A stretch of DNA of 64,000 bases from assembly GCA_903844735.1 (NCBI GenBank), contig CAIMUX010000119.1, forward strand, positions 1 to 64,000, written 5' to 3'. This DNA comes from Candidatus Eiseniibacteriota bacterium. Its GTDB lineage: Bacteria; Eisenbacteria; RBG-16-71-46; CAIMUX01. The translations under genes and the position numbers were made by a program. Every line of letters starts with the position of its first letter. The first letter of the stretch is position 1. This document shows positions 1 to 64,000 of this stretch, in pieces. The notes beneath the pieces were generated by a model. The model was given only the letters and a program-made list of their open reading frames with translations. It did not search any database and was not told the origin of the DNA.

Positions 1-213
1 GAGGCCGACATCCTCCACATTGATGCCTGCCCCCCCTATTCCGAGCAGGACTCGGAGGAGATGGCCAACGAGATGGTCGCTCGGCTCAATCCCCAAACGG
101 GCGAGATCGAGAACCTCGAGGTGCTGTTCTTCTCGACTCGCCTGCTGCGCGGCGACGTGCTGGAGTTGCCGGTGACCGGCAGTCTCCGACTCGTTACAAC
201 CAAGGGCGCCTGA
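1..213 (+). CDS. DUF2283-like protein, 3' end only
   Basis: The first reading frame is open from the window edge to a TGA at 211-213 (70 residues). It starts in mid-protein with EADILHIDACPP and continues through an acidic stretch, then NPQTGEIENLEVLFFSTRLL. The pattern of a short beta strand (ADILHI), an acidic loop, then a strand reading 'D/NPxTGEIxxLEVL' is that of small DUF2283 proteins, which have no established biochemical role. The start lies outside the window, so full length and upstream neighbours are unknown. The family call rests on pattern memory alone. Confidence 0.6.
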   Translation, partial: EADILHIDACPPYSEQDSEEMANEMVARLNPQTGEIENLEVLFFSTRLLRGDVLELPVTGSLRLVTTKGA

Positions 214-542
214 ACACCCTCCCCTTCGGGCGATCGCGCGCAGGTCACAGGCAAGGCCGCCCCAGAGCCGTCCCATTTCGGGCGCCAGTCAGTTCGCAGA
301 TTCGAAACGTGAAATAACTTCGGGAAAACATCAAGTCACAGAGCCCCCCTGCCGCTTTCGGCCGTCCGGACCCGTTGCGGAATTGCGGACTGCCGTGAGA
401 ACAAGTTCCGACGCGGGTTCACAAAGCCGAACGCACCGCTGAACGATGGCCACCCGCGTTTCAGCTTTGCGCCCGACCGACCAAGCAACTCCGACCATCG
501 GTTCAGCGTTCCGTACCGGCCCGCGCCCGGCGAAGTCGGCCA

Positions 543-836
543 GTACACAACGTCGCCCGACCCTTCGGACAAGTTCGGACGCCGGTACACAACCGCGTAC
601 GACCCTACGGACAAGTTCGGACGCCAGTACCGAACCGCGTACGGCCCTCCGGACAAGTTCGGACGCCAGTACACAACCGCGTACGGCCCTCCGGAACAGT
701 TCAGACGTGAGTACCGAACCGCGTACGGGCCTCCGGACAAGTCCGGACGTGAGTACCGAATTGCGTACGGCCCTTTGGAACAGTTTAGCCGTGAGTACAC
801 AACGTCGTCCGCCCGTCCGCCCGATTCCTTTCGTCA
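543..836. repeat. 42-bp tandem repeat, seven units
   Basis: Seven head-to-tail units of exactly 42 bp start at 543, 585, 627, 669, 711, 753 and 795. Each begins GTAC and contains AACCGCGTACGGCCC or a variant, followed by GGACAAGTTCGGACG or a variant. Units 2-6 are closest to one another; units 1 and 7 are more diverged and an eighth (837-878) is barely recognisable. Bases 5-6 switch between AC (units 1, 2, 4, 7) and CG (units 3, 5, 6), hinting at duplication in blocks. Differences are not concentrated at one codon position, which argues against coding. There is no spacer, so this is a minisatellite and not a CRISPR array. Confidence 0.9.
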
Positions 837-998
837 GTGAAGAACGTCGACCTGCCCTCCGACCGTTTGACTTTCACGTTCTGTCTTTTCTCCCAGGCCG
901 GATTGCGGACGAAACCGGCTTTCCTCCCGTTCGGACCCGTCGCCGCCGGGCGAAGGCCGTCTCTCCGCCCTCAGAACACCGAACAACCATGCGGAGGT

Positions 999-1043
999 GT
1001 GAATCTCATTCACGGTTTTCTTCACACTGTGAATCCCATTCAC
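999..1043. promoter_or_regulatory. Clustered GTGAAT-N3-ATTCAC palindromes (possible operator)
   Basis: Two 15-bp palindromes, GTGAATCTCATTCAC (999-1013) and GTGAATCCCATTCAC (1029-1043), lie 30 bp apart centre to centre, about three helical turns. Between and overlapping them is a third perfect palindrome, TTCACACTGTGAA (1021-1033). The five half-sites fall on one DNA face, as expected for cooperative binding of a dimeric repressor. The cluster is about 280 bp upstream of the ATG at 1323, so the regulated promoter is uncertain. No regulator gene adjoins it. The palindromes are seen directly; the operator role is inferred. Confidence 0.4.
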
Positions 1044-1322
1044 ACCTCTCGCGCCGCCGACTCCGTGTTCCTCGCCCTTTGGATCGCGTGCCGGACGACG
1101 CCATCGAATGTCTGCCGCATGTGGCACCACGAGTTACCGCCGCCAACCTGGTTTTTGTCTTTTCCAAACATTCCGTCTCCACGTTTGGCCCGCGCCTTGC
1201 CATGCGCCCCCCCGGATGCGCAGCGGCCGCGGCAAGTCCACACGGAACCAACGATTCACGTTCGAATGTCGGCTCTCACTTGCCCCCGGGACAGGGGGCG
1301 TGCGCCGACGGGAGGAGACACC

Positions 1323-2018
1323 ATGCGAACCAGGACCATCCGCTCGGCACCGACCGAGCACCTCGAAGACCTCGCCTACCTGACCGCGCACCTCAAGGCG
1401 GACCCGCTGGCGCGGGAGATCGCATCCGATGTGGAGGCCGAGTCCACCACGCTGAAAGACCAGATCGAGAACTGGAACAGCAAGCGTCACGCGGTTCAGG
1501 AGACGCAGACCGGGCTGCGGAACATGAACGAGACCCTGCGCAACGCCGTCCGGCACGCCCATGACGTGATCCTGGACGACCTGCGCCGCAACCGGCGTTC
1601 GCCCAAGTTCCTGACGTACTTTCCTCGCGGGCTCGGCGCCTTCACCAAGACCTCGTATCTGGAACTGGTGACGGACGTTCGCTCCTTAGTCCAGCGGTGC
1701 GCCCAGGACCCCAGCGCCAGGATCCAGGAGCAGGGCACCCTCCTGCAGGCGGCGCTCGATCAGATGGACGCCGCCTTCGCCCGTCGCGCGGAAGCGCAGG
1801 CCAACGAAGGAGCCGCCTTCGGGCAGATCCAGGTGCACAAGCTCCAGAGCATCGAAGCGTGCCGCCGGGCCGCCTTCCACCTGGGGGTGATCTACCCGAA
1901 CGAGCGCGACCGCGTGCGGTCGTACTTCCGCAGGGTCAACCGGCGGCCGCGCCCGACGGCGCCGGCGGAGGGAGAGCCGGCCTCGGAGACCAAAACCCCG
2001 GCCGCCGTGGGCAGCTAA
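1323..2018 (+). CDS. Uncharacterised 231-aa helical protein
   Basis: The start is the ATG at 1323, preceded by GGGAGGAGACACC, a strong ribosome binding site; further upstream the frame is repeat-derived. The 231-residue protein has no signal peptide or membrane segment. It is charged and predicted almost entirely helical: an N-terminal block (HLEDLAYLTAHLKADPLA, residues about 10-27), a possible coiled coil at 35-75 (QIENWNSKRHAVQETQ region), and a second helical block up to about 200. A basic, Pro-rich tail (RRVNRRPRPTAP) and a disordered acidic end follow. I do not recognise the family. It stands alone, with a hairpin terminator 43 bp downstream, so it looks like a single-gene transcription unit. 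The palindrome cluster upstream may control it. Confidence 0.75.
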   Translation: MRTRTIRSAPTEHLEDLAYLTAHLKADPLAREIASDVEAESTTLKDQIENWNSKRHAVQETQTGLRNMNETLRNAVRHAHDVILDDLRRNRRSPKFLTYFPRGLGAFTKTSYLELVTDVRSLVQRCAQDPSARIQEQGTLLQAALDQMDAAFARRAEAQANEGAAFGQIQVHKLQSIEACRRAAFHLGVIYPNERDRVRSYFRRVNRRPRPTAPAEGEPASETKTPAAVGS

Positions 2019-2060
2019 CGGGCGGTTCCACCGCAACGCGCGAACGACCGTCGCCGCGCG

Positions 2061-2086
2061 GGCCCCGAGGACCTCTCCTCGGGGCC
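2061..2086 (+). terminator. Hairpin terminator after the 231-aa gene
   Basis: A perfect 10-bp GC-rich stem, GGCCCCGAGG / CCTCGGGGCC, with a 6-nt loop (ACCTCT) lies 43 bp past the stop codon at 2018. No T tract follows, which is common in high-GC genomes. Confidence 0.6.
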
Positions 2087-2096
2087 TGCGGTGGAG

Positions 2097-2681
2097 TCAA
2101 CCCTCGCACTCTAGCCACCCAATCACCCCATCCCGACACTTCGGCGCTGCCTTGCGCACGAAATGCGCCGGGGCGTTCAATTCCCCGATCTCGTCCAGAA
2201 AAAGGGTGCCGCGGTCGGCCGCGGCGAATCGCCCCTCGCGCGTCGAGACCGCACCGGTGTACGCGCCTACGGCCGCCCCAAAGAGCTCGGCCTCGATCAG
2301 TTCGTCGGGGATGGCGGCGCAGTTCACCTGGATGAACGGCTCCGCGGCCCGGGCACTCAGGCGGTGCAGCGCGCAAGCCACCAGCTCCTTGCCGGTGCCG
2401 CTCTCCCCCAGGATCAAGACGCGCTTGTCGGTGGGGGCGACACGCCGGATCGACTCACGCAAGGCGCGGATGGGAGCGCAAGCACCCAGCAGCTTCTCCA
2501 CCTCGGCGGTCCGCAGCCGCGCCACCTCCCGCCCCATCTCTCCGATCTCGGTAGCGTTGCGCCCGAGCAGCAAGAGTTCGGTCCGGTCGCACTCCAAGGT
2601 TGATGAGAACCGCCTTGAGCAGCTCTTCGGCCCCCTGCTGGACATGAAAACAGACGCCGTCGCAGTTGGGATCCTGGGCAA
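2097..2681 (-). pseudogene. Truncated sigma-54 activator AAA+ fragment
   Basis: The frame carries the front half of an NtrC-type AAA+ domain: a linker helix ([15 protein letters not shown]), Walker A GESGTGKE, the loop 1 motif GAYTGA (in [12 protein letters not shown]), and Walker [12 protein letters not shown]. After GEL the sequence turns into [13 protein letters not shown] and stops. The rest of the AAA+ domain (arginine finger, sensor II) and the DNA-binding HTH are gone. Upstream, the frame one base off reads plausibly into this one near 2600 ([15 protein letters not shown]), suggesting a second lesion at the 5' end. The protein could bind ATP at most and cannot bind DNA. The module is known to remodel sigma-54 polymerase. 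Calling it a decaying remnant is an inference from the missing domains. Confidence 0.75.
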
Positions 2682-2824
2682 CGGCGATCTCGCGCCGAGC
2701 GGTCGCGTGCAAGGGAACGCGATGCCTGCTGTTGAGGTTCCGCCGCGATCCCGCTATTTTCCCAGAACATGAGTCGTCACCCCACATCCTCCCGGGTCAC
2801 AGCACCCGGCGCAGGGCCAGGCGC

Positions 2825-4207
2825 GTGATCCGGCCCGAGATCCCCTCCGGGGAGCCCGGCCGCAGCCGCCGCATCTCCGTGGTCGAGGGCGCCTTCGCCA
2901 CCGTCCACGGGACGATCACCGCCGGCTCGCTCGTCACCGCGTATGCCCTGTGGGCGGGAGCGAACGACTTCCAGCTCGGTCTGGTCGCGGCCCTCACGGC
3001 CATTTCGGCCGCGGGTTCGGTCTTGGGCGCGCATTGGGTCGGCCGCCTCGGAGGGCGCAAGACGCTGACCATCGCCACATCCGTGGGCGGCCGCGCGCTC
3101 TGGGGCGTTTTGTGCGTCCTCCCCTTTCTTCCGCTGCCGCCGAGTGCGCGGATCGCGGTCTTCCTCGTCGTGGTGTTCCTCGGAAACGGCCTGCTCAATG
3201 CGGGCGCAACCGCGTGGCTCTCGTGGATGACCGACCTCGTTCCTGTGGAGCGGCGCGGCAGATTCTTCGGCAGACGAAATGCCCTCCTCGGCGTGGTCGC
3301 CATGGGCACGGCGTGGGCGACCGGATGGATCTACGACGGGATGGTGGCGGCGGGTCGTCGCGACGAGGGATTGGCCCTGGTCTTCGGCGCGGCGGTTGCC
3401 TGTTCGGTCGTCGCCGGGGTCATCTTGGCCAGGCAATGGGAACCGCCGCTCACCGGCGAACGACCCCGGCCGCTCATCGAGACGTTCCGTGGCCCCCTCA
3501 CGGATCGCGATTTCCGGCGCCTGCTCGGCTTTCTCGTGGCCTGGGCCGCGGTCACCGGGGTGGCTGGGCCGTTCTATGGCGCCCACATGATCCGCAACCT
3601 CCGCATGCCGTTCTCGGTGATTGCGGTCTACTCGATCCTCGCCGGCATCGTCTCGCTACTGACCCAGCCGCTTTGGGGGCGCATCATCGACCGCGTCGGA
3701 AACCGCCCTGTTCTGATCATCAACCTGGCGGGGCTCTGTCTGCTTCCCGCCATCTGGCTGTTCGCCACACCGGATCGCTGGCTTCCGATCTGGATCGACG
3801 CCGTCATCACCGGGGTCTTCTGGCCGGGAATGGCGCTGGCCGCGTTCAACCTGCTGCTCGCCACCGTGCCGGAGGATGGCCGCGCCGCCTGCCTCGGCGT
3901 GCACAGTCTGGGCGTTGGGCTCGGTGCGTTCCTGGCGGGACTCCTCGGCGGATGGATCGCCGAAACGCTCGTCGGCTTTCACACGCGTGTCTTCGGTATC
4001 GCGCTGGTGAACTTCCACCTCCTCTTCCTGCTCTCGGCCGCGGCACGGGTGGTATTGCTGCCCTTCGCGTTCGGGCTTCGCGAGGAGCGGGCTCGGTCGG
4101 TCACCGCACTGCTCGGCTTCATGGGGGACAAGGCCACGCAGGAGGTCGGGCAGTGGGTGCGGGCGGCGGCGTCTGCGATGGAGTGGATGGGGAGGCGGAG
4201 GAGGTAG
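2825..4207 (+). CDS. Major facilitator superfamily transporter
   Basis: A 460-residue integral membrane protein with about twelve hydrophobic segments. It begins with the helix VEGAFATVHGTITAGSLVTAYAL and the typical MFS loop VGRLGGRKT between helices 2 and 3; the equivalent loop of the second half is WGRIIDRVGNRPV. The start is uncertain. GTG 2825 gives a normal MFS length and avoids 53 unlikely Arg-rich residues, but lacks a good ribosome binding site; another GTG lies about 17 codons downstream. The substrate cannot be inferred; the fold resembles the 'MFS_1' drug or sugar efflux families. It is convergent with hslU, 76 bp from its end. The C-terminus ends in Arg-rich MGRRRR. Confidence 0.85.
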   Translation: MIRPEIPSGEPGRSRRISVVEGAFATVHGTITAGSLVTAYALWAGANDFQLGLVAALTAISAAGSVLGAHWVGRLGGRKTLTIATSVGGRALWGVLCVLPFLPLPPSARIAVFLVVVFLGNGLLNAGATAWLSWMTDLVPVERRGRFFGRRNALLGVVAMGTAWATGWIYDGMVAAGRRDEGLALVFGAAVACSVVAGVILARQWEPPLTGERPRPLIETFRGPLTDRDFRRLLGFLVAWAAVTGVAGPFYGAHMIRNLRMPFSVIAVYSILAGIVSLLTQPLWGRIIDRVGNRPVLIINLAGLCLLPAIWLFATPDRWLPIWIDAVITGVFWPGMALAAFNLLLATVPEDGRAACLGVHSLGVGLGAFLAGLLGGWIAETLVGFHTRVFGIALVNFHLLFLLSAAARVVLLPFAFGLREERARSVTALLGFMGDKATQEVGQWVRAAASAMEWMGRRRR

Positions 4208-4283
4208 TTCGGCGTTCGGGATTCCCCCGGTGTAGCCTTGATCACACGGCGGCTCGGCCCAGGTCGCGTCATGCCTGCGGGCA

Positions 4284-5651
4284 CTACAGTATGTACCGGC
4301 TAAGATCCCGATCCCGCACGATCCCGCCTAGCCGCCGCTCCACCCACGCCTCGTCGATCTCAACCTCCGTGAGCGCACTCTCCGGAGCCCCGAAAAGCAC
4401 CTCCTCCAGCAGCGTGTTCAGCACCGTCTGCAGCCGCCGTGCCCCGATGTTCTCGGTCTCCTGGTTGACCGCGTGTGCGATGGCGGCCAGCCGCTGGAGC
4501 GCCCCCTCGGTGAAACGAAGCTCGACCCCCTCGGCGTGCAGGAGCCCTTGATACTGGCGGGTGAGCGCGCTCTTCGGCTCGATGAGAATGCGCAGGAAGT
4601 CCGCTGCGCCGAGGTCTTGCAGCTCGACGCGGATCGGCAGGCGTCCCTGCAGCTCGGGGACAAGATCCGAGGGCCGCGCGGCGTGAAAGGCCCCGGCGCA
4701 AATGAACAGAACATGGTCGGTCCGAACGAGGCCGTACTTGGTCGGAACCGCCGATCCTTCGATCAGAGGCAGAAGGTCGCGCTGCACACCCTCGCGTGAC
4801 ACATCCGGGCCGTGGCCCTGCCCGCGGTCGCTCGAGCAGATCTTGTCGATCTCGTCGATGAAGACGATCCCAGAGCTCTGCACCCGTTCCAGCGCCACCC
4901 GAACGACCTCGTCCCGATCCAAGAGCCTGGCGATCTCCTCCTGCTCCAAAAGCACGCGGGCCTCGCCCACGTTGAGCCGGCGCCGCTTCTTCTTCCGCGG
5001 AAACACCTGGTCGAGAGCCTCGGCCCACCCCGGCTCGGCCTCCTCAAGGCCGAGCTGCGCCATAAACTCTCCCGCTGCCGGACGCGCCATCTCTACGTCA
5101 ATCTCGATGACGCGTCGGTCGAGCTCGCCGGCGGCTAGCCCTCGACGGGCCTCCGCGCGGCGCTCGTCCCAGTCGGGGGCATCCCCGTCTTCGGGCAGCC
5201 CGCGACGCCCTCCCCGCGGAACGAGGATGTTGAGCAGTCGCTCAGTGACGAGGCGTCGAGCCCGGGGCAAAGACCTCTCCGCCATCTCGTTGCGAACCAT
5301 CGCCACGCCGATCTCAGCCAGGTCGCGCACGATGGAATCGACATCACGGCCGACGTAGCCGACCTCGGTAAACTTGGAGGCCTCGACCTTGACGAAGGGA
5401 GCGCCGGCCAGTCTCGCCAGTCGGCGGGCGATCTCGGTCTTTCCCACGCCCGTGGGCCCGATCATGAGGATGTTGGCCGGGACGATCTCGTCGCGAATCT
5501 CCGGCGGGGCGTGACGGCGGCGCCAGCGGTTGCGCAGGGCGATCGCCACCGCCCGCTTGGCGGCATCCTGGCCCACGACATACTGATCGAGCGCAGCCAC
5601 GATCTCCCGGGGGGTGAGCGAGCGGACCTCCGCGCCGGGGAGGCGCTTCAC
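4284..5651 (-). CDS. hslU: ATP-dependent protease ATPase subunit HslU
   Basis: HslU is the hexameric AAA+ unfoldase that feeds proteins to the HslV peptidase in the cytoplasm. The 455-residue product shows the N-terminal TPREIVAALDQYVVGQ signature, Walker A GPTGVGKT (65-72), the pore loop GYVGRD (98-103), a charged I domain at roughly 110-245, Walker B VFIDEID (263-269) and the conserved C-terminal end DLSRYIL, which docks into HslV. The length matches the family. The start is GTG at 5651 and shares GTGA with the hslV stop, so translation is coupled. It is the last gene of the secA-xerC-hslV-hslU run. Confidence 0.97.
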   Translation of the reverse strand: MKRLPGAEVRSLTPREIVAALDQYVVGQDAAKRAVAIALRNRWRRRHAPPEIRDEIVPANILMIGPTGVGKTEIARRLARLAGAPFVKVEASKFTEVGYVGRDVDSIVRDLAEIGVAMVRNEMAERSLPRARRLVTERLLNILVPRGGRRGLPEDGDAPDWDERRAEARRGLAAGELDRRVIEIDVEMARPAAGEFMAQLGLEEAEPGWAEALDQVFPRKKKRRRLNVGEARVLLEQEEIARLLDRDEVVRVALERVQSSGIVFIDEIDKICSSDRGQGHGPDVSREGVQRDLLPLIEGSAVPTKYGLVRTDHVLFICAGAFHAARPSDLVPELQGRLPIRVELQDLGAADFLRILIEPKSALTRQYQGLLHAEGVELRFTEGALQRLAAIAHAVNQETENIGARRLQTVLNTLLEEVLFGAPESALTEVEIDEAWVERRLGGIVRDRDLSRYIL

Positions 5652-6304
5652 GGCCGGGCCTCGCTTGGCGCCGCGTCTTGGCCCGGATCGAAGCCGAGAC
5701 TTGCGTCGGTGCCGAAACCGCGGCCAAGGTCGGAGTCATGCTCGGGCAGCACCAGGATTTCCTGTAGCGCCCCCGTATACACGCACATCTCCGCGGCGAT
5801 GGCCAGCGCCTCGGCCACGCAGCGCGCCGGATCGAAACCGGTGTGCCGCCGCAGTGCCCGGCAGGCGGCGAGCGCGAAAGGCCCGCCCGAACCGACCGCC
5901 ACGATCCCGTCGTCGGGCTCCACGACATCGCCGCTTCCGGTCAGCAGGAGTGCCGTTTCCGCATTCACCGCAGCCAACTGCGCGTCGAGCCGCCGCAACA
6001 CCCGGTCGCTGCGCCAGTCGCGGGCCAACTCCACGGCGGCGCGGCGCAGATTCCCGTGAAACGCCTCCAGTTTTGCCTCAAACCGCTCGAAGAGCTGCAG
6101 ACCGTCGGCGGCGGAACCGGCGAACCCGGCGAGCACGGTTCCACCGGCGAGCCGCCGCGTCTTGCGGGCATTCGCCTTCAGGATCACGGAGCCGTTCGTC
6201 ACCTGGCCGTCACCACCGAGGGCGGCGCGCCCACCGACGGTCATTCCCAGGATGGTGGTGGCGCGGATCAGAGCGTCCTCAGCGCGCGCGCGGGTGGGCT
6301 GCAT
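5648..6304 (-). CDS. hslV: HslV peptidase subunit with N-terminal propeptide
   Basis: HslV is the threonine peptidase of the HslVU complex. The core matches well: TTILGMTVGGRAALGGDGQVT, AGFAGSAADGLQLFERFEAKLE, GSGDVVEPDDGIVAVGSGG. Translation from the ATG at 6304 gives 218 residues, longer than the roughly 175 usual. The catalytic Thr is residue 16, after MQPTRARAEDALIRA, and no ATG, GTG or TTG lies closer. The enzyme must therefore be processed at Ala15-Thr16. The C-terminus carries an extra acidic tail of about 35 residues (LPEHDSDLGRGFGTDASLGF region). It overlaps the end of xerC by 26 bp and hslU by 4 bp. The xerC-hslV-hslU order is widespread in bacteria. Confidence 0.95.
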   Translation of the reverse strand: MQPTRARAEDALIRATTILGMTVGGRAALGGDGQVTNGSVILKANARKTRRLAGGTVLAGFAGSAADGLQLFERFEAKLEAFHGNLRRAAVELARDWRSDRVLRRLDAQLAAVNAETALLLTGSGDVVEPDDGIVAVGSGGPFALAACRALRRHTGFDPARCVAEALAIAAEMCVYTGALQEILVLPEHDSDLGRGFGTDASLGFDPGQDAAPSEARP

Positions 6305-7220
6305 CGAACCCCCTTCTGAGCATCTCGATGGAGACATGGGTATAGACCTGGGTGGTCGCCAGCGAGGCGTGGCCGAGCAGCTCTTGGATGGCCCGGATAT
6401 CAGCCCCGTGGTCGAGCAGGTGGGTGGCGAAGGTGTGGCGCAGCGCGTGCGGTGAGTGCCCACCGGCGCGCCCCATCCGCCGCAGGTGGCGGTCAGTGAT
6501 CCGCTGCACGGTGCGCGACGACAACGGCCGCCCGCTCGGTCCCGGAAATAACGGCCCGGCCGCCGGGGCCCCCGACGCGCGCAGCACCGCCAGGTGGCTT
6601 TGGAGCGCCGAGCGCGCCTTGTCGCCGAAAAGCACCACCCGCTCTTTGCGACCCTTCCCGAGCACCCGGACGGTGCCGCTGCGCAGGTCGAGGGCATCGC
6701 GCCGCAGCCCGGTCATCTCGGAGAGTCGCATCCCAGTGGCATACAACAGCTCAAGGACCGCATGGTCGCGGTGTCCGCGGGGCGAATCCTCCCAGGCGCC
6801 GTCCAGCAACCGGGCCAGCTCCTCTTCCGGAAGGAAGCGGGGCAAGCGTCGGCCCGTTCGCAACCCGCGTATCAGGATGGTAGGATCCCTCTCGATCCAC
6901 CCTCGCCGCGCGAGGTAGCGAAGGAAGGAGCGCATCGCGGCGAGGCGGCGGTTGACCGAGCGTGGCGCATCGCCCCGCGCATTCTGAAAAGAGAGCCAGG
7001 CCTTCACCGCCCCCTCGTCGAGATCCCGGGCCTCGATCGCATGACCTAGAGCCTTGTTCAGTCGATCCAGAGCGCCCCGCGTGTCGTCGGCGTAGGCGCG
7101 CACGGTGTGCGGGCTCTTCTCCTCAATCGCCTCGAGGCTGCGAACCCAGTTCTCCCACGCGGCGCGCAGACCATCGCTCCATCGGGCGCCATGGTCAGCG
7201 TCCGGGGCGCTCGCATCCAC
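6279..7220 (-). CDS. xerC: Tyrosine recombinase XerC
   Basis: XerC with XerD resolves chromosome dimers at dif during division. The 313-residue product has the SAM-like N-terminal core-binding domain (SPHTVRAYADD) and a complete catalytic set: R165 (GMRLSEM), K189 (GKGRKER), H258 and R261 (HALRHTF), H284 (LLGHAS) and the nucleophile Y293 (TQVYTHV). I chose the GTG at 7220, 24 bp after the secA stop. A longer frame would overlap the SEC-C end of secA and adds no family-conserved residues. No strong ribosome binding site is visible, so translation may depend on re-initiation after secA. XerC and XerD are close relatives; the xerC name leans on the linkage to hslVU. Confidence 0.9.
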   Translation of the reverse strand: MDASAPDADHGARWSDGLRAAWENWVRSLEAIEEKSPHTVRAYADDTRGALDRLNKALGHAIEARDLDEGAVKAWLSFQNARGDAPRSVNRRLAAMRSFLRYLARRGWIERDPTILIRGLRTGRRLPRFLPEEELARLLDGAWEDSPRGHRDHAVLELLYATGMRLSEMTGLRRDALDLRSGTVRVLGKGRKERVVLFGDKARSALQSHLAVLRASGAPAAGPLFPGPSGRPLSSRTVQRITDRHLRRMGRAGGHSPHALRHTFATHLLDHGADIRAIQELLGHASLATTQVYTHVSIEMLRRGFDAAHPRAR

Positions 7221-7243
7221 GCCCAAGGCGCCGTCATCCGCGG

Positions 7244-10411
<3,168 letters not shown>

Positions 10412-11728
10412 CGCGGTATCTCCGTGCGGCCGGGGGCGGAAGCGCGCGGGTGTGCGCGGTTCTCGCGGCGAAGGTTGATTCTAGGGGCGGGATCGGTGAG
10501 GGTCAAGGCGCGGGGCGGAACTCGGCCGCTCCCACCTCAGGCGCATGAGTTTGTTCACGACCTTTCCCGAGGGAAGTCCATCCGGGCAAAGCAGATCGAG
10601 TTCGCATCGGTCCCCGCGGATCCGAACTCGAAACCCGTCTGCATCGGTACCCCACTCGAAGAGGGGCCGTTCGCCAGTGCGGGAACGAGAACGGAGTGCG
10701 GAAGAGTCAGGGCGCCTGACCGCCGTTCTGCGACCGATCTTCCTCAGCCCCAGCACAACGATTCCTGGAAAGAGTCTGCCTTCGCCGACCCACTCCCGCA
10801 ACACGCGGTGCAACTTCGGACTTCCTGATCCCGACCGGGATTTCGCGATGATTCCAGGAAAATGACTTGGCACCCAACGATCCGTTCTCTTGGACTCCCT
10901 GCGGCCGCTGCGAATCCGGGGAACGAGGTGCACGACCGGGGCAAAACGCGAAGGTCGCGGTCCGTAGGCCGGCAGAATCTCGCCGGAGTTGGTGACCAAG
11001 TCCCGGACAGCTCGCAGAAAGTGAAAAGCAGTCGTGACTCCCTGTGGGGCAGGAACAGGCCGAGGCAAAATCAGTCGTGCACGCCCGCGGTCAGGGCCTG
11101 TCCGAGGCGAGAGCACCGGTGCGCTTGTGCGGTCCGGTTCGATCCGGGCTGCGGAAACGGTGTACGGGCGGCGGCAGGATGGAGCCGAGCGGGAAACAAC
11201 CGTGCTCTCGCGCGTGCTCGATGCTGGCGCGCTCGACCGCAGCGGTGTACTCGGCCGGTCTCGACCCGATCCGGCCGTCTGCAACGGGAATTCGGGCCGG
11301 TCAGGTTCGGGCGAGGGCGCGGCACGACTGCACGTGGGTCGGAGGGGGTGTGACCTGACCTTGGGCACGAGTGATTTTCGCTTGGTGGGGACCTGTCCGG
11401 GCGGGGGGCACGAGAGGGTGTGACTTTCTGTCTTTCTTGCCCGGGGCTTGCCCGGCAGCGGGCTACTTTCGTTGGGGTTAGGCGATGGGGAGCAGCCTAT
11501 CGGCGCCATCACCTATCGCAAGGCGGTCAAGGACGCGTGGCCGGAAAGCGAGTTCTCGGACCTCGAGATGCCGGTACCCGGCGGTGGCGCGACGCGCATG
11601 AAACTGTCAACCCGGCAAACTGCGTTGTCAGCGGGGGCGGCCTCGCAATCCCGTCCGACCCGGCGCCCCCCCTAGATACCCAACCGCGGGCCACCTTCAC
11701 CCGCCGCCTGAGGCCTGGGCGAAGCACC
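10412..11728. other. 1.3-kb region without an intact gene
   Basis: Upstream of secA there is a long stretch with open frames on both strands (the largest, minus 10481-11512, is Arg/Ser/Pro-rich) but no start with a ribosome binding site, no domain I recognise and no neighbouring gene in a common operon. It must include the secA promoter. One short segment near 11463-11600 has coding-like base use and is listed separately. I see no transposase, inverted repeats or RNA gene. The stretch probably represents decayed DNA. Confidence 0.5.
11463..11675 (+). pseudogene. Possible fragment of a dehydrogenase E1-beta gene
   Basis: The frame reads GDGEQPIGAITYRKAVKDAWPE and continues for about 25 residues with almost every third base G or C, unlike the surroundings. 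The words ITYRKAVKDA resemble the extreme N-terminus of 2-oxoacid dehydrogenase E1 beta subunits (typically 'ITYREAL..AL'), but similarity stops there and none of the thiamine-enzyme core follows. It could equally be a chance open frame. There is no ribosome binding site. I list it because it is the only coding-looking piece in this gap. Confidence 0.2.
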
Positions 11729-12519
11729 CTATCTCAGCAGTATCGCCTTCCGCGTCAGTTCGGCTCGCGCCACGTGCATGCGAATCCAGTACACGCCACC
11801 CGCCGCAGGACTGCCCGCGTCGTTCAGAGCGTTCCATGTGACCCGGTAGGACCCCTGTGCCTGCTCGGAATCCAGGAGACTCCGGATCGCGCGCCCGGCA
11901 ATGTCGTAGACCTGGATCCGAACTCGACCGCCGACCGCGAGTCCGTACGGGATCACGGTCTCGCGAACGAACGGATTCGGCCGGAACCTACCTGGAACCA
12001 CGACTCCGGGCCCGACCGCACGTGTCCATCCGAGCTTGTGTTTCCGGATCTGGTCTGCATTGCGGGGCCCAGAGTCGCCGCCTCCGGCCTTCCCGCGTCC
12101 TCGCCCACCACCACGGTCCGTACGTACCGCCGCGCACCCAGACGCACTCCCGCGCCCGGCTCCATCCGGAACCACGGCCAGTTCCAGTGGCGCTCGAACG
12201 CGAAATCACGCTCCCGCCAGAGATAGCGCGCGGTGATCTCCAACACAGGCTTATCGCCAGGAGGAACCGAGAAATCACCGCTCACTCCCGTTCCGTCGAT
12301 CTGCGTGTGGAAGCCCGAGATCGTGATCGGATCCCGCCACCAGGGGATCTTGTTGATCGGGATCTCGAACGTGCCGTCGGCGGTCAGATGCATCGGATCC
12401 GTGAAGATCGCCATCTCGACATCGCCGCTCACGAGGCTTATGTAGGATGGAACGATCCTACTAACCTCGCACGGACTTCCCCCAGAGGCATGAGCCGGGT
12501 TGACTCCGCGAGCCGGACG
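11729..12519 (-). pseudogene. Frameshifted secreted protein with FlgD-like C-terminal module
   Basis: Two minus-strand frames together make one protein. The upstream frame (open from 12519, first usable start GTG 12432) reads SRIVPSYISLVSGDVEMAIF, then HLTADGTFEIPINKIPWWRDP and a beta-rich stretch up to about 12060. The downstream frame (ending 11729) carries RFRPNPFVRETVIPYGLAVG, RIQVYDIAGRAIRSLLD and GVYWIRMHVA. This is the FlgD-like Ig module with an N-P-F entry that ends secreted proteins in this genome; compare the genes ending at 17761 and 23607. The two halves are in different frames, so a frameshift lies around 12030-12130, and no signal peptide survives. The original function is unknown. 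Confidence 0.7.
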
Positions 12520-12607
12520 TCACGCACATGCCTTCGTGGGGCGCCGACACTCGAACCTTCCACGATCGCGTCTCGCGGGCTCCCGGCGCCCCCCCACCGC
12601 GGCGTCT

Positions 12608-13180
12608 CTACCGCACCAACAACATCGCAAACCCCGCCGCCAGAGGAATGCGGGCGTTGTCATCCAGCGGGATCGGCAGCAGTTCCGACAGCGTGGCGAC
12701 GACCGCGCCGACCCAGATCATGGTCCGGCTCACGTCATCGCCCGGATAGAGGTACCCGATAATCATGCAGGAGCCGAGGCAAGCGAGGCTACCCTCCACG
12801 GTCTTGTCGAGAATCTTGATCCGTCCCCAGCGCCGTCCGATCAGCGCCGCCATCGTGTCCCCCACCACGAGGAAGGACAAGGCCAGAACGGCGATCGGCT
12901 TCGGGAACGCGTGCGCGCATATGAGCGCCGAAAGAAGGAGGTAGGTAGCCCCGAGTAGATTGAACCGCTCTTGATCGCGGAGGACTCTCCCGAAGAGGAA
13001 GTAAAACACGGTTCGCACGCGCGCGACCTGTAACCTGACCGCGTCGACCGTGAGCATCACCAGCGCCAGAACGAGGACCAAGGTGCGGCCCGTCTCCTCC
13101 GGCAGCAGATAGAGCCCGATCGGCACGGCCAGGCTAAGGAAGTGGACGGTCTTGCGGACCATCTCGCTGCCGTATCGCAT
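12608..13180 (-). CDS. CTP-dependent lipid kinase-like membrane protein
   Basis: A 190-residue protein with about six membrane segments. It starts RYGSEMVRKTVHFLSLAVPIG and contains the loop GDTMAALIGRRWGRIKILDKTVEGSLA. The 'RKxxHF' entry and the 'GDxxAaliG+++Gr....KtveGs' loop are the hallmarks of the dolichol kinase / diacylglycerol kinase (SEC59, Dgk1, VTE5) fold, which phosphorylates isoprenoid or glycerolipid alcohols with CTP. The substrate is not deducible. The start is ATG 13180 behind GGAGAGG; a longer frame to 13270 has an unlikely Arg/Gly-rich leader. It follows the lytic transglycosylase by 140 bp on the same strand. A paralogue-like gene lies at 44663-45349. Confidence 0.8.
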   Translation of the reverse strand: MRYGSEMVRKTVHFLSLAVPIGLYLLPEETGRTLVLVLALVMLTVDAVRLQVARVRTVFYFLFGRVLRDQERFNLLGATYLLLSALICAHAFPKPIAVLALSFLVVGDTMAALIGRRWGRIKILDKTVEGSLACLGSCMIIGYLYPGDDVSRTMIWVGAVVATLSELLPIPLDDNARIPLAAGFAMLLVR

Positions 13181-13320
13181 GGTGTTCCTCTCCGGTGTGG
13201 CCTGCATCCTGCCTGCCCGCCGTGCCCCCTTGAGGGAGCCTCCCGCGCGAGACCCGTGGCTGACCCGCATGACTCATGAGCGCTCTGCTACGACATCGAA
13301 TCCGTCCGCACCTGCTGCGT

Positions 13321-16044
13321 CTACGGCGTGCCGCGCAGCAGGTCGCGGCAGGTCCAAAAGGTCTCCAGCACGCGCCGTGCATAGTCGCGCGTCTCCCGGT
13401 AGCCGATCATCTCGATGTAGAGGTCAGGGTCCTCTCCGGGGCGCAGCCAGCGTTTTGCGGGCACGGTCCCGGCATTGTACGCGGCCAGCACGAACGGCCA
13501 GTTGCCTCGCGCCTCGGCGGCGAGATCTCCAAGGTGGGCCATGCCGAGGAGGAGATTGGCCCGCGGCGCCTCCAAAGGACCGGCCGCGAGGCCGTGCCGC
13601 TGCGCTGTCTCCTCCGCCGTCGAGGTCATGAGCTGCATCAGTCCCACCGCCCCCGCCGGACTCGCCACGGCGCTCTCGTAGAGCGACTCCCGCCGCATCA
13701 CCGCCCAGGCCCATTCGGGAGCTATACCAAAGCGCCGTGAGGCGGCCGCCACCGCCGGCGCATACGGGAACGGATGGCGGAGCCGCGCCGACGCGCTTTC
13801 CAAGTTGCCGGCCGCGCGCGCAGCAAGGTCAGGCAGCCGCAGGTCGAGCAGATGCCGCACACGCGACGGACCAGCACCAAGACCGGGTTCGGCCAGCAGG
13901 TCCTCGCGCGCCATCTTCGCCCACTCGGTCCGCCCTGCCAGACGGAAGAGCTGCAGCCGGTCGCAGGCAGCCCGCACCGCGACCGGGGTGATCCAGGCAG
14001 CCCGCTTGCCGCCGACGAGAACTTCGTCGGTGCTCCCCCCCGCAGGGGGCACGGCGGACCGCAGCGAATCCGTTCCGTGGGGCGCGGAGGCCGAATCAAC
14101 TGCCAAAACGGCGGCGCGAACCGCGGCGGATCCGACCGCCGCGCCGGAACGCGTCGCGGCATCCGTGGGCGCGACCCCCGCTCCGCCGCCAGCCGTCGCA
14201 GCGGCCCCTTGGTCGTCAGCCGTCGCGGCCCCATCTCGGACGTCAGCCGTCGCGGCTCCCTCTCGGGCGTTGGCCGTCGCGGCTCCCCCCTCGTCGTCAA
14301 GCGTCGTGGCTCCGTCTCCATCAGCAGCACCCGGCGCGGGGACCTCGGTCCCATCCCCACCCAACAGCGACACCGCGCGCCAGTAGGCTTCGGGATCGTC
14401 GACCGAAGGCCCCCCCGGCTCCCGCGAGAGAGAAAGCCCTGAACGCGCCCGTTGCGCATAGTACCCGGCACGTGTGTCGGCCGCCTTCGCCAGGGCCGCG
14501 CGCGCTTCCAGCCGTCGCCCGCGGGCCAGTTCCGCGCGGTAGATCCAGAACCAGGCCGCCGCGCGTTCTTCCGCGGTTCCCGCGGTCGCGGCCTGTTCCA
14601 GAGTCGCCCGCGCTCCCTGTGGAGCCCCGCGCGCAATCCGACATATCCCCCGGCGTAGCAGCGCCTGCGCCCGCTGATCGCCCGCGCCCGCCGCAATGAA
14701 CCGCCCGTAGAGCGAGTCGGCCTCGACAAACCGGCGCTGCGCCTCCATCTCTCGAGCCCACTCCCAGAGCGCGGTACGGCGGTCCTCAGGACTCCCGCGT
14801 CGCGCCACCCGCCCGTAGCGATCGGCCATCGAATCGATGCGGCCGGAATTGCGCAGCGCCCGTGCCGTGATCAGTTCCCACTCGTCGGCGAACGGCCCAC
14901 CCGCGCGCCATGCGCTCTCCGTCGCCCGCTGCACCAGCCCCTCATAGTCCCGTGCCTTCCACGCGGTGCGCGCGGCCCGAATGGCTAAGGAATCAGAGCG
15001 CGCCGTGCCGGAAGACGGAGCGAGCACCCGGGCCAACGCTCGGAAACGAGCCGGGTCAGCCCGCGATTCCGAGGCGGCGAGCAGGATGCGAACCCGCTCG
15101 GCCCGACCTCCGATGGCCGGATCGACCTCTCCTTCCACGCTCACCGCGTCATGCAGGAGTCGCTCGGCGGTGCGGCCTCCCGGAAATTCCCGCGCGGCGA
15201 GCCAAACCAGCGAATCGGCCACGCGATCATCCCCGCGCAGCGATGCAAGCCGGCGGAGCATCGGGAGCACAAACGCCCGTCGGTCCCGGCCCGACGGCAG
15301 TGCATCGAGGAGCTGTCGCGCGAGGGCCGTGTCTGCCGACGCCAGCGCCCCCCGGATCACCATTTCTTCCAACGGCTCCCGCGCCCAGGAAGGAAGCGGC
15401 GGGGCCCGATCAAGCCGGGCCTGGGCGATCAGCGCCGCCCCCACCGTATCACCTGTCGCCGCGCGGCAGTCAGCACCGAGCACCGCGGCGTACGGTTCAT
15501 CCTCCGCCGGTACGGGCGCGCCTTCCAGCCAGGAGAGCGCCCGCCCGGGGTTCCCGCGCGTGGTAAGCAGCAGCGCCGCTGGGAGCGTGAAGAGCCCGTC
15601 GTCGTTCCACGCGCGCGAGCTCGCTGGATCCCACTCCTCGATCAGTAACCGGGTGGGCCTCGGTTCGCCGAGGAAAAGCGCATCGAGGACCGTGCGTCGG
15701 ACCCACGCCAGGGCCTCCGATCCCTGGGGAAGCGCGGGACCGTCGGCAGGCCCGTCGATGGTGCCCGTCCTCGTGGAACCGCTATCCGGATCGCCTGCCC
15801 GCCCCACCGCGGCGCACAGCGAGTCGAGCAGAGCCGCCCGCCCCGCGTCAAGCTCAGCCAGCCCCGAGAGGGTCCGCGCGGATGTCTCGATCGAGTCGAG
15901 TCGAGCCCAGACACTCTGCCAGCGCGCCCATGCCGTCGCATTCGAAGCGGCAACCGCGTCCCGACCCAGGGCCGCGAGGAGAAGCCACGCCGTGGCGGCG
16001 GCGGCGACCATGCGTGAGCGGCGAGTCATTCCGGTTCGTCTCAT
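13321..16044 (-). CDS. Soluble lytic transglycosylase (Slt70-like)
   Basis: A 907-residue periplasmic murein-cleaving enzyme. The ATG at 16044 (ribosome binding site GAGGTGG) gives a signal sequence (MVAAAATAWLLLAALGRDAVAA). A long Ala/Arg-rich helical superhelix of TPR type covers roughly 30-600, as in Slt70. After a low-complexity insert comes the C-terminal GEWL-like catalytic domain: PEWAWAVMRRESLYESAVAS holds the catalytic Glu in RRES, followed by GAVGLMQLM and FVLAAYNAG, the classical SLT motifs. It is larger than E. coli Slt70 (about 645 aa), chiefly through a longer superhelix and the insert. Its start is 12 bp past the guaA stop, so the two genes may be co-transcribed. Confidence 0.92.
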   Translation of the reverse strand: MRRTGMTRRSRMVAAAATAWLLLAALGRDAVAASNATAWARWQSVWARLDSIETSARTLSGLAELDAGRAALLDSLCAAVGRAGDPDSGSTRTGTIDGPADGPALPQGSEALAWVRRTVLDALFLGEPRPTRLLIEEWDPASSRAWNDDGLFTLPAALLLTTRGNPGRALSWLEGAPVPAEDEPYAAVLGADCRAATGDTVGAALIAQARLDRAPPLPSWAREPLEEMVIRGALASADTALARQLLDALPSGRDRRAFVLPMLRRLASLRGDDRVADSLVWLAAREFPGGRTAERLLHDAVSVEGEVDPAIGGRAERVRILLAASESRADPARFRALARVLAPSSGTARSDSLAIRAARTAWKARDYEGLVQRATESAWRAGGPFADEWELITARALRNSGRIDSMADRYGRVARRGSPEDRRTALWEWAREMEAQRRFVEADSLYGRFIAAGAGDQRAQALLRRGICRIARGAPQGARATLEQAATAGTAEERAAAWFWIYRAELARGRRLEARAALAKAADTRAGYYAQRARSGLSLSREPGGPSVDDPEAYWRAVSLLGGDGTEVPAPGAADGDGATTLDDEGGAATANAREGAATADVRDGAATADDQGAAATAGGGAGVAPTDAATRSGAAVGSAAVRAAVLAVDSASAPHGTDSLRSAVPPAGGSTDEVLVGGKRAAWITPVAVRAACDRLQLFRLAGRTEWAKMAREDLLAEPGLGAGPSRVRHLLDLRLPDLAARAAGNLESASARLRHPFPYAPAVAAASRRFGIAPEWAWAVMRRESLYESAVASPAGAVGLMQLMTSTAEETAQRHGLAAGPLEAPRANLLLGMAHLGDLAAEARGNWPFVLAAYNAGTVPAKRWLRPGEDPDLYIEMIGYRETRDYARRVLETFWTCRDLLRGTP
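14188..14322. repeat. 27-bp in-frame repeat inside the lytic transglycosylase
   Basis: Four units of 27 bp start at 14215, 14242, 14269 and 14296, with a related 30-bp unit before them. They share GCCGTCGCGGC-type cores. On the coding strand they give 9-residue repeats of the type (D/E)xGAATAxx, an Ala/Thr/Gly/Asp-rich flexible linker between the TPR superhelix and the catalytic domain. Confidence 0.85.
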
Positions 16045-16055
16045 CCGCAGCCACC

Positions 16056-17579
16056 TCACTCCCACTCGATCGTCCCCGGCGGCTTGCTGGTGATGTCATA
16101 GGCGACACGGTTCACGCCGCGCACCTCATTCACGATCCGCCCGGCAGTCCTCTCCAGCACCTCAGCGGGCAGCCGCGCCCAATCGGCCGTCATTCCATCA
16201 AGGCTCGTGACCGCACGCACGACGATCGCCTGGTCGTAGGTTCGCTCGTCGCCCATCACGCCGACGCTGCGCACCGGCAGAAGCACCGTGAACGCCTGCC
16301 AGACGCGGTCGTATTCCCCGGAGCGCCGCAGCTCCTCGATGAAAATGCGATCGCTCTCCCGCACCATGCACAGGTTTTCCGGCGTCACCTCACCCAGGAT
16401 ACGCACCGCGAGCCCCGGTCCGGGAAACGGGTGCCGCCCGAGAATCTCCGCCGGAATGTCGAGGAGTTTCCCGACCTCGCGCACTTCGTCTTTGAAAAGC
16501 TCCCGCAGCGGCTCGACCAGCGAGATCTGCATCCGGTCGGGCAGGCCTCCGACATTGTGGTGGCTCTTGATCACCGCCCCCGGTCCGCGCGTTCCCTGGG
16601 ACTCAATGACATCGGGGTAGAGCGTCCCTTGCACCAGGAAATCGAAGCCTCCGAGCTGCCGCGCCTCCTCCTCGAAGACGCGGATGAAGAGCTCGCCGAT
16701 GATCTTTCGCTTCCGTTCGGGATCGATCACGCCACGCAGCCCATCGAGAAAGCGCGCCGAGGCATCGACGACGCGCAGCGGCAGCCCAAGCTGCTCCTTC
16801 AGAATCCGCACGACCTCGGCCTACTCGTCGGCGCGGAGGAGCCCGTGGTCGACGAAGATCGGCACCAGCCGATCGCCGATGGCGCGGTAGCAGAGAACGG
16901 CCGCGACCGAGGAGTCTACCCCACCGCTCACACCGCAGATTGCCCGGCCGGTGCCGACGCGGGCGCGGACACGCTCCGTCGACTCGGCCACGAAGTCGCG
17001 CAGGGACCAGTCGGGGGCGAGCCCGGCCCCCCGACCGAGGAAGTTGCGCAGGATGGTCTGTCCTTCCGGGGTGTGGCTCACTTCGGGGTGGAACTGCACC
17101 ATGAAACGGCCCCGCTGTGGATCCTCGGCTGCGGCGTGTGGACAGGTCGGCGTCAGGGCTACCGTGCGGCTGCCTGGTGGAGTCGAGGTCACCAGGTCGC
17201 CGTGGCTCATCCAGACGGGGGTCGGATCGGCGGTGCCGTCGAGAAGAATCGACGGCTGCGCATGCGCAAGCCATTGCTTGCCGTATTCGCCGGCCACGCC
17301 GCGCTCCACCTTCCCGCCGAGGAGGTGCGAAAGGAGCTGCATCCCATAGCAGATCCCGAGAACCGGCAACCCCATGCGCAACACCTCGGGCCGCGGCAGG
17401 ATCTTCTCGTCGAGAACCGTTGCCGGACCTCCCGACAGAATGAGCGCTCGCGCGCCTCGCTTCGTCAGCTCCTCTGAGGAGATGTCGAAGGACACCAACT
17501 CGGAATAGTAGCCCAGCTCGCGCACCCGACGGGCGATGAGCAGGTTGTACTGCGAGCCGAAGTCCAGGACTGCGATCAT
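16056..17579 (-). CDS. guaA: GMP synthase GuaA interrupted by an in-frame TAG
   Basis: GuaA converts XMP to GMP with glutamine and ATP. The start is ATG 17579 ([12 protein letters not shown]). The glutaminase domain has C77 (GICYGM), H164 and E166 (FHPEVSHT); the ATP pyrophosphatase domain has the PP-loop SGGVDSS (218-224). At codon 253 (16821-16823), just after [10 protein letters not shown], the frame meets TAG, then continues without shift as [21 protein letters not shown] to the proper end (PPGTIEWE). Both halves are full length and in the same frame (507 codons in all), so only one codon is wrong. A GAG (Glu) to TAG change would explain it. Without suppression the product would be an isolated glutaminase piece. 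A sequencing error is the simplest alternative. TAG is a normal stop elsewhere here (secA, rny). Confidence 0.9.
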
Positions 17580-17703
17580 GCCGTCATCCCCAGTCTGGTG
17601 CTTCTTTCGCTGCCGATGCGGAATCAACGGTAGCACACTCGCGCACCTGCAACCCGCTCATAATCAGCACGGAGACCAGCCGGATGGGACGCCAGAATGG
17701 CGA

Positions 17704-17731
17704 AGGCCGCCCCCACCCAGGGAAGCGGCCT
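17704..17731 (-). terminator. Hairpin after the M14 carboxypeptidase gene
   Basis: A 7-bp stem (AGGCCGC / GCGGCCT on the plus strand) with a 14-nt C- and A-rich loop lies 30 bp past the carboxypeptidase stop and 125 bp before the guaA start. It is positioned to end the upstream transcript. There is no T tract. Confidence 0.4.
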
Positions 17732-17760
17732 CCGTGACCCATTGACGGGGTCGTCCCATG

Positions 17761-20406
17761 TCACCGAACCACAAACACCTTGAGCGACAGCTCCGTAGCG
17801 GGGCCATTCAGGCGAGCCAGGTAGAGTCCCGAGGCGACCCGCGCACCGCCGGCATCGCGCTGGTTCCAGACCGTGGTGATCTCGCCCTTGACATCACCGG
17901 CGAACACGGTGGCCACGCGCTCGCCCTGTACGTTGTAGATCGTGAGCGTGGCGGGCCCTGAATGCGGCACTCCAAAGCGGAACGAGGTTCCGCCGCCCAC
18001 CGGAACGGCCGCAAGGAAGACCCGCGGCGAGCCGTCGGCAACGCCGCTTGCCGTGTCGTAGACAAAAGCTGCGCCGGCTCCGAGCGGACCGCGCAGCGCC
18101 GTGTCGTCGGCCCACGCGCGCCAATAGTACGGGCCCGCGCCGAGTGTTCCCGTCGGCACGGTCCAGGCCGATTGGACGCCCCCCTGGGCCACGCCCGCCT
18201 GCGTCACCACCGGCTGCGTGAACAGCGGATCGGTGTAGATGCGAAAGCCGTAGGTCAAGGCTCCCGGCCCGTCGGCATCCACGGCGTTTTGGACAGTCAG
18301 GGCAAGCGGATCGCCGACCGAGGCGCCTCCGACCGGCGCCAGTGCCAGGGGAGCCGTAGGAGCGGCATTGCCGGCGGTCGTGGAACCCGACACGGCGACG
18401 TCGTCGATGTACCAGCCGTCGCCCGTGACCGACGTATCGCTCTGGAAACGCCAGCGCAGCCGCACCTGCGACTGCCCGACGTAAGCGTCCAGAGGGATGG
18501 TTTTCTGCACCCAGGCGGTCTGCGAGCCGTTGTAGCTTGCGAGCGTCTGCCAGGTCGTCCCGTTGGTCGAGGCCTCGACGTAGCAGAAGTCGTACCCGAC
18601 CTCCGTCGCATAGCGCGTCCAGAAGGAAAGCACCGGCGAGGCGACGCTGGTGAGGTTGAGGGGGGTGCTCAACTGCGCCGAAACGTTGACACTGTTCCCG
18701 TAGGAGCCTGCGGGGCTGTCGGTCAGCGAATGCGTGGCGGTGTGGCTCTGGGTTGTGGTCAGGCCCCAGGGGGACGTGAGGGTCCAACGCGAGGTGCCGC
18801 TCTCGATGTTGTCGTCCACCAACAGAGTCGGCGCGCCCACGGGCAGGCTCACAGAAATGTCCTTCGTGCCGCCCGTCCACGAAAACCGGAGTGTGAGCGC
18901 AATGACATGGCCGGACGGACAGGCCGCGTCCACTGTAAGAGGGAAGGGAGAGGCGGTTGCGGACCAGATGGCGCGGGCGCCCAGAGTGCCGATGGCGCGC
19001 TGCCCCTCGCCCAACTGCAGGTAGGCGTCGTCGCTGAGCAGGGTCACGGTGAGAGAACCGGCTGTGGTCATCACGGCACCGTTTTGCACATCGAAGGCAA
19101 CCCCAGCGCTCTCGCCGGGATCAAGACGGCCATTGCCGTCGCCGCCGGTTACCGCGAGGTTGCGTAGGAACATCGACGGCCCGGCCACCTCGATGAGATA
19201 AAGCGCCGGCTCGAGATTATCCTGGAAGAGTTGGGGGATGCGAGAGTCGAGCGGCCAGAAGCCGTCGGACTCACCGCCGATTTCGTTGGAATAGGCGAAG
19301 GTCTTCGCCTTGAGCACCTGCTCGCCATACAGCCAGTCGATGGAGCCACCGTTGACGGCGTACAAGATCTCCGGTGGCTGGCCGTAGGTGTAGCCATTGT
19401 TGGAGGCCATGACCGAGGCGATATCCCGGAAGACCGTGTCGTCGGGGGTATGCGCGATTGTGTAGCCCCACGGGAACAGGACATAGTTGCTGTAGGTGTG
19501 AAAGCTCTGCGCGGTCTTGAACTGGTGCGCGAGCGCAAAGTTCATCATGGCCTGGGTTTCCGGCTCGCTTCCGGCCGAAGGACCGCGGTAGGTGAGATCC
19601 GAGGGAACGGTGCTCGATCCGGAGCCGACCCACTCGAACGGGTAGTTGCGGTTGACGTCGACACCGTAGGAGCCGTCACCATTGTTGCGGCGGTTCTTGC
19701 GCCACTGGCCGCCGCCGCTCGGATTGGTCGTTTCGTTGTAGACATACCCGTCCGCATTGACGATGGGCACGAAGTAAATCTCGCGTTCGTCCACGAGCCA
19801 ACGGACGCGGGCGTCGGTGGCGTAGTGCGAGCCGAGATACTCAATGAGCAACAAACAGGTCTCGGTCGACATCGGCTCGCGCGCGTGGTGCAGCGCGTCG
19901 AACATGACCTCGGGCTCGTCCTCATCGACACCAGGGTTGTCGCTGACCTTCATCGCCCAGATGGTGCGGCCCTCGCCGGTCGTGCCGATCGAGTACTTCG
20001 CCGTCGTGATCGCCGGGTAGGCCGTGTGCAGGGCGTCAAGCTGATCCACTGTTTCCGAATAGGTATGGAAAGCGCCAAAGCCGACGCCCTTGCCATTGCG
20101 CGCGGCGTAGAAGTTCTCCAGATCGGCCTGCCGGATCTCGAACCGATAGCCGGCAGCCAGCAGGCGCTGCTGATCCTCCGCCGTCGCCACGAGCACCGCC
20201 TCCACGCCGTGCTTGCCACCGACGACGTCATAGCCTGCCGCCGCCAGGGTGGCGAGAGCGTCTCCCGGCGCCTCGACCAGGATCAGATCGTGGCGCAGTG
20301 GCGTCGACGGGGCCGCGGCGACCACGGATGGCAAGGCCTGAACGAACAGCACAACGAGGAGCCACAGCACGAGTGCGGCGGCGGCACGCATTTGGCGACG
20401 AAGCAT
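17761..20406 (-). CDS. Secreted zinc carboxypeptidase (M14) with FlgD-like C-terminus
   Basis: An 881-residue exported metallocarboxypeptidase. The ATG at 20406 follows AGGGGGG and gives a signal peptide (LVLWLLVVLFVQALPSVVAA). The M14 catalytic domain spans about 110-390: zinc ligands in ALHHAREP (H174, E177) and SFHTYSN (H303), substrate-binding N252 and R253 (DVNRNYPFEW), and the general base E375 (SNEIGG). Beta-rich modules follow: a CARDB-like stretch, an immune-inhibitor-A/MAM-like jelly roll (LVDDNIESGTSRW), an Ig-like region, and a C-terminal FlgD-like module (LTIYNVQGERVATVF ... VASGLYLARL). The last of these resembles cell-surface sorting or anchoring tails of the FCB group. It probably degrades extracellular peptides. 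It appears monocistronic. Confidence 0.93.
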   Translation of the reverse strand: MLRRQMRAAAALVLWLLVVLFVQALPSVVAAAPSTPLRHDLILVEAPGDALATLAAAGYDVVGGKHGVEAVLVATAEDQQRLLAAGYRFEIRQADLENFYAARNGKGVGFGAFHTYSETVDQLDALHTAYPAITTAKYSIGTTGEGRTIWAMKVSDNPGVDEDEPEVMFDALHHAREPMSTETCLLLIEYLGSHYATDARVRWLVDEREIYFVPIVNADGYVYNETTNPSGGGQWRKNRRNNGDGSYGVDVNRNYPFEWVGSGSSTVPSDLTYRGPSAGSEPETQAMMNFALAHQFKTAQSFHTYSNYVLFPWGYTIAHTPDDTVFRDIASVMASNNGYTYGQPPEILYAVNGGSIDWLYGEQVLKAKTFAYSNEIGGESDGFWPLDSRIPQLFQDNLEPALYLIEVAGPSMFLRNLAVTGGDGNGRLDPGESAGVAFDVQNGAVMTTAGSLTVTLLSDDAYLQLGEGQRAIGTLGARAIWSATASPFPLTVDAACPSGHVIALTLRFSWTGGTKDISVSLPVGAPTLLVDDNIESGTSRWTLTSPWGLTTTQSHTATHSLTDSPAGSYGNSVNVSAQLSTPLNLTSVASPVLSFWTRYATEVGYDFCYVEASTNGTTWQTLASYNGSQTAWVQKTIPLDAYVGQSQVRLRWRFQSDTSVTGDGWYIDDVAVSGSTTAGNAAPTAPLALAPVGGASVGDPLALTVQNAVDADGPGALTYGFRIYTDPLFTQPVVTQAGVAQGGVQSAWTVPTGTLGAGPYYWRAWADDTALRGPLGAGAAFVYDTASGVADGSPRVFLAAVPVGGGTSFRFGVPHSGPATLTIYNVQGERVATVFAGDVKGEITTVWNQRDAGGARVASGLYLARLNGPATELSLKVFVVR

Positions 20407-20656
20407 GTCAGTCCCCCCTGGAATGAGTGACGCAAGAACCACCAAGCCGAGACCCGCGGCTAGCCAGCACCGCCGATACGTTGCCGGCGGCCGGCGATCT
20501 GCGGGCGAGCGCAGAGCCAGGTTCCAGCGGCCGGCGAACTGCCAGCGAATGCAGAGCGAGTTTCGTGCAGCCGACGCAATGCCGATGCACCATGCCGCAA
20601 TTATAGCGCACACTCGTCGCGATGTCTCGGCCATTCACTCCACCGACCGGCATGCC

Positions 20657-23422
20657 TTACCGCGGCCCCGCCCGCTCCACGCTCGCCCCGCGCACCCCGA
20701 AGGCGATCCGCACCGCACCGTCCCGATCCGTCCGCAGCACTTTCACCCCCAATCCCGCCGCCGCAGACAGCGTCTCGGCATGCGGCAGCCCGTAGGAGTT
20801 GCCCCGCCCGACGGAAATCACCGCGAGACACGGTCGCGCCGAGTTCCACCAGTCCGGAGAACTCGCGGACCGGCTGCCGTGGTGCGCCAGCTCCGCCACG
20901 ACAACGGCGCCCGGCCATCCCGAGGCGAGCACCGCAGTCTCGCGCTCTCTGGGCAGGTCCCCCGGCAGCACTACCCGGAATGGGACCATCGGCGCATGAG
21001 AGCTCGACGCGGCCCGCGACACCGACTCCAGCACCAGGACAAGCGACCCCGCGTTGGTGTCGCGCGGCCGGAAATCCGGCGGCGGGTGGATCACGCGCAT
21101 CGACACCGCCGAGCCTTCGCGATGCCACCCCGCGGCCGCCCGCACGACCACGGGAGGGCGGCGCGCCGCCCGCAAAGCAGCGAGCATCTTCTCCGGGGGC
21201 GCCGAGCCCTCCCCCAGCACCAGTGTGTCGAGACGCACCGGCGACGCGAGCAGGTCGATGAGTCCTCCCCAGTGATCGGCATCACCGTGCGTCACCCAGG
21301 CGCGATCCACGCGCTTCACACCGGCGCGCAGGAGTTGCGGCACCAGTCGATCCCGTCCGCGCATCGAACCGAGTCCGAGATCGACCAGCCATGTCGTGCC
21401 GGCAAACCGCACCAACGTGGCGTCTCCCTGCCCGACATCCAGCCACCGGATATCCAGTTCTGCCCCGCGGAACGGCCCCTCCGCGCGGAGGCGCCGCGCC
21501 TCGCTAGCCGCCAGGGGCAAAGAAAGAACGAGCATCCAGGCCATCGTTCCGGCGATCGCCCGCCGCCATGGAGACCGCCATCCCGCCGCGCCTCCGACCG
21601 TGGGATCGGCCGGCCACGACCGGGATGCTCCCGAGCACTCCTGGCCGGGACGCTCCTTCGCTGCCATCTCTCGGCGGGAGCGACTCTTTGGCCCCCTCTC
21701 GCGGCGGGGACGCTCGATCGTTGGCCGCTCTCGGCGCGTTCGCTCCTTTGTCGCCTCAGCCCACCGCCCGACCGCCAGCAGTGCCACGCCCACGACGACC
21801 ATCCACGCCAGCGACGTCACCCGGTCGAGCTGTCCCGTCCAGACCCACGCACCACTCACTTCCGCCATCGTACGAAGAATCGTGAGGAAGCCGTCCCCCG
21901 CGAGTCGTCCCACTGCGCAGAACGGAAACCCCGCGCCGGCCCCCGCGGCCACCGCGAAGAGTGCCGGGACCTGCACCGCCATCACCACGGCCATCGCCGG
22001 GATCGCGACTAGGTTCGCCAGCACCCCGAGCGGATAGAGGAGACCGAACCAGTGGAACGACCAGGGCACGGTGAGAAGCGTCGCCCCGACCGAAACGCCG
22101 AGGGCCAGCAGGAGTGGCCGCACCCGTTCGAGCCGGCGTGTCGATAGCCCGCCGCGCTTCCCGGCTCGATGCCGACCGCCCACATGGCCGCCCTGCGCCT
22201 TCGCCGCCTCTTTCGCGATATCCAGCCACGCGGCCGCCGCCCGGCCACCGAGAATCACCCCCGCGGTGGCGGCAAAACTGAGGACAAACGACGGCCCCGC
22301 AGGAAATCGCGGTTGGAGTATGGCCAAGAGCGCTGCCACCAGCCCTAGCGCGTTGAGGGTACGCCCGGCCCGCCCCCACGCCGGCCCGCCCGCCAGGAGA
22401 AGCGCTCCGCCCCACGAACGCTGCACTGGGGCGGGTGCGCCCACCATCCACGCATAGCCGCCCAGCAGCCAGATCGCCGGCCACTTCGCCGCGCGCGCCC
22501 CACGCAGAAGGACCCGCATCGCGAGCAACAGCACGCCGCCGAGCAGCGAAAAATGGAAGCCGGAAATGGAGAGGAGATGCATCGTCCCGGTGAGCCGAAA
22601 CGGCGTGTCCCAGCCGGGCGGCACCGGCGTGTCGGGTCCGAGGAAGGTCCGAGCCGCCAGAATTCCGGCGTCCGGGCCAAGGGCGCCGATCAGCCGATCT
22701 CCGAACCCACCCCGCCATTGTGCGGCCCGCACGGCGGCTGAATTCCCCGGAGCGGCGCCGGCCTTGGTCGCCACCGACCACGCGCGCTCCACCCACACGA
22801 ACACCGGGCCGGGCAGACCTCCGGGGCCCCTCGTTGCGAGCAGCAGGTAGCGACCCTGCGCAGCTCCGTTCCACGTTCCGCCCACCACGATCGGCGCGCG
22901 CGGCCGCACCCAGCCCTCGTCAGCAGCCCAGGTCTCCAGGTGTCCGCGCCATCGCGCCCCTTCGAGCTTCTCCTCTACCGTGTCGACCCGGACGAGAAAC
23001 CAGGCCCGATCCCCCGCCCCGGGCAACCGCCCCGCGTCGAACGGATCCGGCGACGGGTCGTCCGCCCCACGCGTGCCCGCCAGAAGCCCGAGGAGAAACC
23101 ACGCCCCGAGAAGCACGGCCCCGTTCCGGAACGCACCGTGTTTCTGCCGGAAAATCCGCATCGTCCAGCACGCGACAATCGCGCTCGCACATGCAGCCCA
23201 CGTCGCCGCGGCCAACAGCCCGCGGGCTTTGGCGACACCGCCGGGCGAAATGTCGCCCGCGAGTAGGGCTAATCCATGCCCCACGCTCCAGCCGGAAAGG
23301 ACCGCGACGGCGAGCCACACCCCGGCCCACCCCGCAACGGCCCGCGCGATCCGCGGCCTCGTGCGCATGCGACGAGGAGCCTTCGGCTCGGATGACTCCG
23401 CCAATGTCGAATCGATGACCAC
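20657..23422 (-). CDS. comEC: ComEC/Rec2-family DNA-uptake channel protein
   Basis: A large polytopic inner-membrane protein (921 aa from GTG 23422; ATG 23368 would give 903 aa; neither has a clear ribosome binding site). It has N-terminal helices, a DUF4131-type OB region, and the Competence domain with the canonical HLLSISGFHFSLL motif and GAPAPVQRS. The C-terminal metallo-beta-lactamase domain has LDVGQGDATLV, THGDADHWGG, LPGDLPRE and HHGSRSA. ComEC is known to form the channel for single-stranded DNA during transformation, and its lactamase domain is thought to degrade one strand. The intact MBL motifs suggest that activity here. A hydrophilic Arg/Glu-rich repeat insert separates the membrane and nuclease parts. 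No other competence genes are in the window. Confidence 0.93.
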   Translation of the reverse strand: MVIDSTLAESSEPKAPRRMRTRPRIARAVAGWAGVWLAVAVLSGWSVGHGLALLAGDISPGGVAKARGLLAAATWAACASAIVACWTMRIFRQKHGAFRNGAVLLGAWFLLGLLAGTRGADDPSPDPFDAGRLPGAGDRAWFLVRVDTVEEKLEGARWRGHLETWAADEGWVRPRAPIVVGGTWNGAAQGRYLLLATRGPGGLPGPVFVWVERAWSVATKAGAAPGNSAAVRAAQWRGGFGDRLIGALGPDAGILAARTFLGPDTPVPPGWDTPFRLTGTMHLLSISGFHFSLLGGVLLLAMRVLLRGARAAKWPAIWLLGGYAWMVGAPAPVQRSWGGALLLAGGPAWGRAGRTLNALGLVAALLAILQPRFPAGPSFVLSFAATAGVILGGRAAAAWLDIAKEAAKAQGGHVGGRHRAGKRGGLSTRRLERVRPLLLALGVSVGATLLTVPWSFHWFGLLYPLGVLANLVAIPAMAVVMAVQVPALFAVAAGAGAGFPFCAVGRLAGDGFLTILRTMAEVSGAWVWTGQLDRVTSLAWMVVVGVALLAVGRWAEATKERTRRERPTIERPRRERGPKSRSRREMAAKERPGQECSGASRSWPADPTVGGAAGWRSPWRRAIAGTMAWMLVLSLPLAASEARRLRAEGPFRGAELDIRWLDVGQGDATLVRFAGTTWLVDLGLGSMRGRDRLVPQLLRAGVKRVDRAWVTHGDADHWGGLIDLLASPVRLDTLVLGEGSAPPEKMLAALRAARRPPVVVRAAAGWHREGSAVSMRVIHPPPDFRPRDTNAGSLVLVLESVSRAASSSHAPMVPFRVVLPGDLPRERETAVLASGWPGAVVVAELAHHGSRSASSPDWWNSARPCLAVISVGRGNSYGLPHAETLSAAAGLGVKVLRTDRDGAVRIAFGVRGASVERAGPR
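21633..21752. repeat. 30-bp in-frame repeat inside comEC
   Basis: Four imperfect 30-bp units (21633, 21663, 21693, 21723) sharing CTCTCGGCGGG-like and GACGCTC-like words encode 10-residue units of the TKERTRRERP / TIERPRRERG type. They form a highly charged cytoplasmic or periplasmic linker ahead of the metallo-beta-lactamase domain. Confidence 0.8.
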
Positions 23423-23468
23423 CGTTGGGGTCCAAGCACGGATCGTGCCTCAACATGCAATGGATCAT

Positions 23469-23516
23469 CGAGCGGTGCCGATATCGAGCGGTGCCGATAT
23501 CGAGCGCTCCCGCTCT
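23469..23516. repeat. 16-bp tandem repeat, three copies
   Basis: CGAGCGGTGCCGATAT occurs twice in tandem (23469-23484, 23485-23500), followed by a diverged third copy (CGAGCGCTCCCGCTCT). It lies in the short gap between comEC and the upstream protease gene. Its role is unknown. Confidence 0.85.
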
Positions 23517-23606
23517 CGAAGGCTCCCCCTCGCGCCGAAGCCCGGCGCAAACGCACCGGGCCTCACAGACCTGACCCCGGACCAAGCTCCGGTTCCAAGG
23601 GGACCG

Positions 23607-25421
23607 TCACTTCATGATCACCATCTTGCGGACCTCAACCACGCTCCCCGCCTGCAGGCGGTAGAAGTAGATGCCCTGGGTGACGCGATCGCCGGCATCG
23701 TCGCGGCCATCCCACCGGATCTGATAGTCGCCCGCCCCCTGACTGGTCTGCACCAAAGCTCGCACCTGCCGACCGCCGGCATCGAATACGGCCATGCGCA
23801 CCATCGCGTCCCGGTCGAGGGTGTAGTGGATGCTTGTTTCCGGTCCGAACGGATTCGGCTCGTTCTGGTCGAGACGGACGGTCCGCGTGTAGAGCGGCGG
23901 GGCTTCCACCGCGGTCGCCGCCGTCGTCACGGCATCGAAGACATAGTCCTGCGCCCCGGAGCAGTCGTTCGACATCTGCACGAGCAGGTGTCCGTACTCC
24001 ATCTTGTTCCAGTTCGAGACGTCGAGGGTCCCGTTCCCCGCGGCATCCAGAACCATGTAGTACTCGTGAAAGACGAGTTGCCCCGCCTCCTTCACGACCA
24101 TCACCACCTGAGCGGTGCAACTCGGCCCGTCAAAGGTGATGGTGAGCTTTCGGTCCGAGCTGGACGTATTCCGGACGAAGCGCACCACGCTCTGACCCGT
24201 CCCTTCGGGTTCCTTTGCCGTGCTCGGGTGCTTGGCCGTCTGAGGATAGGTGCTGTATTGCCGGTCGTAAGCCATGGTCGGCTCGTAGGCCTGACTCTCG
24301 CCGTAATGGCGCCCGTCGTCGCGGATGGAAGTGTAGAAATTCCAGACTCCCCACTCCGCCAGGGTCCGGGCGAAATCGGTCCCGAACTGCGCAAAGGCTT
24401 TGTCGAAACAGGTGAAAATGGACGCGCCGGACGCCGTGTTCTGGTAGACCTGTCTGACGACATCGTGCGTCCACTTTTCTTTGATCATTGTAGGCCAAAG
24501 GAAACAGGCGTACTCGTGAGAGCCATTATAGGTGGATAGCCGTTGCTGCGGGGCGTTCATGTAACCGAAGAGGTACGCGTGATTGTCATCGACCGCGTTG
24601 TAGACCTCGTCCTCCATGAATGTCGCCACGTTCTCCATCCACCAGACGTTGGCCAACGTGTACCCCATCTGTACGACATGGTGGTACTCGTGGGCCACCG
24701 TGATCTTCATCGGCAGGGTTCGATCCGCGTACCCGAAGGGGGGATCATAGGCGTGGTCGACGACGAAGTAGGCGGTCCAGTCGTCCGGCCAGCGCGAGGC
24801 TGCAAGATCGGGCTGTGTCCAGCCGTAGGCCCCGCCGGCATCGGTCGCGTAGCAGTCGATGAGAGAGTTCCCTCCACCACTGCCGTCCGCAGGTGGAATC
24901 TGCCAACTGTTGGCGACGTGGTAGAAACGCCACGATGTCTCGCAGGCGGCCGCCACCGCATCTCGGTAGGCGACGCCGGGCCAGCCGTAGATCATGTTCG
25001 GCCCGCTGGTGTCGTAGTGGATCCGGAAGTGCGGGGTGTCCAAATAGGTCTCCGTAACCGGCCGCGCGACGAGGGTTAGGATCTCTGTGCGAACATCTCC
25101 CGGCAGGACAGAGAGCTTGGCCATCGCCTCGAGGAGAATGCCGGTGCCGCACTTGATCCGATCGCCACCGGCGGACTCGAACCGCTTGGGCAGCGCCCCG
25201 GAACCCCGTACGAATCGCACTTTGTTGAGCAGGCCATCGACCTCGGTGAGCTCGCCGGAGGCCACAGCCGCGTCAATGGCGTCAATGGCCCCAAACGCGT
25301 TGACCGCAGTGCCGGTGGCCCTCGCCGGCACCCCAGCCCGGGCGATGGCGGACGGATTGGCGGCGACGATGAGCGCAAAGGCGGCGATCCATCCGAATCT
25401 GGACGACCTCAAGGCGACCAT
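23607..25421 (-). CDS. Secreted HExxH metalloprotease (MXAN_6640 type)
   Basis: A 604-residue exported protein. The start is ATG 25421 behind GGAGGAG and gives a signal peptide (FGWIAAFALIVAANPSAIARA). The core has TPHFRIHYDTSGPN and then the zinc motif TVAHEYHHVVQMGY (HEYHH, 244-248), with WWMENVATFMEDEVY downstream supplying the probable third ligand or helix. This arrangement is that of the 'MXAN_6640 family putative metalloprotease', whose substrates are unknown. The C-terminus is a FlgD-like Ig module entered by LDQNEPNPFGPETSIHYTL and ending GIYFYRLQAGSVVEVRKMVI, the same sorting-type tail as in the M14 enzyme. It appears monocistronic. Confidence 0.88.
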   Translation of the reverse strand: MVALRSSRFGWIAAFALIVAANPSAIARAGVPARATGTAVNAFGAIDAIDAAVASGELTEVDGLLNKVRFVRGSGALPKRFESAGGDRIKCGTGILLEAMAKLSVLPGDVRTEILTLVARPVTETYLDTPHFRIHYDTSGPNMIYGWPGVAYRDAVAAACETSWRFYHVANSWQIPPADGSGGGNSLIDCYATDAGGAYGWTQPDLAASRWPDDWTAYFVVDHAYDPPFGYADRTLPMKITVAHEYHHVVQMGYTLANVWWMENVATFMEDEVYNAVDDNHAYLFGYMNAPQQRLSTYNGSHEYACFLWPTMIKEKWTHDVVRQVYQNTASGASIFTCFDKAFAQFGTDFARTLAEWGVWNFYTSIRDDGRHYGESQAYEPTMAYDRQYSTYPQTAKHPSTAKEPEGTGQSVVRFVRNTSSSDRKLTITFDGPSCTAQVVMVVKEAGQLVFHEYYMVLDAAGNGTLDVSNWNKMEYGHLLVQMSNDCSGAQDYVFDAVTTAATAVEAPPLYTRTVRLDQNEPNPFGPETSIHYTLDRDAMVRMAVFDAGGRQVRALVQTSQGAGDYQIRWDGRDDAGDRVTQGIYFYRLQAGSVVEVRKMVIMK

Positions 25422-25753
25422 GGCTCCTCCGCGCGGCGCCTGCCGTCCCGGTCGGGACGACCGGAGCGCACTCCGCACTCCGTGAGCCTACCAGATCGGG
25501 ATTCCCCCTTGCAAGCGTCCTGAAGAACGAACTTTCTCGAACCGGTGACAGCGAATCGGCCCTGAAGGTGGCACTTGGAGTAGACGAGAATCACGTCCCC
25601 CGGCTGCAGCAGGGCCTTCTCCGCCCTTCCAGCAAAGGCCGTAGCGAGCGAAAGCGACCTGAAGCTGAACCTGTCGGGCGGTCCTCGGATCGCAGGGCGC
25701 CGCGGGACGAAAGGTTGGCGGCGGCAACCTGGCGGGGTGACCGAGTGAAACCC
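25422..25753. other. 332-bp intergenic region
   Basis: This lies between the protease gene and the exporter permease upstream of it. The minus strand has an open stretch (LLQPGDVILVYSKCHLQGR) without start or ribosome binding site and with weaker third-position GC than real genes here, so I do not call it. The region should hold the protease promoter and the 3' end of the exporter transcript. I see no clear hairpin. Confidence 0.4.
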
Positions 25754-27128
25754 CTACTCAAACCTCAGAGCCTCCACCGGATCCAGCCTGGAAGCCCGGT
25801 ACGCCGGGTACCACCCGAAGAAGATTCCGATCCCCCCGGAGATCCCGAGTGCTAAGGCAATCGCCCCCGGACTCACCGCCAGCGGGGCGTGGAAGAGCGC
25901 CGAGACCACCCCGGCCAGGCCGTACCCGAGCCCGATCCCGAGCACCCCCCCCACCACCGTCAGCGTCACCGCCTCGGTAAGGAACTGTCCAAGGATGTCG
26001 CGCCGCCGCGCCCCCAAAGCCGCGCGCACGCCGATCTCCCTGGTCCTCTCTCGCACCGAGACCAGCATCATGTTCATAACGCCGATTCCGCCCACGAGGA
26101 GACCGATGGAGGAGAGCAGGATGGTGACGAGGAAGAACACCCCGGTGAGTTTATTGTACAGATCCATAAGCTCCGCCTGCGACGTGATGCCGAAGTCGTC
26201 AGGCTGGTCGGCCCGCACGCCGCGGCGGCGGCGCAGCAGCTCGGTGATCTCATCGCGCAGCGGTTCCACGCTTTGCGGCCCGCGCGGGCGGATTACCATG
26301 TAGTCGACGATCTGGCCGTAGTTCCATTGCCGCGCGAGGAGGGACAAGGGGAAGACCGCGAAGTCGTCCTGATTCTGGCCGAGGAGCTTCCCCTTCGCCT
26401 TCAGCACCCCGACCACGAGAAAGCGGTGCCCGTCGTAGTCCACCCACTGCCCCACGCCGCTGCCGGAAGGAAACAGCACGCCGGCCGGTCCGGCTCCTAA
26501 GACGCAGACCGGCGCACGGTGCTTCACTTCGTCGTCCGTATAGAGGCGTCCGGCCTCCGGCTCCCAGCCGTTGGCCTCGGCGAACCCGCCGGTCGCACCC
26601 ACCAGCGTCAGGATGGAGCTCTTCACCCCCCCTGCCTTCAGGTATCCCATGTCCTGGATCTCGGGCGAAACCCCGGCCGCGGAGGGGCAGAACTCGGCGA
26701 TGGCGACGGCGTCGGCCACGACCAGATCCTTCCGCGGCTTGCGCGGCCGATCGTCGCCGAAGTGGACACCCGCCTCGTACTTGCTCACGTAGAGCACGCC
26801 CGAGCCGAGGCTCGCGATCTGCTTCTTGACCGTCCCATTTAGCCCGCCGATGACCGCCATCATCGCGATCACCGCCCCGACGCCGATCATCAGCCCGAGC
26901 AGCGTGAGCATGGAGCGCATCTTCGTCGAGACGAGTGCCTCGAGCGCCATCTGGACATTCTCTCGCAGGAGCGATGTTTGTGCGGGTGCGAGCGCACCCG
27001 AGCGAACGCCGCGGGCCGAACTACCGAAGCCGGCCAGGCGCTGATCCGCACCCGTCGGCGGTTCTCCACTCACGGACCGGTCCCCACGCACCGGACGGCC
27101 GGCACCGCTCGCGGATCCGGGGTTTCTG

Positions 27129-27139
<11 letters not shown>
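25754..27139 (-). CDS. MacB-type ABC transporter permease (second)
   Basis: A 461-residue inner-membrane permease of the MacB/FtsX (type VII ABC) superfamily. It has one N-terminal membrane helix (MRSMLTLLGLMIGVGAVIAMMAV), a large periplasmic domain (about 110-330), then three helices with the conserved NMMLVSVRERTREIGVRAALGARRRDI loop. It ends PVEALRFE, as MacB proteins do. The ATG at 27139 overlaps the first permease's stop by 11 bp and leaves an unusually long 60-residue hydrophilic leader; a later, unrecognised start is possible. It is the last gene of the TolC-adaptor-ATPase-permease-permease run and probably pairs with the first permease as a heterodimer. Confidence 0.9.
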
Positions 27140-28352
<1,213 letters not shown>

Positions 28353-28392
28353 GCGGATCCCCGGCCCCCGGGGCGCGCAGCCCCGCGGGCGT

Positions 28393-29127
28393 TCACGCGG
28401 CTCCCCCCGGCTGGGCGCCCGGCGCCAGCCGTTCGTCCGAGGCGATCCTTCCATCGCGGATGCGAACGATGCGCAGCGCGTGCCGAGCCACGTCCTCTTC
28501 GTGCGTGACGAGGATGATGGTGTTCCCGCCCCGATGCATCTCGCGGAACGAAGCGAGGATCTCCTCACCGGTGGCGCTGTCGAGGTTTCCGGTCGGCTCG
28601 TCCGCGAGGATCAGGCTCGGTCTGGTGACCAGGGCGCGTGCGATCGCGACACGCTGGCGCTGCCCACCGGAAAGCTGGTTCGGCCGATGGTGCGCACGAT
28701 CCGTAAGGCCGACCCGCTCCAGCGCTTCCTCTACACGAACCTTCCGCTCCGCCGCGGGCATGCCGCGGTAGATCAGCGGCAGCTCGACATTGCCGCGGGC
28801 TGTAGCCCGCGGGAGAAGATTGAAGGTCTGGAACACGAAGCCGATCTCGCGGTTGCGGATGGCGGCCAATTGGTCTTCGTCCAGCGACTCCACGCCGCGC
28901 CCGGCCAGCCGGTAGTGACCCGCCGATGGGGTGTCGAGACACCCGATGAGGTTCATCAGGGTCGACTTGCCCGAACCGGATGGCCCCATGATGGCGACGA
29001 ACTCACCCGGATCGATGCGCAGCTCAACATCGCGCAGAGCGTGGACGAGCTCCTGCCCCACCTCGTAAGTCTTGCCGATCCCCTCCATCAGGATCAACGC
29101 CTCGCACGCGACCTCCGCCGTCGTCAT
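28393..29127 (-). CDS. ABC transporter ATP-binding protein (MacB/LolD type)
   Basis: A 244-residue cytoplasmic ATPase with Walker [11 protein letters not shown]-loop FQTFNLLPR, signature [15 protein letters not shown], Walker [13 protein letters not shown] and H-loop LVTHEED. The '[15 protein letters not shown]' text is characteristic of the MacB/LolD/FtsE clade. The start is ATG 29127, overlapping the adaptor stop in ATGA, so translation is coupled to the periplasmic adaptor. It powers the two permeases that follow 40 bp downstream. Confidence 0.96.
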
Positions 29128-30443
29128 GACACCTTCACCGAAATCTTGCCCTTGCCGGCTTTGTCCTTCTCCGGTCTCGCGACGTCACCATCCTTCAAAG
29201 CTCGAAGCACGCGATAGGGACCGATGATCACCTTGTCGCCCGGCTTGACTTCACCGGCGACCTCGACATCGGTGTCGCCGCGCAGGCCGAGACTCACCGG
29301 CACGAAGACCGCCTTGCCTGACCGGAGCAGGAACAGCCCTTCCACGATCTTCTCGTTCACCCCGGCCTTCGTCGTATCCGCAGCCTGGGCGAGTGCTCGC
29401 CGCGCCTTTGATTTCGGCGGGTGGGCCCGCCACTCCTGCCACCGCTTCCAGACCCTTTCCGGCTGCGCCGTGAGCGCCTGGATCGGCACGACCAGGGCGC
29501 TGTCCTTCTCGCCGGCGAGAATCTCCACGTCCGCGCTCATGCCCGGTCGCAGCCCTTCGGGGGGGGTGTCGATGCGGACCTCGACGGCAAAGTTCGTTGC
29601 CTGCTGCTGCGTCGACTGCCCGCCGCGGCGACCGGACATCCCAACGGTGGTCACGGTGCCGGCCAGGACCGAGTCCTCCCACGCGTCGACGCGCACGCGC
29701 GAGTGGAGGCCGGGACGAATGCGCACCACATCGGTCTCGTCGACCTCCGCCTCTACCTGCATGGTGTCCAGGTCGGCCACGGTGAGGATCACGGTACCGG
29801 GGTTGTTCATCGTGCCGGTCATGACGTTCTCGCCTTCCTCGACGTTCAGCGCGGTGATCACGCCATCGAGGGGGGAGCGAAACACGGTCTCGTCGAGGTT
29901 CTTGCTGGTTTCGGCAAGGGTGGCGCGCCGGCCACTCAGGTTCTCGCGCGAGGCCGAGACTCGGGCTTCGGCGACTTTCACCTCGGTTCGCGCCGACTGC
30001 AGAGACTCGTCGGATGTGAGCGACTCCTCGAAGAGCTTCTCCTGGCGGGTCAGAGTCTGCCGCGAGAGGTCGAGTTGCGCCTCCGCCAGGTCGAGGTCGG
30101 CCTGCGCCCCTTGCAGCGCCGCCCGCATCGCCGAGCTGGCCGAACGATAGCGCTCGTCATCGAGAACCAGCAAGAGGTCACCGCGCCGCACGCGGTCTCC
30201 CTCGCGCACGGCCAGGCCACGCACGCGCCCCATGATATTCGAGGAGACCTGGACGAGCCGTTCCGGCTGGACCTTGCCCGGGGCGCGCACCCATGACTCG
30301 ACACGTCCCTTTTTCACGTCCTCGACGCGAACCCCCGCCGGCCGTGGTCCGCCGCCCTTCTTGACGCCGATCACCACGAAGATCGCCGTGAGCAGCACAG
30401 CCCCGGTCACGATCCAGGGCCAGACGGCCCTCCGCTTCGTCAT
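29124..30443 (-). CDS. Periplasmic adaptor (HlyD/MacA family)
   Basis: A 439-residue membrane-fusion protein bridging the inner-membrane ABC unit and TolC. ATG 30443 follows GGGGGGAATCG. It has one N-terminal membrane anchor ([20 protein letters not shown]), a split lipoyl domain ([29 protein letters not shown] ... [20 protein letters not shown]), a coiled-coil hairpin between them (about 85-180), a beta-barrel domain, and a C-terminal extension with a Lys-rich tail ([18 protein letters not shown]). It follows tolC by 22 bp and overlaps the ATPase start. Confidence 0.93.
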
Positions 30444-30465
30444 CGATTCCCCCCGCATCACCGCG

Positions 30466-31917
30466 TTACCGCAGCGGACCGCCCACGGCCCGCTCGAGCG
30501 CCGCCTCGCCCAGGTGGTAACTCGCCTCCGCCTCCACCACGGCCACCTTGGCCCGCGTCAGTTCGACCTGAGCATTGTTCCACTCCAGGAGGGTGCCGCC
30601 GCCGGCCTCGTAGAGCGCCTTTTGCAGACGTGCGCTCTCCTCGGCGAAGTTCACCCCTTCCCGCGCGGAGCGAATCCACTCCGAGGCGTTCTTGAGCCCG
30701 AGGAGCGATTCGCGGATATCCAGGGCGACCTGCAGGCGCTGCTGCTCTAGCGCTCGCTCCTTCCCGCGCCGGTCGGCGATCCCCCGCTGGATCGAGCCTT
30801 TGGTCTGTAGGCCGTCGAAGAGAGTCTGGCTGAGGCCGATGGAGAACCCCCAGCGGGCGTCCCTGTCCGGGTCCGAAAAGAGGGGTCCCACAGATTTGTC
30901 GTGCTGCTTGGAGTAGGAATAACTGCCACCGAGGGAGGGGTAGCGCTGGGATCGCGCCGCTCGCTCGCTACTCAGGGCCGCTTCGAGAGAGGCCGCGGCA
31001 CGCTGCAAGTCGGGACGCTGCCGCTCGGCGCGCGCCCCCAGCTCGGACTCCGCCGGCATCGGCGCCGTCTCGTCGACCGGTGCGGGCGGCTCCACCTCCA
31101 GCCGGGAATCGACCGGCAGAGCCAGCATCATCGCGAGGCGGGCGCGCTCCTGCTCGATCCGGTTTTCGGCCCCGATCTTCTCGCGTTCGGCGGTGGACAG
31201 GTTGACTTGCGCCTGAAGGACATCGCTCTTCGCCACCGACCCGAGTTGGAAGAGCGACTCAGCCCGTCGCTGCTGCTCCGTCCGCAGCGTGTAGGAATCC
31301 TGCGCCACCCGAGCAAGTTCCTGGGATTGGGTGAATGCGTAGTACTGCTGCTTCACCGCCAGGACGATCGACTGCACGGCGTCATCAAAGCCGTGGCCGG
31401 CGGCGACCAGAGACTGCCCCGCCCCGCGGAACGAATAGAGGGACGGCAGGTCGACCAGGTTCACTCCCCCGCTCACGCCCAGCGAGTAGCTGTCCTGGGT
31501 CCCTCCGGTGGTGACGAGCCGCTGCGTCTCGGGGTTGACGCCGGAATACTTCTGCGTGTTGCGGCTGAAGCCCACGCTTCCCTGCAAGTTCGGCAGCAGC
31601 CCGGCCCAGGCCGAAGTCCGTCCGCCGCGGGCCATCTCCCACGACTCCCTGGCCTGCGCCACCTGGAGGTTGCGCGTGGTCGCCAGTCCCACGATCTCGT
31701 TCAAGGAAAGCGGACGGGTCAGGTCCGGCATCGAGACCTCCTGAGCGCGGGCAGTCCCGATCGCCAAGAGCAGCGCCGCTGCCACAGCCAGCGATGCAGC
31801 AGCCGGCAGGGCAGCAGGCGGCGATGGAGCAGTCGGCGGCACCGCTCGGCCGCGCCCGGCCCGGAATACTGTCCAACCGTGGCGCGCCATCCGGCGCGCG
31901 GTCATCGTCAAGGGCAT
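30466..31917 (-). CDS. TolC-family outer-membrane efflux channel
   Basis: A 483-residue outer-membrane factor. The ATG at 31917 follows a strong GGAGGAGGATCCG site. A long Arg-containing signal region ends in LAVAAALLLAIGTARAQE. The mature part shows the two duplicated helix-strand blocks of TolC: LSLNEIVGLATTRNLQVAQARESWEMARG with an aromatic-rich barrel strand, then RPDLQRAAASLEAALSSERAARSQRYPSLGGSYSYS, WGFSIGLSQTLFDG and coiled-coil helices. It is the first gene of the exporter run, followed by adaptor, ATPase and two permeases, so it likely provides their exit duct. It lies 360 bp downstream of the exbD pair on the same strand. Confidence 0.92.
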   Translation of the reverse strand: MPLTMTARRMARHGWTVFRAGRGRAVPPTAPSPPAALPAAASLAVAAALLLAIGTARAQEVSMPDLTRPLSLNEIVGLATTRNLQVAQARESWEMARGGRTSAWAGLLPNLQGSVGFSRNTQKYSGVNPETQRLVTTGGTQDSYSLGVSGGVNLVDLPSLYSFRGAGQSLVAAGHGFDDAVQSIVLAVKQQYYAFTQSQELARVAQDSYTLRTEQQRRAESLFQLGSVAKSDVLQAQVNLSTAEREKIGAENRIEQERARLAMMLALPVDSRLEVEPPAPVDETAPMPAESELGARAERQRPDLQRAAASLEAALSSERAARSQRYPSLGGSYSYSKQHDKSVGPLFSDPDRDARWGFSIGLSQTLFDGLQTKGSIQRGIADRRGKERALEQQRLQVALDIRESLLGLKNASEWIRSAREGVNFAEESARLQKALYEAGGGTLLEWNNAQVELTRAKVAVVEAEASYHLGEAALERAVGGPLR

Positions 31918-32112
31918 CGGATCCTCCTCCACATCTCGAAAATCACTCGGGCCCCGCCGAGGGGCGGCCCCGGGACGGCCGGGATTATAGCCCCGCCCGA
32001 CCCCCAGGCGCACCTGCTGTCTCGGGCAGGGGGCGCCCCCCGAAGGGGGCACGCGGGCGCGGGAGCCATACGGCCCGGGGACACCGTCGGTTGCGATCAC
32101 CGGAAAATTCCC

Positions 32113-32232
32113 TTCCGAACGGACGCGATGGGGACAACTCGGCGCGCCCTCATTCCGAACGGACGCGACGGGGAGGACTCGGCGCGCTTGCGTCTCGAAC
32201 GGGCTCGAAGGCGATGACCCGGCTCACCTCCA
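32113..32232. repeat. 40-bp tandem repeat upstream of the tolC-like gene
   Basis: Three degenerate copies with a 40-bp period in the leader between exbD and tolC. Copies 1 and 2 share CCGAACGGACGCGA, GGGGA and CTCGGCGCGC; copy 3 keeps CTCGAACGGGCTCGA. The period is not a multiple of three and no gene spans it. Its position suggests a possible influence on the exporter promoter; nothing in the sequence proves that. Confidence 0.75.
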
Positions 32233-32274
32233 CCCCGGGATCTCCCTGGCGCACCGCCATTCGGGATTGCCCCA

Positions 32275-32688
32275 TCAGCGCGACCGTCGGTCGGGCTGCA
32301 CCGTGAAAGATACATTCCGGGCGCCGGATCGCTTCAATTCCTCGATGACCGCATCGACGCGGGCGTATGGAACCTCACGGTCCACCGTCAGCCCCACCAG
32401 CAGCGCCGGGTTCTCACGCAATAGACGAGCCAGCACTGGACGCAGTTCGGGCACCGTGAGAAGAAAGTCATCTACCGAGAGACTCCCGCGCGCGTCGAGA
32501 TAGACGTGGGTGGCCAGGCGCCGTGGCACCGGCACGCCCGCTTCGGCACGTGGCAGCGTCACCGGCAGACCGTTCTCCATCCGGAAGATCGTCGTGGCCA
32601 TGAAGAAGATCAGCAGGAGGAAGGCGATGTCGGCGGTCGAGGCTGTGGGTATCCAGGCCTCCACACGAACCGGTCGCTTCCAACGCAT
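32275..32688 (-). CDS. ExbD/TolR-family protein (second copy)
   Basis: A 137-residue proton-channel partner. It has a short basic cytoplasmic start (MRWKRPVRVEAW), one membrane helix (TADIAFLLLIFFMATTIF) with the essential Asp in 'ADIAFLLLIFF', and a periplasmic domain (VYLDARGSLSVDDFLLTV ... VGLTVDREVPYARVDAVIEELKRSGA) of the ExbD fold. The start is ATG 32688 with GGGAGA upstream. With ExbB it would form a stator that uses the proton gradient to energise outer-membrane processes. Two different ExbD genes after one ExbB are common where TonB-type and other users share the stator. Confidence 0.93.
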   Translation of the reverse strand: MRWKRPVRVEAWIPTASTADIAFLLLIFFMATTIFRMENGLPVTLPRAEAGVPVPRRLATHVYLDARGSLSVDDFLLTVPELRPVLARLLRENPALLVGLTVDREVPYARVDAVIEELKRSGARNVSFTVQPDRRSR

Positions 32689-32732
32689 GCGGTAGTCTCC
32701 CTTCCTTCAGCCCGCACGAAACGATGAGGGCC

Positions 32733-33137
32733 TTAGTACCGAGCCGGGCGCAGCGCGATTCTCTCCGCGCGCGCGAGTTTCACCGCATCCAGGATCCACA
32801 CCATCACCTCGTAGCGAGCTGCGGGGTGGGTCTCCACCGAGACGACGAGGTCGGGGTTGTCGCGGAGCCGCGCCTCCACGCGGGCGCGGACCTCGCCCGG
32901 TTCGGTGGGAACGCCATCGACGGTGATGCGCCCCTGCGCATCGGCGGCAACGGAGACCAGTTTGTCCTGGTGCAACCGAACCGGCGGCACGCCCGTCCCC
33001 GGCAGGACCAAAGGCAACCCCCGCTCGGTGTCGAACACCGTGGTAGCAATGAAGAAAATCAGCAGCAGGAAGGCGATGTCAGCCAATGTCGCCTGCGGGA
33101 TCACCGGCACCGGTCGGATGCCTCCGCGGATCCGCAT
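32733..33137 (-). CDS. ExbD/TolR-family protein (first copy)
   Basis: A 134-residue paralogue of the next gene, with the same membrane motif (LADIAFLLLIFFIATTVF, essential Asp) and a periplasmic ExbD domain ending KLARAERIALRPARY. Its ATG (33137) shares one base with the exbB stop (TGATG), so the pair is translationally coupled. The two ExbD proteins are only partly alike in the periplasmic half, implying different partners. Confidence 0.93.
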   Translation of the reverse strand: MRIRGGIRPVPVIPQATLADIAFLLLIFFIATTVFDTERGLPLVLPGTGVPPVRLHQDKLVSVAADAQGRITVDGVPTEPGEVRARVEARLRDNPDLVVSVETHPAARYEVMVWILDAVKLARAERIALRPARY

Positions 33138-33961
33138 CAGGAGGCCTCGGGGGGGCCCGGCCGGCGCTCGATCTCGTCCACCAGGTCAAGTGCGCTCTCC
33201 TCCATCTCCACGATGAAGCGGTCGATGCGAGAGACAAAGTAGTTGTGGAACCCCTGGATCGGGATGGCAATGCATAGTCCCGCTTCGGTGGTGATGAGTG
33301 CTTCCGAAATGCCGGATGCCACGAGTTTCGCGCTCACCTGGTCAGCGGCGGCGATGGCGTCAAACGCGTGAATCATCCCCGACACCGTGCCCAGGAAACC
33401 GAGCAGCGGCGCAATGTTCGCCACCGAAGCCAGGACGATGAGCCCGCGCTGCAGAAACGAGACCTCGATACTCCCGGCGGCTTCGATCGCCTTCTCTACA
33501 GCGGCCGGTCCCTGTTCGGACTTGAGAAGCCCCGAGTGGAGGATGGCGGCCACCGACCCCCGCGTCTTCTTGCAGGTCTGGAGGGCGGCGGCGACACCGT
33601 CCTGCCGCAGGTTCTCGACGACCCGCGCGATGAACTGGCGTGTGTCGGTCGTGGCACGACGCAAGGCGATCCAACGCTCGATAGCGGCGGCCAGCCCAAG
33701 GACGGAGCATGCGAGGAGAGGCCACATGAAGATCCCACCTCGCCGGAACCACTCCCAGAGCCCTGGAGAGGGGTGGTAGGCCGGCATCGCAGTCGGCGTG
33801 GCAACCGGCCCCTCCCGGACTGCCCCCGGGGATGTGGCCCCGACCGTGATGGAGGTCTGCGGGGTCACAAGGGCCGTTTCCGCGCGCAGCGGTCCGGTCG
33901 CTAGCCAGGCGACGACCAGCAGCGCCAACAAGATCCACCGGGAAGCGGGGCGTGGCATCAT
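33137..33961 (-). CDS. ExbB/TolQ/MotA-family proton channel protein
   Basis: A 274-residue protein starting at ATG 33961 behind GGAGGAGAGAAAACCG. It has a signal-like N-terminus (WILLALLVVAWLATGPLRAE), a Pro/Thr-rich periplasmic segment, then the TolQ core: RRGGIFMWPLLACSVLGLAAAIERWIAL, a cytoplasmic loop, GLIVLASVANIAPLLGFLGTVSGMI and the third helix LITTEAGLCIAIPIQGFHNYF. The extra cleavable-looking N-terminal segment is typical of the longer ExbB branch. It is transcribed divergently from the TPR gene, so promoters for both lie in 33962-34252. Confidence 0.93.
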   Translation of the reverse strand: MMPRPASRWILLALLVVAWLATGPLRAETALVTPQTSITVGATSPGAVREGPVATPTAMPAYHPSPGLWEWFRRGGIFMWPLLACSVLGLAAAIERWIALRRATTDTRQFIARVVENLRQDGVAAALQTCKKTRGSVAAILHSGLLKSEQGPAAVEKAIEAAGSIEVSFLQRGLIVLASVANIAPLLGFLGTVSGMIHAFDAIAAADQVSAKLVASGISEALITTEAGLCIAIPIQGFHNYFVSRIDRFIVEMEESALDLVDEIERRPGPPEAS

Positions 33962-34252
33962 CGGTTTTCTCTCCTCCAGCGCACTTCCCTGCCGGGAATG
34001 GACCCGGCATTCCACGCCGACCCCGGATGGTACACGCCGTGTGGCGGGGTGGAAACCACGCTTTCGGATCCCCCCGGGACCGGGTGCCGGACCGGATCGA
34101 CACGCCCTACGGCAGTCAAGACGCTGCGCCTGGTTGCCGATAGAGAACCTGTGGAGAACGCCAAACAAATGCCAGGGAAGGACCGGGGAATGGAACGAAG
34201 CACGCGGTCCCGGAGCCTGTCATCGGTCGCAGCAGGGCGACCCTGGAGTACC

Positions 34253-36214
34253 ATGCGTCTGCCGCCGGCGTTCGGGATCACGGGCACGCAGCGTCTGCCG
34301 CTGCCGCCATCGATCGGCGGACCCGTGGGAATCATCCTCGACGCGATTGTCCTGCTTGCCATCGTGCTCTGGGCTGTGCCGACCTCCGCCGAACCCGGCG
34401 AACCCGGGATCGATGTCGATAGGTCCGTCGCCGTCTCCTCCGCTGTGGGCACTCTGCGGATGCCGAAAGCGCGTGCGGGGTGCGCCGTCCGCCCGGCAGA
34501 ACCCGGCGTCTCACCGTTGGCGGCTCTCGATGCAACGATGCGGGCGCTGAGGGCGGAGGAGTCGGGCCAACGCGATGAGGCAATTCTCTTCTGGAAATCG
34601 GCGGGCGATGCCGATCCGCACGCGTTGGCGCCGCGCCTGGCTCTCGTCCGCTTGCTGGCTTTTTCCGATCCAGCGGGCGCGACGACGGCGTTGCGCGAAA
34701 CGGCCGGTCTCGTGGGCACCACCTACCTGGGGCAGCGCTGGGCGATTCGCAGCGCGGTGCTGGGACTGGCGCTGGGTATCGTCCTGGCATCGATGCTTCT
34801 CCTTGCAGGGTTGGTCGGGCGCCACCTGCGGGCGCTGCAGCATCTGGTGCGGGAGACGTTGTCCCGGGTTCTGCCTATGCGTTCGGCTGCCGGACCTCTG
34901 TCGTGGGCCTTTCTCACCCTGCCCTTCCTAGCGGGCCTGGGGGCTGTCGCCGGGATGGCCTTTCTCGCATTCGCCTCCTCCTTCCACTTCAACCGCCGGG
35001 AGCGGATGGTGGCTCTTGCCGCCACCGCGGCGTGCCTGATGATTGGACCGGCACTCCTCGTCGCTCGACCGCTCTGGTCTCTCGATCCCGCGGGGTTCGA
35101 CGGACTCCTCATTGCCGAGGCACAGCGCGACCCGGCCTCGCCACCCGCGCAGGTTGCGGCCACGGAGTGGGCGGCCCGCGAGCCCGACTCCGCGATCCCA
35201 TCCTTCCTCCGTGGGCTCGATCACCTGCGCTCGGGCCGTCCGGACTCCGCGGCCACGCGATTCAACCGGGCGGCCGCGGCCGGTGGGCTTCCCCCGGCCG
35301 TTCTTGAAACCAACATCGGGAGCGCCCGTTTCCTCAACGGCGATGTAGGGGGCGCGCGCCCGCACTACGAGCGGGCGGTGGCGATCGACCCCGGTCGCTT
35401 CGAACCGCACTACGATCTGAGCATTGTCCTCGCGACCTTGGGGGACTATCCCGGCGCCGACGCCGCGATAGAGGAGGCGGGCCGGGCGGGGCTCGACCGG
35501 TTGCGCGACATCGGCCGCACCGAGTTCGGGGACGGGCCCCGCGTGCCGGTCGAAGCGCCCCTCTCTACCGTCGACCTGTGGGACATTGACTTGCGGCGGC
35601 ATGTTCCGACTGCACCGCCCGCTCTCCTCGGCGCTCTGCTTCCGCTGCAAAGCCCCTGGGCCACGGCCCCGGCCATGCTGCTGACCGCCCTCGTCGGCTT
35701 CTTCGCCGGGCGCCGTTTGCGGCGGCCACTCGCGGTTCATGTCTGCTTCCAGTGTGGGGCGCCGATCTGCCGGCGCTGCCTCGTCCGCATCGACCGGCGC
35801 GCCTACTGCCACGCCTGCGGAGAGTCGATGGGTGGCGCCGACCTAGCGGAAACGACGCGGTTGCTGTTGCGGCGGCTCATAGAGGAGCGCCCGTCTTGGA
35901 CCGGCCGCCTCCGCCCGATACTGCTGGGCATCCTCCCGGGGACCGGCGCCGCTCTCGCCGGAAACGCCGGTGCCGGGCTCGCGGCGGCGCTGCCCGCGGG
36001 ACTGGGCATCGCGCTGCTCGCGTTCCCACTCTGGGGAAATGGGTGCCTCCCGCTCCCGGTGTATCTCCTGGTGGCACCGCTCCTCGCGCCGGCCGGGTTG
36101 TTGTTGCTCGCCGTGGCTTTGGTGCTCAACGCACTTGGCGTTCGCGCGGCCGAGCGCGGTAACGAGGGCCTGCGCGCCTTTTTCGAGCGGGACGTGGACC
36201 GGTCGGCAGCCTGA
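34253..36214 (+). CDS. Membrane TPR protein with zinc ribbon
   Basis: A 653-residue protein of unknown function. An N-terminal hydrophobic segment (GIILDAIVLLAIVLWAVPTSAE) is followed by a TPR-like repeat (EAILFWKSAGDADPHALAPRLALVRLL), two or three membrane helices, more TPR units (LETNIGSARFLNGDVGGARPHYERAVAID), then a zinc-binding treble-clef-like segment VCFQCGAPICRRC ... RAYCHACG and two hydrophobic C-terminal segments. I chose ATG 34253 (GGAG four bases upstream); ATG 34190 also has a fair ribosome binding site. Proteins of this build occur next to DUF4388 proteins in other diderms, as here. It is probably a scaffold at the inner membrane. Confidence 0.75.
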   Translation: MRLPPAFGITGTQRLPLPPSIGGPVGIILDAIVLLAIVLWAVPTSAEPGEPGIDVDRSVAVSSAVGTLRMPKARAGCAVRPAEPGVSPLAALDATMRALRAEESGQRDEAILFWKSAGDADPHALAPRLALVRLLAFSDPAGATTALRETAGLVGTTYLGQRWAIRSAVLGLALGIVLASMLLLAGLVGRHLRALQHLVRETLSRVLPMRSAAGPLSWAFLTLPFLAGLGAVAGMAFLAFASSFHFNRRERMVALAATAACLMIGPALLVARPLWSLDPAGFDGLLIAEAQRDPASPPAQVAATEWAAREPDSAIPSFLRGLDHLRSGRPDSAATRFNRAAAAGGLPPAVLETNIGSARFLNGDVGGARPHYERAVAIDPGRFEPHYDLSIVLATLGDYPGADAAIEEAGRAGLDRLRDIGRTEFGDGPRVPVEAPLSTVDLWDIDLRRHVPTAPPALLGALLPLQSPWATAPAMLLTALVGFFAGRRLRRPLAVHVCFQCGAPICRRCLVRIDRRAYCHACGESMGGADLAETTRLLLRRLIEERPSWTGRLRPILLGILPGTGAALAGNAGAGLAAALPAGLGIALLAFPLWGNGCLPLPVYLLVAPLLAPAGLLLLAVALVLNALGVRAAERGNEGLRAFFERDVDRSAA

Positions 36215-36230
36215 GAACGGAGGCGGAAGG

Positions 36231-37301
36231 ATGTCACTGCGCGGCAACCTCGGCGAGTTCAGCGCGCTGGAGACGCTCCAGCTTATCGGCCAGCAACAGA
36301 AGACCGGCACGCTCGAAGTCCGGTCGGGCCGACGCTTCCGTGCCTTCGCATTCACGGCCGGACAGCTCGTCGCCCTCGTGCCGGAAACGGAAAGGGAACC
36401 CGAGCCGCTTCTGGCCACACTCGCCGCCCTGGGCTGGATACAGGCGGACCGCGCCCGGGCTCTGCAGTCCTCCGGCGCGGCGGCGGGCCTTGAGTCGCTC
36501 CGCCCCCACTGCCCGGTAGCCGGAGACCTTATCGAGGAAGTGCGACGCACGGTCCTCCAGGGACGGCTCGACGACGTGCTGCTCTGGAGTCGCGGCCGCT
36601 TTCTCTTCAAGGCCGACGTCGTGCCATCGTCGGATTGGCCACCGCTGCCTCTCGAGGAGATGCTGCTCGAGTCGATGCGCCGTCTGGACGAAACGGCCGA
36701 GTTACACGCCGCGGGATTGCGGCCGGAGACCGTGCCGCAGTGCGATGACGCGCCGGTCCCGCCGCCGGTGCTCGAGTCCCCGGCCAACTGGATCGCCCCC
36801 GCGCTTCTTCCGCGCTGTGACGGTCGAAAGAATCTCCGTCGCATCGGCTCCTCGCTGGCTCTGGCCGAATACGAGATTCTCGTTACCGTGCAGGCGCTGG
36901 AGCGGCTCGGCCGGCTCCGCCTGCGCCGCCACGGACCCGCCGGGACGACGGTCGTCGAGCCGTTGCGCTTGCCGCACCCGACCGCACCGTTGCATCTCGC
37001 CCTCGCCGTGAGCGCCGCCATCGCGTGCGGCTTTGGCGCGCGGGCCGTCACGGCGAACGTGATCGGCCCCGCCGCCACCGCCGTGATCGAGGAACGCGCG
37101 CGATTCGAGGACGAACGTGCCGTCCGTCAGCTCCTCGAAGTGTTTCTCCGCCGACAAGGAAGTTACCCGTCCGTGCTGGAAGATCTCGTACGCGAAGGGG
37201 TGTGGCCGGAGCGGTTTGCCGCACGATTGTCACTGTTCGAGTACCGCCCGTCGGCGGATGGGCTCGGGTATGTACTTGAGAGATCCTCCCGCCACGGCTA
37301 G
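36231..37301 (+). CDS. DUF4388 (PATAN-like) protein
   Basis: A 356-residue cytoplasmic protein. The ATG at 36231 is preceded by GGAGGCGGAAGG, 17 bp after the TPR gene's stop. The N-terminal 100 residues match DUF4388/PATAN: LRGNLGEFSALETLQLIGQQQKTGTLEVRSG, then a beta-rich part ('FAFTAGQLVALV') and a helical part. The middle has a winged-helix-like region (APALLPRCDGRKNLRRIGSSLALAEYEILVTVQALERLGRLRLR). The rest is uncharacterised. PATAN domains are often found in response regulators and gliding/type IV pilus regulators. The gene is co-transcribed with the TPR protein and ends 46 bp from the convergent waaF-gmhB gene. Confidence 0.8.
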   Translation: MSLRGNLGEFSALETLQLIGQQQKTGTLEVRSGRRFRAFAFTAGQLVALVPETEREPEPLLATLAALGWIQADRARALQSSGAAAGLESLRPHCPVAGDLIEEVRRTVLQGRLDDVLLWSRGRFLFKADVVPSSDWPPLPLEEMLLESMRRLDETAELHAAGLRPETVPQCDDAPVPPPVLESPANWIAPALLPRCDGRKNLRRIGSSLALAEYEILVTVQALERLGRLRLRRHGPAGTTVVEPLRLPHPTAPLHLALAVSAAIACGFGARAVTANVIGPAATAVIEERARFEDERAVRQLLEVFLRRQGSYPSVLEDLVREGVWPERFAARLSLFEYRPSADGLGYVLERSSRHG

Positions 37302-37347
37302 GGCGCTGCCAGAGTGCGGCCGCGACTCCTCCAGGGCACCGGCGACA

Positions 37348-39057
37348 TCACGCCTCCAGCGCCGCCAGAATCGCGTCCACCGCCCCGACGAGATCATCCG
37401 CGACCGCCCAGGGCGGCCTCATCGTCTTCTCTGCCCCACTCTCCACGCGGTCCACCCCGGCGGCGATCGCCACCTCGGTCTCGCTGTCGTAACGGGCCGT
37501 TCCAGCAGCAATCGCAACCTCTGTCTCGCGCCCATAGCCGGTGCGAACGAGAATGACGCGGCAGCCCGCGCGTCGCCCGGCCTCGAGGTCGGAGTGGGAA
37601 TCGCCGACCATCACGCTGCAAGCCAGATCAAGGTTGAAGCGATGCGCCGCGCGCCTGAGCATCCCGGGCGAGGGCTTGCGGCAATCGCACGGTCCGCCGT
37701 GTTGCGGATGATGCGGACAGAACTCGATTCCCACCGGCCGCACCCCTTCCGTTTCAAGCAGACGGAGCATCTGCAGGTGCACGCGGAAGAGCCCGGCGCG
37801 GTCGAGCATCCCGCGCGCCACCGCGGACTGGTTGGTCACCACCACGAACGGCAGGTCGGCAGCAGACAACCGCCGCAGAGCCGCCCCGGCACCGGGCGCG
37901 AGACACACCCGGCCAGGGTCGCGCAGGTAGGGCACCAGGTCCAGAAGCACCCCGTCGCGATCGAGGAACACAGCCGGCCGGCCACGCCTGCCTTCGGTGC
38001 GGACGAGGAGTCTTTCGAGCGCGCCGCGCACCTGATCGACGGTGACTCCGGTGAGGCACTCCACCCGGGTGGGGCAGCGTGGTGAGAAGCAGGGCGCGCA
38101 CGGAACCGGCACCCGCAAGGTCTCCTGGCAACCGCCGACGGGGCCGGTCCATTCCGGCGCGGTGGAGCCGAAGATCCCCACCACCGGCGTCCCCGCAGCC
38201 TGGGCCAGGTGCATCGCACCCGAATCGTTGGCCACCGCGGCACGGAGGCCCGCGAGGAGCGCCACTGATCCGCGCAGCGAGACCTCGCCCGCGGCCACCA
38301 CGCCGCCACCTGCCGCTTCCGCCAGACGGCGACAAGCGGCCCGCTCATCGTCACCGCCGATCCACAGCACGTGCCGGCGCGAAGCGAGAAGATCTCTGGC
38401 CAACGCGAGAAACCGCTCCTCCGGCCAGCGCTTGGTCGAGCCGTAGCTCGCCCCCGGCGCTAATGCGACAGTCCGCGAAGGATCCAGGCCGCGATCGATC
38501 CCCCACGTCGTCGCCCACGCGATCTCCTTTGGCCGCAGGGCGACCCGAGCGGGTCCCTCATTGGGCGGAGACAGTGAGCGGCCAGGGGCGATTCTGTCCA
38601 ACAGAAGCGCGGCCAACGCGCGGTATTGATCGCGCAGGTGCCGCGCGCGGGAGGCCGGCGCGCCGGGCACGTTGAGAAGCAGCGAGCGGCTGTCCCCCGG
38701 CATCCCGGCCCGAATCGGAATTCCCGCCGCGGTCGCCATCAGCACCGACGAAAACGACGGCGGCAGCAACAGCGCGGCACCGGCGTGTTCCCGGCGCAGA
38801 CTTGCTGCGATGCGCAGGAATGCCCCGGGTCGGGACACACGAACGGGCAGCGGCGGGAGCAACCGAAAGGGCTCGTCGAGCCCCTCGAACAGAGGCCGAG
38901 CGCGAGCTCCCCCGAGCAGAAGCCACTCCACCTCGGGCAACGCCGAACCGAGGGCAAGCACGGACGGCAGCGCCATCACGGCATCGCCGACCCAGTTGGG
39001 CAGGCGCACCACGATGCGGCCCGCGGGCCACGGCGCGTCGAGCGAGAAGGCGCTCAC
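37348..39057 (-). CDS. Heptosyltransferase (GT9)-heptose bisphosphatase (GmhB) fusion
   Basis: A 569-residue protein joining two steps of LPS inner-core heptose metabolism. Residues 1-355 are a GT9 ADP-heptose:LPS heptosyltransferase of the WaaF type: RLPNWVGDAVMALP, ALAPGASYGSTKRWP, NDSGAMHLAQAAGTPVVGIFGST and the cysteine-rich CAPCFSPRCPTRVEC. Residues about 361-569 are a HAD phosphatase of the GmhB type: FLDRDGV (364-370), VVVTNQSAVARG, the zinc loop CPHHPQHGGPCDC (447-459), RKPSPGML and VMVGDSHSDLEAG. GmhB removes the 7-phosphate of heptose-1,7-bisphosphate. Both active sites look complete. The start is GTG 39057, overlapping the upstream stop in GTGA. It has a 15-residue in-frame repeat near the end. 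Confidence 0.93.
   Translation of the reverse strand: MSAFSLDAPWPAGRIVVRLPNWVGDAVMALPSVLALGSALPEVEWLLLGGARARPLFEGLDEPFRLLPPLPVRVSRPGAFLRIAASLRREHAGAALLLPPSFSSVLMATAAGIPIRAGMPGDSRSLLLNVPGAPASRARHLRDQYRALAALLLDRIAPGRSLSPPNEGPARVALRPKEIAWATTWGIDRGLDPSRTVALAPGASYGSTKRWPEERFLALARDLLASRRHVLWIGGDDERAACRRLAEAAGGGVVAAGEVSLRGSVALLAGLRAAVANDSGAMHLAQAAGTPVVGIFGSTAPEWTGPVGGCQETLRVPVPCAPCFSPRCPTRVECLTGVTVDQVRGALERLLVRTEGRRGRPAVFLDRDGVLLDLVPYLRDPGRVCLAPGAGAALRRLSAADLPFVVVTNQSAVARGMLDRAGLFRVHLQMLRLLETEGVRPVGIEFCPHHPQHGGPCDCRKPSPGMLRRAAHRFNLDLACSVMVGDSHSDLEAGRRAGCRVILVRTGYGRETEVAIAAGTARYDSETEVAIAAGVDRVESGAEKTMRPPWAVADDLVGAVDAILAALEA
37438..37527. repeat. 45-bp in-frame duplication inside the heptose fusion gene
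   Basis: Two 45-bp copies encode ETEVAIAAGTARYDS and ETEVAIAAGVDRVES back to back, near the C-terminus of the phosphatase domain. The copies differ mostly at synonymous sites in the ETEVAIAAG half. Confidence 0.9.
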
Positions 39058-41252
39058 GGGGTACCGCCGACATGCTTCGTGCCTCCCGCGAGCTGGGCCA
39101 GCACCGACTCGATTTCCGCCCGGCGCGGGGTTGAGGGGTCGAGCGCCAGCGTGCGGCGCAGCGCGGCAGCGGCAGCCTGCTTCTTGTCAAGCCCAAGGAA
39201 CACGCGTGCCAGCTCGTAGTGGACCGGCGCATAGTCGGGGCGGAGGCTCGCCGCCCGCAGCAGATATCCCTCGCCGCGTTGGTAGACGCCCTGGGCAGAG
39301 CACGCGCGCCCATAGTTCAGGAGAAGCTCGAAGGAGTTCGGCGCCCGCTTCAGCCCCTCATCAAACGCCTTCGCGGCCGCGGGGAGGTCGCCGCGCCGGA
39401 GGAAGGCGGCCCCCAGATTGTTCCAGGCTGCGGCATTTTCGTGGTCCCACACCGTCGCCGATCGGAAGATCTCCTCCGCGAGCGACAACTGTCCCGCTTC
39501 GAGATAGACGCTGCCAAGGCGCGAGAGAAACCAGGTGCGCTCCGCCCTGGGACGCAACTCGGCGATCTCCGTTTCCGTCAGGGGACGGCGCCATGGCGAA
39601 TCGTCGGGGATCCGGTAGAGGCGGGCGCCGTCATCACCCCGACCCCACTCGCGCACGAGTCGCCCTTCGCGTTCCACCGCAGAATAGAAGGCGCGCGGAC
39701 CGACGGCATCAACCCGTGCAAGGTTCTCGCTGACGCGCGCCCCGGAGAGAAGCACCCAGCGAAAGCCGGCGTACCAGCGGTGCCAATAGAGATCGTCATA
39801 ACGTCCGGGGGTGCGGCTGTCGCGCGGCAGGAACAGATAGCCGGCGTTCGCGCCGGAACTGTCCGCCCCGGCCGTGACGAGCGAAGCCGCTGCCGTGGTA
39901 GACACAGTCCCCGCCGTGACAAACGGGTCCGTCTCGGCTATAACCAGCTCTCCTTTGGGCACGAACGTCCCGATCTCGGCCCCGACCGCGGCGAGCGACA
40001 GCGCCCCCGAGGCAGTGCCGCGCTGCCACGCCACGCGCCCCGGAATCGCGGAAACGACGAAAGCCAGCGAGAGAATCACCCCGAGTCCGGCGAGCCCGCG
40101 TCGTGGCGAGACGAGAGACAACACACCACCGACCGCCCACGCCGCCAGAAGCGGAGCCACGCTCCACTGAAGCGCGCCGGGCCGGCGGACACCAAGCAAG
40201 ATCGGCACTCCGAGACAGAGAACCACGGCTCCCGCCGGCACCAGAAAGCGCGTCGCGTTGCATCGATAGCGCCACGCGGCGCGGGACGATCCATGCGGTG
40301 TCACATCCGACCTATTGGTTCGCGCCCGCGACGGCCGGTCGGCCCATACCGCGGCCGGCCAACCGGCCCACACCAGCGGTCCGAACGCCATCGTCAAGGA
40401 AAGCAAAGAGAACCAGCCCAGCCCGCCCGGGCCGTCGAGCCCTCCTTCGCGCCGCCACTCCCCCACGAACCGGCTGGGCGCAGCCAACGGATGAAGAAGA
40501 CGTTCCGGCGTCAACCCCACAGCGAGAAAGAGAGCAATCCCAACGGTCCACGCCAAATCCGCTCTGTCCGATCGATTTGCGCCAGGGAAGGAACGCGACG
40601 TGCGCCGCGCTACCGCCAAGAGCACGAGCGGCCAGAGGTACCCGAACCAGGCCAGGAGCATTCCGGCCAAGAGCCCCTTACGCCAGGACTCAGGTGCGCG
40701 CAGTAGCAGAAAGAGGAGGAGCGCGGCGGGTACCGCAGGAAGCAGGTGCGCGATCGCGGTGGCGGCAAAAGGCGAGACCGCGAGCAACGCGGCTGCTGTG
40801 ATGCCGATACGCGCTCCCGCATCCGGCGGAAACCATGCCGTCAGGCTCCGACGGAATGCCGGGGCGCTCTTCTCTCGCCTGTCGTCGCCGGTCGCGGCGA
40901 TCGCGAACGTCGCCGCCTCCAGGAGAACCAGCGCCAAGAGCCAGGCCCACAGACCACGCAATATTGGAGTCCAGGTGCCGGTGGCCGCCGGGGGGCGGGC
41001 TGCCTGAGCCTCGCCGGGCTGTACGAGTTCTCGCACCATCTCCGCCGCCGCGACCGGGTAGGCGATCCAGGTGGTCCAGGTTGGAGGCCGCTCTGCCAAC
41101 TCGCCGGGGGGAAGGGAACCCAGGATCCGGACCGCGGGGTCGAGATAACGCCGTGCGTCGATCGTGCCGGTGGGCGGCGCGGCCCACAGCAGAGGAATGG
41201 CCGCCAGCGCTGCCGCCAGGAGCTTCCAGGGTCGCCATCCCATCCGCCCCAT
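39054..41252 (-). CDS. Polytopic membrane protein with C-terminal TPR domain
   Basis: A 732-residue protein. The first two-thirds have about ten hydrophobic helices with Trp/Pro-rich loops. The last 200 residues are TPR repeats (TWFLSRLGSVYLEAGQLSLAEEIF, AAWNNLGAAFLRRGDLPAAAKAFDEGLKRAP, HYELARVFLGLDKKQAAAAALRRTLALDP). A globular segment (VIAETDPFVTAGTV ... GYLFLPRDSRTPGRYDDLYWHRWYAGFRWVLLS) sits between. The layout recalls GT-C type glycosyltransferase-like membrane proteins, but I see no catalytic acidic motif, so enzyme activity is not supported. Start choice: ATG 41252, just after the barrel gene's stop; GTG 41267 or 41270 and ATG 41243 are alternatives. It is coupled to the heptose fusion (GTGA). 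Confidence 0.75.
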   Translation of the reverse strand: MGRMGWRPWKLLAAALAAIPLLWAAPPTGTIDARRYLDPAVRILGSLPPGELAERPPTWTTWIAYPVAAAEMVRELVQPGEAQAARPPAATGTWTPILRGLWAWLLALVLLEAATFAIAATGDDRREKSAPAFRRSLTAWFPPDAGARIGITAAALLAVSPFAATAIAHLLPAVPAALLLFLLLRAPESWRKGLLAGMLLAWFGYLWPLVLLAVARRTSRSFPGANRSDRADLAWTVGIALFLAVGLTPERLLHPLAAPSRFVGEWRREGGLDGPGGLGWFSLLSLTMAFGPLVWAGWPAAVWADRPSRARTNRSDVTPHGSSRAAWRYRCNATRFLVPAGAVVLCLGVPILLGVRRPGALQWSVAPLLAAWAVGGVLSLVSPRRGLAGLGVILSLAFVVSAIPGRVAWQRGTASGALSLAAVGAEIGTFVPKGELVIAETDPFVTAGTVSTTAAASLVTAGADSSGANAGYLFLPRDSRTPGRYDDLYWHRWYAGFRWVLLSGARVSENLARVDAVGPRAFYSAVEREGRLVREWGRGDDGARLYRIPDDSPWRRPLTETEIAELRPRAERTWFLSRLGSVYLEAGQLSLAEEIFRSATVWDHENAAAWNNLGAAFLRRGDLPAAAKAFDEGLKRAPNSFELLLNYGRACSAQGVYQRGEGYLLRAASLRPDYAPVHYELARVFLGLDKKQAAAAALRRTLALDPSTPRRAEIESVLAQLAGGTKHVGGTP

Positions 41253-41278
41253 CCATGCTGCGCGCACCACGCTGCCGT

Positions 41279-44200
41279 TCAGTAGTCCAGCCCGAACGAG
41301 AAGTAGCCTCGCGCCGGTCCGAGATTGCGGGCGAGGTCGGTACGCCAGGCCAAGTCCCATTTCAGGACTGTGAACCCGACATTGAGGCTGGCGGTGACAC
41401 CGTAGGAGGCACGTATATCCTCAAGGTGAGGCACTCCCTTTCGCACCCGTATGCCCTGAAACTTCCTCGTGTCGTCCCATGCCGCCCCCGCGTCGAAGAA
41501 GAAGGCACCGCGAACACCGCCCAGGGCTATCGGCAGCGGGAACCCGATCCGCAGGTAGTCGATGAGCGGGACACGCAGCTCCACGCTGCCGAGGCCGATC
41601 GTCGTGCCGCGGAACTCGCCATAGGGCCAGCCGCGCAGCGTATAAGGGCCGCCGATGCGGAAGTACTGAGGCTCGTCCCCCATGCTGGTGGCGGCGATGG
41701 CGCGCCCGGCGAAGGCGTAGCGGTGGCGAATGTTCAGGTAGCGCCTGGTGTCGGCGACGCAGGTCTGATAGGAGAGGTCACCGATCGCGGCCTCCACGCT
41801 CAAGCGGCTGCGTCCTCCGGCAATCGGCCCCGTCGGTCCGAAGACCGTGTTGTCGCTCACCAGCGCGGTACCCGGGACAAGATAGACCCGCGTTTTCGCC
41901 TGCAGGCCGCGGTTGGCGTCGAACGAGTAGCTATCCTGCACCACGTCCTCCGACACGGCGAGCGCGTCGAGCGACCACTCCACGCGCCGGAAACGGCTGA
42001 ACGGCCGCTGTAGGGCCAGGCTTCCGCCGCGATAGACTTGGCTGACGAACTCCTCGTTCTCCTGCGCGGCAAAAATGTAGTAGTCGTTGCGGTACTGGAA
42101 GGCGCTCGCTCCCCAGTTCAGTCGCCGCCGCAAGTTCACATACTGGAAGAGCAGGTCCGAGTCGGCGATGCTGCCGTAGATGTTGGCCCCGATGACAATC
42201 ATCTGGTCGCCCAGCACATCGGAGAACTGCAGCATGCTTTGGGCCGCAACGCCGACATTGCCGGCAAAGAAGCCGTTGGCGGATACATAATCGGCGGCGA
42301 AATGGGTCCGGTAGCGATCGACCCGGAAGCCGCCGGAATCGGGCAGCACGCGCCGGCGCTGCATGACCGCACGGATCTCCACGACTTCGTCGGAGGAATC
42401 GGAATCGGCGGGAAGCGGACGGTAGACGCCCGGAAGCCGCCGCCCATTTCGTCGCGGGGAGGAAGTCGGCACCCTGATCGCGAGGAGCGAATCCAGACGC
42501 GCCGCTGCCGGCGCCCGCGAGGCTGGATAGGCGAACAGCGTCGATACGGCTTCGGAATCGGGCACTGCTCCGGGTGACGTCTCCGCGGGAACCGGCACGG
42601 TGGCTGTCGCTCCGGTGGGAAGCGGCACAGTGGCTATCGTTCCGGCAGGAACCGGCGCACCGGCCGAAGTGCGATACCCCGAACCCACCTCGGTACCGGC
42701 GGCAATCGGATACGGGCCATCCCAGCGCACGCCGTCCTTCCAGCGATCCAGCGGATCCTTGATGGCAAAGAGGTCGGTCGTTCCCTCGGTGAATGCGGTG
42801 AACACCACGCGGCGCCCGTCGCGTGACAGCGAAGCCGCAGGACTCGTTTCGGTCACTCCGGCAATGCCGCTGAGAACGTCCGTGATGCGCCGGTCCTCGT
42901 TCGTATCGAGGTCGCGAATCCACACATTGGCGATGCCGCTGCGATCGGAGAGGAAAAGCAGGTACCGCCCGTCGGGAAAATAGAACGGGCTGATGTTCGT
43001 ACCCGCCTGCGCCTCCAACACCGTGACGGCACGGGTGGCGAGGTCAAGGATGGCGAGCCGTGACTCAGAGAAAAGCAGGTTCCCGAAATCAGCCTCGACC
43101 CCTTGGTCGGTGACGAAGACGATTCGTTTTCCGTCCGGTGAGTACCGCGGCTCCTGGGCGAGATAGCGGTCATCCGTAAGCCTCTCGAGGCCGGTCCCGT
43201 CGGAGCGAATGCGCCATAGGTCACTGCGGCCGCCACTCTGCCCGCTGAAAACAATCCATGCCCCGTTCGGGGAAAAGGCAGGGCTCTGGAGTCCGTCGAG
43301 GTCGGGGGAAATCCTGCGGAGCACCTTTCCGTCGGCGGCACGCTGGACGGTGAGGACGTCGCGCCCGTTGTCCACCGCGACAAAGACCATAGACTCTCCG
43401 TCAGGTGACCAGTCCATGGCGCTGCGAAAGAAACGGAGGCTCTCGAAGTCGGCCCGCCGTTCGCTCTTCACCAGACGTCGTTGCACCGCGCCGGTGAGCG
43501 CCGAGGCGCAGTAGAGGTCATTGGAGAGCGCCCGGTCAGAGAAATAGGCCACGAGATCTCCGTCGGGCGAGACGGCGGGTGTGCAGTTCAGGTTGGAGAG
43601 GTCCTTTTCCGTGTCGGTGAGCCGGAACGCGAAGTCCTCGGGTTTACGGTGATCCCGGATCTGCGGCAGATACTCGCGACGCACAGCTTCGGTCCAGTCG
43701 TCGGAGAACTTCTCCAGAGTCAGCCCCACCACATCCTGGAACGTACGGTCGAGCGAGCGGAGGTGAGGAAGCCGCTTGAAGACCTTGCCGATGGTGTCGT
43801 CGCCGTAGGTGGCGCCGAGATAGGCGAGAAGCGCCTGACCGTAGCGGTAGACACGAATGTCACCCACCTGCTCGAGGACGTTCACCGGCGTGAGATAGCC
43901 GCGGAGAGCGCCGTCACGAAGCCACATCTCGGTCAGATGATCCACGCGCCCGATTGAGAGGTACTCCGCCATCCCCTCCATGAACCAAAGAGGCGGGACG
44001 TACTGCATCGGCCCGAGCAGCGATCGCTCGCCGCCGCCGGTAAGAATGTCGATCTGGAAGGCGTGGACCAGCTCGTGCGTCAGCACGTGGTCGAAGTCAC
44101 CGTAGGAACCTGTGAGCGGCACCGCGACCCGCTGCCGCGCAAACTCGGTGAAGCCGCCCGTCCCCTCGCCGATGAATTCCGGCGTGAGGTTCGTCTGCTG

Positions 44201-44551
44201 AAACTCTGCCTGCGAACCGTAAAGGACGATCGGGATCGGCCTCGTCGGCTCGTGGTCGAGAATAATGCTGAGTCGCGCCCAGGCGCGTTCCGCCATCCGT
44301 CCCGCGTCGACCGCAGCCTCGCGCAGTCCATCGCGAAAATAGATCTCGAAGTGAGCGGTCTTGAGAACCGCCCAAGTGCGGTCGCGATACTGGACTTTGT
44401 TCTGGCCGAACTGAGCGCGGGCCGGGATCGTCGCGGCCAGGATCGGAAGCAGGAACGCAACGAGAGTCACGCCGACGAGCGCAATCCGCCGCCGCCCGCG
44501 GGGGCGCGGCGCGAGGCCGGCATGGCGACGAGGTCGATCGGGCGCTTTCAT
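41279..44551 (-). CDS. Peptidase MA-TolB propeller-Omp85 barrel fusion
   Basis: A 1090-residue outer-membrane protein. The ATG at 44551 has GGGGAAGG upstream; a signal anchor (IALVGVTLVAFLLPILAATIPARAQ) ends near 47. Residues about 55-330 are a gluzincin-like 'peptidase MA' domain with HELVH (159-163) and WFMEGMAEYLS downstream as the probable third-ligand helix. Residues about 340-660 are TolB/PD40-like propeller repeats (CTPAVSPDGDLVAYFSDR, MDWSPDGESMVFVA, PRYSPDGKRIVFVTDQG, LSRDGRRVVFTAF). After a Pro/Thr-rich linker, residues about 750-1090 form an Omp85/BamA-type beta barrel (YTLRGWPYGEFRGTTIGLGSVELRVPLID ... GAFFFDAGAAWDD) ending with the aromatic signature YFSFGLDY. Each module is recognisable; the joint role (surface proteolysis or barrel assembly) is not known. 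Confidence 0.88.
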   Translation of the reverse strand: MKAPDRPRRHAGLAPRPRGRRRIALVGVTLVAFLLPILAATIPARAQFGQNKVQYRDRTWAVLKTAHFEIYFRDGLREAAVDAGRMAERAWARLSIILDHEPTRPIPIVLYGSQAEFQQTNLTPEFIGEGTGGFTEFARQRVAVPLTGSYGDFDHVLTHELVHAFQIDILTGGGERSLLGPMQYVPPLWFMEGMAEYLSIGRVDHLTEMWLRDGALRGYLTPVNVLEQVGDIRVYRYGQALLAYLGATYGDDTIGKVFKRLPHLRSLDRTFQDVVGLTLEKFSDDWTEAVRREYLPQIRDHRKPEDFAFRLTDTEKDLSNLNCTPAVSPDGDLVAYFSDRALSNDLYCASALTGAVQRRLVKSERRADFESLRFFRSAMDWSPDGESMVFVAVDNGRDVLTVQRAADGKVLRRISPDLDGLQSPAFSPNGAWIVFSGQSGGRSDLWRIRSDGTGLERLTDDRYLAQEPRYSPDGKRIVFVTDQGVEADFGNLLFSESRLAILDLATRAVTVLEAQAGTNISPFYFPDGRYLLFLSDRSGIANVWIRDLDTNEDRRITDVLSGIAGVTETSPAASLSRDGRRVVFTAFTEGTTDLFAIKDPLDRWKDGVRWDGPYPIAAGTEVGSGYRTSAGAPVPAGTIATVPLPTGATATVPVPAETSPGAVPDSEAVSTLFAYPASRAPAAARLDSLLAIRVPTSSPRRNGRRLPGVYRPLPADSDSSDEVVEIRAVMQRRRVLPDSGGFRVDRYRTHFAADYVSANGFFAGNVGVAAQSMLQFSDVLGDQMIVIGANIYGSIADSDLLFQYVNLRRRLNWGASAFQYRNDYYIFAAQENEEFVSQVYRGGSLALQRPFSRFRRVEWSLDALAVSEDVVQDSYSFDANRGLQAKTRVYLVPGTALVSDNTVFGPTGPIAGGRSRLSVEAAIGDLSYQTCVADTRRYLNIRHRYAFAGRAIAATSMGDEPQYFRIGGPYTLRGWPYGEFRGTTIGLGSVELRVPLIDYLRIGFPLPIALGGVRGAFFFDAGAAWDDTRKFQGIRVRKGVPHLEDIRASYGVTASLNVGFTVLKWDLAWRTDLARNLGPARGYFSFGLDY
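42582..42671. repeat. 30-bp in-frame repeat inside the protease/barrel fusion
   Basis: Three 30-bp units (42582, 42612, 42642) with shared GGxACCGGCACxGTGGCT-like text encode 10-residue Pro/Ala/Gly/Thr units (APVPAGTIAT, VPLPTGATAT, VPVPAETSPG). They form part of the flexible linker between the propeller and the barrel. Confidence 0.85.
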
Positions 44552-44662
44552 GACTATTGCCTTCCCCTGGGCAGGGACTCCCCGACGAGCGGGGGCGCTG
44601 TGGCGCTCCGGGACACGACGTTCCGAGACCGCGCCGCCCCGGACCCGCCCAGTGCGCCCAGT

Positions 44663-45349
44663 CTAGCCCATCCGCAGGACCAGTCCCAACCCCCAGAGAA
44701 GGAGCGCGGTTCCCACCGGCACCAGAAAATTGTCGGAGCCGCGACGACCCGCCGCCTCGATGAGGGTGGCCGCGATCGCAACCACCGCCACGCGGGCCGG
44801 GCCGTACGGCTGCGCGCCCGTCGTAGACGCCGTCGCCGCCCCTGCCACCCCGATCGCCAGCGCGGAGAACACCAGCATGGCCGCCGAGCCCTCGACCGAC
44901 CGCCAACCGTCGCCGGTGCGGTACCGGTGTCGACCCCAGCGCTGCCCGACGAGGGCAGCCGCCGCATCGCCCCAGGCAAGCACGAGCAGCCCGGCGCAGG
45001 TCGCGGCTTTTCCTCCTGCCACGCCCCAAAGACCGAGAATCAGCACCGTGAAGGAGAGTGGGAACCAGATGGTACCGGCGTTGGAGCCGGCCTCAGCGTC
45101 CATCGACTTCGTCCAGCGAAAGCGAAGGCTGAGGGCATTCACCAGGATGAAGAGGGCGGGCGGCGCGGCCGCCAACCAACGCGAGTGGAAGAGGAGCACC
45201 GTAGGCAGGATCCAGGTGCCGATTCCGACGTGGATGATCTTCCGCGAAAGGCCAAAGGAGATGCGGCCACCGCGACGCAGTCCCTCCGCGACCCCCACCA
45301 CCGCAGCAACCCAGACGAAAGAGAGAGCGAGCGCGAGGCCGTCGTTCAA
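44663..45349 (-). CDS. Dolichol/phytol kinase-like membrane protein
   Basis: A 228-residue protein with about seven membrane segments. It has the family entry LSRKIIHVGIGTWILP ('RKxxHxg') and the CTP-kinase loop LAWGDAAAALVGQRWGRHRY ... WRSVEGSAAM. Members of this SEC59/VTE5-like family phosphorylate isoprenoid alcohols or diacylglycerol. The start appears to be TTG 45349, overlapping the GGDEF stop in TTGA, so it is coupled to that gene. It is a distant relative of the protein at 12608-13180 and better matches the phytol-kinase branch. The substrate is unproven. Confidence 0.8.
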   Translation of the reverse strand: MNDGLALALSFVWVAAVVGVAEGLRRGGRISFGLSRKIIHVGIGTWILPTVLLFHSRWLAAAPPALFILVNALSLRFRWTKSMDAEAGSNAGTIWFPLSFTVLILGLWGVAGGKAATCAGLLVLAWGDAAAALVGQRWGRHRYRTGDGWRSVEGSAAMLVFSALAIGVAGAATASTTGAQPYGPARVAVVAIAATLIEAAGRRGSDNFLVPVGTALLLWGLGLVLRMG

Positions 45350-46371
45350 GCGGCCTCCCGCACTTGCGGTACCGTATCGGTCACGCTGACCACGGCGTTG
45401 CGCCCGCCGTGCTTGGCCCGATATAGGGCGCGGTCGGCGGCACAGACCAGGCTTTCGAAGTCGCAGCCGTCCCCGGGGAACCCGGCGACGCCGAAGCTGC
45501 AGGAAATCACCTCGCCTCCCTCCCCGCGCAGTCGCTCCTCGATGCGGCGACGCACCCGCTCACACAAGGCCACACCCTCGGCCGGGCGGGTCCGCGGCAG
45601 GATGAGGAGGAACTCGTCCCCACCGTACTTCCCCACCGTGTCGGTCCGCCGCACGCTCTCCCGCATGATGCGGGCGAGATCGCGCAGTAATGTGCTCCCC
45701 GCGAGATGGCCGTGGGCTTCGTTGTACATCTTAAGGTTGTCCACGTCTACCATGACGAGAGTGAAGACCTCGTCGTGGCAGAGGGCCCCTGACACCTCTG
45801 TGTCGACGGCCCGCCGCAGGAACCGGTAGTTGGGGACACGGGTGAGACCGTCGGTCATGGCCAAGGTCTCAAGTCGACGCCAGCGCGACTCGTTGCCGAG
45901 GGCGATCGCCGCGGCCTCGGCAGCCAACTCCAGTGGCAGGAGCGTCGGCGGACCGAGTGTTGATCCCTGGACGGTTTGCAAGAGAACGAGCCATGAAGGC
46001 GGCCCCTGGATCACCGGCACGGGACCGGCGGCGAACCCGGCAGCCCGCATCCCGTCCACCCCATCGCTCCTGGCGCGGAACACGCTGCCACGGCGGATCT
46101 CCGGTTCGAGGTGAACGACGCCGTCGCGGGCCATCCGCTCGGCTAGGCCGTACAGTCGGGGAAACGTCTCCGCGCGAATCCGCCCCTCGCGCCATGTCTG
46201 ACGGATCCAGCCCGGGGCCGACGCCTCCGCAAGATAGGCAGCTCCCGCGCCGGTGGCGCGAACCAGAGTTTCGAGCAACCTGGACGTCCAGCCCTCGCGC
46301 CCCTCCTCGGGACGCAATTCGAGAGAGCGCAGCAAGTCTTTGACGAGTGCGGTTCCCCGACTGCGATCCAT
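45346..46371 (-). CDS. GGDEF diguanylate cyclase with GAF-like sensor domain
   Basis: A 341-residue cytoplasmic protein that would make cyclic di-GMP from two GTP. Residues about 25-160 look like a GAF domain (TSRLLETLVRATGAGAAYLAEA ... SWLVLLQTV). Residues about 165-330 are a GGDEF domain: AMTDGLTRVPNYRFLRRAV, MVDVDNLKMYNEAHGHLAGSTLLRDLA, KYGGDEF (GGDEF 250-254) and RALYRAKHGGRNAV. The active-site motif is canonical, and an inhibitory RxxD site (R241-D244) lies exactly five residues before it, so product inhibition is expected. No membrane segment. The ATG at 46371 has AGAGGAGGAC upstream. The signal sensed by the GAF domain is unknown. Confidence 0.93.
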   Translation of the reverse strand: MDRSRGTALVKDLLRSLELRPEEGREGWTSRLLETLVRATGAGAAYLAEASAPGWIRQTWREGRIRAETFPRLYGLAERMARDGVVHLEPEIRRGSVFRARSDGVDGMRAAGFAAGPVPVIQGPPSWLVLLQTVQGSTLGPPTLLPLELAAEAAAIALGNESRWRRLETLAMTDGLTRVPNYRFLRRAVDTEVSGALCHDEVFTLVMVDVDNLKMYNEAHGHLAGSTLLRDLARIMRESVRRTDTVGKYGGDEFLLILPRTRPAEGVALCERVRRRIEERLRGEGGEVISCSFGVAGFPGDGCDFESLVCAADRALYRAKHGGRNAVVSVTDTVPQVREAA

Positions 46372-46524
46372 GCGCGGCTGTCCTCCTCTGGCGGTGGTCC
46401 CCGGTGGGTGAAGCGCAATCGGCGTGCCTGGTCGACAGGTGTGACTCGCCCGCCTCGGTCCCTCGCGACAGGCGCGCCTCGGTCCGGCGCAGCATAGGGC
46501 CGTTCGTTCGGGGTCGACGTGGCG

Positions 46525-46791
46525 TCAAGGCCGCCGCTCGCGGAACGATTGCGCCGCCCGCCGCGCTTCCCGCCAGCAGCGCCATGTCGCGAAGACGGCC
46601 AGCAGCAGCACGCTGAGACTGAAGATGCGGCCCTCGGCCGGATCGACGCCCAGCCGACCCGCGACGGTGATGAAGCGCGTTCGGAGAACGACGAGGGCCA
46701 CGGTGATGGCTGCAAAAAAGAGGGCGGCGGTCGCCGGTGGGAACCAGCCCCAGCGGCGGGACGGAGAGACCTGGCGGGGATAAGCGATCAA
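46525..46791 (-). CDS. Small two-helix membrane protein (putative)
   Basis: A short frame upstream of the GGDEF gene encodes about 88 residues from TTG 46791 (126 from GTG 46905, with a Pro/Arg-rich leader that looks non-coding). It has two hydrophobic segments (WFPPATAALFFAAITVALVVL and FSLSVLLLAVFATWRC) separated by RTRFITVAGRLGVDPAEGRI and ends in a basic tail (REARRAAQSFRERRP), the layout expected of a small inner-membrane protein. No ribosome binding site is convincing and I do not know a family. It could be co-transcribed with the GGDEF gene, 153 bp downstream. Confidence 0.4.
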   Translation of the reverse strand: MIAYPRQVSPSRRWGWFPPATAALFFAAITVALVVLRTRFITVAGRLGVDPAEGRIFSLSVLLLAVFATWRCWREARRAAQSFRERRP

Positions 46792-47094
46792 GGCGTGCGT
46801 CCCGCAATCTCGTGGATGCGTGATGCCCGGCCGGGTGTGCGGGCGTTGCGGAGACAGAGACCGCCGAGGAATGCACGGCCGGTCCCGCCTCCGAAGCCGG
46901 ACCATCTCCGCGCGTCGGGTCTACACCGGCACAACGACGAATACGAGTGGAGCTCATCCGCTCTCGCGCGTCTGTGCACGTGTTCGATCCGGGCCAGGGA
47001 ACGACGCGGAGCTCGGCCGTCGGGAAGCATTCAGTACTTACCTCAGACAAGATAAGGGATCAGAGCCCTCGCCCTAACCCCTTGTCTCACAACG

Positions 47095-47168
47095 TGAGCC
47101 CGGCAGGATTCGAACCTGCGACCTTCTGCTCCGGAGGCAGACGCTCTATCCAACTGAGCTACGGGCCC
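47095..47168 (-). tRNA. tRNA-Arg (anticodon CCG)
   Basis: The minus strand folds into a full cloverleaf of 74 nt: acceptor GGGCCCG / CGGGCTC, D arm GCTC...GAGC, anticodon arm TCTGC-CTCCGGA-GCAGA, T arm GCAGG-TTCGAAT-CCTGC and discriminator A. Loop position 34-36 is CCG, reading the CGG arginine codon. CCA is not encoded. A broken trpB lies directly upstream of its 5' end. Confidence 0.97.
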
Positions 47169-47181
47169 CAAACCGACTCGA

Positions 47182-47560
47182 AGCGACCTGGACATCCTTG
47201 TCGCCTCGGCCGGACACGATGATCACTACCAGATCATCCGGAGCGAGGCAAGGGGCCAGTTGCCGGTTGTGTGCGAAAAGCGTGCTCCGGTCCGACTGCC
47301 GGATAGTCGAGACGGGCGGCGATGGAGTGCGTGGAGCGGACCTGGCCGTCACCGTCCTGCAGGACATAGGTGCGGGTGCCGTGGAACACGTCCGGGGCGG
47401 CGGCGTAGCCTGAGAAACGCGCCGCGTGGCGGCCGGTTTCGATCCCCTCGCCCCCCGCCTCCACGCCGATCCCGCGCATGCCGCGGTCATCGAGGAAGAC
47501 ATGGAACAGGCCAATGGCATTGTTGCCCCCACTCACGCACGTGACGCCAGCGAGTGGCGC
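47182..47560 (-). pseudogene. trpB (tryptophan synthase beta) remnant
   Basis: The minus strand keeps two pieces of TrpB. The first reads [20 protein letters not shown], then [41 protein letters not shown] and [11 protein letters not shown], all strongly TrpB. The second, in another frame, is the PLP-phosphate region [22 protein letters not shown] (normally 'NLSGRGDKD'). About 85 codons that should separate them are missing, replaced by roughly 30 bp. The entire N-terminal half, including the PLP lysine, is absent. The remnant cannot be functional. It ends 14 bp from tRNA-Arg. Confidence 0.9.
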
Positions 47561-47676
47561 GGCAACCCGGCGTCCTCGGGCGTCACCCGCGATTCGCTCA
47601 CTGGCGCGTCACCGGCCACCTCGAAGACCAGCGAGCCGGCTGTCACGGAGAGCCCATCGATGCCGGGCCGAATCAT
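47533..47676 (-). CDS. Short or truncated gene coupled to recN
   Basis: A 47-codon frame starts at ATG 47676, overlapping the recN stop in ATGA, the arrangement used by every other gene pair of this operon. It reads [20 protein letters not shown], continues through [17 protein letters not shown] and ends just inside the trpB remnant. The start looks real but the tail runs into trpB text in another frame, so this is probably the first 35-40 codons of a larger gene cut off by the same rearrangement. I do not recognise the family. Confidence 0.45.
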
Positions 47677-49529
47677 CGTTCGTCCGATCCCCGCAAGGCC
47701 AGCAGCTCCCGGGCATGGCGGCGTGCGGTCGGGGAATCGGGCTCGCCGGCCAGCATGCGCGCCAGCTCCCGCACCCGAGCCTCGCCCGTGAGCAGCTCGA
47801 CCCCGGCCGAAGGCCGCCCCAGGAGCTCCTCCTTCACCACGCAGAAGTGACGCTCGGCCCTCGCAGCGATGACCGGGAGGTGGGTCACAAGGAGGACCTG
47901 GGCTCGTTGCGACATGCGGGCGAGCCGTACCGCCACCCGCCGCGCCGTCTCGCCGCCGACTCCGGCATCGACCTCGTCGAGGATCCAGCACCCGGGCGGA
48001 CTTGCCTCCCCGAGGGCGGCGTGCAGGGCCAGCAACACTCTGGAAAGTTCGCCCCCGGAGGCGATGCGGGCGATCTCCCCCTCGGCCTCGGCGGGGTGAC
48101 TTTGAAACATGAGACGGGCGCGTTCGAGGCCGTTCTCCATCGGGCGGACGCGGGCACCCGATTCGCCCGCAGGTACTCCCAGTGGATCCGGCTCGCTGCG
48201 GAAGGCAAAGCGCAGGGACGCGCCCGGCATACCCAGGCCTGTCAGTTCCGTCCCAACCGCATCGGCGAGGGTCGTCGCGGCGATCGTTCGCCGACGCGAG
48301 AGCTCGCTCCCCGCGGCGGCTAGATTCCCACGCGCCGACTCGCGGGCCGCGTCCGCCTCGGTGAGGCGCTCGTCGAGAGATTCCCCCTCCGCCAGGCGGC
48401 TCTCCAGCGCGGCGAGTCGCGCGAGGACCGCTTGCTCGGCGGCCAACTCGGCCGCCATCTCCGGGCCATCGTGGTCGGCGTCGGCCGCGGTACCGGTGGC
48501 ACCGAAACCGCGGGCCACCACACCGCCGACGGGGTTGGTGCCAGCGATGTCGGCAGGACGGGACGCCGCAGCGCCGGCCCCGGCCACAACGTCGGCCTCA
48601 GATCCGTAGCGACGGCAGACGCGGTCCAAGAGCCGCAGCCGCTCCTCCATCACCCCCAGGTCCCCCTCGTCCTCCTCGTCGGGGGATGGAAGACGAAGCG
48701 ACCGAACCGCGTCTCGCAACGACTCCAGCTCGGCGCGCAGCGATCCCCAGACCGCATCGTCAGCCGCCCCAAGACGGTGAACCAGAGTCTCGATGTGGTC
48801 GAGTACCGAGCCCTCCTCACGAAAGAGGCGCGACTCCAACTCCTCCGCGAGGGCAGCCTCCGCGACCCTGGTTTGCCCCCGTGCAACGACGGTACGCAAA
48901 CGCCCACGCTCACCCGGGGCGGGATCGGCCTCCCGGATTTCCCGGATCTGCGCGCGGAGAAAATCAGCGTCGCGTTCGAACGATTCCCGCTCCACTGCGA
49001 GGCGCGCGCACGTTGTCATCGCCGCGAGAAACGCCTCCCGCGTGGTTCGGTATCGCGCCCGGAGCTCGAGAGTGCCTCCATAGCGATCGAGCAACTCCTC
49101 CTGCTCCGTCGGATCGGTCAGGACCCGCTGCTCACCCTGCCCCACGGTCCAAAGCGCGCCCGCCGTCAGTTCGCGCAACTGCGAGACGAGGACCTGCCGA
49201 CCGCCCGCGAAACAGCGCGAACGTCCGTCGGCGGCGATCTCCCTCCGCACCAGGAGCTGACCGTCATCGAGGGGGATGCCGTGGCGTTCCGCCGCCTCCC
49301 GCGCGGCCGGCGCGCGCGCAAGATCAAGTGTGCCCTCCACCAGGAGTCGTTCAGCCCCGCGGCGGATCCACTCCGTCGAGCCGCGTGATCCCGCAAGCAG
49401 GCCGATGGCGTCCACAAGGATCGATTTCCCCGCGCCCGTCTCCCCGGTGAGCGCATTCAGACCCGGGGCGAATTCCAGTTCCGCTCTCTCCACGATCACG
49501 AACGCACCGAGAGTCAGGCGAAGCAGCAC
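47673..49529 (-). CDS. recN: DNA repair protein RecN
   Basis: RecN is an SMC-like ATPase acting early in double-strand break repair. The 618-residue product starts with LLRLTLGAFVIVERAELEFAPGLNALTGETGAGKSIL (Walker A GETGAGKS), has a long coiled-coil arm region (about 150-400, Ala/Arg/Glu-rich), and ends with the ABC signature ASGGELSRVLLAL, Walker B WILDEVDAGVGG and LLVTHLPVIAARAERHFCV. Length is slightly above the usual 550-570 because of Ala/Gly-rich insertions in the arm (around 320-350). The start is GTG 49529 with GGGGAGGAG inside the end of nadK, 3 bp upstream. Confidence 0.96.
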   Translation of the reverse strand: MLLRLTLGAFVIVERAELEFAPGLNALTGETGAGKSILVDAIGLLAGSRGSTEWIRRGAERLLVEGTLDLARAPAAREAAERHGIPLDDGQLLVRREIAADGRSRCFAGGRQVLVSQLRELTAGALWTVGQGEQRVLTDPTEQEELLDRYGGTLELRARYRTTREAFLAAMTTCARLAVERESFERDADFLRAQIREIREADPAPGERGRLRTVVARGQTRVAEAALAEELESRLFREEGSVLDHIETLVHRLGAADDAVWGSLRAELESLRDAVRSLRLPSPDEEDEGDLGVMEERLRLLDRVCRRYGSEADVVAGAGAAASRPADIAGTNPVGGVVARGFGATGTAADADHDGPEMAAELAAEQAVLARLAALESRLAEGESLDERLTEADAARESARGNLAAAGSELSRRRTIAATTLADAVGTELTGLGMPGASLRFAFRSEPDPLGVPAGESGARVRPMENGLERARLMFQSHPAEAEGEIARIASGGELSRVLLALHAALGEASPPGCWILDEVDAGVGGETARRVAVRLARMSQRAQVLLVTHLPVIAARAERHFCVVKEELLGRPSAGVELLTGEARVRELARMLAGEPDSPTARRHARELLALRGSDER

Positions 49530-49532
49530 GGG

Positions 49533-50390
49533 TCAGGCTCCTCCCCAGCGCAGTTTGGCGCGGAGCACCTCGTAGAACGAACGATCCTCGGCCTGCAGGA
49601 ACCAGATCGGCTTTGCGGCACGGGTGACCCGCACCGATTGGTCAGGCCGGAAAGGCACGCTCACCTGGCCGTCGAGCGTGAGCGTAACCTCGGTATCCGT
49701 CGGGGGCACCCGCAACTCCAGGACTTGCCTCGCGGGAAAGACCAGCGGGCGCAGCGAAAGAGCGTGGGGACAGATCGGCGTGGCAATGAGGACGTTCAAC
49801 GTCGGCTCCACGATCGGCCCTCCCGCCGATAGCGAATAGGCTGTGGAACCGGTCGGCGTCGCCACAATCATCCCGTCGGCGCGGAAGGAACCCAATGACG
49901 TGCCAGCCAGCACCGCCTGGATGACGATCGCCCGCCGCCCGGTCTGGTGGAGCACGATGTCATTCAAACCGTGCACCGCCTCGACCACGCGTCCCGCGGC
50001 ATCGATGACGCTGGCGCACAGCATCATCCTCGGCTCATGCCGATAGTGCCCGGCGAGCACGGAATCGAGGGCGGGAAGCATCCGATCGGTGGAGAGGTCG
50101 GCGAGAAAGCCGAGGCCGCCGAAATTGACCCCGAGGATCGGCACGCGCCGCGGGTGAATGGCACGCGCCGCCGAAAGGAGTGTGCCATCACCTCCGAGCA
50201 CCACCATGAGATCGACACCCCGAAGCTGGTGGGACGTGAAGGCGGGCCCGCCCCGCTCCTCGGTCCGAGGGGTTCCGTCGATCGGCACCAACACATCGAG
50301 ACCGCGGCGTCTAAGCCAGGAAATGAGGCGTCGCAGTTGTGCGGCACAGGCCGGCTTGTCAAGGTTCGGGTAAATCGCAACGCGTTTCAC
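49533..50390 (-). CDS. nadK: NAD kinase
   Basis: NadK phosphorylates NAD to NADP. The 285-residue product has the GGDGT motif (VVLGGDGTLLSAAR), NFGGLGFL, the conserved GSTAYSLSAGGPIV and the C-terminal LTLDGQ strand. The start is GTG 50390, overlapping the prenyl synthase stop as GTGA. It forms part of the folD-xseAB-ispA-nadK-recN run. Confidence 0.96.
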   Translation of the reverse strand: MKRVAIYPNLDKPACAAQLRRLISWLRRRGLDVLVPIDGTPRTEERGGPAFTSHQLRGVDLMVVLGGDGTLLSAARAIHPRRVPILGVNFGGLGFLADLSTDRMLPALDSVLAGHYRHEPRMMLCASVIDAAGRVVEAVHGLNDIVLHQTGRRAIVIQAVLAGTSLGSFRADGMIVATPTGSTAYSLSAGGPIVEPTLNVLIATPICPHALSLRPLVFPARQVLELRVPPTDTEVTLTLDGQVSVPFRPDQSVRVTRAAKPIWFLQAEDRSFYEVLRAKLRWGGA

Positions 50391-51352
50391 GATTGCGTCC
50401 CCTTCAAAACCCCCTCGGGAAGACGTCCCACCACCGTGCCCACTAAGTCGGCGAAGACTTCCCCCATATCTCCTTCCACCGGGATCAGGGAGAGCGCCTC
50501 CGCCACCGCCTCCGCGAGGGCGAGCCGGGCCCGCTCGCGCCCCAAAGTGGCCGGGTACGTTGCCTTGCCGAGAACCCGATCGCGCCCGCGCCGGCGCCCC
50601 AGTGTCTTGTAGCTTCCATGTTCGTCGAGAAGGTCATCGGTGATCTGGAAGAGAAGCCCGAACGCCCCACCGAAGGTGGCGAGCCTCTCCAACAGGCCGG
50701 GCCGAGCTCCCGCCAGGATCGCCCCACAAACGAGCGAAGCGCGCAGCAGCACGCCCGTCTTCCGCTCGTGCATCCAGCGAAGCGACGCTGGAGAGATGCG
50801 CCGCCCCTCCGACTCGATGTCCACTACCTGGCCTCCGACGACGCCCGCGGTTCCCACGGCTCTGGTGATCTCGTGCAGGACACGCAGGCGGCGCTCCGCC
50901 GAAGCCGGGAGCGTGGCCAGAACCTCAAAGGCCAGAACCTGCAGGCCGTCACCGGCCAGCACCGCGACCGCCTCGCCGAACTTGCGGTGGCAGGTGAGGC
51001 GACCGCGCCGGTAGTCGTCGTCATCCATGCACGGGAGGTCGTCATGGATCAACGAGAAGGTGTGGATCAGCTCGATGGCGGCACCGAGCCGGACGCCGCC
51101 GTCGCCACGACCGCCGCCGAGCCGGAAACCAAGAGCCCCGAGCGCCGGACGAATTCGCTTGCCGCCCGAAAAGACGGAATACCGCATCGCGCGGTGGACG
51201 CTCTTCGGCTTCTCAGACTCGGCTGGGAGGGCGTCGTCGAGCGCCGCCTCGATCGGGGAGCCCACCTCCGTCAACCATGCAGCCCAGGCATCCCGTCCCT
51301 CCGGGCGAATCGCCTTGCCCACCCCCCCCTCGGTAAGAGTCGTCTTACGCAT
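50387..51352 (-). CDS. ispA: Short-chain polyprenyl diphosphate synthase (IspA type)
   Basis: A 321-residue trans-prenyltransferase that condenses isopentenyl diphosphate with allylic diphosphates, probably to farnesyl or geranylgeranyl diphosphate. The first Asp-rich motif is LIHDDLPCMDDDDYRRG, the longer DDxxxxD form of the bacterial FPP/GGPP branch; the second is QITDDLLD. Other matches are GGKRIRPAL and HERKTGVLLRAS. The ATG at 51352 overlaps the xseB stop by 8 bp. The position after xseB is the classic ispA slot. The chain length of the product cannot be settled by eye. Confidence 0.92.
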   Translation of the reverse strand: MRKTTLTEGGVGKAIRPEGRDAWAAWLTEVGSPIEAALDDALPAESEKPKSVHRAMRYSVFSGGKRIRPALGALGFRLGGGRGDGGVRLGAAIELIHTFSLIHDDLPCMDDDDYRRGRLTCHRKFGEAVAVLAGDGLQVLAFEVLATLPASAERRLRVLHEITRAVGTAGVVGGQVVDIESEGRRISPASLRWMHERKTGVLLRASLVCGAILAGARPGLLERLATFGGAFGLLFQITDDLLDEHGSYKTLGRRRGRDRVLGKATYPATLGRERARLALAEAVAEALSLIPVEGDMGEVFADLVGTVVGRLPEGVLKGTQS

Positions 51353-51683
51353 TCGTGCCCTCCCGATCCTCGGCACCACCGGAAGCGCCAGCCCCCCCCA
51401 CTCCCGAGATCGCGACGTCGCGGGTCTCGCCCGTCCCCTCGACGAGTTCCTTCACCCGTTGCTCGGCGCGCTCCAGCAGGCCACCGCAACCGCGAACCAG
51501 CACCTGACCCTCCTCGAAGAGGCGCAGCGTCTCTTCAAGCGGCAACTCGCCGGCCTCAAGTCGGCCCACGATCGCCTCTAGGCGCCGGAGCGATTCCTCA
51601 AAGTCGGGCTCGCGACTCGCTTGGCCCGATGCCTTGCCGCCCCGCTTGCGCACGACCTTTCCGCCCACTTCGGCGTCGTTCAT
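51345..51683 (-). CDS. xseB: Exodeoxyribonuclease VII small subunit
   Basis: A 112-residue partner of XseA. The conserved core is FEESLRRLEAIVGRLEAGELPLEETLRLFEEGQVLVRGC, exactly the XseB helical hairpin. The N-terminus (Lys/Gly-rich) and the C-terminal Gly/Ala tail extend it beyond the usual 70-80 residues. The ATG at 51683 overlaps the xseA stop in ATGA. Confidence 0.95.
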   Translation of the reverse strand: MNDAEVGGKVVRKRGGKASGQASREPDFEESLRRLEAIVGRLEAGELPLEETLRLFEEGQVLVRGCGGLLERAEQRVKELVEGTGETRDVAISGVGGAGASGGAEDREGTNA

Positions 51684-53137
51684 GCCGTGTCCTCCCTCAA
51701 CCTGCCGTCTCGATCCAATGGCTCCGACCGTTCGACCAGGCACGCCAGTCGGCCCTGGTGCAAGAGAACCGAAAGGCGCGCGCCCGCGGGTGCCTCGCCG
51801 GCCAGTCGCACAAGCCGTCCATCGGCCTCGCGCCGTACCAGCGCGTACCCACGTGCCAACACCCGCTCCGGTCCGAGTGCCGCCAGCCGGGCGGATGCCA
51901 CGTCCACCCGCGAGCCCCGCGCAGACAACCTAGTCTGGCACGAACGGAGAAGCCCACGCCGCAATTCCTCGAGCCGCGCACGCCGCAGCACCACACGGGC
52001 CCGTGGCTCCTGGCGGCCCAGACGAGACTCCAACAACCGCAAGGACTCACGTTTCGCCCGCGCTGTTCGTGCCATTCCCGCTGCCAGACGGTCAGCCAAC
52101 TGATCGAGATCCTGCCCACGCCGCCGCACCAGGTCCTCCGGGCGGCGGAGGCCGCGGGCGTGACGCGCCTGCAGCAAACGCACGCGGGCCCGGTCGAAGA
52201 TCCGCGCTGCTGCCGAACCGACCCTGCGTGCTTCGCGCTCCAACATCCGCGCCACATCGATCCGATCAGGGACCGCCAATTCCGCGGCGTTGCTCGGCGT
52301 GGCGGCCCTTCGGTCGGCCACGAAATCGCAGATCGTGAAATCGGTCTCGTGCCCCACCCCGGAGATGACCGGCACGCCCGACCCCGCCACGGCCCGCGCA
52401 AGAACCTCCTCATTGAACTGCCAAAGGTCCTCGATCGAGCCGCCGCCGCGAGCGAGGAGAATCACGTCCACGCGAGAGCTCGGATCCTGATCCCCCTGCG
52501 CGTTCAGCTCCATGACGGCCCGCGCCAGCTCCGCGGCGGCGCCCTCTCCCTGCACGGGCGCGGGGCGAAGGAGCACCTCGGCCGGCGGCCATCGCGTACC
52601 CAGCACGCGAAGGATATCCCGCAGGGCCGCCCCGTCGCGGGAGGTAATGACACCGATACGGCGCGGAAAACGCGGAAGCTCCCGCTTGCGCGCCGGGTCG
52701 AAAAGGCCCTCCGCTTCGAGCTTCGCCTTGCGCCGTAGAAACGCTTCGTGCAGGTCGCCGCGACCGGCCTCTTCCATCCCTTCGACATGGAGCTGATACG
52801 AGCCGCGCGGGCCGTAGACACCGATGGAGCCTTTGAGAACCACGCGTGCCCCATCGGGAGCCGCCTCGAGCCGGCGGAGCAGTGCTGCGTCGGCGGCCCG
52901 GCCGCGCATTCGCTCCAAAGCAGAGCGCCACGCTGTACAACTGAGCACCGCGCCGGGGTCCTTGAGTGTGAAATAGGCATGACCGCTGGTGTGCAGACGA
53001 AAACCGGAAATCTCGCCGCAGACGGCGACCCGAGGGAACTCCCTTTCCAGAGTACGTTTGATCTTGGCGGTCAGTTCGGAGACGGTAGGGACGCATTCGA
53101 CGCCGCGCGCCGAAACCGAAAACCCATCGTCGTCCAC
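51680..53137 (-). CDS. xseA: Exodeoxyribonuclease VII large subunit
   Basis: A 485-residue nuclease subunit that with XseB degrades single-stranded DNA to oligonucleotides. The N-terminal OB fold is VSELTAKIKRTLEREFPRVAVCGEISGFRLHTSGHAYFTLKD. The catalytic middle holds RIGVITSRDGAALRDIL, VDVILLARGGGSIEDLWQFNEE and SGVGHETDFTICDFVADRRAATPSNAAE, all classic XseA text. A coiled-coil stretch and the C-terminal domain follow (LARGYALVRREADGRLVR). The start is GTG 53137 with GGGGGAG inside the end of folD, 4 bp upstream. Confidence 0.96.
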   Translation of the reverse strand: MDDDGFSVSARGVECVPTVSELTAKIKRTLEREFPRVAVCGEISGFRLHTSGHAYFTLKDPGAVLSCTAWRSALERMRGRAADAALLRRLEAAPDGARVVLKGSIGVYGPRGSYQLHVEGMEEAGRGDLHEAFLRRKAKLEAEGLFDPARKRELPRFPRRIGVITSRDGAALRDILRVLGTRWPPAEVLLRPAPVQGEGAAAELARAVMELNAQGDQDPSSRVDVILLARGGGSIEDLWQFNEEVLARAVAGSGVPVISGVGHETDFTICDFVADRRAATPSNAAELAVPDRIDVARMLEREARRVGSAAARIFDRARVRLLQARHARGLRRPEDLVRRRGQDLDQLADRLAAGMARTARAKRESLRLLESRLGRQEPRARVVLRRARLEELRRGLLRSCQTRLSARGSRVDVASARLAALGPERVLARGYALVRREADGRLVRLAGEAPAGARLSVLLHQGRLACLVERSEPLDRDGRLREDTA

Positions 53138-53141
53138 GCGG

Positions 53142-54116
53142 TCACTCCCCCAGCCCGCCCGAAACGAGCTCGCCCGAGCCAGGCCCCTCCGGAATCAGGC
53201 CGCAGGCCTCCATCCAGGTCGCGGGTCCGATCACACCGCACGCGCGCTCCCAGGCCTCCATGGTATTGGCAAGGAGCATTGCGACGGTGAGCGGCCCCAC
53301 CCCGCCGGGTACCGGCGTGAGCCAACCGGCTACCGGCTCCACGCCTGCCGCATCGACGTCGCCGACGATCCGCACACCCTTGGGGGCGGCAGGATCATCA
53401 AGCCGGTGGATGCCGACATCAACCACCGTGGCACCTGGCTTCACCATCTCCGCCGTGACGGCGCCGGGACGCCCGATGGCGGCGACGAGAATGTCGGCCT
53501 CGCGCGCAAGATTCACCAGGCCGCGGCTGTGGCTGTGCGCGGTGGTCACCGTAGCGTCCGCCCAGTCGGCTTTGACTCCGAGCAGCAGAGAGAGAGGCCG
53601 TCCCACAATCTGGCTGCGGCCCAGCACCACCACGCGCGCGCCGGCCACGGGCACTCGCCCCGCGTGCAGAAGGGCGAGGATTCCCAGCGGCGTGCAGGGG
53701 ACAATCGACGGGCGCCCGAGTGCCAAGCGGCCCAGGTTGTACGGGTGCAATCCATCGACGTCCTTTGCCGGATCGATCGCCTCGGATGCGGCCTCGGGCC
53801 GGATCTGCTTGGGAAGCGGCCATTGGACGAGGAGCCCGTGGATGGCGGGGTCGCGGTTCGCCTCGGCGATACGGGCAAGCAGTACCGCCTCCGAGGTCGA
53901 CAGATCCAGCACCTCGACGCGGGACACGATCCCCGTCTCCGCCGCCGCCTTCTCCTTCCCTCGCACATACGAGATGGAAGCCGGATCCTCTCCGACCCGG
54001 ATCATCAAAAGCCCGGGCGGCGTGGAAGCACCAGCGCGCAGCCCGGCCGTGACCCGCGAACAAACGCGGGAGCGCACCGCTCCCGCGAGGATCCGGCCCT
54101 CCAACCGCTTCGTCAT
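53142..54116 (-). CDS. folD: FolD bifunctional dehydrogenase/cyclohydrolase
   Basis: FolD interconverts 5,10-methylene-, methenyl- and 10-formyl-tetrahydrofolate with NADP. The 324-residue product has the catalytic lysine region SYVRGKEKAAAETGI, GLLVQWPLP, AKDVDGLHPYNLG, PCTPLGI, VVLGRSQIVGRPLSLLL (the Rossmann loop) and the C-terminal TPVPGGVGPLTVAMLLANT. A 35-residue tail beyond the usual end is Gly/Glu-rich. It heads the xseA-xseB-ispA-nadK-recN run. The ATG at 54116 has only a weak ribosome binding site. Confidence 0.96.
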   Translation of the reverse strand: MTKRLEGRILAGAVRSRVCSRVTAGLRAGASTPPGLLMIRVGEDPASISYVRGKEKAAAETGIVSRVEVLDLSTSEAVLLARIAEANRDPAIHGLLVQWPLPKQIRPEAASEAIDPAKDVDGLHPYNLGRLALGRPSIVPCTPLGILALLHAGRVPVAGARVVVLGRSQIVGRPLSLLLGVKADWADATVTTAHSHSRGLVNLAREADILVAAIGRPGAVTAEMVKPGATVVDVGIHRLDDPAAPKGVRIVGDVDAAGVEPVAGWLTPVPGGVGPLTVAMLLANTMEAWERACGVIGPATWMEACGLIPEGPGSGELVSGGLGE

Positions 54117-54175
54117 CCTGAGACTCGGAGTCGGCTTCGGGCTAGGAACTGCCCGACGCCCTGTGGCCCGAATTC

Positions 54176-54210
54176 TGAAGCCCGAAGTCCGAAGCCCGAA
54201 GTCTGAAGCC
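54176..54210. repeat. 7-bp tandem repeat, five units
   Basis: TGAAGCC-CGAAGTC-CGAAGCC-CGAAGTC-TGAAGCC: five 7-bp units alternating GCC and GTC endings, in the leader between ymdB and folD. The surrounding 187-bp gap (54117-54303) contains nothing else I can name. Confidence 0.9.
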
Positions 54211-54303
54211 AGTCGTATTCGTTTCTTAGGCCGAATCTCAGCGTCATCCGCCCTCCTTGTGCCGCGCTACCGCACCGGACGACCGCGCCGCAGCGCCGCA
54301 CCG

Positions 54304-55086
54304 TCATGTCGGCAATGCGCGCCGCACCCGCTCGATTCGTGTGGCCCGGCCGGTGCCGGGGTCGACCTCGATCCACGCGCCGTGCAGCCACGGGTCACCG
54401 TCCGCCGGCTGAAACCGGACCGGCAACTGGGTCAGCATGCGACGCAAGGCGAGCTCCTTGCGCACACCGATAACCGAATCGTGCGCGCCTGTCATTCCCG
54501 CGTCGGTCAGGCAGGCGGTGCCCCGAGCCAGGATCCGCTCGTCCGCCGTTTGCACGTGGGTGTGGGTGCCGATAACGGCGGTCACCCGCCCATCCAGGTA
54601 ATAGGCAAGAGCGATCTTCTCCGACGTCGCCTCGGCGTGGAAATCAACAAAGACAATGGAGGCCTGCCCCGCCGTTTTCTGTAGGACCGCGTCGACAGCC
54701 CGGAAGGGGCAGTCCATCGGTGGCATGAAGATCCGCCCCACCACCGAGACCACGGCCACTTTGTCCGGGCCCGCGGTGAAGAGTCCCCAGCCGCGGCCAG
54801 GCGCGCCCGGCGCATAGTTCAGCGGTCGGAGAATCCTCTCGTCCCGCTCGATCGCCGCCGCTCCCTCGTCCTTGTCCCACGTGTGGTTCCCGCCGGTGAG
54901 GCAGTCGATGCCCGCGGCAAAGGCCTCAGCCGCGGTATCGGCGGTGATCCCCTTCCCGCCGGCGAGGTTCTCACCATTGGCGATCACGAGGTCGGCGCCG
55001 ATCTCCCGGCGCAATTCCGGGACGAGACCGGCCGCCAGGCGCCGCCCGGGCCGCCCTACTATGTCCCCCAGAAAGAGGATCCGCAC
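54304..55086 (-). CDS. ymdB: YmdB-type metallophosphoesterase
   Basis: A 260-residue calcineurin-like phosphodiesterase of the YmdB branch: MRILFLGDIVGRPGR, VIANGENLAGGKGIT, DCLTGGNHTWDKDEG, VDFHAEATSEK and VIGTHTHVQTADE contain the Asp/Asn/His metal ligands. In Bacillus the homologue hydrolyses 2',3'-cyclic AMP and influences development, and its gene follows rny as here (9 bp spacing). The start is GTG 55086. Confidence 0.93.
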   Translation of the reverse strand: MRILFLGDIVGRPGRRLAAGLVPELRREIGADLVIANGENLAGGKGITADTAAEAFAAGIDCLTGGNHTWDKDEGAAAIERDERILRPLNYAPGAPGRGWGLFTAGPDKVAVVSVVGRIFMPPMDCPFRAVDAVLQKTAGQASIVFVDFHAEATSEKIALAYYLDGRVTAVIGTHTHVQTADERILARGTACLTDAGMTGAHDSVIGVRKELALRRMLTQLPVRFQPADGDPWLHGAWIEVDPGTGRATRIERVRRALPT

Positions 55087-55095
55087 CGACCGCCC

Positions 55096-56646
55096 CTAGC
55101 GTGCGTAGTCGATGGCCCGCAGTTCGCGGATCACGACAACTTTGATCTGTCCGGGGTACTGCATTTCCTTCTCGATCCGCGCTGCGATGGCCGCTGCGAG
55201 GGCCGCGGCGTCACCGTCCCCCACCTCCCGGCTCTGCACCAGAACGCGCAGCTCACGTCCCGCCTGTATGGCGAACGACCGCTCGACGCCGGGGAACCCC
55301 CCAGCCATCGCTTCGAGCTGCTCCAATCGCTTGAGGTAGGTCTCGAGCTTTTCCCGGCGGGCTCCCGGTCGCGAGCTGGAAATCGCGTCGGCCGCCTGGA
55401 CGATCCAGGCGAACGGGGTGTGCGCCTCGATCTCGGCATGATGCGCCGCAACCGCCTCGATGACTTCCGGCCTCTCCCCCACGCGCTTGAGCAGCTCCGC
55501 TCCGGCCAGCGCGTGCGACCCCACATGGTCCTCGTCGAGCGCCTTGCCGAGGTCGTGGAGCAGCCCGGCGCGGCGTGCCACCGCCGGATCGAGCTGCAGT
55601 TCGCCGGCGATGAGGCCGGCCAGGTGGGCCACCTCCACGCAATGACGAAGGACGTTCTGTCCGAAGGATGTCCGGTACTCGAGCCGACCCAGCACCTCGA
55701 GAACCTCGAGGGCCAGGGCGGGAACCCCGACCTCCAAGGCCGCCTGCGCGCCCCCCACGTGGTGTTCGGAACGAAGCTCCTCTGTGGCCTTCTGCACCAC
55801 TTCCTCGATCCGGCCCGGATGGATGCGGCCGTCCTCGATGAGACGCATGAGCGAGCGCCGGGCGATCTCTCGCCGGACCGGGTCGAAGCTCGAGAGCAGG
55901 ACAGCCTCGGGAGTGTCGTCGATAATGACGTCGACGCCGGTGGCCATCTCGAAGGCACGAATGTTCCGCCCCTCGCGGCCGATGATGCGCCCCTTCATGT
56001 CGTCGCTGGGGAGAGCGACCACGGTGACGGTAGTCTCGATCGTCTGGTCGGAGGCGAGTCGCTGGATGGCGAGACCGATGATGCGGCGGGCCTCGCGCTC
56101 CGCGTCGCGCACCGCGCTTTCTCGGATCACGGCGGCGGCGCGGCCGGCAGCCGTGCGGGCCTCCTCCTCGGCTTGGCGCATGATCAGAGAGCGGGCTGAA
56201 TCGACCGTGAGCCCCGCCAGACTCTCGAGCCGCTGCGCCGCCTCGCGGGTCTTGGCCTCGGCCTCTCGAATGCGGGAACGCACAGCCTCCTCGGCCTTGG
56301 CCAAGCGGTCCTCGCGCCCGACGATCTCGCCTTCCTTGCGGGCCGCCGCCCGGTCACGTGACTGCAGCTCGCGCTCCAGTTGGGTGACTTCACGTTCGCG
56401 CAGCTCAAGCTGCGTGCGTGCCGTGCGGATTTCGCGGTCGCCTTCCTCGCGGGCCTGCTGCAGGCGCTCTCGCACCTCCACCTCGACCGACTTCAGCCGG
56501 TGCTCGGCCTCAAGCTCATGCTCGCGGGCACGCTGCTCAAGAAGAGTGAGACGGTTGCGACCGATCCATGAGCGCCCCAGCACCCCGAGGAGGGCACCGA
56601 CGAGCAGTCCGACCAGCGCCAGCGGCAGGGTGAGAGCCTGGTCCAT
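55096..56646 (-). CDS. rny: Ribonuclease Y
   Basis: RNase Y starts mRNA decay at the inner membrane. The 516-residue protein has the N-terminal membrane anchor (LPLALVGLLVGALLGVLG), a long coiled coil (about 30-200), a KH domain (VVALPSDDMKGRIIGREGRNIRAFEMATGVDVIIDDTPE) and an HD domain (RQNVLRHCVEVAHLAGLIAGEL-like text with AGLLHDLGKALDEDHVGSHA, the metal-binding HD). It ends AIDYAR before TAG. The ATG at 56646 follows GGGAGGAAG. The 6S RNA gene ends 40 bp upstream. Confidence 0.97.
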   Translation of the reverse strand: MDQALTLPLALVGLLVGALLGVLGRSWIGRNRLTLLEQRAREHELEAEHRLKSVEVEVRERLQQAREEGDREIRTARTQLELREREVTQLERELQSRDRAAARKEGEIVGREDRLAKAEEAVRSRIREAEAKTREAAQRLESLAGLTVDSARSLIMRQAEEEARTAAGRAAAVIRESAVRDAEREARRIIGLAIQRLASDQTIETTVTVVALPSDDMKGRIIGREGRNIRAFEMATGVDVIIDDTPEAVLLSSFDPVRREIARRSLMRLIEDGRIHPGRIEEVVQKATEELRSEHHVGGAQAALEVGVPALALEVLEVLGRLEYRTSFGQNVLRHCVEVAHLAGLIAGELQLDPAVARRAGLLHDLGKALDEDHVGSHALAGAELLKRVGERPEVIEAVAAHHAEIEAHTPFAWIVQAADAISSSRPGARREKLETYLKRLEQLEAMAGGFPGVERSFAIQAGRELRVLVQSREVGDGDAAALAAAIAARIEKEMQYPGQIKVVVIRELRAIDYAR

Positions 56647-56685
56647 CGGACTTCCTCCCGGCGCCGCGGACCGGACACGAAAGAA

Positions 56686-56877
56686 ATCGGGGGAAGCCGC
56701 CGTTCCCTGGTGGAGCGCGGGCTCTCGAACCTGGTCAAACCAGGTGGGAACCTACCCCAACCTCGTAGCGACTCCCTCGCGGGATACCACCCGGAGGCTG
56801 GCCCTCGGCTCCCTCGTTGGGACTGTTGGCTCGAGAAGCCTTACGCTCGCACCGAGGTGGCAGCGACTTCCCCCGAT
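56686..56877 (-). ncRNA. ssrS: 6S RNA
   Basis: The 192-nt minus-strand segment between zapA and rny folds as a 6S RNA. The closing stem is ATCGGGGGAAG / CTTCCCCCGAT (11 perfect pairs) continued by GCTGCC / GGCGGC, then GGTGCGAGCG / CGCTCCACC with one bulged C. A central bubble follows, whose 3' strand holds the small hairpin ACCTGG-TTTGA-CCAGGT. The terminal arm has CCAAC / GTTGG, TCCC / GGGA and an apical GAGG-GCCAG-CCTC hairpin. Length, the large central bubble and the 3'-side hairpin are the known 6S features. 6S RNA binds sigma-70 polymerase by mimicking an open promoter. The position after zapA is also its conserved site in proteobacteria. Confidence 0.85.
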
Positions 56878-56899
56878 CCCCGATCGCTTTCCCGTGCGC

Positions 56900-57232
56900 T
56901 CAGGCACTCCCACTCAAGGAAGTGCTGCCCTCGGGCCGGCAGTCCTCCGCGCGCACATCTTCCAGCCGCTCGCGACACCGACGGACCCGCCCTACCGCAT
57001 TGCCGTCTTCGGCGTTGCGACGGGTCCGCTCCTGATATAGATCTTCGGCGATGTTCAGGCAGACCGTCACCGCCAGTCGTTTGATATCAACCAGTGGTCG
57101 GGCGGCCTGCAGTTCCAGGAATTTCTCTTCGACGAACGAGGCAAGGGCACGGACTCGATCCGGCGAGGCTCCGGCGATCCGGTACTCCTCCCCGAGAATC
57201 CGGACTGGCGTGCCCGGGTCGTTACGCTCCAT
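56900..57232 (-). CDS. zapA: Cell division protein ZapA
   Basis: A 110-residue ZapA, which bundles FtsZ at the Z ring. VRILGEEYRIAGASPDRVRALASFVEEKFLEL is the ZapA globular head, followed by IKRLAVTVCLNIAEDLYQER leading into the coiled coil. The C-terminal 30 residues are Arg/Glu-rich and not conserved. The ATG at 57232 has a G-rich leader (GGGGGGG). It lies between the coiled-coil gene and the 6S RNA. Confidence 0.9.
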   Translation of the reverse strand: MERNDPGTPVRILGEEYRIAGASPDRVRALASFVEEKFLELQAARPLVDIKRLAVTVCLNIAEDLYQERTRRNAEDGNAVGRVRRCRERLEDVRAEDCRPEGSTSLSGSA

Positions 57233-57286
57233 GAGCCCCCCCGGCTCGTTCGGCTTTCGCGGGGCGAGGGCCCCACGCCACCCACC

Positions 57287-57631
57287 TTAGGGTTCGCCCC
57301 GCAGGGCGTCAACCTTGGCGATGATCTGCGTCAGACGGGCCGCAGTCTCTTCCCTCTCGCGCCGAAGCGCGTCATGGTCGCGACGGAAGGACTCGCACTC
57401 GCGGCGCAGATCCCCACACTCGTGCAGAAGCGTCTCGCGCTCGCGTGCTAAGGCAGCGCGCTCCTCGCGGAGGCGCAGAACCAAGTCGGCGGCCTCGGCC
57501 ACCCTCGCCTCGAGAAGACCGAGTTCGCCGTCCAGCCCGTTCGCCGGCTCCGCGTGCGCGCCGGTTGCCGCATATGCCGCCCCGTCTTCCTCAACGGCGG
57601 ACTGGAACCAGACGCCTTCCGCATCAGCCAT
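57287..57631 (-). CDS. Small coiled-coil protein (ZapB-like)
   Basis: A 114-residue acidic/basic helical protein. The ATG at 57631 overlaps the rplT stop by 8 bp, so it is coupled to the ribosomal operon. After an acidic N-terminus (MADAEGVWFQSAVEEDG), residues about 45-110 form one continuous coiled coil (EARVAEAADLVLRLREERAALARERETLLHECGDLRRE). Its place directly before zapA and its size suggest a ZapB-like or FtsB-like division partner, but coiled coils are too generic for a firm name. Confidence 0.7.
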   Translation of the reverse strand: MADAEGVWFQSAVEEDGAAYAATGAHAEPANGLDGELGLLEARVAEAADLVLRLREERAALARERETLLHECGDLRRECESFRRDHDALRREREETAARLTQIIAKVDALRGEP

Positions 57632-58076
57632 CAGCGGACTCCGAGGCGGCCGGTTCCGCGGCCTCCGGTTCTGCCGTAGGTGCCGCAGATGCCGCGGTGG
57701 CCGCAGGCGTCGCAAGCGGCTCCGGCGTCACCGCACGCACGGCGTCCACCACACGGGCAAAAGCCGCGAGGTCATGGACGGCGAGGTCGGCGAGGCTCTT
57801 GCGGTCGATGACAATCCCGGCCAGCTTCAGGCCGGCAATGAGCCGGCTGTAGCTCATCCCAAAACCTCGCGCCGCCGCATTGATGCGGAGAATCCAGAGG
57901 GAACGGAAGACCCGCTTCTTCTGCTTGCGCCCCGCGTAGGCGAAGTTCAGCCCACGCCACATGTTCTCCTTGGCGGTGCGGAGGAGCTTGCGGCGGCCGT
58001 GGAACGCCCCCTTGTTCGCATGGAGAACCTTCTTCTTCCGAGCCTTCCCGGTAACAACACTTTTTGCTCTCGGCAT
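57624..58076 (-). CDS. rplT: 50S ribosomal protein L20 with C-terminal extension
   Basis: L20 binds 23S rRNA early in assembly and represses its own operon in several bacteria. The first 117 residues are canonical (MPRAKSVVTGKARKKKVLHANKGAF, GRKQKKRVFRSLWILRINAA, YSRLIAGLKLAGI). After that comes a tail of about 33 residues made of Ala, Pro, Thr and Glu (ATPAATAASAAPTAEPEAAE) not found in typical L20. The ATG at 58076 follows GGGAGGATACG. It is second after rpmI in the infC-rpmI-rplT operon. Confidence 0.97.
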   Translation of the reverse strand: MPRAKSVVTGKARKKKVLHANKGAFHGRRKLLRTAKENMWRGLNFAYAGRKQKKRVFRSLWILRINAAARGFGMSYSRLIAGLKLAGIVIDRKSLADLAVHDLAAFARVVDAVRAVTPEPLATPAATAASAAPTAEPEAAEPAASESADG

Positions 58077-58143
58077 CGTATCCTCCCAACTCCCGGCGCG
58101 GCCGATCCGGCGGCGCCCGGAGCGCTGGGCTCATTCGCCCCGC

Positions 58144-58341
58144 TCAGCCTATGCCCAGGATGCGCTTGACCCGCCTCTCGTCCACCGGGTGGACCAGCGT
58201 CGACTGGCGCAGGTTCCGCTTCCGTTTCCGCGTCTTGGCGGTGAGCATGTGGCCCTTGCCCTGCTTGCGACGGCGCAACTTCCCTCCCCCGGTGAGTGTG
58301 AAGCGTTTCGCCGCGGAGCGACTTGTCTTCATCTTCGGCAT
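58144..58341 (-). CDS. rpmI: 50S ribosomal protein L35
   Basis: A 65-residue basic ribosomal protein: MPKMKTSRSAAKRFTLTGGGKLRRRKQGKGHMLTAKT is L35 text throughout. The ATG at 58341 follows AAAGGAATGAACGG. The longer frame upstream overlaps infC and is spurious. It begins 4 bp after the infC stop. Confidence 0.97.
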   Translation of the reverse strand: MPKMKTSRSAAKRFTLTGGGKLRRRKQGKGHMLTAKTRKRKRNLRQSTLVHPVDERRVKRILGIG

Positions 58342-58345
58342 CCGT

Positions 58346-58936
58346 TCATTCCTTTCTCGCCACGTCGGCCTGGGGAGCCTCGCTCCCCTCCTCCGGCTTC
58401 GTCTTCGGCGCGGCCCCCACACCCGGCTTCGCTGCCAGCATCATGGTGAGAAACCGGCCTTCCTGGCCGACCTTCTGTTCGACGGTGGCGATGTCTCCCA
58501 GCATGGCGATCACCCTTTCCATCAACTGGTAGCCAAGCTCGGGGTGGGACAATTCCCGTCCCCGGAACTGGCAGGTGATCTTGACCTTGTCTCGCTCCTC
58601 GAGAAAGTCGCGAGCGTGCCGCATCTTGAACTCGAAGTCATGCTTCTCCACCCGTGGCCTGAGCTTGACTTCCTTCACGACGGAGAGGTGCTGCTTCTTC
58701 CTCGCCTTTTGGTCCTTCTTCGCCGTCTCGTACTTGAACTTGCCGAAGTCCATGATCCGGCAGACGGGAGGCCTTGCGGTCGGTGCCACCTCCACCAAGT
58801 CGAGTTCCAGTTCCCGTGCCGTCCGCAACGCATCCGAAATCGCCATGACCCCGAGCTGATCCCCATTGGCGGATATGACCCGAACCATGGGCGTCCGGAT
58901 GCGCTCGTTGACCCGAGTTTCAACCTTTCCCGTTAT
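58346..58936 (-). CDS. infC: Translation initiation factor IF-3, AUA start
   Basis: IF-3 proofreads initiator tRNA and start codons on the 30S subunit. From the first ATG (58888) the protein would lack its conserved beginning. Reading 16 codons further upstream gives ITGKVETRVNERIRTP before MVRVISANGDQLG, the standard IF-3 N-terminus. The first of these codons is ATA (58934-58936), eight bases after a perfect AGGAGG, and an in-frame TGA lies two codons upstream. ATA is therefore the only plausible start. E. coli infC uses the rare AUU and is autoregulated through it; the same logic should apply here. The core is normal (FGKFKYE, KITCQFRGREL); the Pro/Glu/Ala-rich C-terminal tail is slightly long. 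Confidence 0.93.
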   Translation of the reverse strand: MTGKVETRVNERIRTPMVRVISANGDQLGVMAISDALRTARELELDLVEVAPTARPPVCRIMDFGKFKYETAKKDQKARKKQHLSVVKEVKLRPRVEKHDFEFKMRHARDFLEERDKVKITCQFRGRELSHPELGYQLMERVIAMLGDIATVEQKVGQEGRFLTMMLAAKPGVGAAPKTKPEEGSEAPQADVARKE

Positions 58937-59112
58937 GGCTCACACCTCCTGGACCAAACCACCCCCAACGAAAAGAGGCGGCCAAAGCCGCCTCCCCGAC
59001 GCCACGGACTTGCCCGCCCTGGAGCCGATGGCCCCGCGGCGATCCGTCCGGTGCACGGAACCCGTCCTGGCCTATCCGGCCGGCGGGTGAGAAGCGGGCT
59101 TCTACTTGCCGA

Positions 59113-59175
59113 TTGCACCAATGCGACCAATTGCACCAACTCGACCGATTGCAGCGATGCTACAACTGCACCAAC
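59113..59175. repeat. 9-bp tandem repeat, seven units
   Basis: Seven degenerate 9-bp units with consensus TTGCACCAA (exact at 59113 and 59131) run through the gap between infC and tRNA-Val. The gap (58937-59217) holds the infC leader and otherwise nothing recognisable; the thrS gene often found upstream of infC is absent. Confidence 0.75.
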
Positions 59176-59217
59176 CCGACGGGCCCCCAACGGGTCGACC
59201 GGGCGAAAGAAACATGG

Positions 59218-59291
<74 letters not shown>

Positions 59292-59388
59292 ATGAGTAAC
59301 CGGTTTTTCGTCTCCGCAGTGTAGAAAAAGGGAGACAGGACTGTCAACCCCCTGTTTCCACCCCTAAGATTCGGAGAAAATCCAGCGC

Positions 59389-60084
59389 TCACGATCCTGC
59401 CTCCGACGGGAAGTCCTCGACTTCGTATTCCACCGTATCTTCGCCCGTGAGTGTCGGGAGGATGCGGTTCAGGGCGTTCAGAACAGCGAAGACGGTCGCC
59501 TCAAGCGCGTCGGTGCCGACAAGGGCGCTTCCCACGAGCTGAATCTGGGTCCGCCCACGCAGAACGATGAGATGGACCAGCATCGCGGTGCGACTCCCCA
59601 CCCGGCTCCGCTGCAGCCCGGCCAGCTCGAGGGCGACGCCGCCACCGAATGTGCGGCTCACCGCCTGCATCGCAGCCTGGGCCACCAGTCGCTCCTGGCT
59701 GTGCCGCACGGCCGGTCCGGAGGCGTTCCCGATCAGGACGCGGTCACCGTCCTGCAATTCGACCTGGCCCTCGTTGTGATTCCCTTCCCGATAGAGGTTC
59801 ACGCTGCGGAACAGGAGCCTGCGCGAGGATGGCCCTTCGTCGAGCTCGGTCTCGGCGGGCCCGCCGGCGGTGACCACACTCACGCTCTGGTGGTTGACGG
59901 TGATCCCAAAGCGTCCGAAAAGGGCGGCGACGACGTCGCGCACCACCCCTTTGGCCCTCCGATTCTGGGCCGCGACCACCTGGACCTCGGCGATATCGCC
60001 ACCCTCGACCCGGATTCGGGCCGATTGGATGCCGGCGATTTGCCGCAGGCCGGCCTCGATCGCCTCAACCTGCTCCCGTTGCAC
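59389..60084 (-). CDS. Uncharacterised two-domain protein
   Basis: A 231-residue soluble protein starting at GTG 60084 with AAAAGGAGCGACACC upstream. Residues 1-75 form an ACT-like alpha/beta unit (IAGIQSARIRVEGGDIAEVQVVAAQNRRAKGVVRDVVAALFGRFGI). After an acidic linker a second alpha/beta domain follows (SSRRLLFRSVNLYREGNHNEGQVELQDGD, RHSQERLVAQAAMQAVSRTFGG, VGTDALEATVFAVLNALNRIL). Similar ACT-like modules occur in uncharacterised proteins of several phyla; no function is established. It lies 55 bp downstream of the PfkB kinase gene and could share its transcript. Confidence 0.75.
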   Translation of the reverse strand: MQREQVEAIEAGLRQIAGIQSARIRVEGGDIAEVQVVAAQNRRAKGVVRDVVAALFGRFGITVNHQSVSVVTAGGPAETELDEGPSSRRLLFRSVNLYREGNHNEGQVELQDGDRVLIGNASGPAVRHSQERLVAQAAMQAVSRTFGGGVALELAGLQRSRVGSRTAMLVHLIVLRGRTQIQLVGSALVGTDALEATVFAVLNALNRILPTLTGEDTVEYEVEDFPSEAGS

Positions 60085-60139
60085 GGTGTCGCTCCTTTTC
60101 CGGCGTCGGGGCCGGGATGTGGTTTGTCCCGAGTGCCGC

Positions 60140-61078
60140 TCAACCGCGCGCGGGCAACTCCAGTTCGAAACGCGAGAGATCGCGGATCTGGCGAACCCGG
60201 CGTTCGATCGTCTCTAGCGAAAGGTCGAGCAGCCCATCCACGCTGAAATTCTCTACCGCAAACGACGCTACGGCCGCCCCGTGCGCCAGACCAAGACGGA
60301 GACACGGCTCGTCGAGGATCCCACCGTTGCGCGCCAGAAAACCTACCAGCCCGCCGGCAAACGCATCGCCCGCGCCGGTCGGGTCCTGCGGAGAGTCCAG
60401 AGGGAACGCAGGCACGGCGAACCAACCCTGTTCGGTGCGGGCCAGCGCTCCATGTTCCCCGCGCTTGATCACCACCACGCTCGGGCCCATCATGCGAATC
60501 CCCTCGGCCGCCTTCAGCACGTTGTCCGCACCGGTCAGCATCTGCGCCTCCTCATCGTTGAGGAGAAAGACGTGTACCCGCCGCAGCACCGCGAGGAGTT
60601 TCTCCCGCGCCGACGTGATCCAGTAATTCATTGTATCCAGGACCACCAGCGGCGGGGCGTCCATCTGGTCAAGAACCTCGAGCTGCAACCCAGGATCGAT
60701 ATTGGCGAGGAAAACACAGGGAGAATCGAGATAGGAGCTCGGCATATCCGGGTGGAACTCCTCGAAGACGTTGAGCTCGGTGCGCAGGGTGGTGCGCTTG
60801 TTCATGTCATCGGCGTAGACTCCGGCCCAGCGAAACGTACGCCCCTCGGCCGTCGCCAGCCCCGCGCAGTCCATACCACGTCGACGGAAGGTGTCAAGGT
60901 GACGTTCGGGAAAATCGGTCCCCACCACGGCGACGACCCGCACGGCCGCGTAGTGGGACGCCGCCACGCCGAAATACGCGGCGGACCCCCCGAGCGCCTC
61001 CTCCCGTTCCCCCGCCGGAGTACGCACCGAATCGAGCGCGATCGATCCCACCACGAGCACGGGCATGGGCGATTGCAT
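60140..61078 (-). CDS. PfkB-family carbohydrate kinase
   Basis: A 312-residue ribokinase-fold kinase. The ATG at 61078 follows GAGGAGGACTGACCTG. N-terminal substrate-binding text is VVGSIALDSVRTPAGE ... LGGSAAYFGVAASHY; the C-terminal PfkB signature is DPTGAGDAFAGGLVGFLA, with the catalytic Asp in GAGD. The VLDTMNYWITSAREKL stretch is typical of a branch annotated only as 'sugar kinase'. The substrate (sugar, nucleoside or other) cannot be told. Its start is 4 bp from the rsfS stop. Confidence 0.9.
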   Translation of the reverse strand: MQSPMPVLVVGSIALDSVRTPAGEREEALGGSAAYFGVAASHYAAVRVVAVVGTDFPERHLDTFRRRGMDCAGLATAEGRTFRWAGVYADDMNKRTTLRTELNVFEEFHPDMPSSYLDSPCVFLANIDPGLQLEVLDQMDAPPLVVLDTMNYWITSAREKLLAVLRRVHVFLLNDEEAQMLTGADNVLKAAEGIRMMGPSVVVIKRGEHGALARTEQGWFAVPAFPLDSPQDPTGAGDAFAGGLVGFLARNGGILDEPCLRLGLAHGAAVASFAVENFSVDGLLDLSLETIERRVRQIRDLSRFELELPARG

Positions 61079-61082
61079 CAGG

Positions 61083-61532
61083 TCAGTCCTCCTCCGAGCC
61101 GTCGCCGAACGGGGTCCCCGGGTCGGGGTCGGCGGTGCGAACCTCCTCGCGCGGCGCCTCCGACCAGAGGTTCTCCAGCCGGTAGTAGTCCCGCGTCTCT
61201 GCCTGGAACAAGTGGACCACCACATCGACGAAATCAAGGAGGATCCACTTCCGGTTCTGCCGCCCTTCCACATGCCAGGGCCGGATCCCTTCCTCGCGCA
61301 ATGTGTCATCGAGGTGATCCGCAAGTCCCGCCACATGCGACTCGGAAAGGCCGGTGGCCAGGACGAAGTAGTCGCAGGCCCCGGAGAGCCCCCGCAGGTC
61401 GAGGATGAGCACGCCCTGCGCCCGTCTCTCCGCGACCAGGCGCCCGAGGCGACCGGCCAGCTCGGAGGATGGCATCCCCACACGGCGTGCGGGGCGGCGG
61501 CGGGCGGGCGTATCCATTTCGGTGGTTTTCAT
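61083..61532 (-). CDS. rsfS: Ribosome silencing factor RsfS
   Basis: RsfS binds L14 and blocks subunit joining when nutrients are low. The 149-residue product has VLILDLRGLSGACDYFVLATGLSESHVAGLADHLDD, then GIRPWHVEGRQNRKWILLDFVDVVVHLF, the RsfS core. An Arg-rich N-terminus and an acidic C-terminal tail (TADPDPGTPFGDGSEED) extend it. I chose ATG 61532 because GAGAGG lies at proper spacing; ATG 61541 directly abuts that site. Confidence 0.94.
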   Translation of the reverse strand: MKTTEMDTPARRRPARRVGMPSSELAGRLGRLVAERRAQGVLILDLRGLSGACDYFVLATGLSESHVAGLADHLDDTLREEGIRPWHVEGRQNRKWILLDFVDVVVHLFQAETRDYYRLENLWSEAPREEVRTADPDPGTPFGDGSEED

Positions 61533-61545
61533 TCGCGACATCCTC

Positions 61546-62568
61546 TCAATGGAGGCGGTGCACGGCGTACGTGACCGCCTGTTCGAGCGCGTCCCGCCAC
61601 CGCGAGGGTGGTTCCCCGCGCAGGGTCACCACGCATTCCTCGGCCAGAGCGCGGGCCGTGTCGCGGCAGGAAGCGATCGCCCCGGCCCGATCCAGGATGG
61701 TGAGGAGATCGTCCCAACCTTCGGGGCCGGGGTCCTTGTGCGCGGCTAACTCGCGCAGGCGCGCACGGTCGCGCGACCCGGCCCCGGCGAGGCCGCGGAT
61801 GAGCGGAAGAGTCACCTTGCCATCCGGCAGGTCGGTGCGCACCCCTTTGCCGATTCGAACGGGATCGCCGATGTAGTCGAACAGGTCGTCGGTCACCTGG
61901 TACGCCCGGCCCAACATCTCGCCGAAGCGGCGAAAACGCGTGGTGCGTTCCGGGCCGAGCCGCCCCACGAGAGCCCCGATCTCGGTCGATGCGCCCATGA
62001 GAGATGCGGTTTTTCGGTCGACCAGCTCGAAATAGGCTTCCTCGCCCAGATCGAGATCCTCCTTCTGCTGAATCTGCAGCATCTCACCGATGGCCATGTG
62101 GTAGATCGTGCGCGCCACCACCGGGACCAGGGTGTCGAGCCGCCGCTCCACCAACTCGTGTAATGCCTTGGTGAAGATGTAGTCCCCGAGGATGGTGGAG
62201 ACCTGGTCGTTGAACAAAGCGTTAATAGTGGGCAGCCCGCGACGCACCGCACTGCGGTCTATCGTGTCGTCGTGGACCAGGGTAGCGGTGTGGATCAACT
62301 CGATGACGCTGGCGGCAAAGACGGCATCTGCCGACACCGACTGACCGGAACTTGCCACCAGCAGCACCAGGGCGGGACGGAATTTCTTCCCCGTCACGCC
62401 CAACAGGTGCCCGGACAACCCCCGCACCAACGGAATTGAGCTCTGGAAGAAATCCCCAAACGAGGCACTCACTGCATCGAGCTGCTCTCGCACCGGCTCC
62501 TGAAACTCGCGTAGGCCGGTGTCGGCCTGGAACGACCGCAGGAATGAATCCAGGTTCGAGAGCGACAA
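61546..62568 (-). CDS. Long-chain polyprenyl diphosphate synthase
   Basis: A 340-residue trans-prenyltransferase, probably making the C35-C45 side chain of the respiratory quinone. It has GKKFRPALVLL, the first Asp-rich motif LVHDDTIDRSAVRRG (DDxxD form), GDYIFTKAL and the second motif QVTDDLFDYIGD. The short DDxxD motif separates it from the ispA-type enzyme at 50387. TTG 62568, behind AAGGGGGAT, gives the best start; the longer frame adds a Cys/Arg-rich leader unlike the family. Quinone-chain synthases of this type are often called ispB or hepT; the chain length is undetermined. Confidence 0.9.
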   Translation of the reverse strand: MSLSNLDSFLRSFQADTGLREFQEPVREQLDAVSASFGDFFQSSIPLVRGLSGHLLGVTGKKFRPALVLLVASSGQSVSADAVFAASVIELIHTATLVHDDTIDRSAVRRGLPTINALFNDQVSTILGDYIFTKALHELVERRLDTLVPVVARTIYHMAIGEMLQIQQKEDLDLGEEAYFELVDRKTASLMGASTEIGALVGRLGPERTTRFRRFGEMLGRAYQVTDDLFDYIGDPVRIGKGVRTDLPDGKVTLPLIRGLAGAGSRDRARLRELAAHKDPGPEGWDDLLTILDRAGAIASCRDTARALAEECVVTLRGEPPSRWRDALEQAVTYAVHRLH

Positions 62569-62663
62569 ACAATCCCCCTTCTGCACTCGGCAAAGAACCG
62601 GGATCCGCCGCGCGCACGCACGGGACTCCGGACGATGCACAGTATCACCGACCCGCGCCGGTG

Positions 62664-64000
62664 TCAACGCAGGGGCGGGGCCTCCGACTGGAGCTGGGCC
62701 AGCGAAGCCTGAAGCAGCGACGGCTGGAACTGCTCCAGCACCTGCCCCGCAAGCAGGACCTTCTCCAGCTCCTCAAGGCTCCTCGACCAGTCAGTGAACT
62801 GCTCCATATCCGAAGGCTGGATCGGCTCCGCAGGCACGTTGCGCAGCGCAAGAGGGTTGATGCGGGCGCCATCTTGCACCATCTCGTAGTGAAGGTGCGG
62901 TCCGGTCGCCAAGCCGGTGCTGCCGACATAGCCGATGACCTGACCCTGGGAAACGCGGGACCCGGCGCGCAAACCGGTGGCGATGCGGCTGAGATGGCCA
63001 TACCTCGTCGTAGTGCCGCCGGCATGGCGGATCTCCACGTACCGACCGTAATCCCCTTTCCACCCGGCGATGGCGACACCACCGTCCGCCACCGCCACCA
63101 CCGGCGTGCCCGTGGCCGCGGCGTAGTCAATGCCGTTGTGCGGGCGGAAAATCTTTCGGATCGGGTGGAAGCGAGCCTTGGAAAAGTAGGAACTGATGCG
63201 ACGGAACGCCAGCGGTGCCCGGAGGAAGCTCTTCTTGAGGGCCCGTCCCTTCAAGTCGTAGTAGCCGCTCCCAGTCGCTCCCGTGCCGCGATAGGAGACG
63301 GCGACGCCGGCCGCGCACCGGCCTTCGTACCGACCGTAGAGAACATCCCCGTATCCGAGGAAATGGCCGTCGGCGAACCGTTCCTCCACGAGGAGACTGA
63401 AGCGGTCACCCGGCTGCACCTCGGTGAGAAAATCGACGTCATAGGCAAAAACGTCAGCGAACTTGAGGGTCAGGCGGTAGTCGCCCCCGGCATCGCGGAT
63501 GGCATCGTCAACAGTTTGGTCGATCCGCCCCTCGAACTTGCGCAGGCGCACCTCCCGCGCGACCGGCTGCTGCCAGGCCACCAGGGCGTCGCCCCGCACC
63601 TCGTAGACATAAATCTCCTCGGGCGAGAGGGTGAAGGTAAGGCGGCGGAGGAGGCCATACTCGTCCCGTTCCAGAGTAAGGGTCTGGCCCGGCTGCAGCG
63701 CCTTCGGACTGAAAAGGCGGAGTCGGCGCGTGCTTTCCAGAACGCGGCCGATGTCCTGCATGCCGAGACGATTGCGAAGCAGAAGCCCGGAAAAGGTGTC
63801 GCCTCGGCGCACCACGTCCGTGACCGTTTCCCAGCCGGAATCGGATTCGGTGGAGTCGTCGAGAGCGGAAGAGCGGGAGGGGTCAGAGTCGGTGGCGGGT
63901 CGAACCGGATCGGTACGGCGGGCAAAGAAGGGGATCAGGATCACCAGGAGGAGCAGCGGCAGCGACAGCCAGGCGATGCGCAGGCGATGTGCCCGCCACG
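62664..64000 (-). CDS. M23 family murein endopeptidase, 5' end outside window
   Basis: At least 445 residues of an envelope-anchored peptidase. The frame is open to the window edge: AHRLRIAWLSLPLLLLVILIPFF is a membrane anchor that starts upstream of the GTG at 63944. A LysM/OapA-like domain follows (VVRRGDTFSGLLLRNRLGMQDIGRVLE), then a beta domain and the M23 (LytM) domain: FRPHNGIDYAAATGTPVVAVADGGVA (His and Asp zinc ligands), GRYVEIRHAGGTTTRYGHLSRI and TGPHLHYEM (HxH). The zinc site looks complete, so hydrolysis of peptidoglycan cross-links is expected, in contrast to inactive EnvC/NlpD activators. The C-terminal 60 residues are Leu/Glu/Gln-rich helices. Confidence 0.92.
   Translation of the reverse strand, partial: WRAHRLRIAWLSLPLLLLVILIPFFARRTDPVRPATDSDPSRSSALDDSTESDSGWETVTDVVRRGDTFSGLLLRNRLGMQDIGRVLESTRRLRLFSPKALQPGQTLTLERDEYGLLRRLTFTLSPEEIYVYEVRGDALVAWQQPVAREVRLRKFEGRIDQTVDDAIRDAGGDYRLTLKFADVFAYDVDFLTEVQPGDRFSLLVEERFADGHFLGYGDVLYGRYEGRCAAGVAVSYRGTGATGSGYYDLKGRALKKSFLRAPLAFRRISSYFSKARFHPIRKIFRPHNGIDYAAATGTPVVAVADGGVAIAGWKGDYGRYVEIRHAGGTTTRYGHLSRIATGLRAGSRVSQGQVIGYVGSTGLATGPHLHYEMVQDGARINPLALRNVPAEPIQPSDMEQFTDWSRSLEELEKVLLAGQVLEQFQPSLLQASLAQLQSEAPPLR

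Follow-up and report, generated by a model that had tools for sequence, protein, structure and literature searches.

The 64,000-nt window, the whole stretch of Candidatus Eiseniibacteriota DNA analysed here, carries at 41279..44551 (minus strand, as for all features given below; stop codon included) an intact 1090-aa open reading frame, P0001, that opens with ATG and ends in a single terminal stop; the plus-strand reading of the same interval is interrupted by stops. The encoded protein consists of a gluzincin-type zinc peptidase, a TolB-like propeller, a disordered linker and a 16-strand Omp85 barrel. The first-pass annotation had placed a peptidase with HELVH, a propeller and a BamA-type barrel in one 1090-aa protein, a reading given without a strand and confirmed by the frame itself, by Pfam and by an AlphaFold2 model built from a 45-row alignment (mean pLDDT 79.3, pTM 0.79). 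The model is confident in the peptidase, propeller and barrel regions, with residues 614–720 below 50; matches of whole-model structure searches were mostly propeller or barrel rows, and families missing there stay possible. The description of the protein as 'signal-anchored' is doubtful: judged by eye, residues 1–46 (44414..44551) probably form a cleavable Sec signal peptide, with AxA-Q and no lipobox Cys, in which the model has a helix at 21–41 of low to middling pLDDT. The FGxNK motif that follows (residues 48–52, 44396..44410; F48, G49 and N51 conserved) likely marks the mature N terminus.

Residues 57–310 (43622..44383) are assigned to a gluzincin-like zinc peptidase domain by Pfam, the AlphaFold2 model and structure comparison. 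The Pfam matches are weak (BSP, 1.9e-4; Peptidase_MA_2, 3.1e-4; each below its own cut-off), and the scan of P0001 gave neither an M48 family (E up to 1) nor PF00149, the calcineurin-like phosphoesterase family. Modelled separately, the domain reached a pLDDT of 84.8, and a Foldseek search with it gave a best E of 4.6e-6. Its structural neighbours are M9 (collagenase), M30 and M1 peptidases with Z of 13–18, including 8jt1 (Z 17.8, rmsd 3.8, 233 aligned), 7bb8 (Z 16.5) and M1 chains (Z about 14); identity to these chains is 11–16% in the rows shown, so no peptidase family is assigned. The zinc and catalytic motif HELVH (residues 159–163, 44063..44077) and the presumed third zinc ligand, E192 in WFMEGMAEY (43976..43978), were followed through a 151-row alignment spanning all four subfamilies described below and a divergent third paralogue. 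Two rows end before the motif; in the other 149, H159, E160 and H163 are H, E and H throughout. At E192, one row has a gap and the remaining 150 all have E. The presumed zinc ligands are thus conserved in sequence, in a domain that aligns to gluzincin folds, which does not bear out a protease fold with displaced ligands, and the HExxH motif, downstream Glu and fold place it among the gluzincins, clan MA(E). From these residues, the domain is predicted to bind zinc and to act as a protease. A dead-enzyme scaffold was also considered; every row covering the motif region keeps the ligands, which speaks against it, short of proving activity.

The peptidase is followed by a TolB-like PD40 β-propeller (residues 320–605, 42737..43594), recognized by Pfam (PD40, 8.3e-26), by the TolB model and in the AlphaFold2 structure, which aligns to 2ojh and 4pwz (VIA Z 26.4). 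It is not TolB itself: the equivalog score of 113.9 bits lies far from the cut-off of 343.15, and no TolB_N domain was found in the Pfam scan of P0001 (E up to 1). TolB and BamB are periplasmic propellers at the outer membrane, and the propeller here aligns to TolB with Z of 26; however, those are stand-alone proteins, whereas this one is fused to a peptidase and a barrel.

A low-complexity, disordered linker (residues 614–720, 42392..42712; pLDDT below 50), variable in length among relatives, leads to an Omp85-type barrel (residues 744–1090, 41282..42322) identified by Pfam, AlphaFold2 and VIA. The Pfam Omp85 match (2e-12, above cut-off) covers residues 810–1087, the DSSP list of the model contains 16 long strands between 752 and 1087, and the barrel aligns to Deinococcus radiodurans BamA, 8xnb (VIA Z 25.4, rmsd 4.0, 309 aligned); the barrel on which the first-pass reading depended is therefore present in the predicted structure. 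R973-G974 (41630..41635), with R and G each in 145 of 148 lettered rows, presumably corresponds to the Omp85 RG motif in loop 6 by BamA numbering, and D1020 (144 of 146 lettered rows of the 151-row alignment) to what we take to be the Omp85 barrel Asp motif. Of 90 complete rows, 88 end in an aromatic residue, resembling the Omp85 β-signal. No POTRA was detected among 22 Pfam families in 45 rows (E 0.01), and the disordered linker stands in its place. Since the 2014 survey defines the Omp85 superfamily by its barrel (PMC4104836), as described there, the missing POTRA bars a BamA, TamA or PlpD type and not Omp85 as such; sequence and model together place P0001, as a predicted member, in the superfamily.

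Described Omp85 proteins share parts of this architecture. A propeller N-terminal to an Omp85 barrel, without POTRA, is what characterizes the WD40-Omp85 subfamily named by Heinz and Lithgow in 2014 (PMC4104836), and P0001 shows exactly this order of propeller repeats and barrel without POTRA, so that the earlier claim of a novel combination was too strong. In the survey's description, the nearest propeller is TolB, the proteins are read as BamA-BamB fusions and the subfamily is counted among the patchily distributed ones; its passages on the subfamily mention no peptidase, whereas P0001 has one (PMC4104836). Compared by description only, WD40-Omp85 members are likely the same set as the three-part proteins. 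The 'Metallo' subfamily of the same survey, Omp85 with a metalloprotease domain, is defined there by PF00149 (PMC4104836), the family missing from the P0001 scan. PlpD, or type Vd, likewise joins an N-terminal enzyme to an Omp85 barrel, but as described it combines a patatin lipase with one POTRA (PMC11116518), in contrast to the peptidase and propeller without POTRA found here. A literature search reaching few subscription journals found no paper or experimental study of the three-part architecture. New here are the four subfamilies and the envelope-assembly neighbours, namely tamB, BamB-like genes next to the paralogue, tol-pal and, at the window locus, a heptosyltransferase gene.

The architecture is common in several bacterial phyla: searches with the peptidase domain matched 38 of 39 genomes of the window's class, 120 of 121 in a Gemmatimonadota sample and 101 of 148 in a Bacteroidota sample. 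The lack of a match in 47 of the 148 Bacteroidota and one of the 121 Gemmatimonadota suggests that the gene is dispensable in some lineages. Fusion of the three parts is near-obligate. Propeller and barrel accompany the peptidase domain in 167 of 169 open reading frames, where of the two exceptions L097 runs into the end of its contig and L031 has a broken frame, and all three parts occur in 39 of 39 loci picked by the peptidase domain alone; these counts rule out a chance fusion or assembly artefact. Four subfamilies were taken from the tree, which thus provides no independent test of the grouping, and the window gene belongs to subfamily I.

In the window, the next gene downstream encodes a membrane protein with TPR repeats (39057..41252) and the second a heptosyltransferase (GT9) fused to a HAD phosphatase (37351..39057); upstream lies a gene for a small membrane protein (44666..45349), whose sole Pfam match, UPF0014, is sub-threshold. 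P0001 and the two downstream genes share one strand and are 26 nt apart or overlapping, so a single operon is plausible, and to this extent the proposed operon with a lipopolysaccharide heptose enzyme stands. The further use of that enzyme as support for an assembly role holds only near the window, the heptosyltransferase being kept in three of four close-relative loci examined (L127, L128 and L129; not L126). A fixed operon partner was sought and rejected, since outside the close relatives the TPR and heptosyltransferase genes are not kept. Of the window neighbours, only ExbB/ExbD-type genes, which are paralogous matches to tolQR, recur among 79 wider loci. Genes in the window and in the relatives' loci inspected gene by gene, those of the other subfamilies included, were called by a crude codon-score caller, whose plain antisense errors affected some loci rich in G+C (L130, L138, L044 and L054 among them).

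The heptosyltransferase in the window and three of the four relatives, the TolB-like propeller and tol-pal genes lying a few genes downstream in five loci (Pfam-tested in L047 and L050) could together point to a processing protease of the Tol-Pal or lipopolysaccharide machinery, with the propeller engaging Pal-like or TonB-box-like partners. We consider this very unlikely, given that the tol-pal linkage was observed in just one set of close relatives, that no TolB_N was found in the Pfam scan of the protein and that its TolB score falls far short of the cut-off.

In other subfamilies, the neighbourhood is more telling. In subfamily II, 15 of 39 genomes of the window's class have tamB immediately upstream in the same orientation, with the domain ends of the two genes 94–241 nt apart; in the loci examined, tamB is itself preceded by genes for a POTRA-Omp85 and an M50/RseP protein. 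In subfamily III, from Bacteroidota, the order is TamB, RNase R, three-part gene; by listed coordinates the linkage occurs in at least 12 of 148 genomes, leaving out G173, in which the two genes share a contig on opposite strands, and a tamB-like gene was present in 8 of 20 loci inspected by gene listing. Nine of these 12 tamB-linked genomes have another TamB match, and in six of six inspected the other copy directly follows a POTRA-Omp85 gene, so that each kind of Omp85 seems to own a TamB. A linkage inherited within a clade counts as one event, not many. The window genome itself has its TamB on a different contig (C47) from the gene (C119), and tamB linkage was found in 0 of 22 genomes of families f1–f4 and f6–f8.

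These neighbours would also suit a TAM-type assembly or lipid-transfer module, in which the barrel is the business end and serves a TamB/AsmA-like bridge as its Omp85 partner in the outer membrane, and the peptidase and propeller are regulatory or coupling parts. The pairing of an Omp85 gene with tamB in subfamilies II and III recalls TamA/TamL-TamB (PMC4494059); as described there, however, TamA and TamL carry POTRA domains, and the operon partners it names for TamB are BamA, TamA and TamL, with no WD40-type Omp85 among them (PMC4494059). The two tamB linkages, the placement of the other TamB copy and the conserved Omp85 signature residues all favour such a module. We nevertheless hold it to be a possible but doubtful account: subfamilies I, that of the window, and IV have no tamB linkage, an RNase R gene intervenes in Bacteroidota, and invariant catalytic residues favour a working enzyme. 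In addition, Pfam does not support the linked gene equally well everywhere, with TamB found in L145, L168 and L171, AsmA only in L154 and L157, and no match in a scan of the L155 gene; the singly scanned genes leave out L149, L152 and L153.

The linker and fold also bear on which side of the membrane the peptidase might act. The shortest linkers are of 28 residues in a frame-broken row, 35–37 in paralogue rows and 59 in intact A rows (A being the window ORF), the latter two long enough that threading through the barrel may be possible, and the nearest folds are collagenases and aminopeptidases, with which a nutritional or secreted role would also fit. A long disordered linker, a fold similar to secreted collagenases and one barrel per passenger would be expected of a self-displaying, type Vd-like surface protease, with peptidase and propeller threaded out via the barrel to act extracellularly. 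Such a protease is unlikely: a plugged barrel of the Omp85 type is implied by the conserved RG position, propellers like those of TolB and BamB lie in the periplasm, and the neighbours are housekeeping and envelope-assembly genes. The enzymatic domain of PlpD, a precedent, is described as periplasmic (PMC11116518).

The reading we prefer, at about an even chance, is a Sec-exported, outer-membrane-anchored zinc protease that faces the periplasm and serves assembly or quality control, perhaps also partnering a TamB-type bridge as its Omp85 protein in two subfamilies. After Sec export, the C-terminal barrel would anchor the protein in the outer membrane with the protease facing the periplasm; the propeller, which takes the position of the POTRA domains in other Omp85 proteins, would be a docking platform for partners or clients; and the gluzincin domain might cleave clients at the membrane, such as outer-membrane proteins or precursors whose assembly has stalled or gone wrong. 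E. coli divides barrel insertion, propeller docking and BepA-type proteolysis among separate proteins; with three domains in one chain, these roles would be combined in one polypeptide. BepA, YcaL and LoiP (M48) are likewise zinc metalloproteases, described as acting at BAM on outer-membrane proteins that have stalled, but each is a protein of its own, soluble or a lipoprotein, belongs to a different peptidase family and has no barrel (PMC13067283).

The anatomy, catalytic residues, fusion, distribution and envelope neighbours are in favour of the periplasmic protease, as is the PlpD precedent as described (PMC11116518); against it stand the absence of tamB linkage for the window gene and of the gene itself from some lineages, along with the linker length and the collagenase- and aminopeptidase-like fold noted above. 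The role in outer-membrane assembly or quality control that was first proposed finds its backing in relatives, from tamB, POTRA-Omp85, rseP, tol-pal and BamB-like neighbours. The periplasmic topology, the identity of the clients and the extension of what sister-subfamily neighbours imply to the window gene are what we infer. More broadly and tentatively, the FCB group and its neighbours may possess a second, so far unrecognised outer-membrane assembly system: a POTRA-less Omp85 with protease and propeller, coupled in two subfamilies to a second TamB-type bridge of its own and in the paralogue to a BamB-like propeller, in which insertion or transfer and proteolytic proofreading would occur in one polypeptide. 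A fused family with an intact active site would make the coupling of assembly and proofreading testable, would give the additional TamB copies of Bacteroidota a candidate Omp85 partner, and would revise the view that 'WD40-Omp85' is an enzyme-free scaffold.

Profile search and hmmscan differed for two TamB-like genes: that of G090 (L157) matched TamB at 2.0e-33 in the former yet only AsmA in the latter, and G062 gave no TamB in the former yet TamB at 2.1e-16 in the latter (L145). A BamB-like PQQ gene follows the paralogue in nine of nine genes tested; L167 and L131 are paralogue loci without an adjoining gene of this kind. In Gemmatimonadota, a SPOR-domain gene adjoins the three-part gene in four of four loci tested.

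The ORF at 41279–44551 (minus strand, 1,090 amino acids) had been read from its sequence as a protease, a propeller and an Omp85 barrel in a single protein, and all three regions are present in an AlphaFold2 model built from a 45-sequence alignment (pLDDT 79.3, pTM 0.79). The model comprises a peptidase region (residues about 57–310), a propeller (about 320–605), a disordered stretch (614–720) and a barrel (752–1087). Sixteen strands had been anticipated for the barrel, and 16 long strands can be counted; it matches BamA (8xnb; Z 25.4, r.m.s.d. 4.0 over 309 aligned), and the propeller matches TolB (2ojh; Z 26.4, r.m.s.d. 2.6 over 251 aligned). Modelled on its own (pLDDT 84.8), the peptidase domain most resembles M9 collagenases (8jt1; Z 17.8, r.m.s.d. 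3.8 over 233 aligned), followed by M30 (7bb8; Z 16.5) and M1 (Z about 14) peptidases. Pfam scans detected PD40 repeats and the Omp85 barrel above their cut-offs and the peptidase at sub-threshold scores, and POTRA domains were matched in none of the 45 aligned sequences of the window protein and its relatives.

The first-pass annotation had proposed zinc ligands in HELVH and a downstream glutamate in WFMEGMAEY. Across 151 different three-part proteins aligned together, 149 rows keep H159, E160 and H163, and 150 keep E192; the only exceptions are gaps in L017 and L023, whose rows are truncated. R141 and Y235 are invariant in every row with a letter there, and E196 (146 of 150 rows) and FGxNKV at the mature N-terminus are nearly so. 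This conservation of motif residues fits a working zinc peptidase.

Searches with the peptidase-domain alignment (E 1e-10) gave matches in 38 of 39 genomes of the window's Eisenbacteria-like class. In samples of the phyla to which a Gemmatimonadota MAG and a Bacteroidetes MAG belong, 120 of 121 and 101 of 148 genomes matched, a few of the latter weakly (about 1e-17 to 1e-25); MAGs with Latescibacterota, Zixiibacteriota and KSB1 in their titles contributed individual loci as well. Of 169 ORFs that contain the peptidase domain, 167 have all three domains, the other two being cut by a contig end and by a broken frame. Most of these loci had initially been picked by means of the complete protein, so that loci picked by the peptidase domain alone make a fairer test; the full set was found in 39 of 39 of them. 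The window's genome encodes two paralogues with all three parts: the second copy lies on contig C126, and the third, which is divergent, on C5. This third paralogue (locus L139, 8081–11659) carries HELTH and WFIEGN.

Trees from FastTree (151 rows) and IQ-TREE in quick mode (64 rows) both gave four groups, each with support of 100 in the latter. Subfamily I contains the window gene, Gemmatimonadota, Latescibacterota, Zixiibacteriota, KSB1 and seven Bacteroidota; subfamily II, among rows in the tree, the Eisenbacteria-like families f9–f11; subfamily III mostly Bacteroidota; and subfamily IV the second copy, from several phyla.

Neighbour surveys used crude gene calls, and every count has shared ancestry behind it. 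The subfamily II gene is immediately preceded by tamB in the same orientation in 15 of 39 genomes (94–241 nt between domain ends), namely in 15 of 17 genomes of families f5, f9, f10 and f11 versus 0 of the 22 others. At two loci (L132 and L133), Pfam confirmed TamB and an Omp85 gene with POTRA domains ahead of the barrel gene, together at L132 with an M50/PDZ (RseP-like) gene. In subfamily III, the order TamB/AsmA-like gene, RNase R, barrel gene was found in 8 of 20 Bacteroidota loci and, by listed coordinates, tamB-like linkage in at least 12 of 148 genomes (2.2–2.7 kb between domain ends). The intervening RNase R gene was seen at L168, L171, L155, L157 and similar Bacteroidota loci. Nine of these 12 genomes have another TamB match, and in 6 of 6 genomes examined this other copy comes after a POTRA-containing Omp85 gene. 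In subfamily IV, a PQQ/BamB-like gene comes next, as Pfam confirmed for all nine of the neighbours checked, which represent four phyla (L134–L137, L160, L161, L166, L173 and L175), and no such gene was found on inspection of L167 or L131.

Downstream of the window gene lie a TPR gene and a heptosyltransferase gene. Both are kept in close relatives L127, L128 and L129; L126 has the TPR gene alone. The heptosyltransferase gene (37351–39057, minus strand) encodes a GT9 domain (1.2e-33) together with a HAD-type phosphatase domain, a fusion that may unite two heptose steps in a single polypeptide. Elsewhere, tolQ-tolR-tolA-tolB-pal-like genes lie two genes further downstream in five loci (three Latescibacterota-titled, two Gemmatimonadetes; L047 and L050 tested by Pfam). 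In Gemmatimonadota, a SPOR-domain gene directly follows the barrel gene in 4 of 4 loci tested by Pfam (L068 11501–12715, L081 11429–12844, L060 11456–13045 and L074 11457–12707), and its relatives occur in 40 of 80 loci of a related-locus search. By eye, the SPOR-domain proteins of L060 and L081 have a lipoprotein-like N-terminus; the remainder of these proteins looks propeller-like, SPOR being the only Pfam match.

We propose that the protein would be a protease anchored in the outer membrane and oriented towards the periplasm, the propeller occupying the position of POTRA domains. The periplasmic topology is inferred from the gene neighbours, from TolB and BamB, and from the PlpD enzymatic domain, shown to be periplasmic (PMC11116518). 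BepA provides an example of a zinc protease able to act at BAM on outer-membrane proteins that have stalled (PMC13067283). The boldest reading is an additional TAM-like system equipped with a TamB and a protease of its own. It finds support solely in subfamilies II and III, whereas the window gene is a member of subfamily I, and we consider it less likely than not.

PF00149 is a phosphoesterase family. It is the basis on which a ‘Metallo’ Omp85 subfamily was termed metalloprotease by Heinz and Lithgow (PMC4104836), in whose survey WD40-Omp85 is one of ten Omp85 subfamilies and is likened to a BamA–BamB fusion. Hanson and colleagues describe the WD40-like members as poorly characterised. In the literature searched, including passages of a TAM evolution paper, nothing was found about a peptidase in the WD40-Omp85 subfamily or about a link to tamB; the family-wide enzyme and genomic context therefore appear unreported in the searchable literature.

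Other genes of the window include another secreted peptidase-like protein (23610–25421, minus strand) with HEYHH followed by WWMENVATF and, by eye, a FlgD-like C-terminal tail. Also by eye, 25757–33961 (minus strand) holds an ABC exporter set of two MacB-like permeases, an ATPase, a membrane-fusion protein and a TolC-like protein, followed by two ExbD-like genes and one ExbB-like gene.
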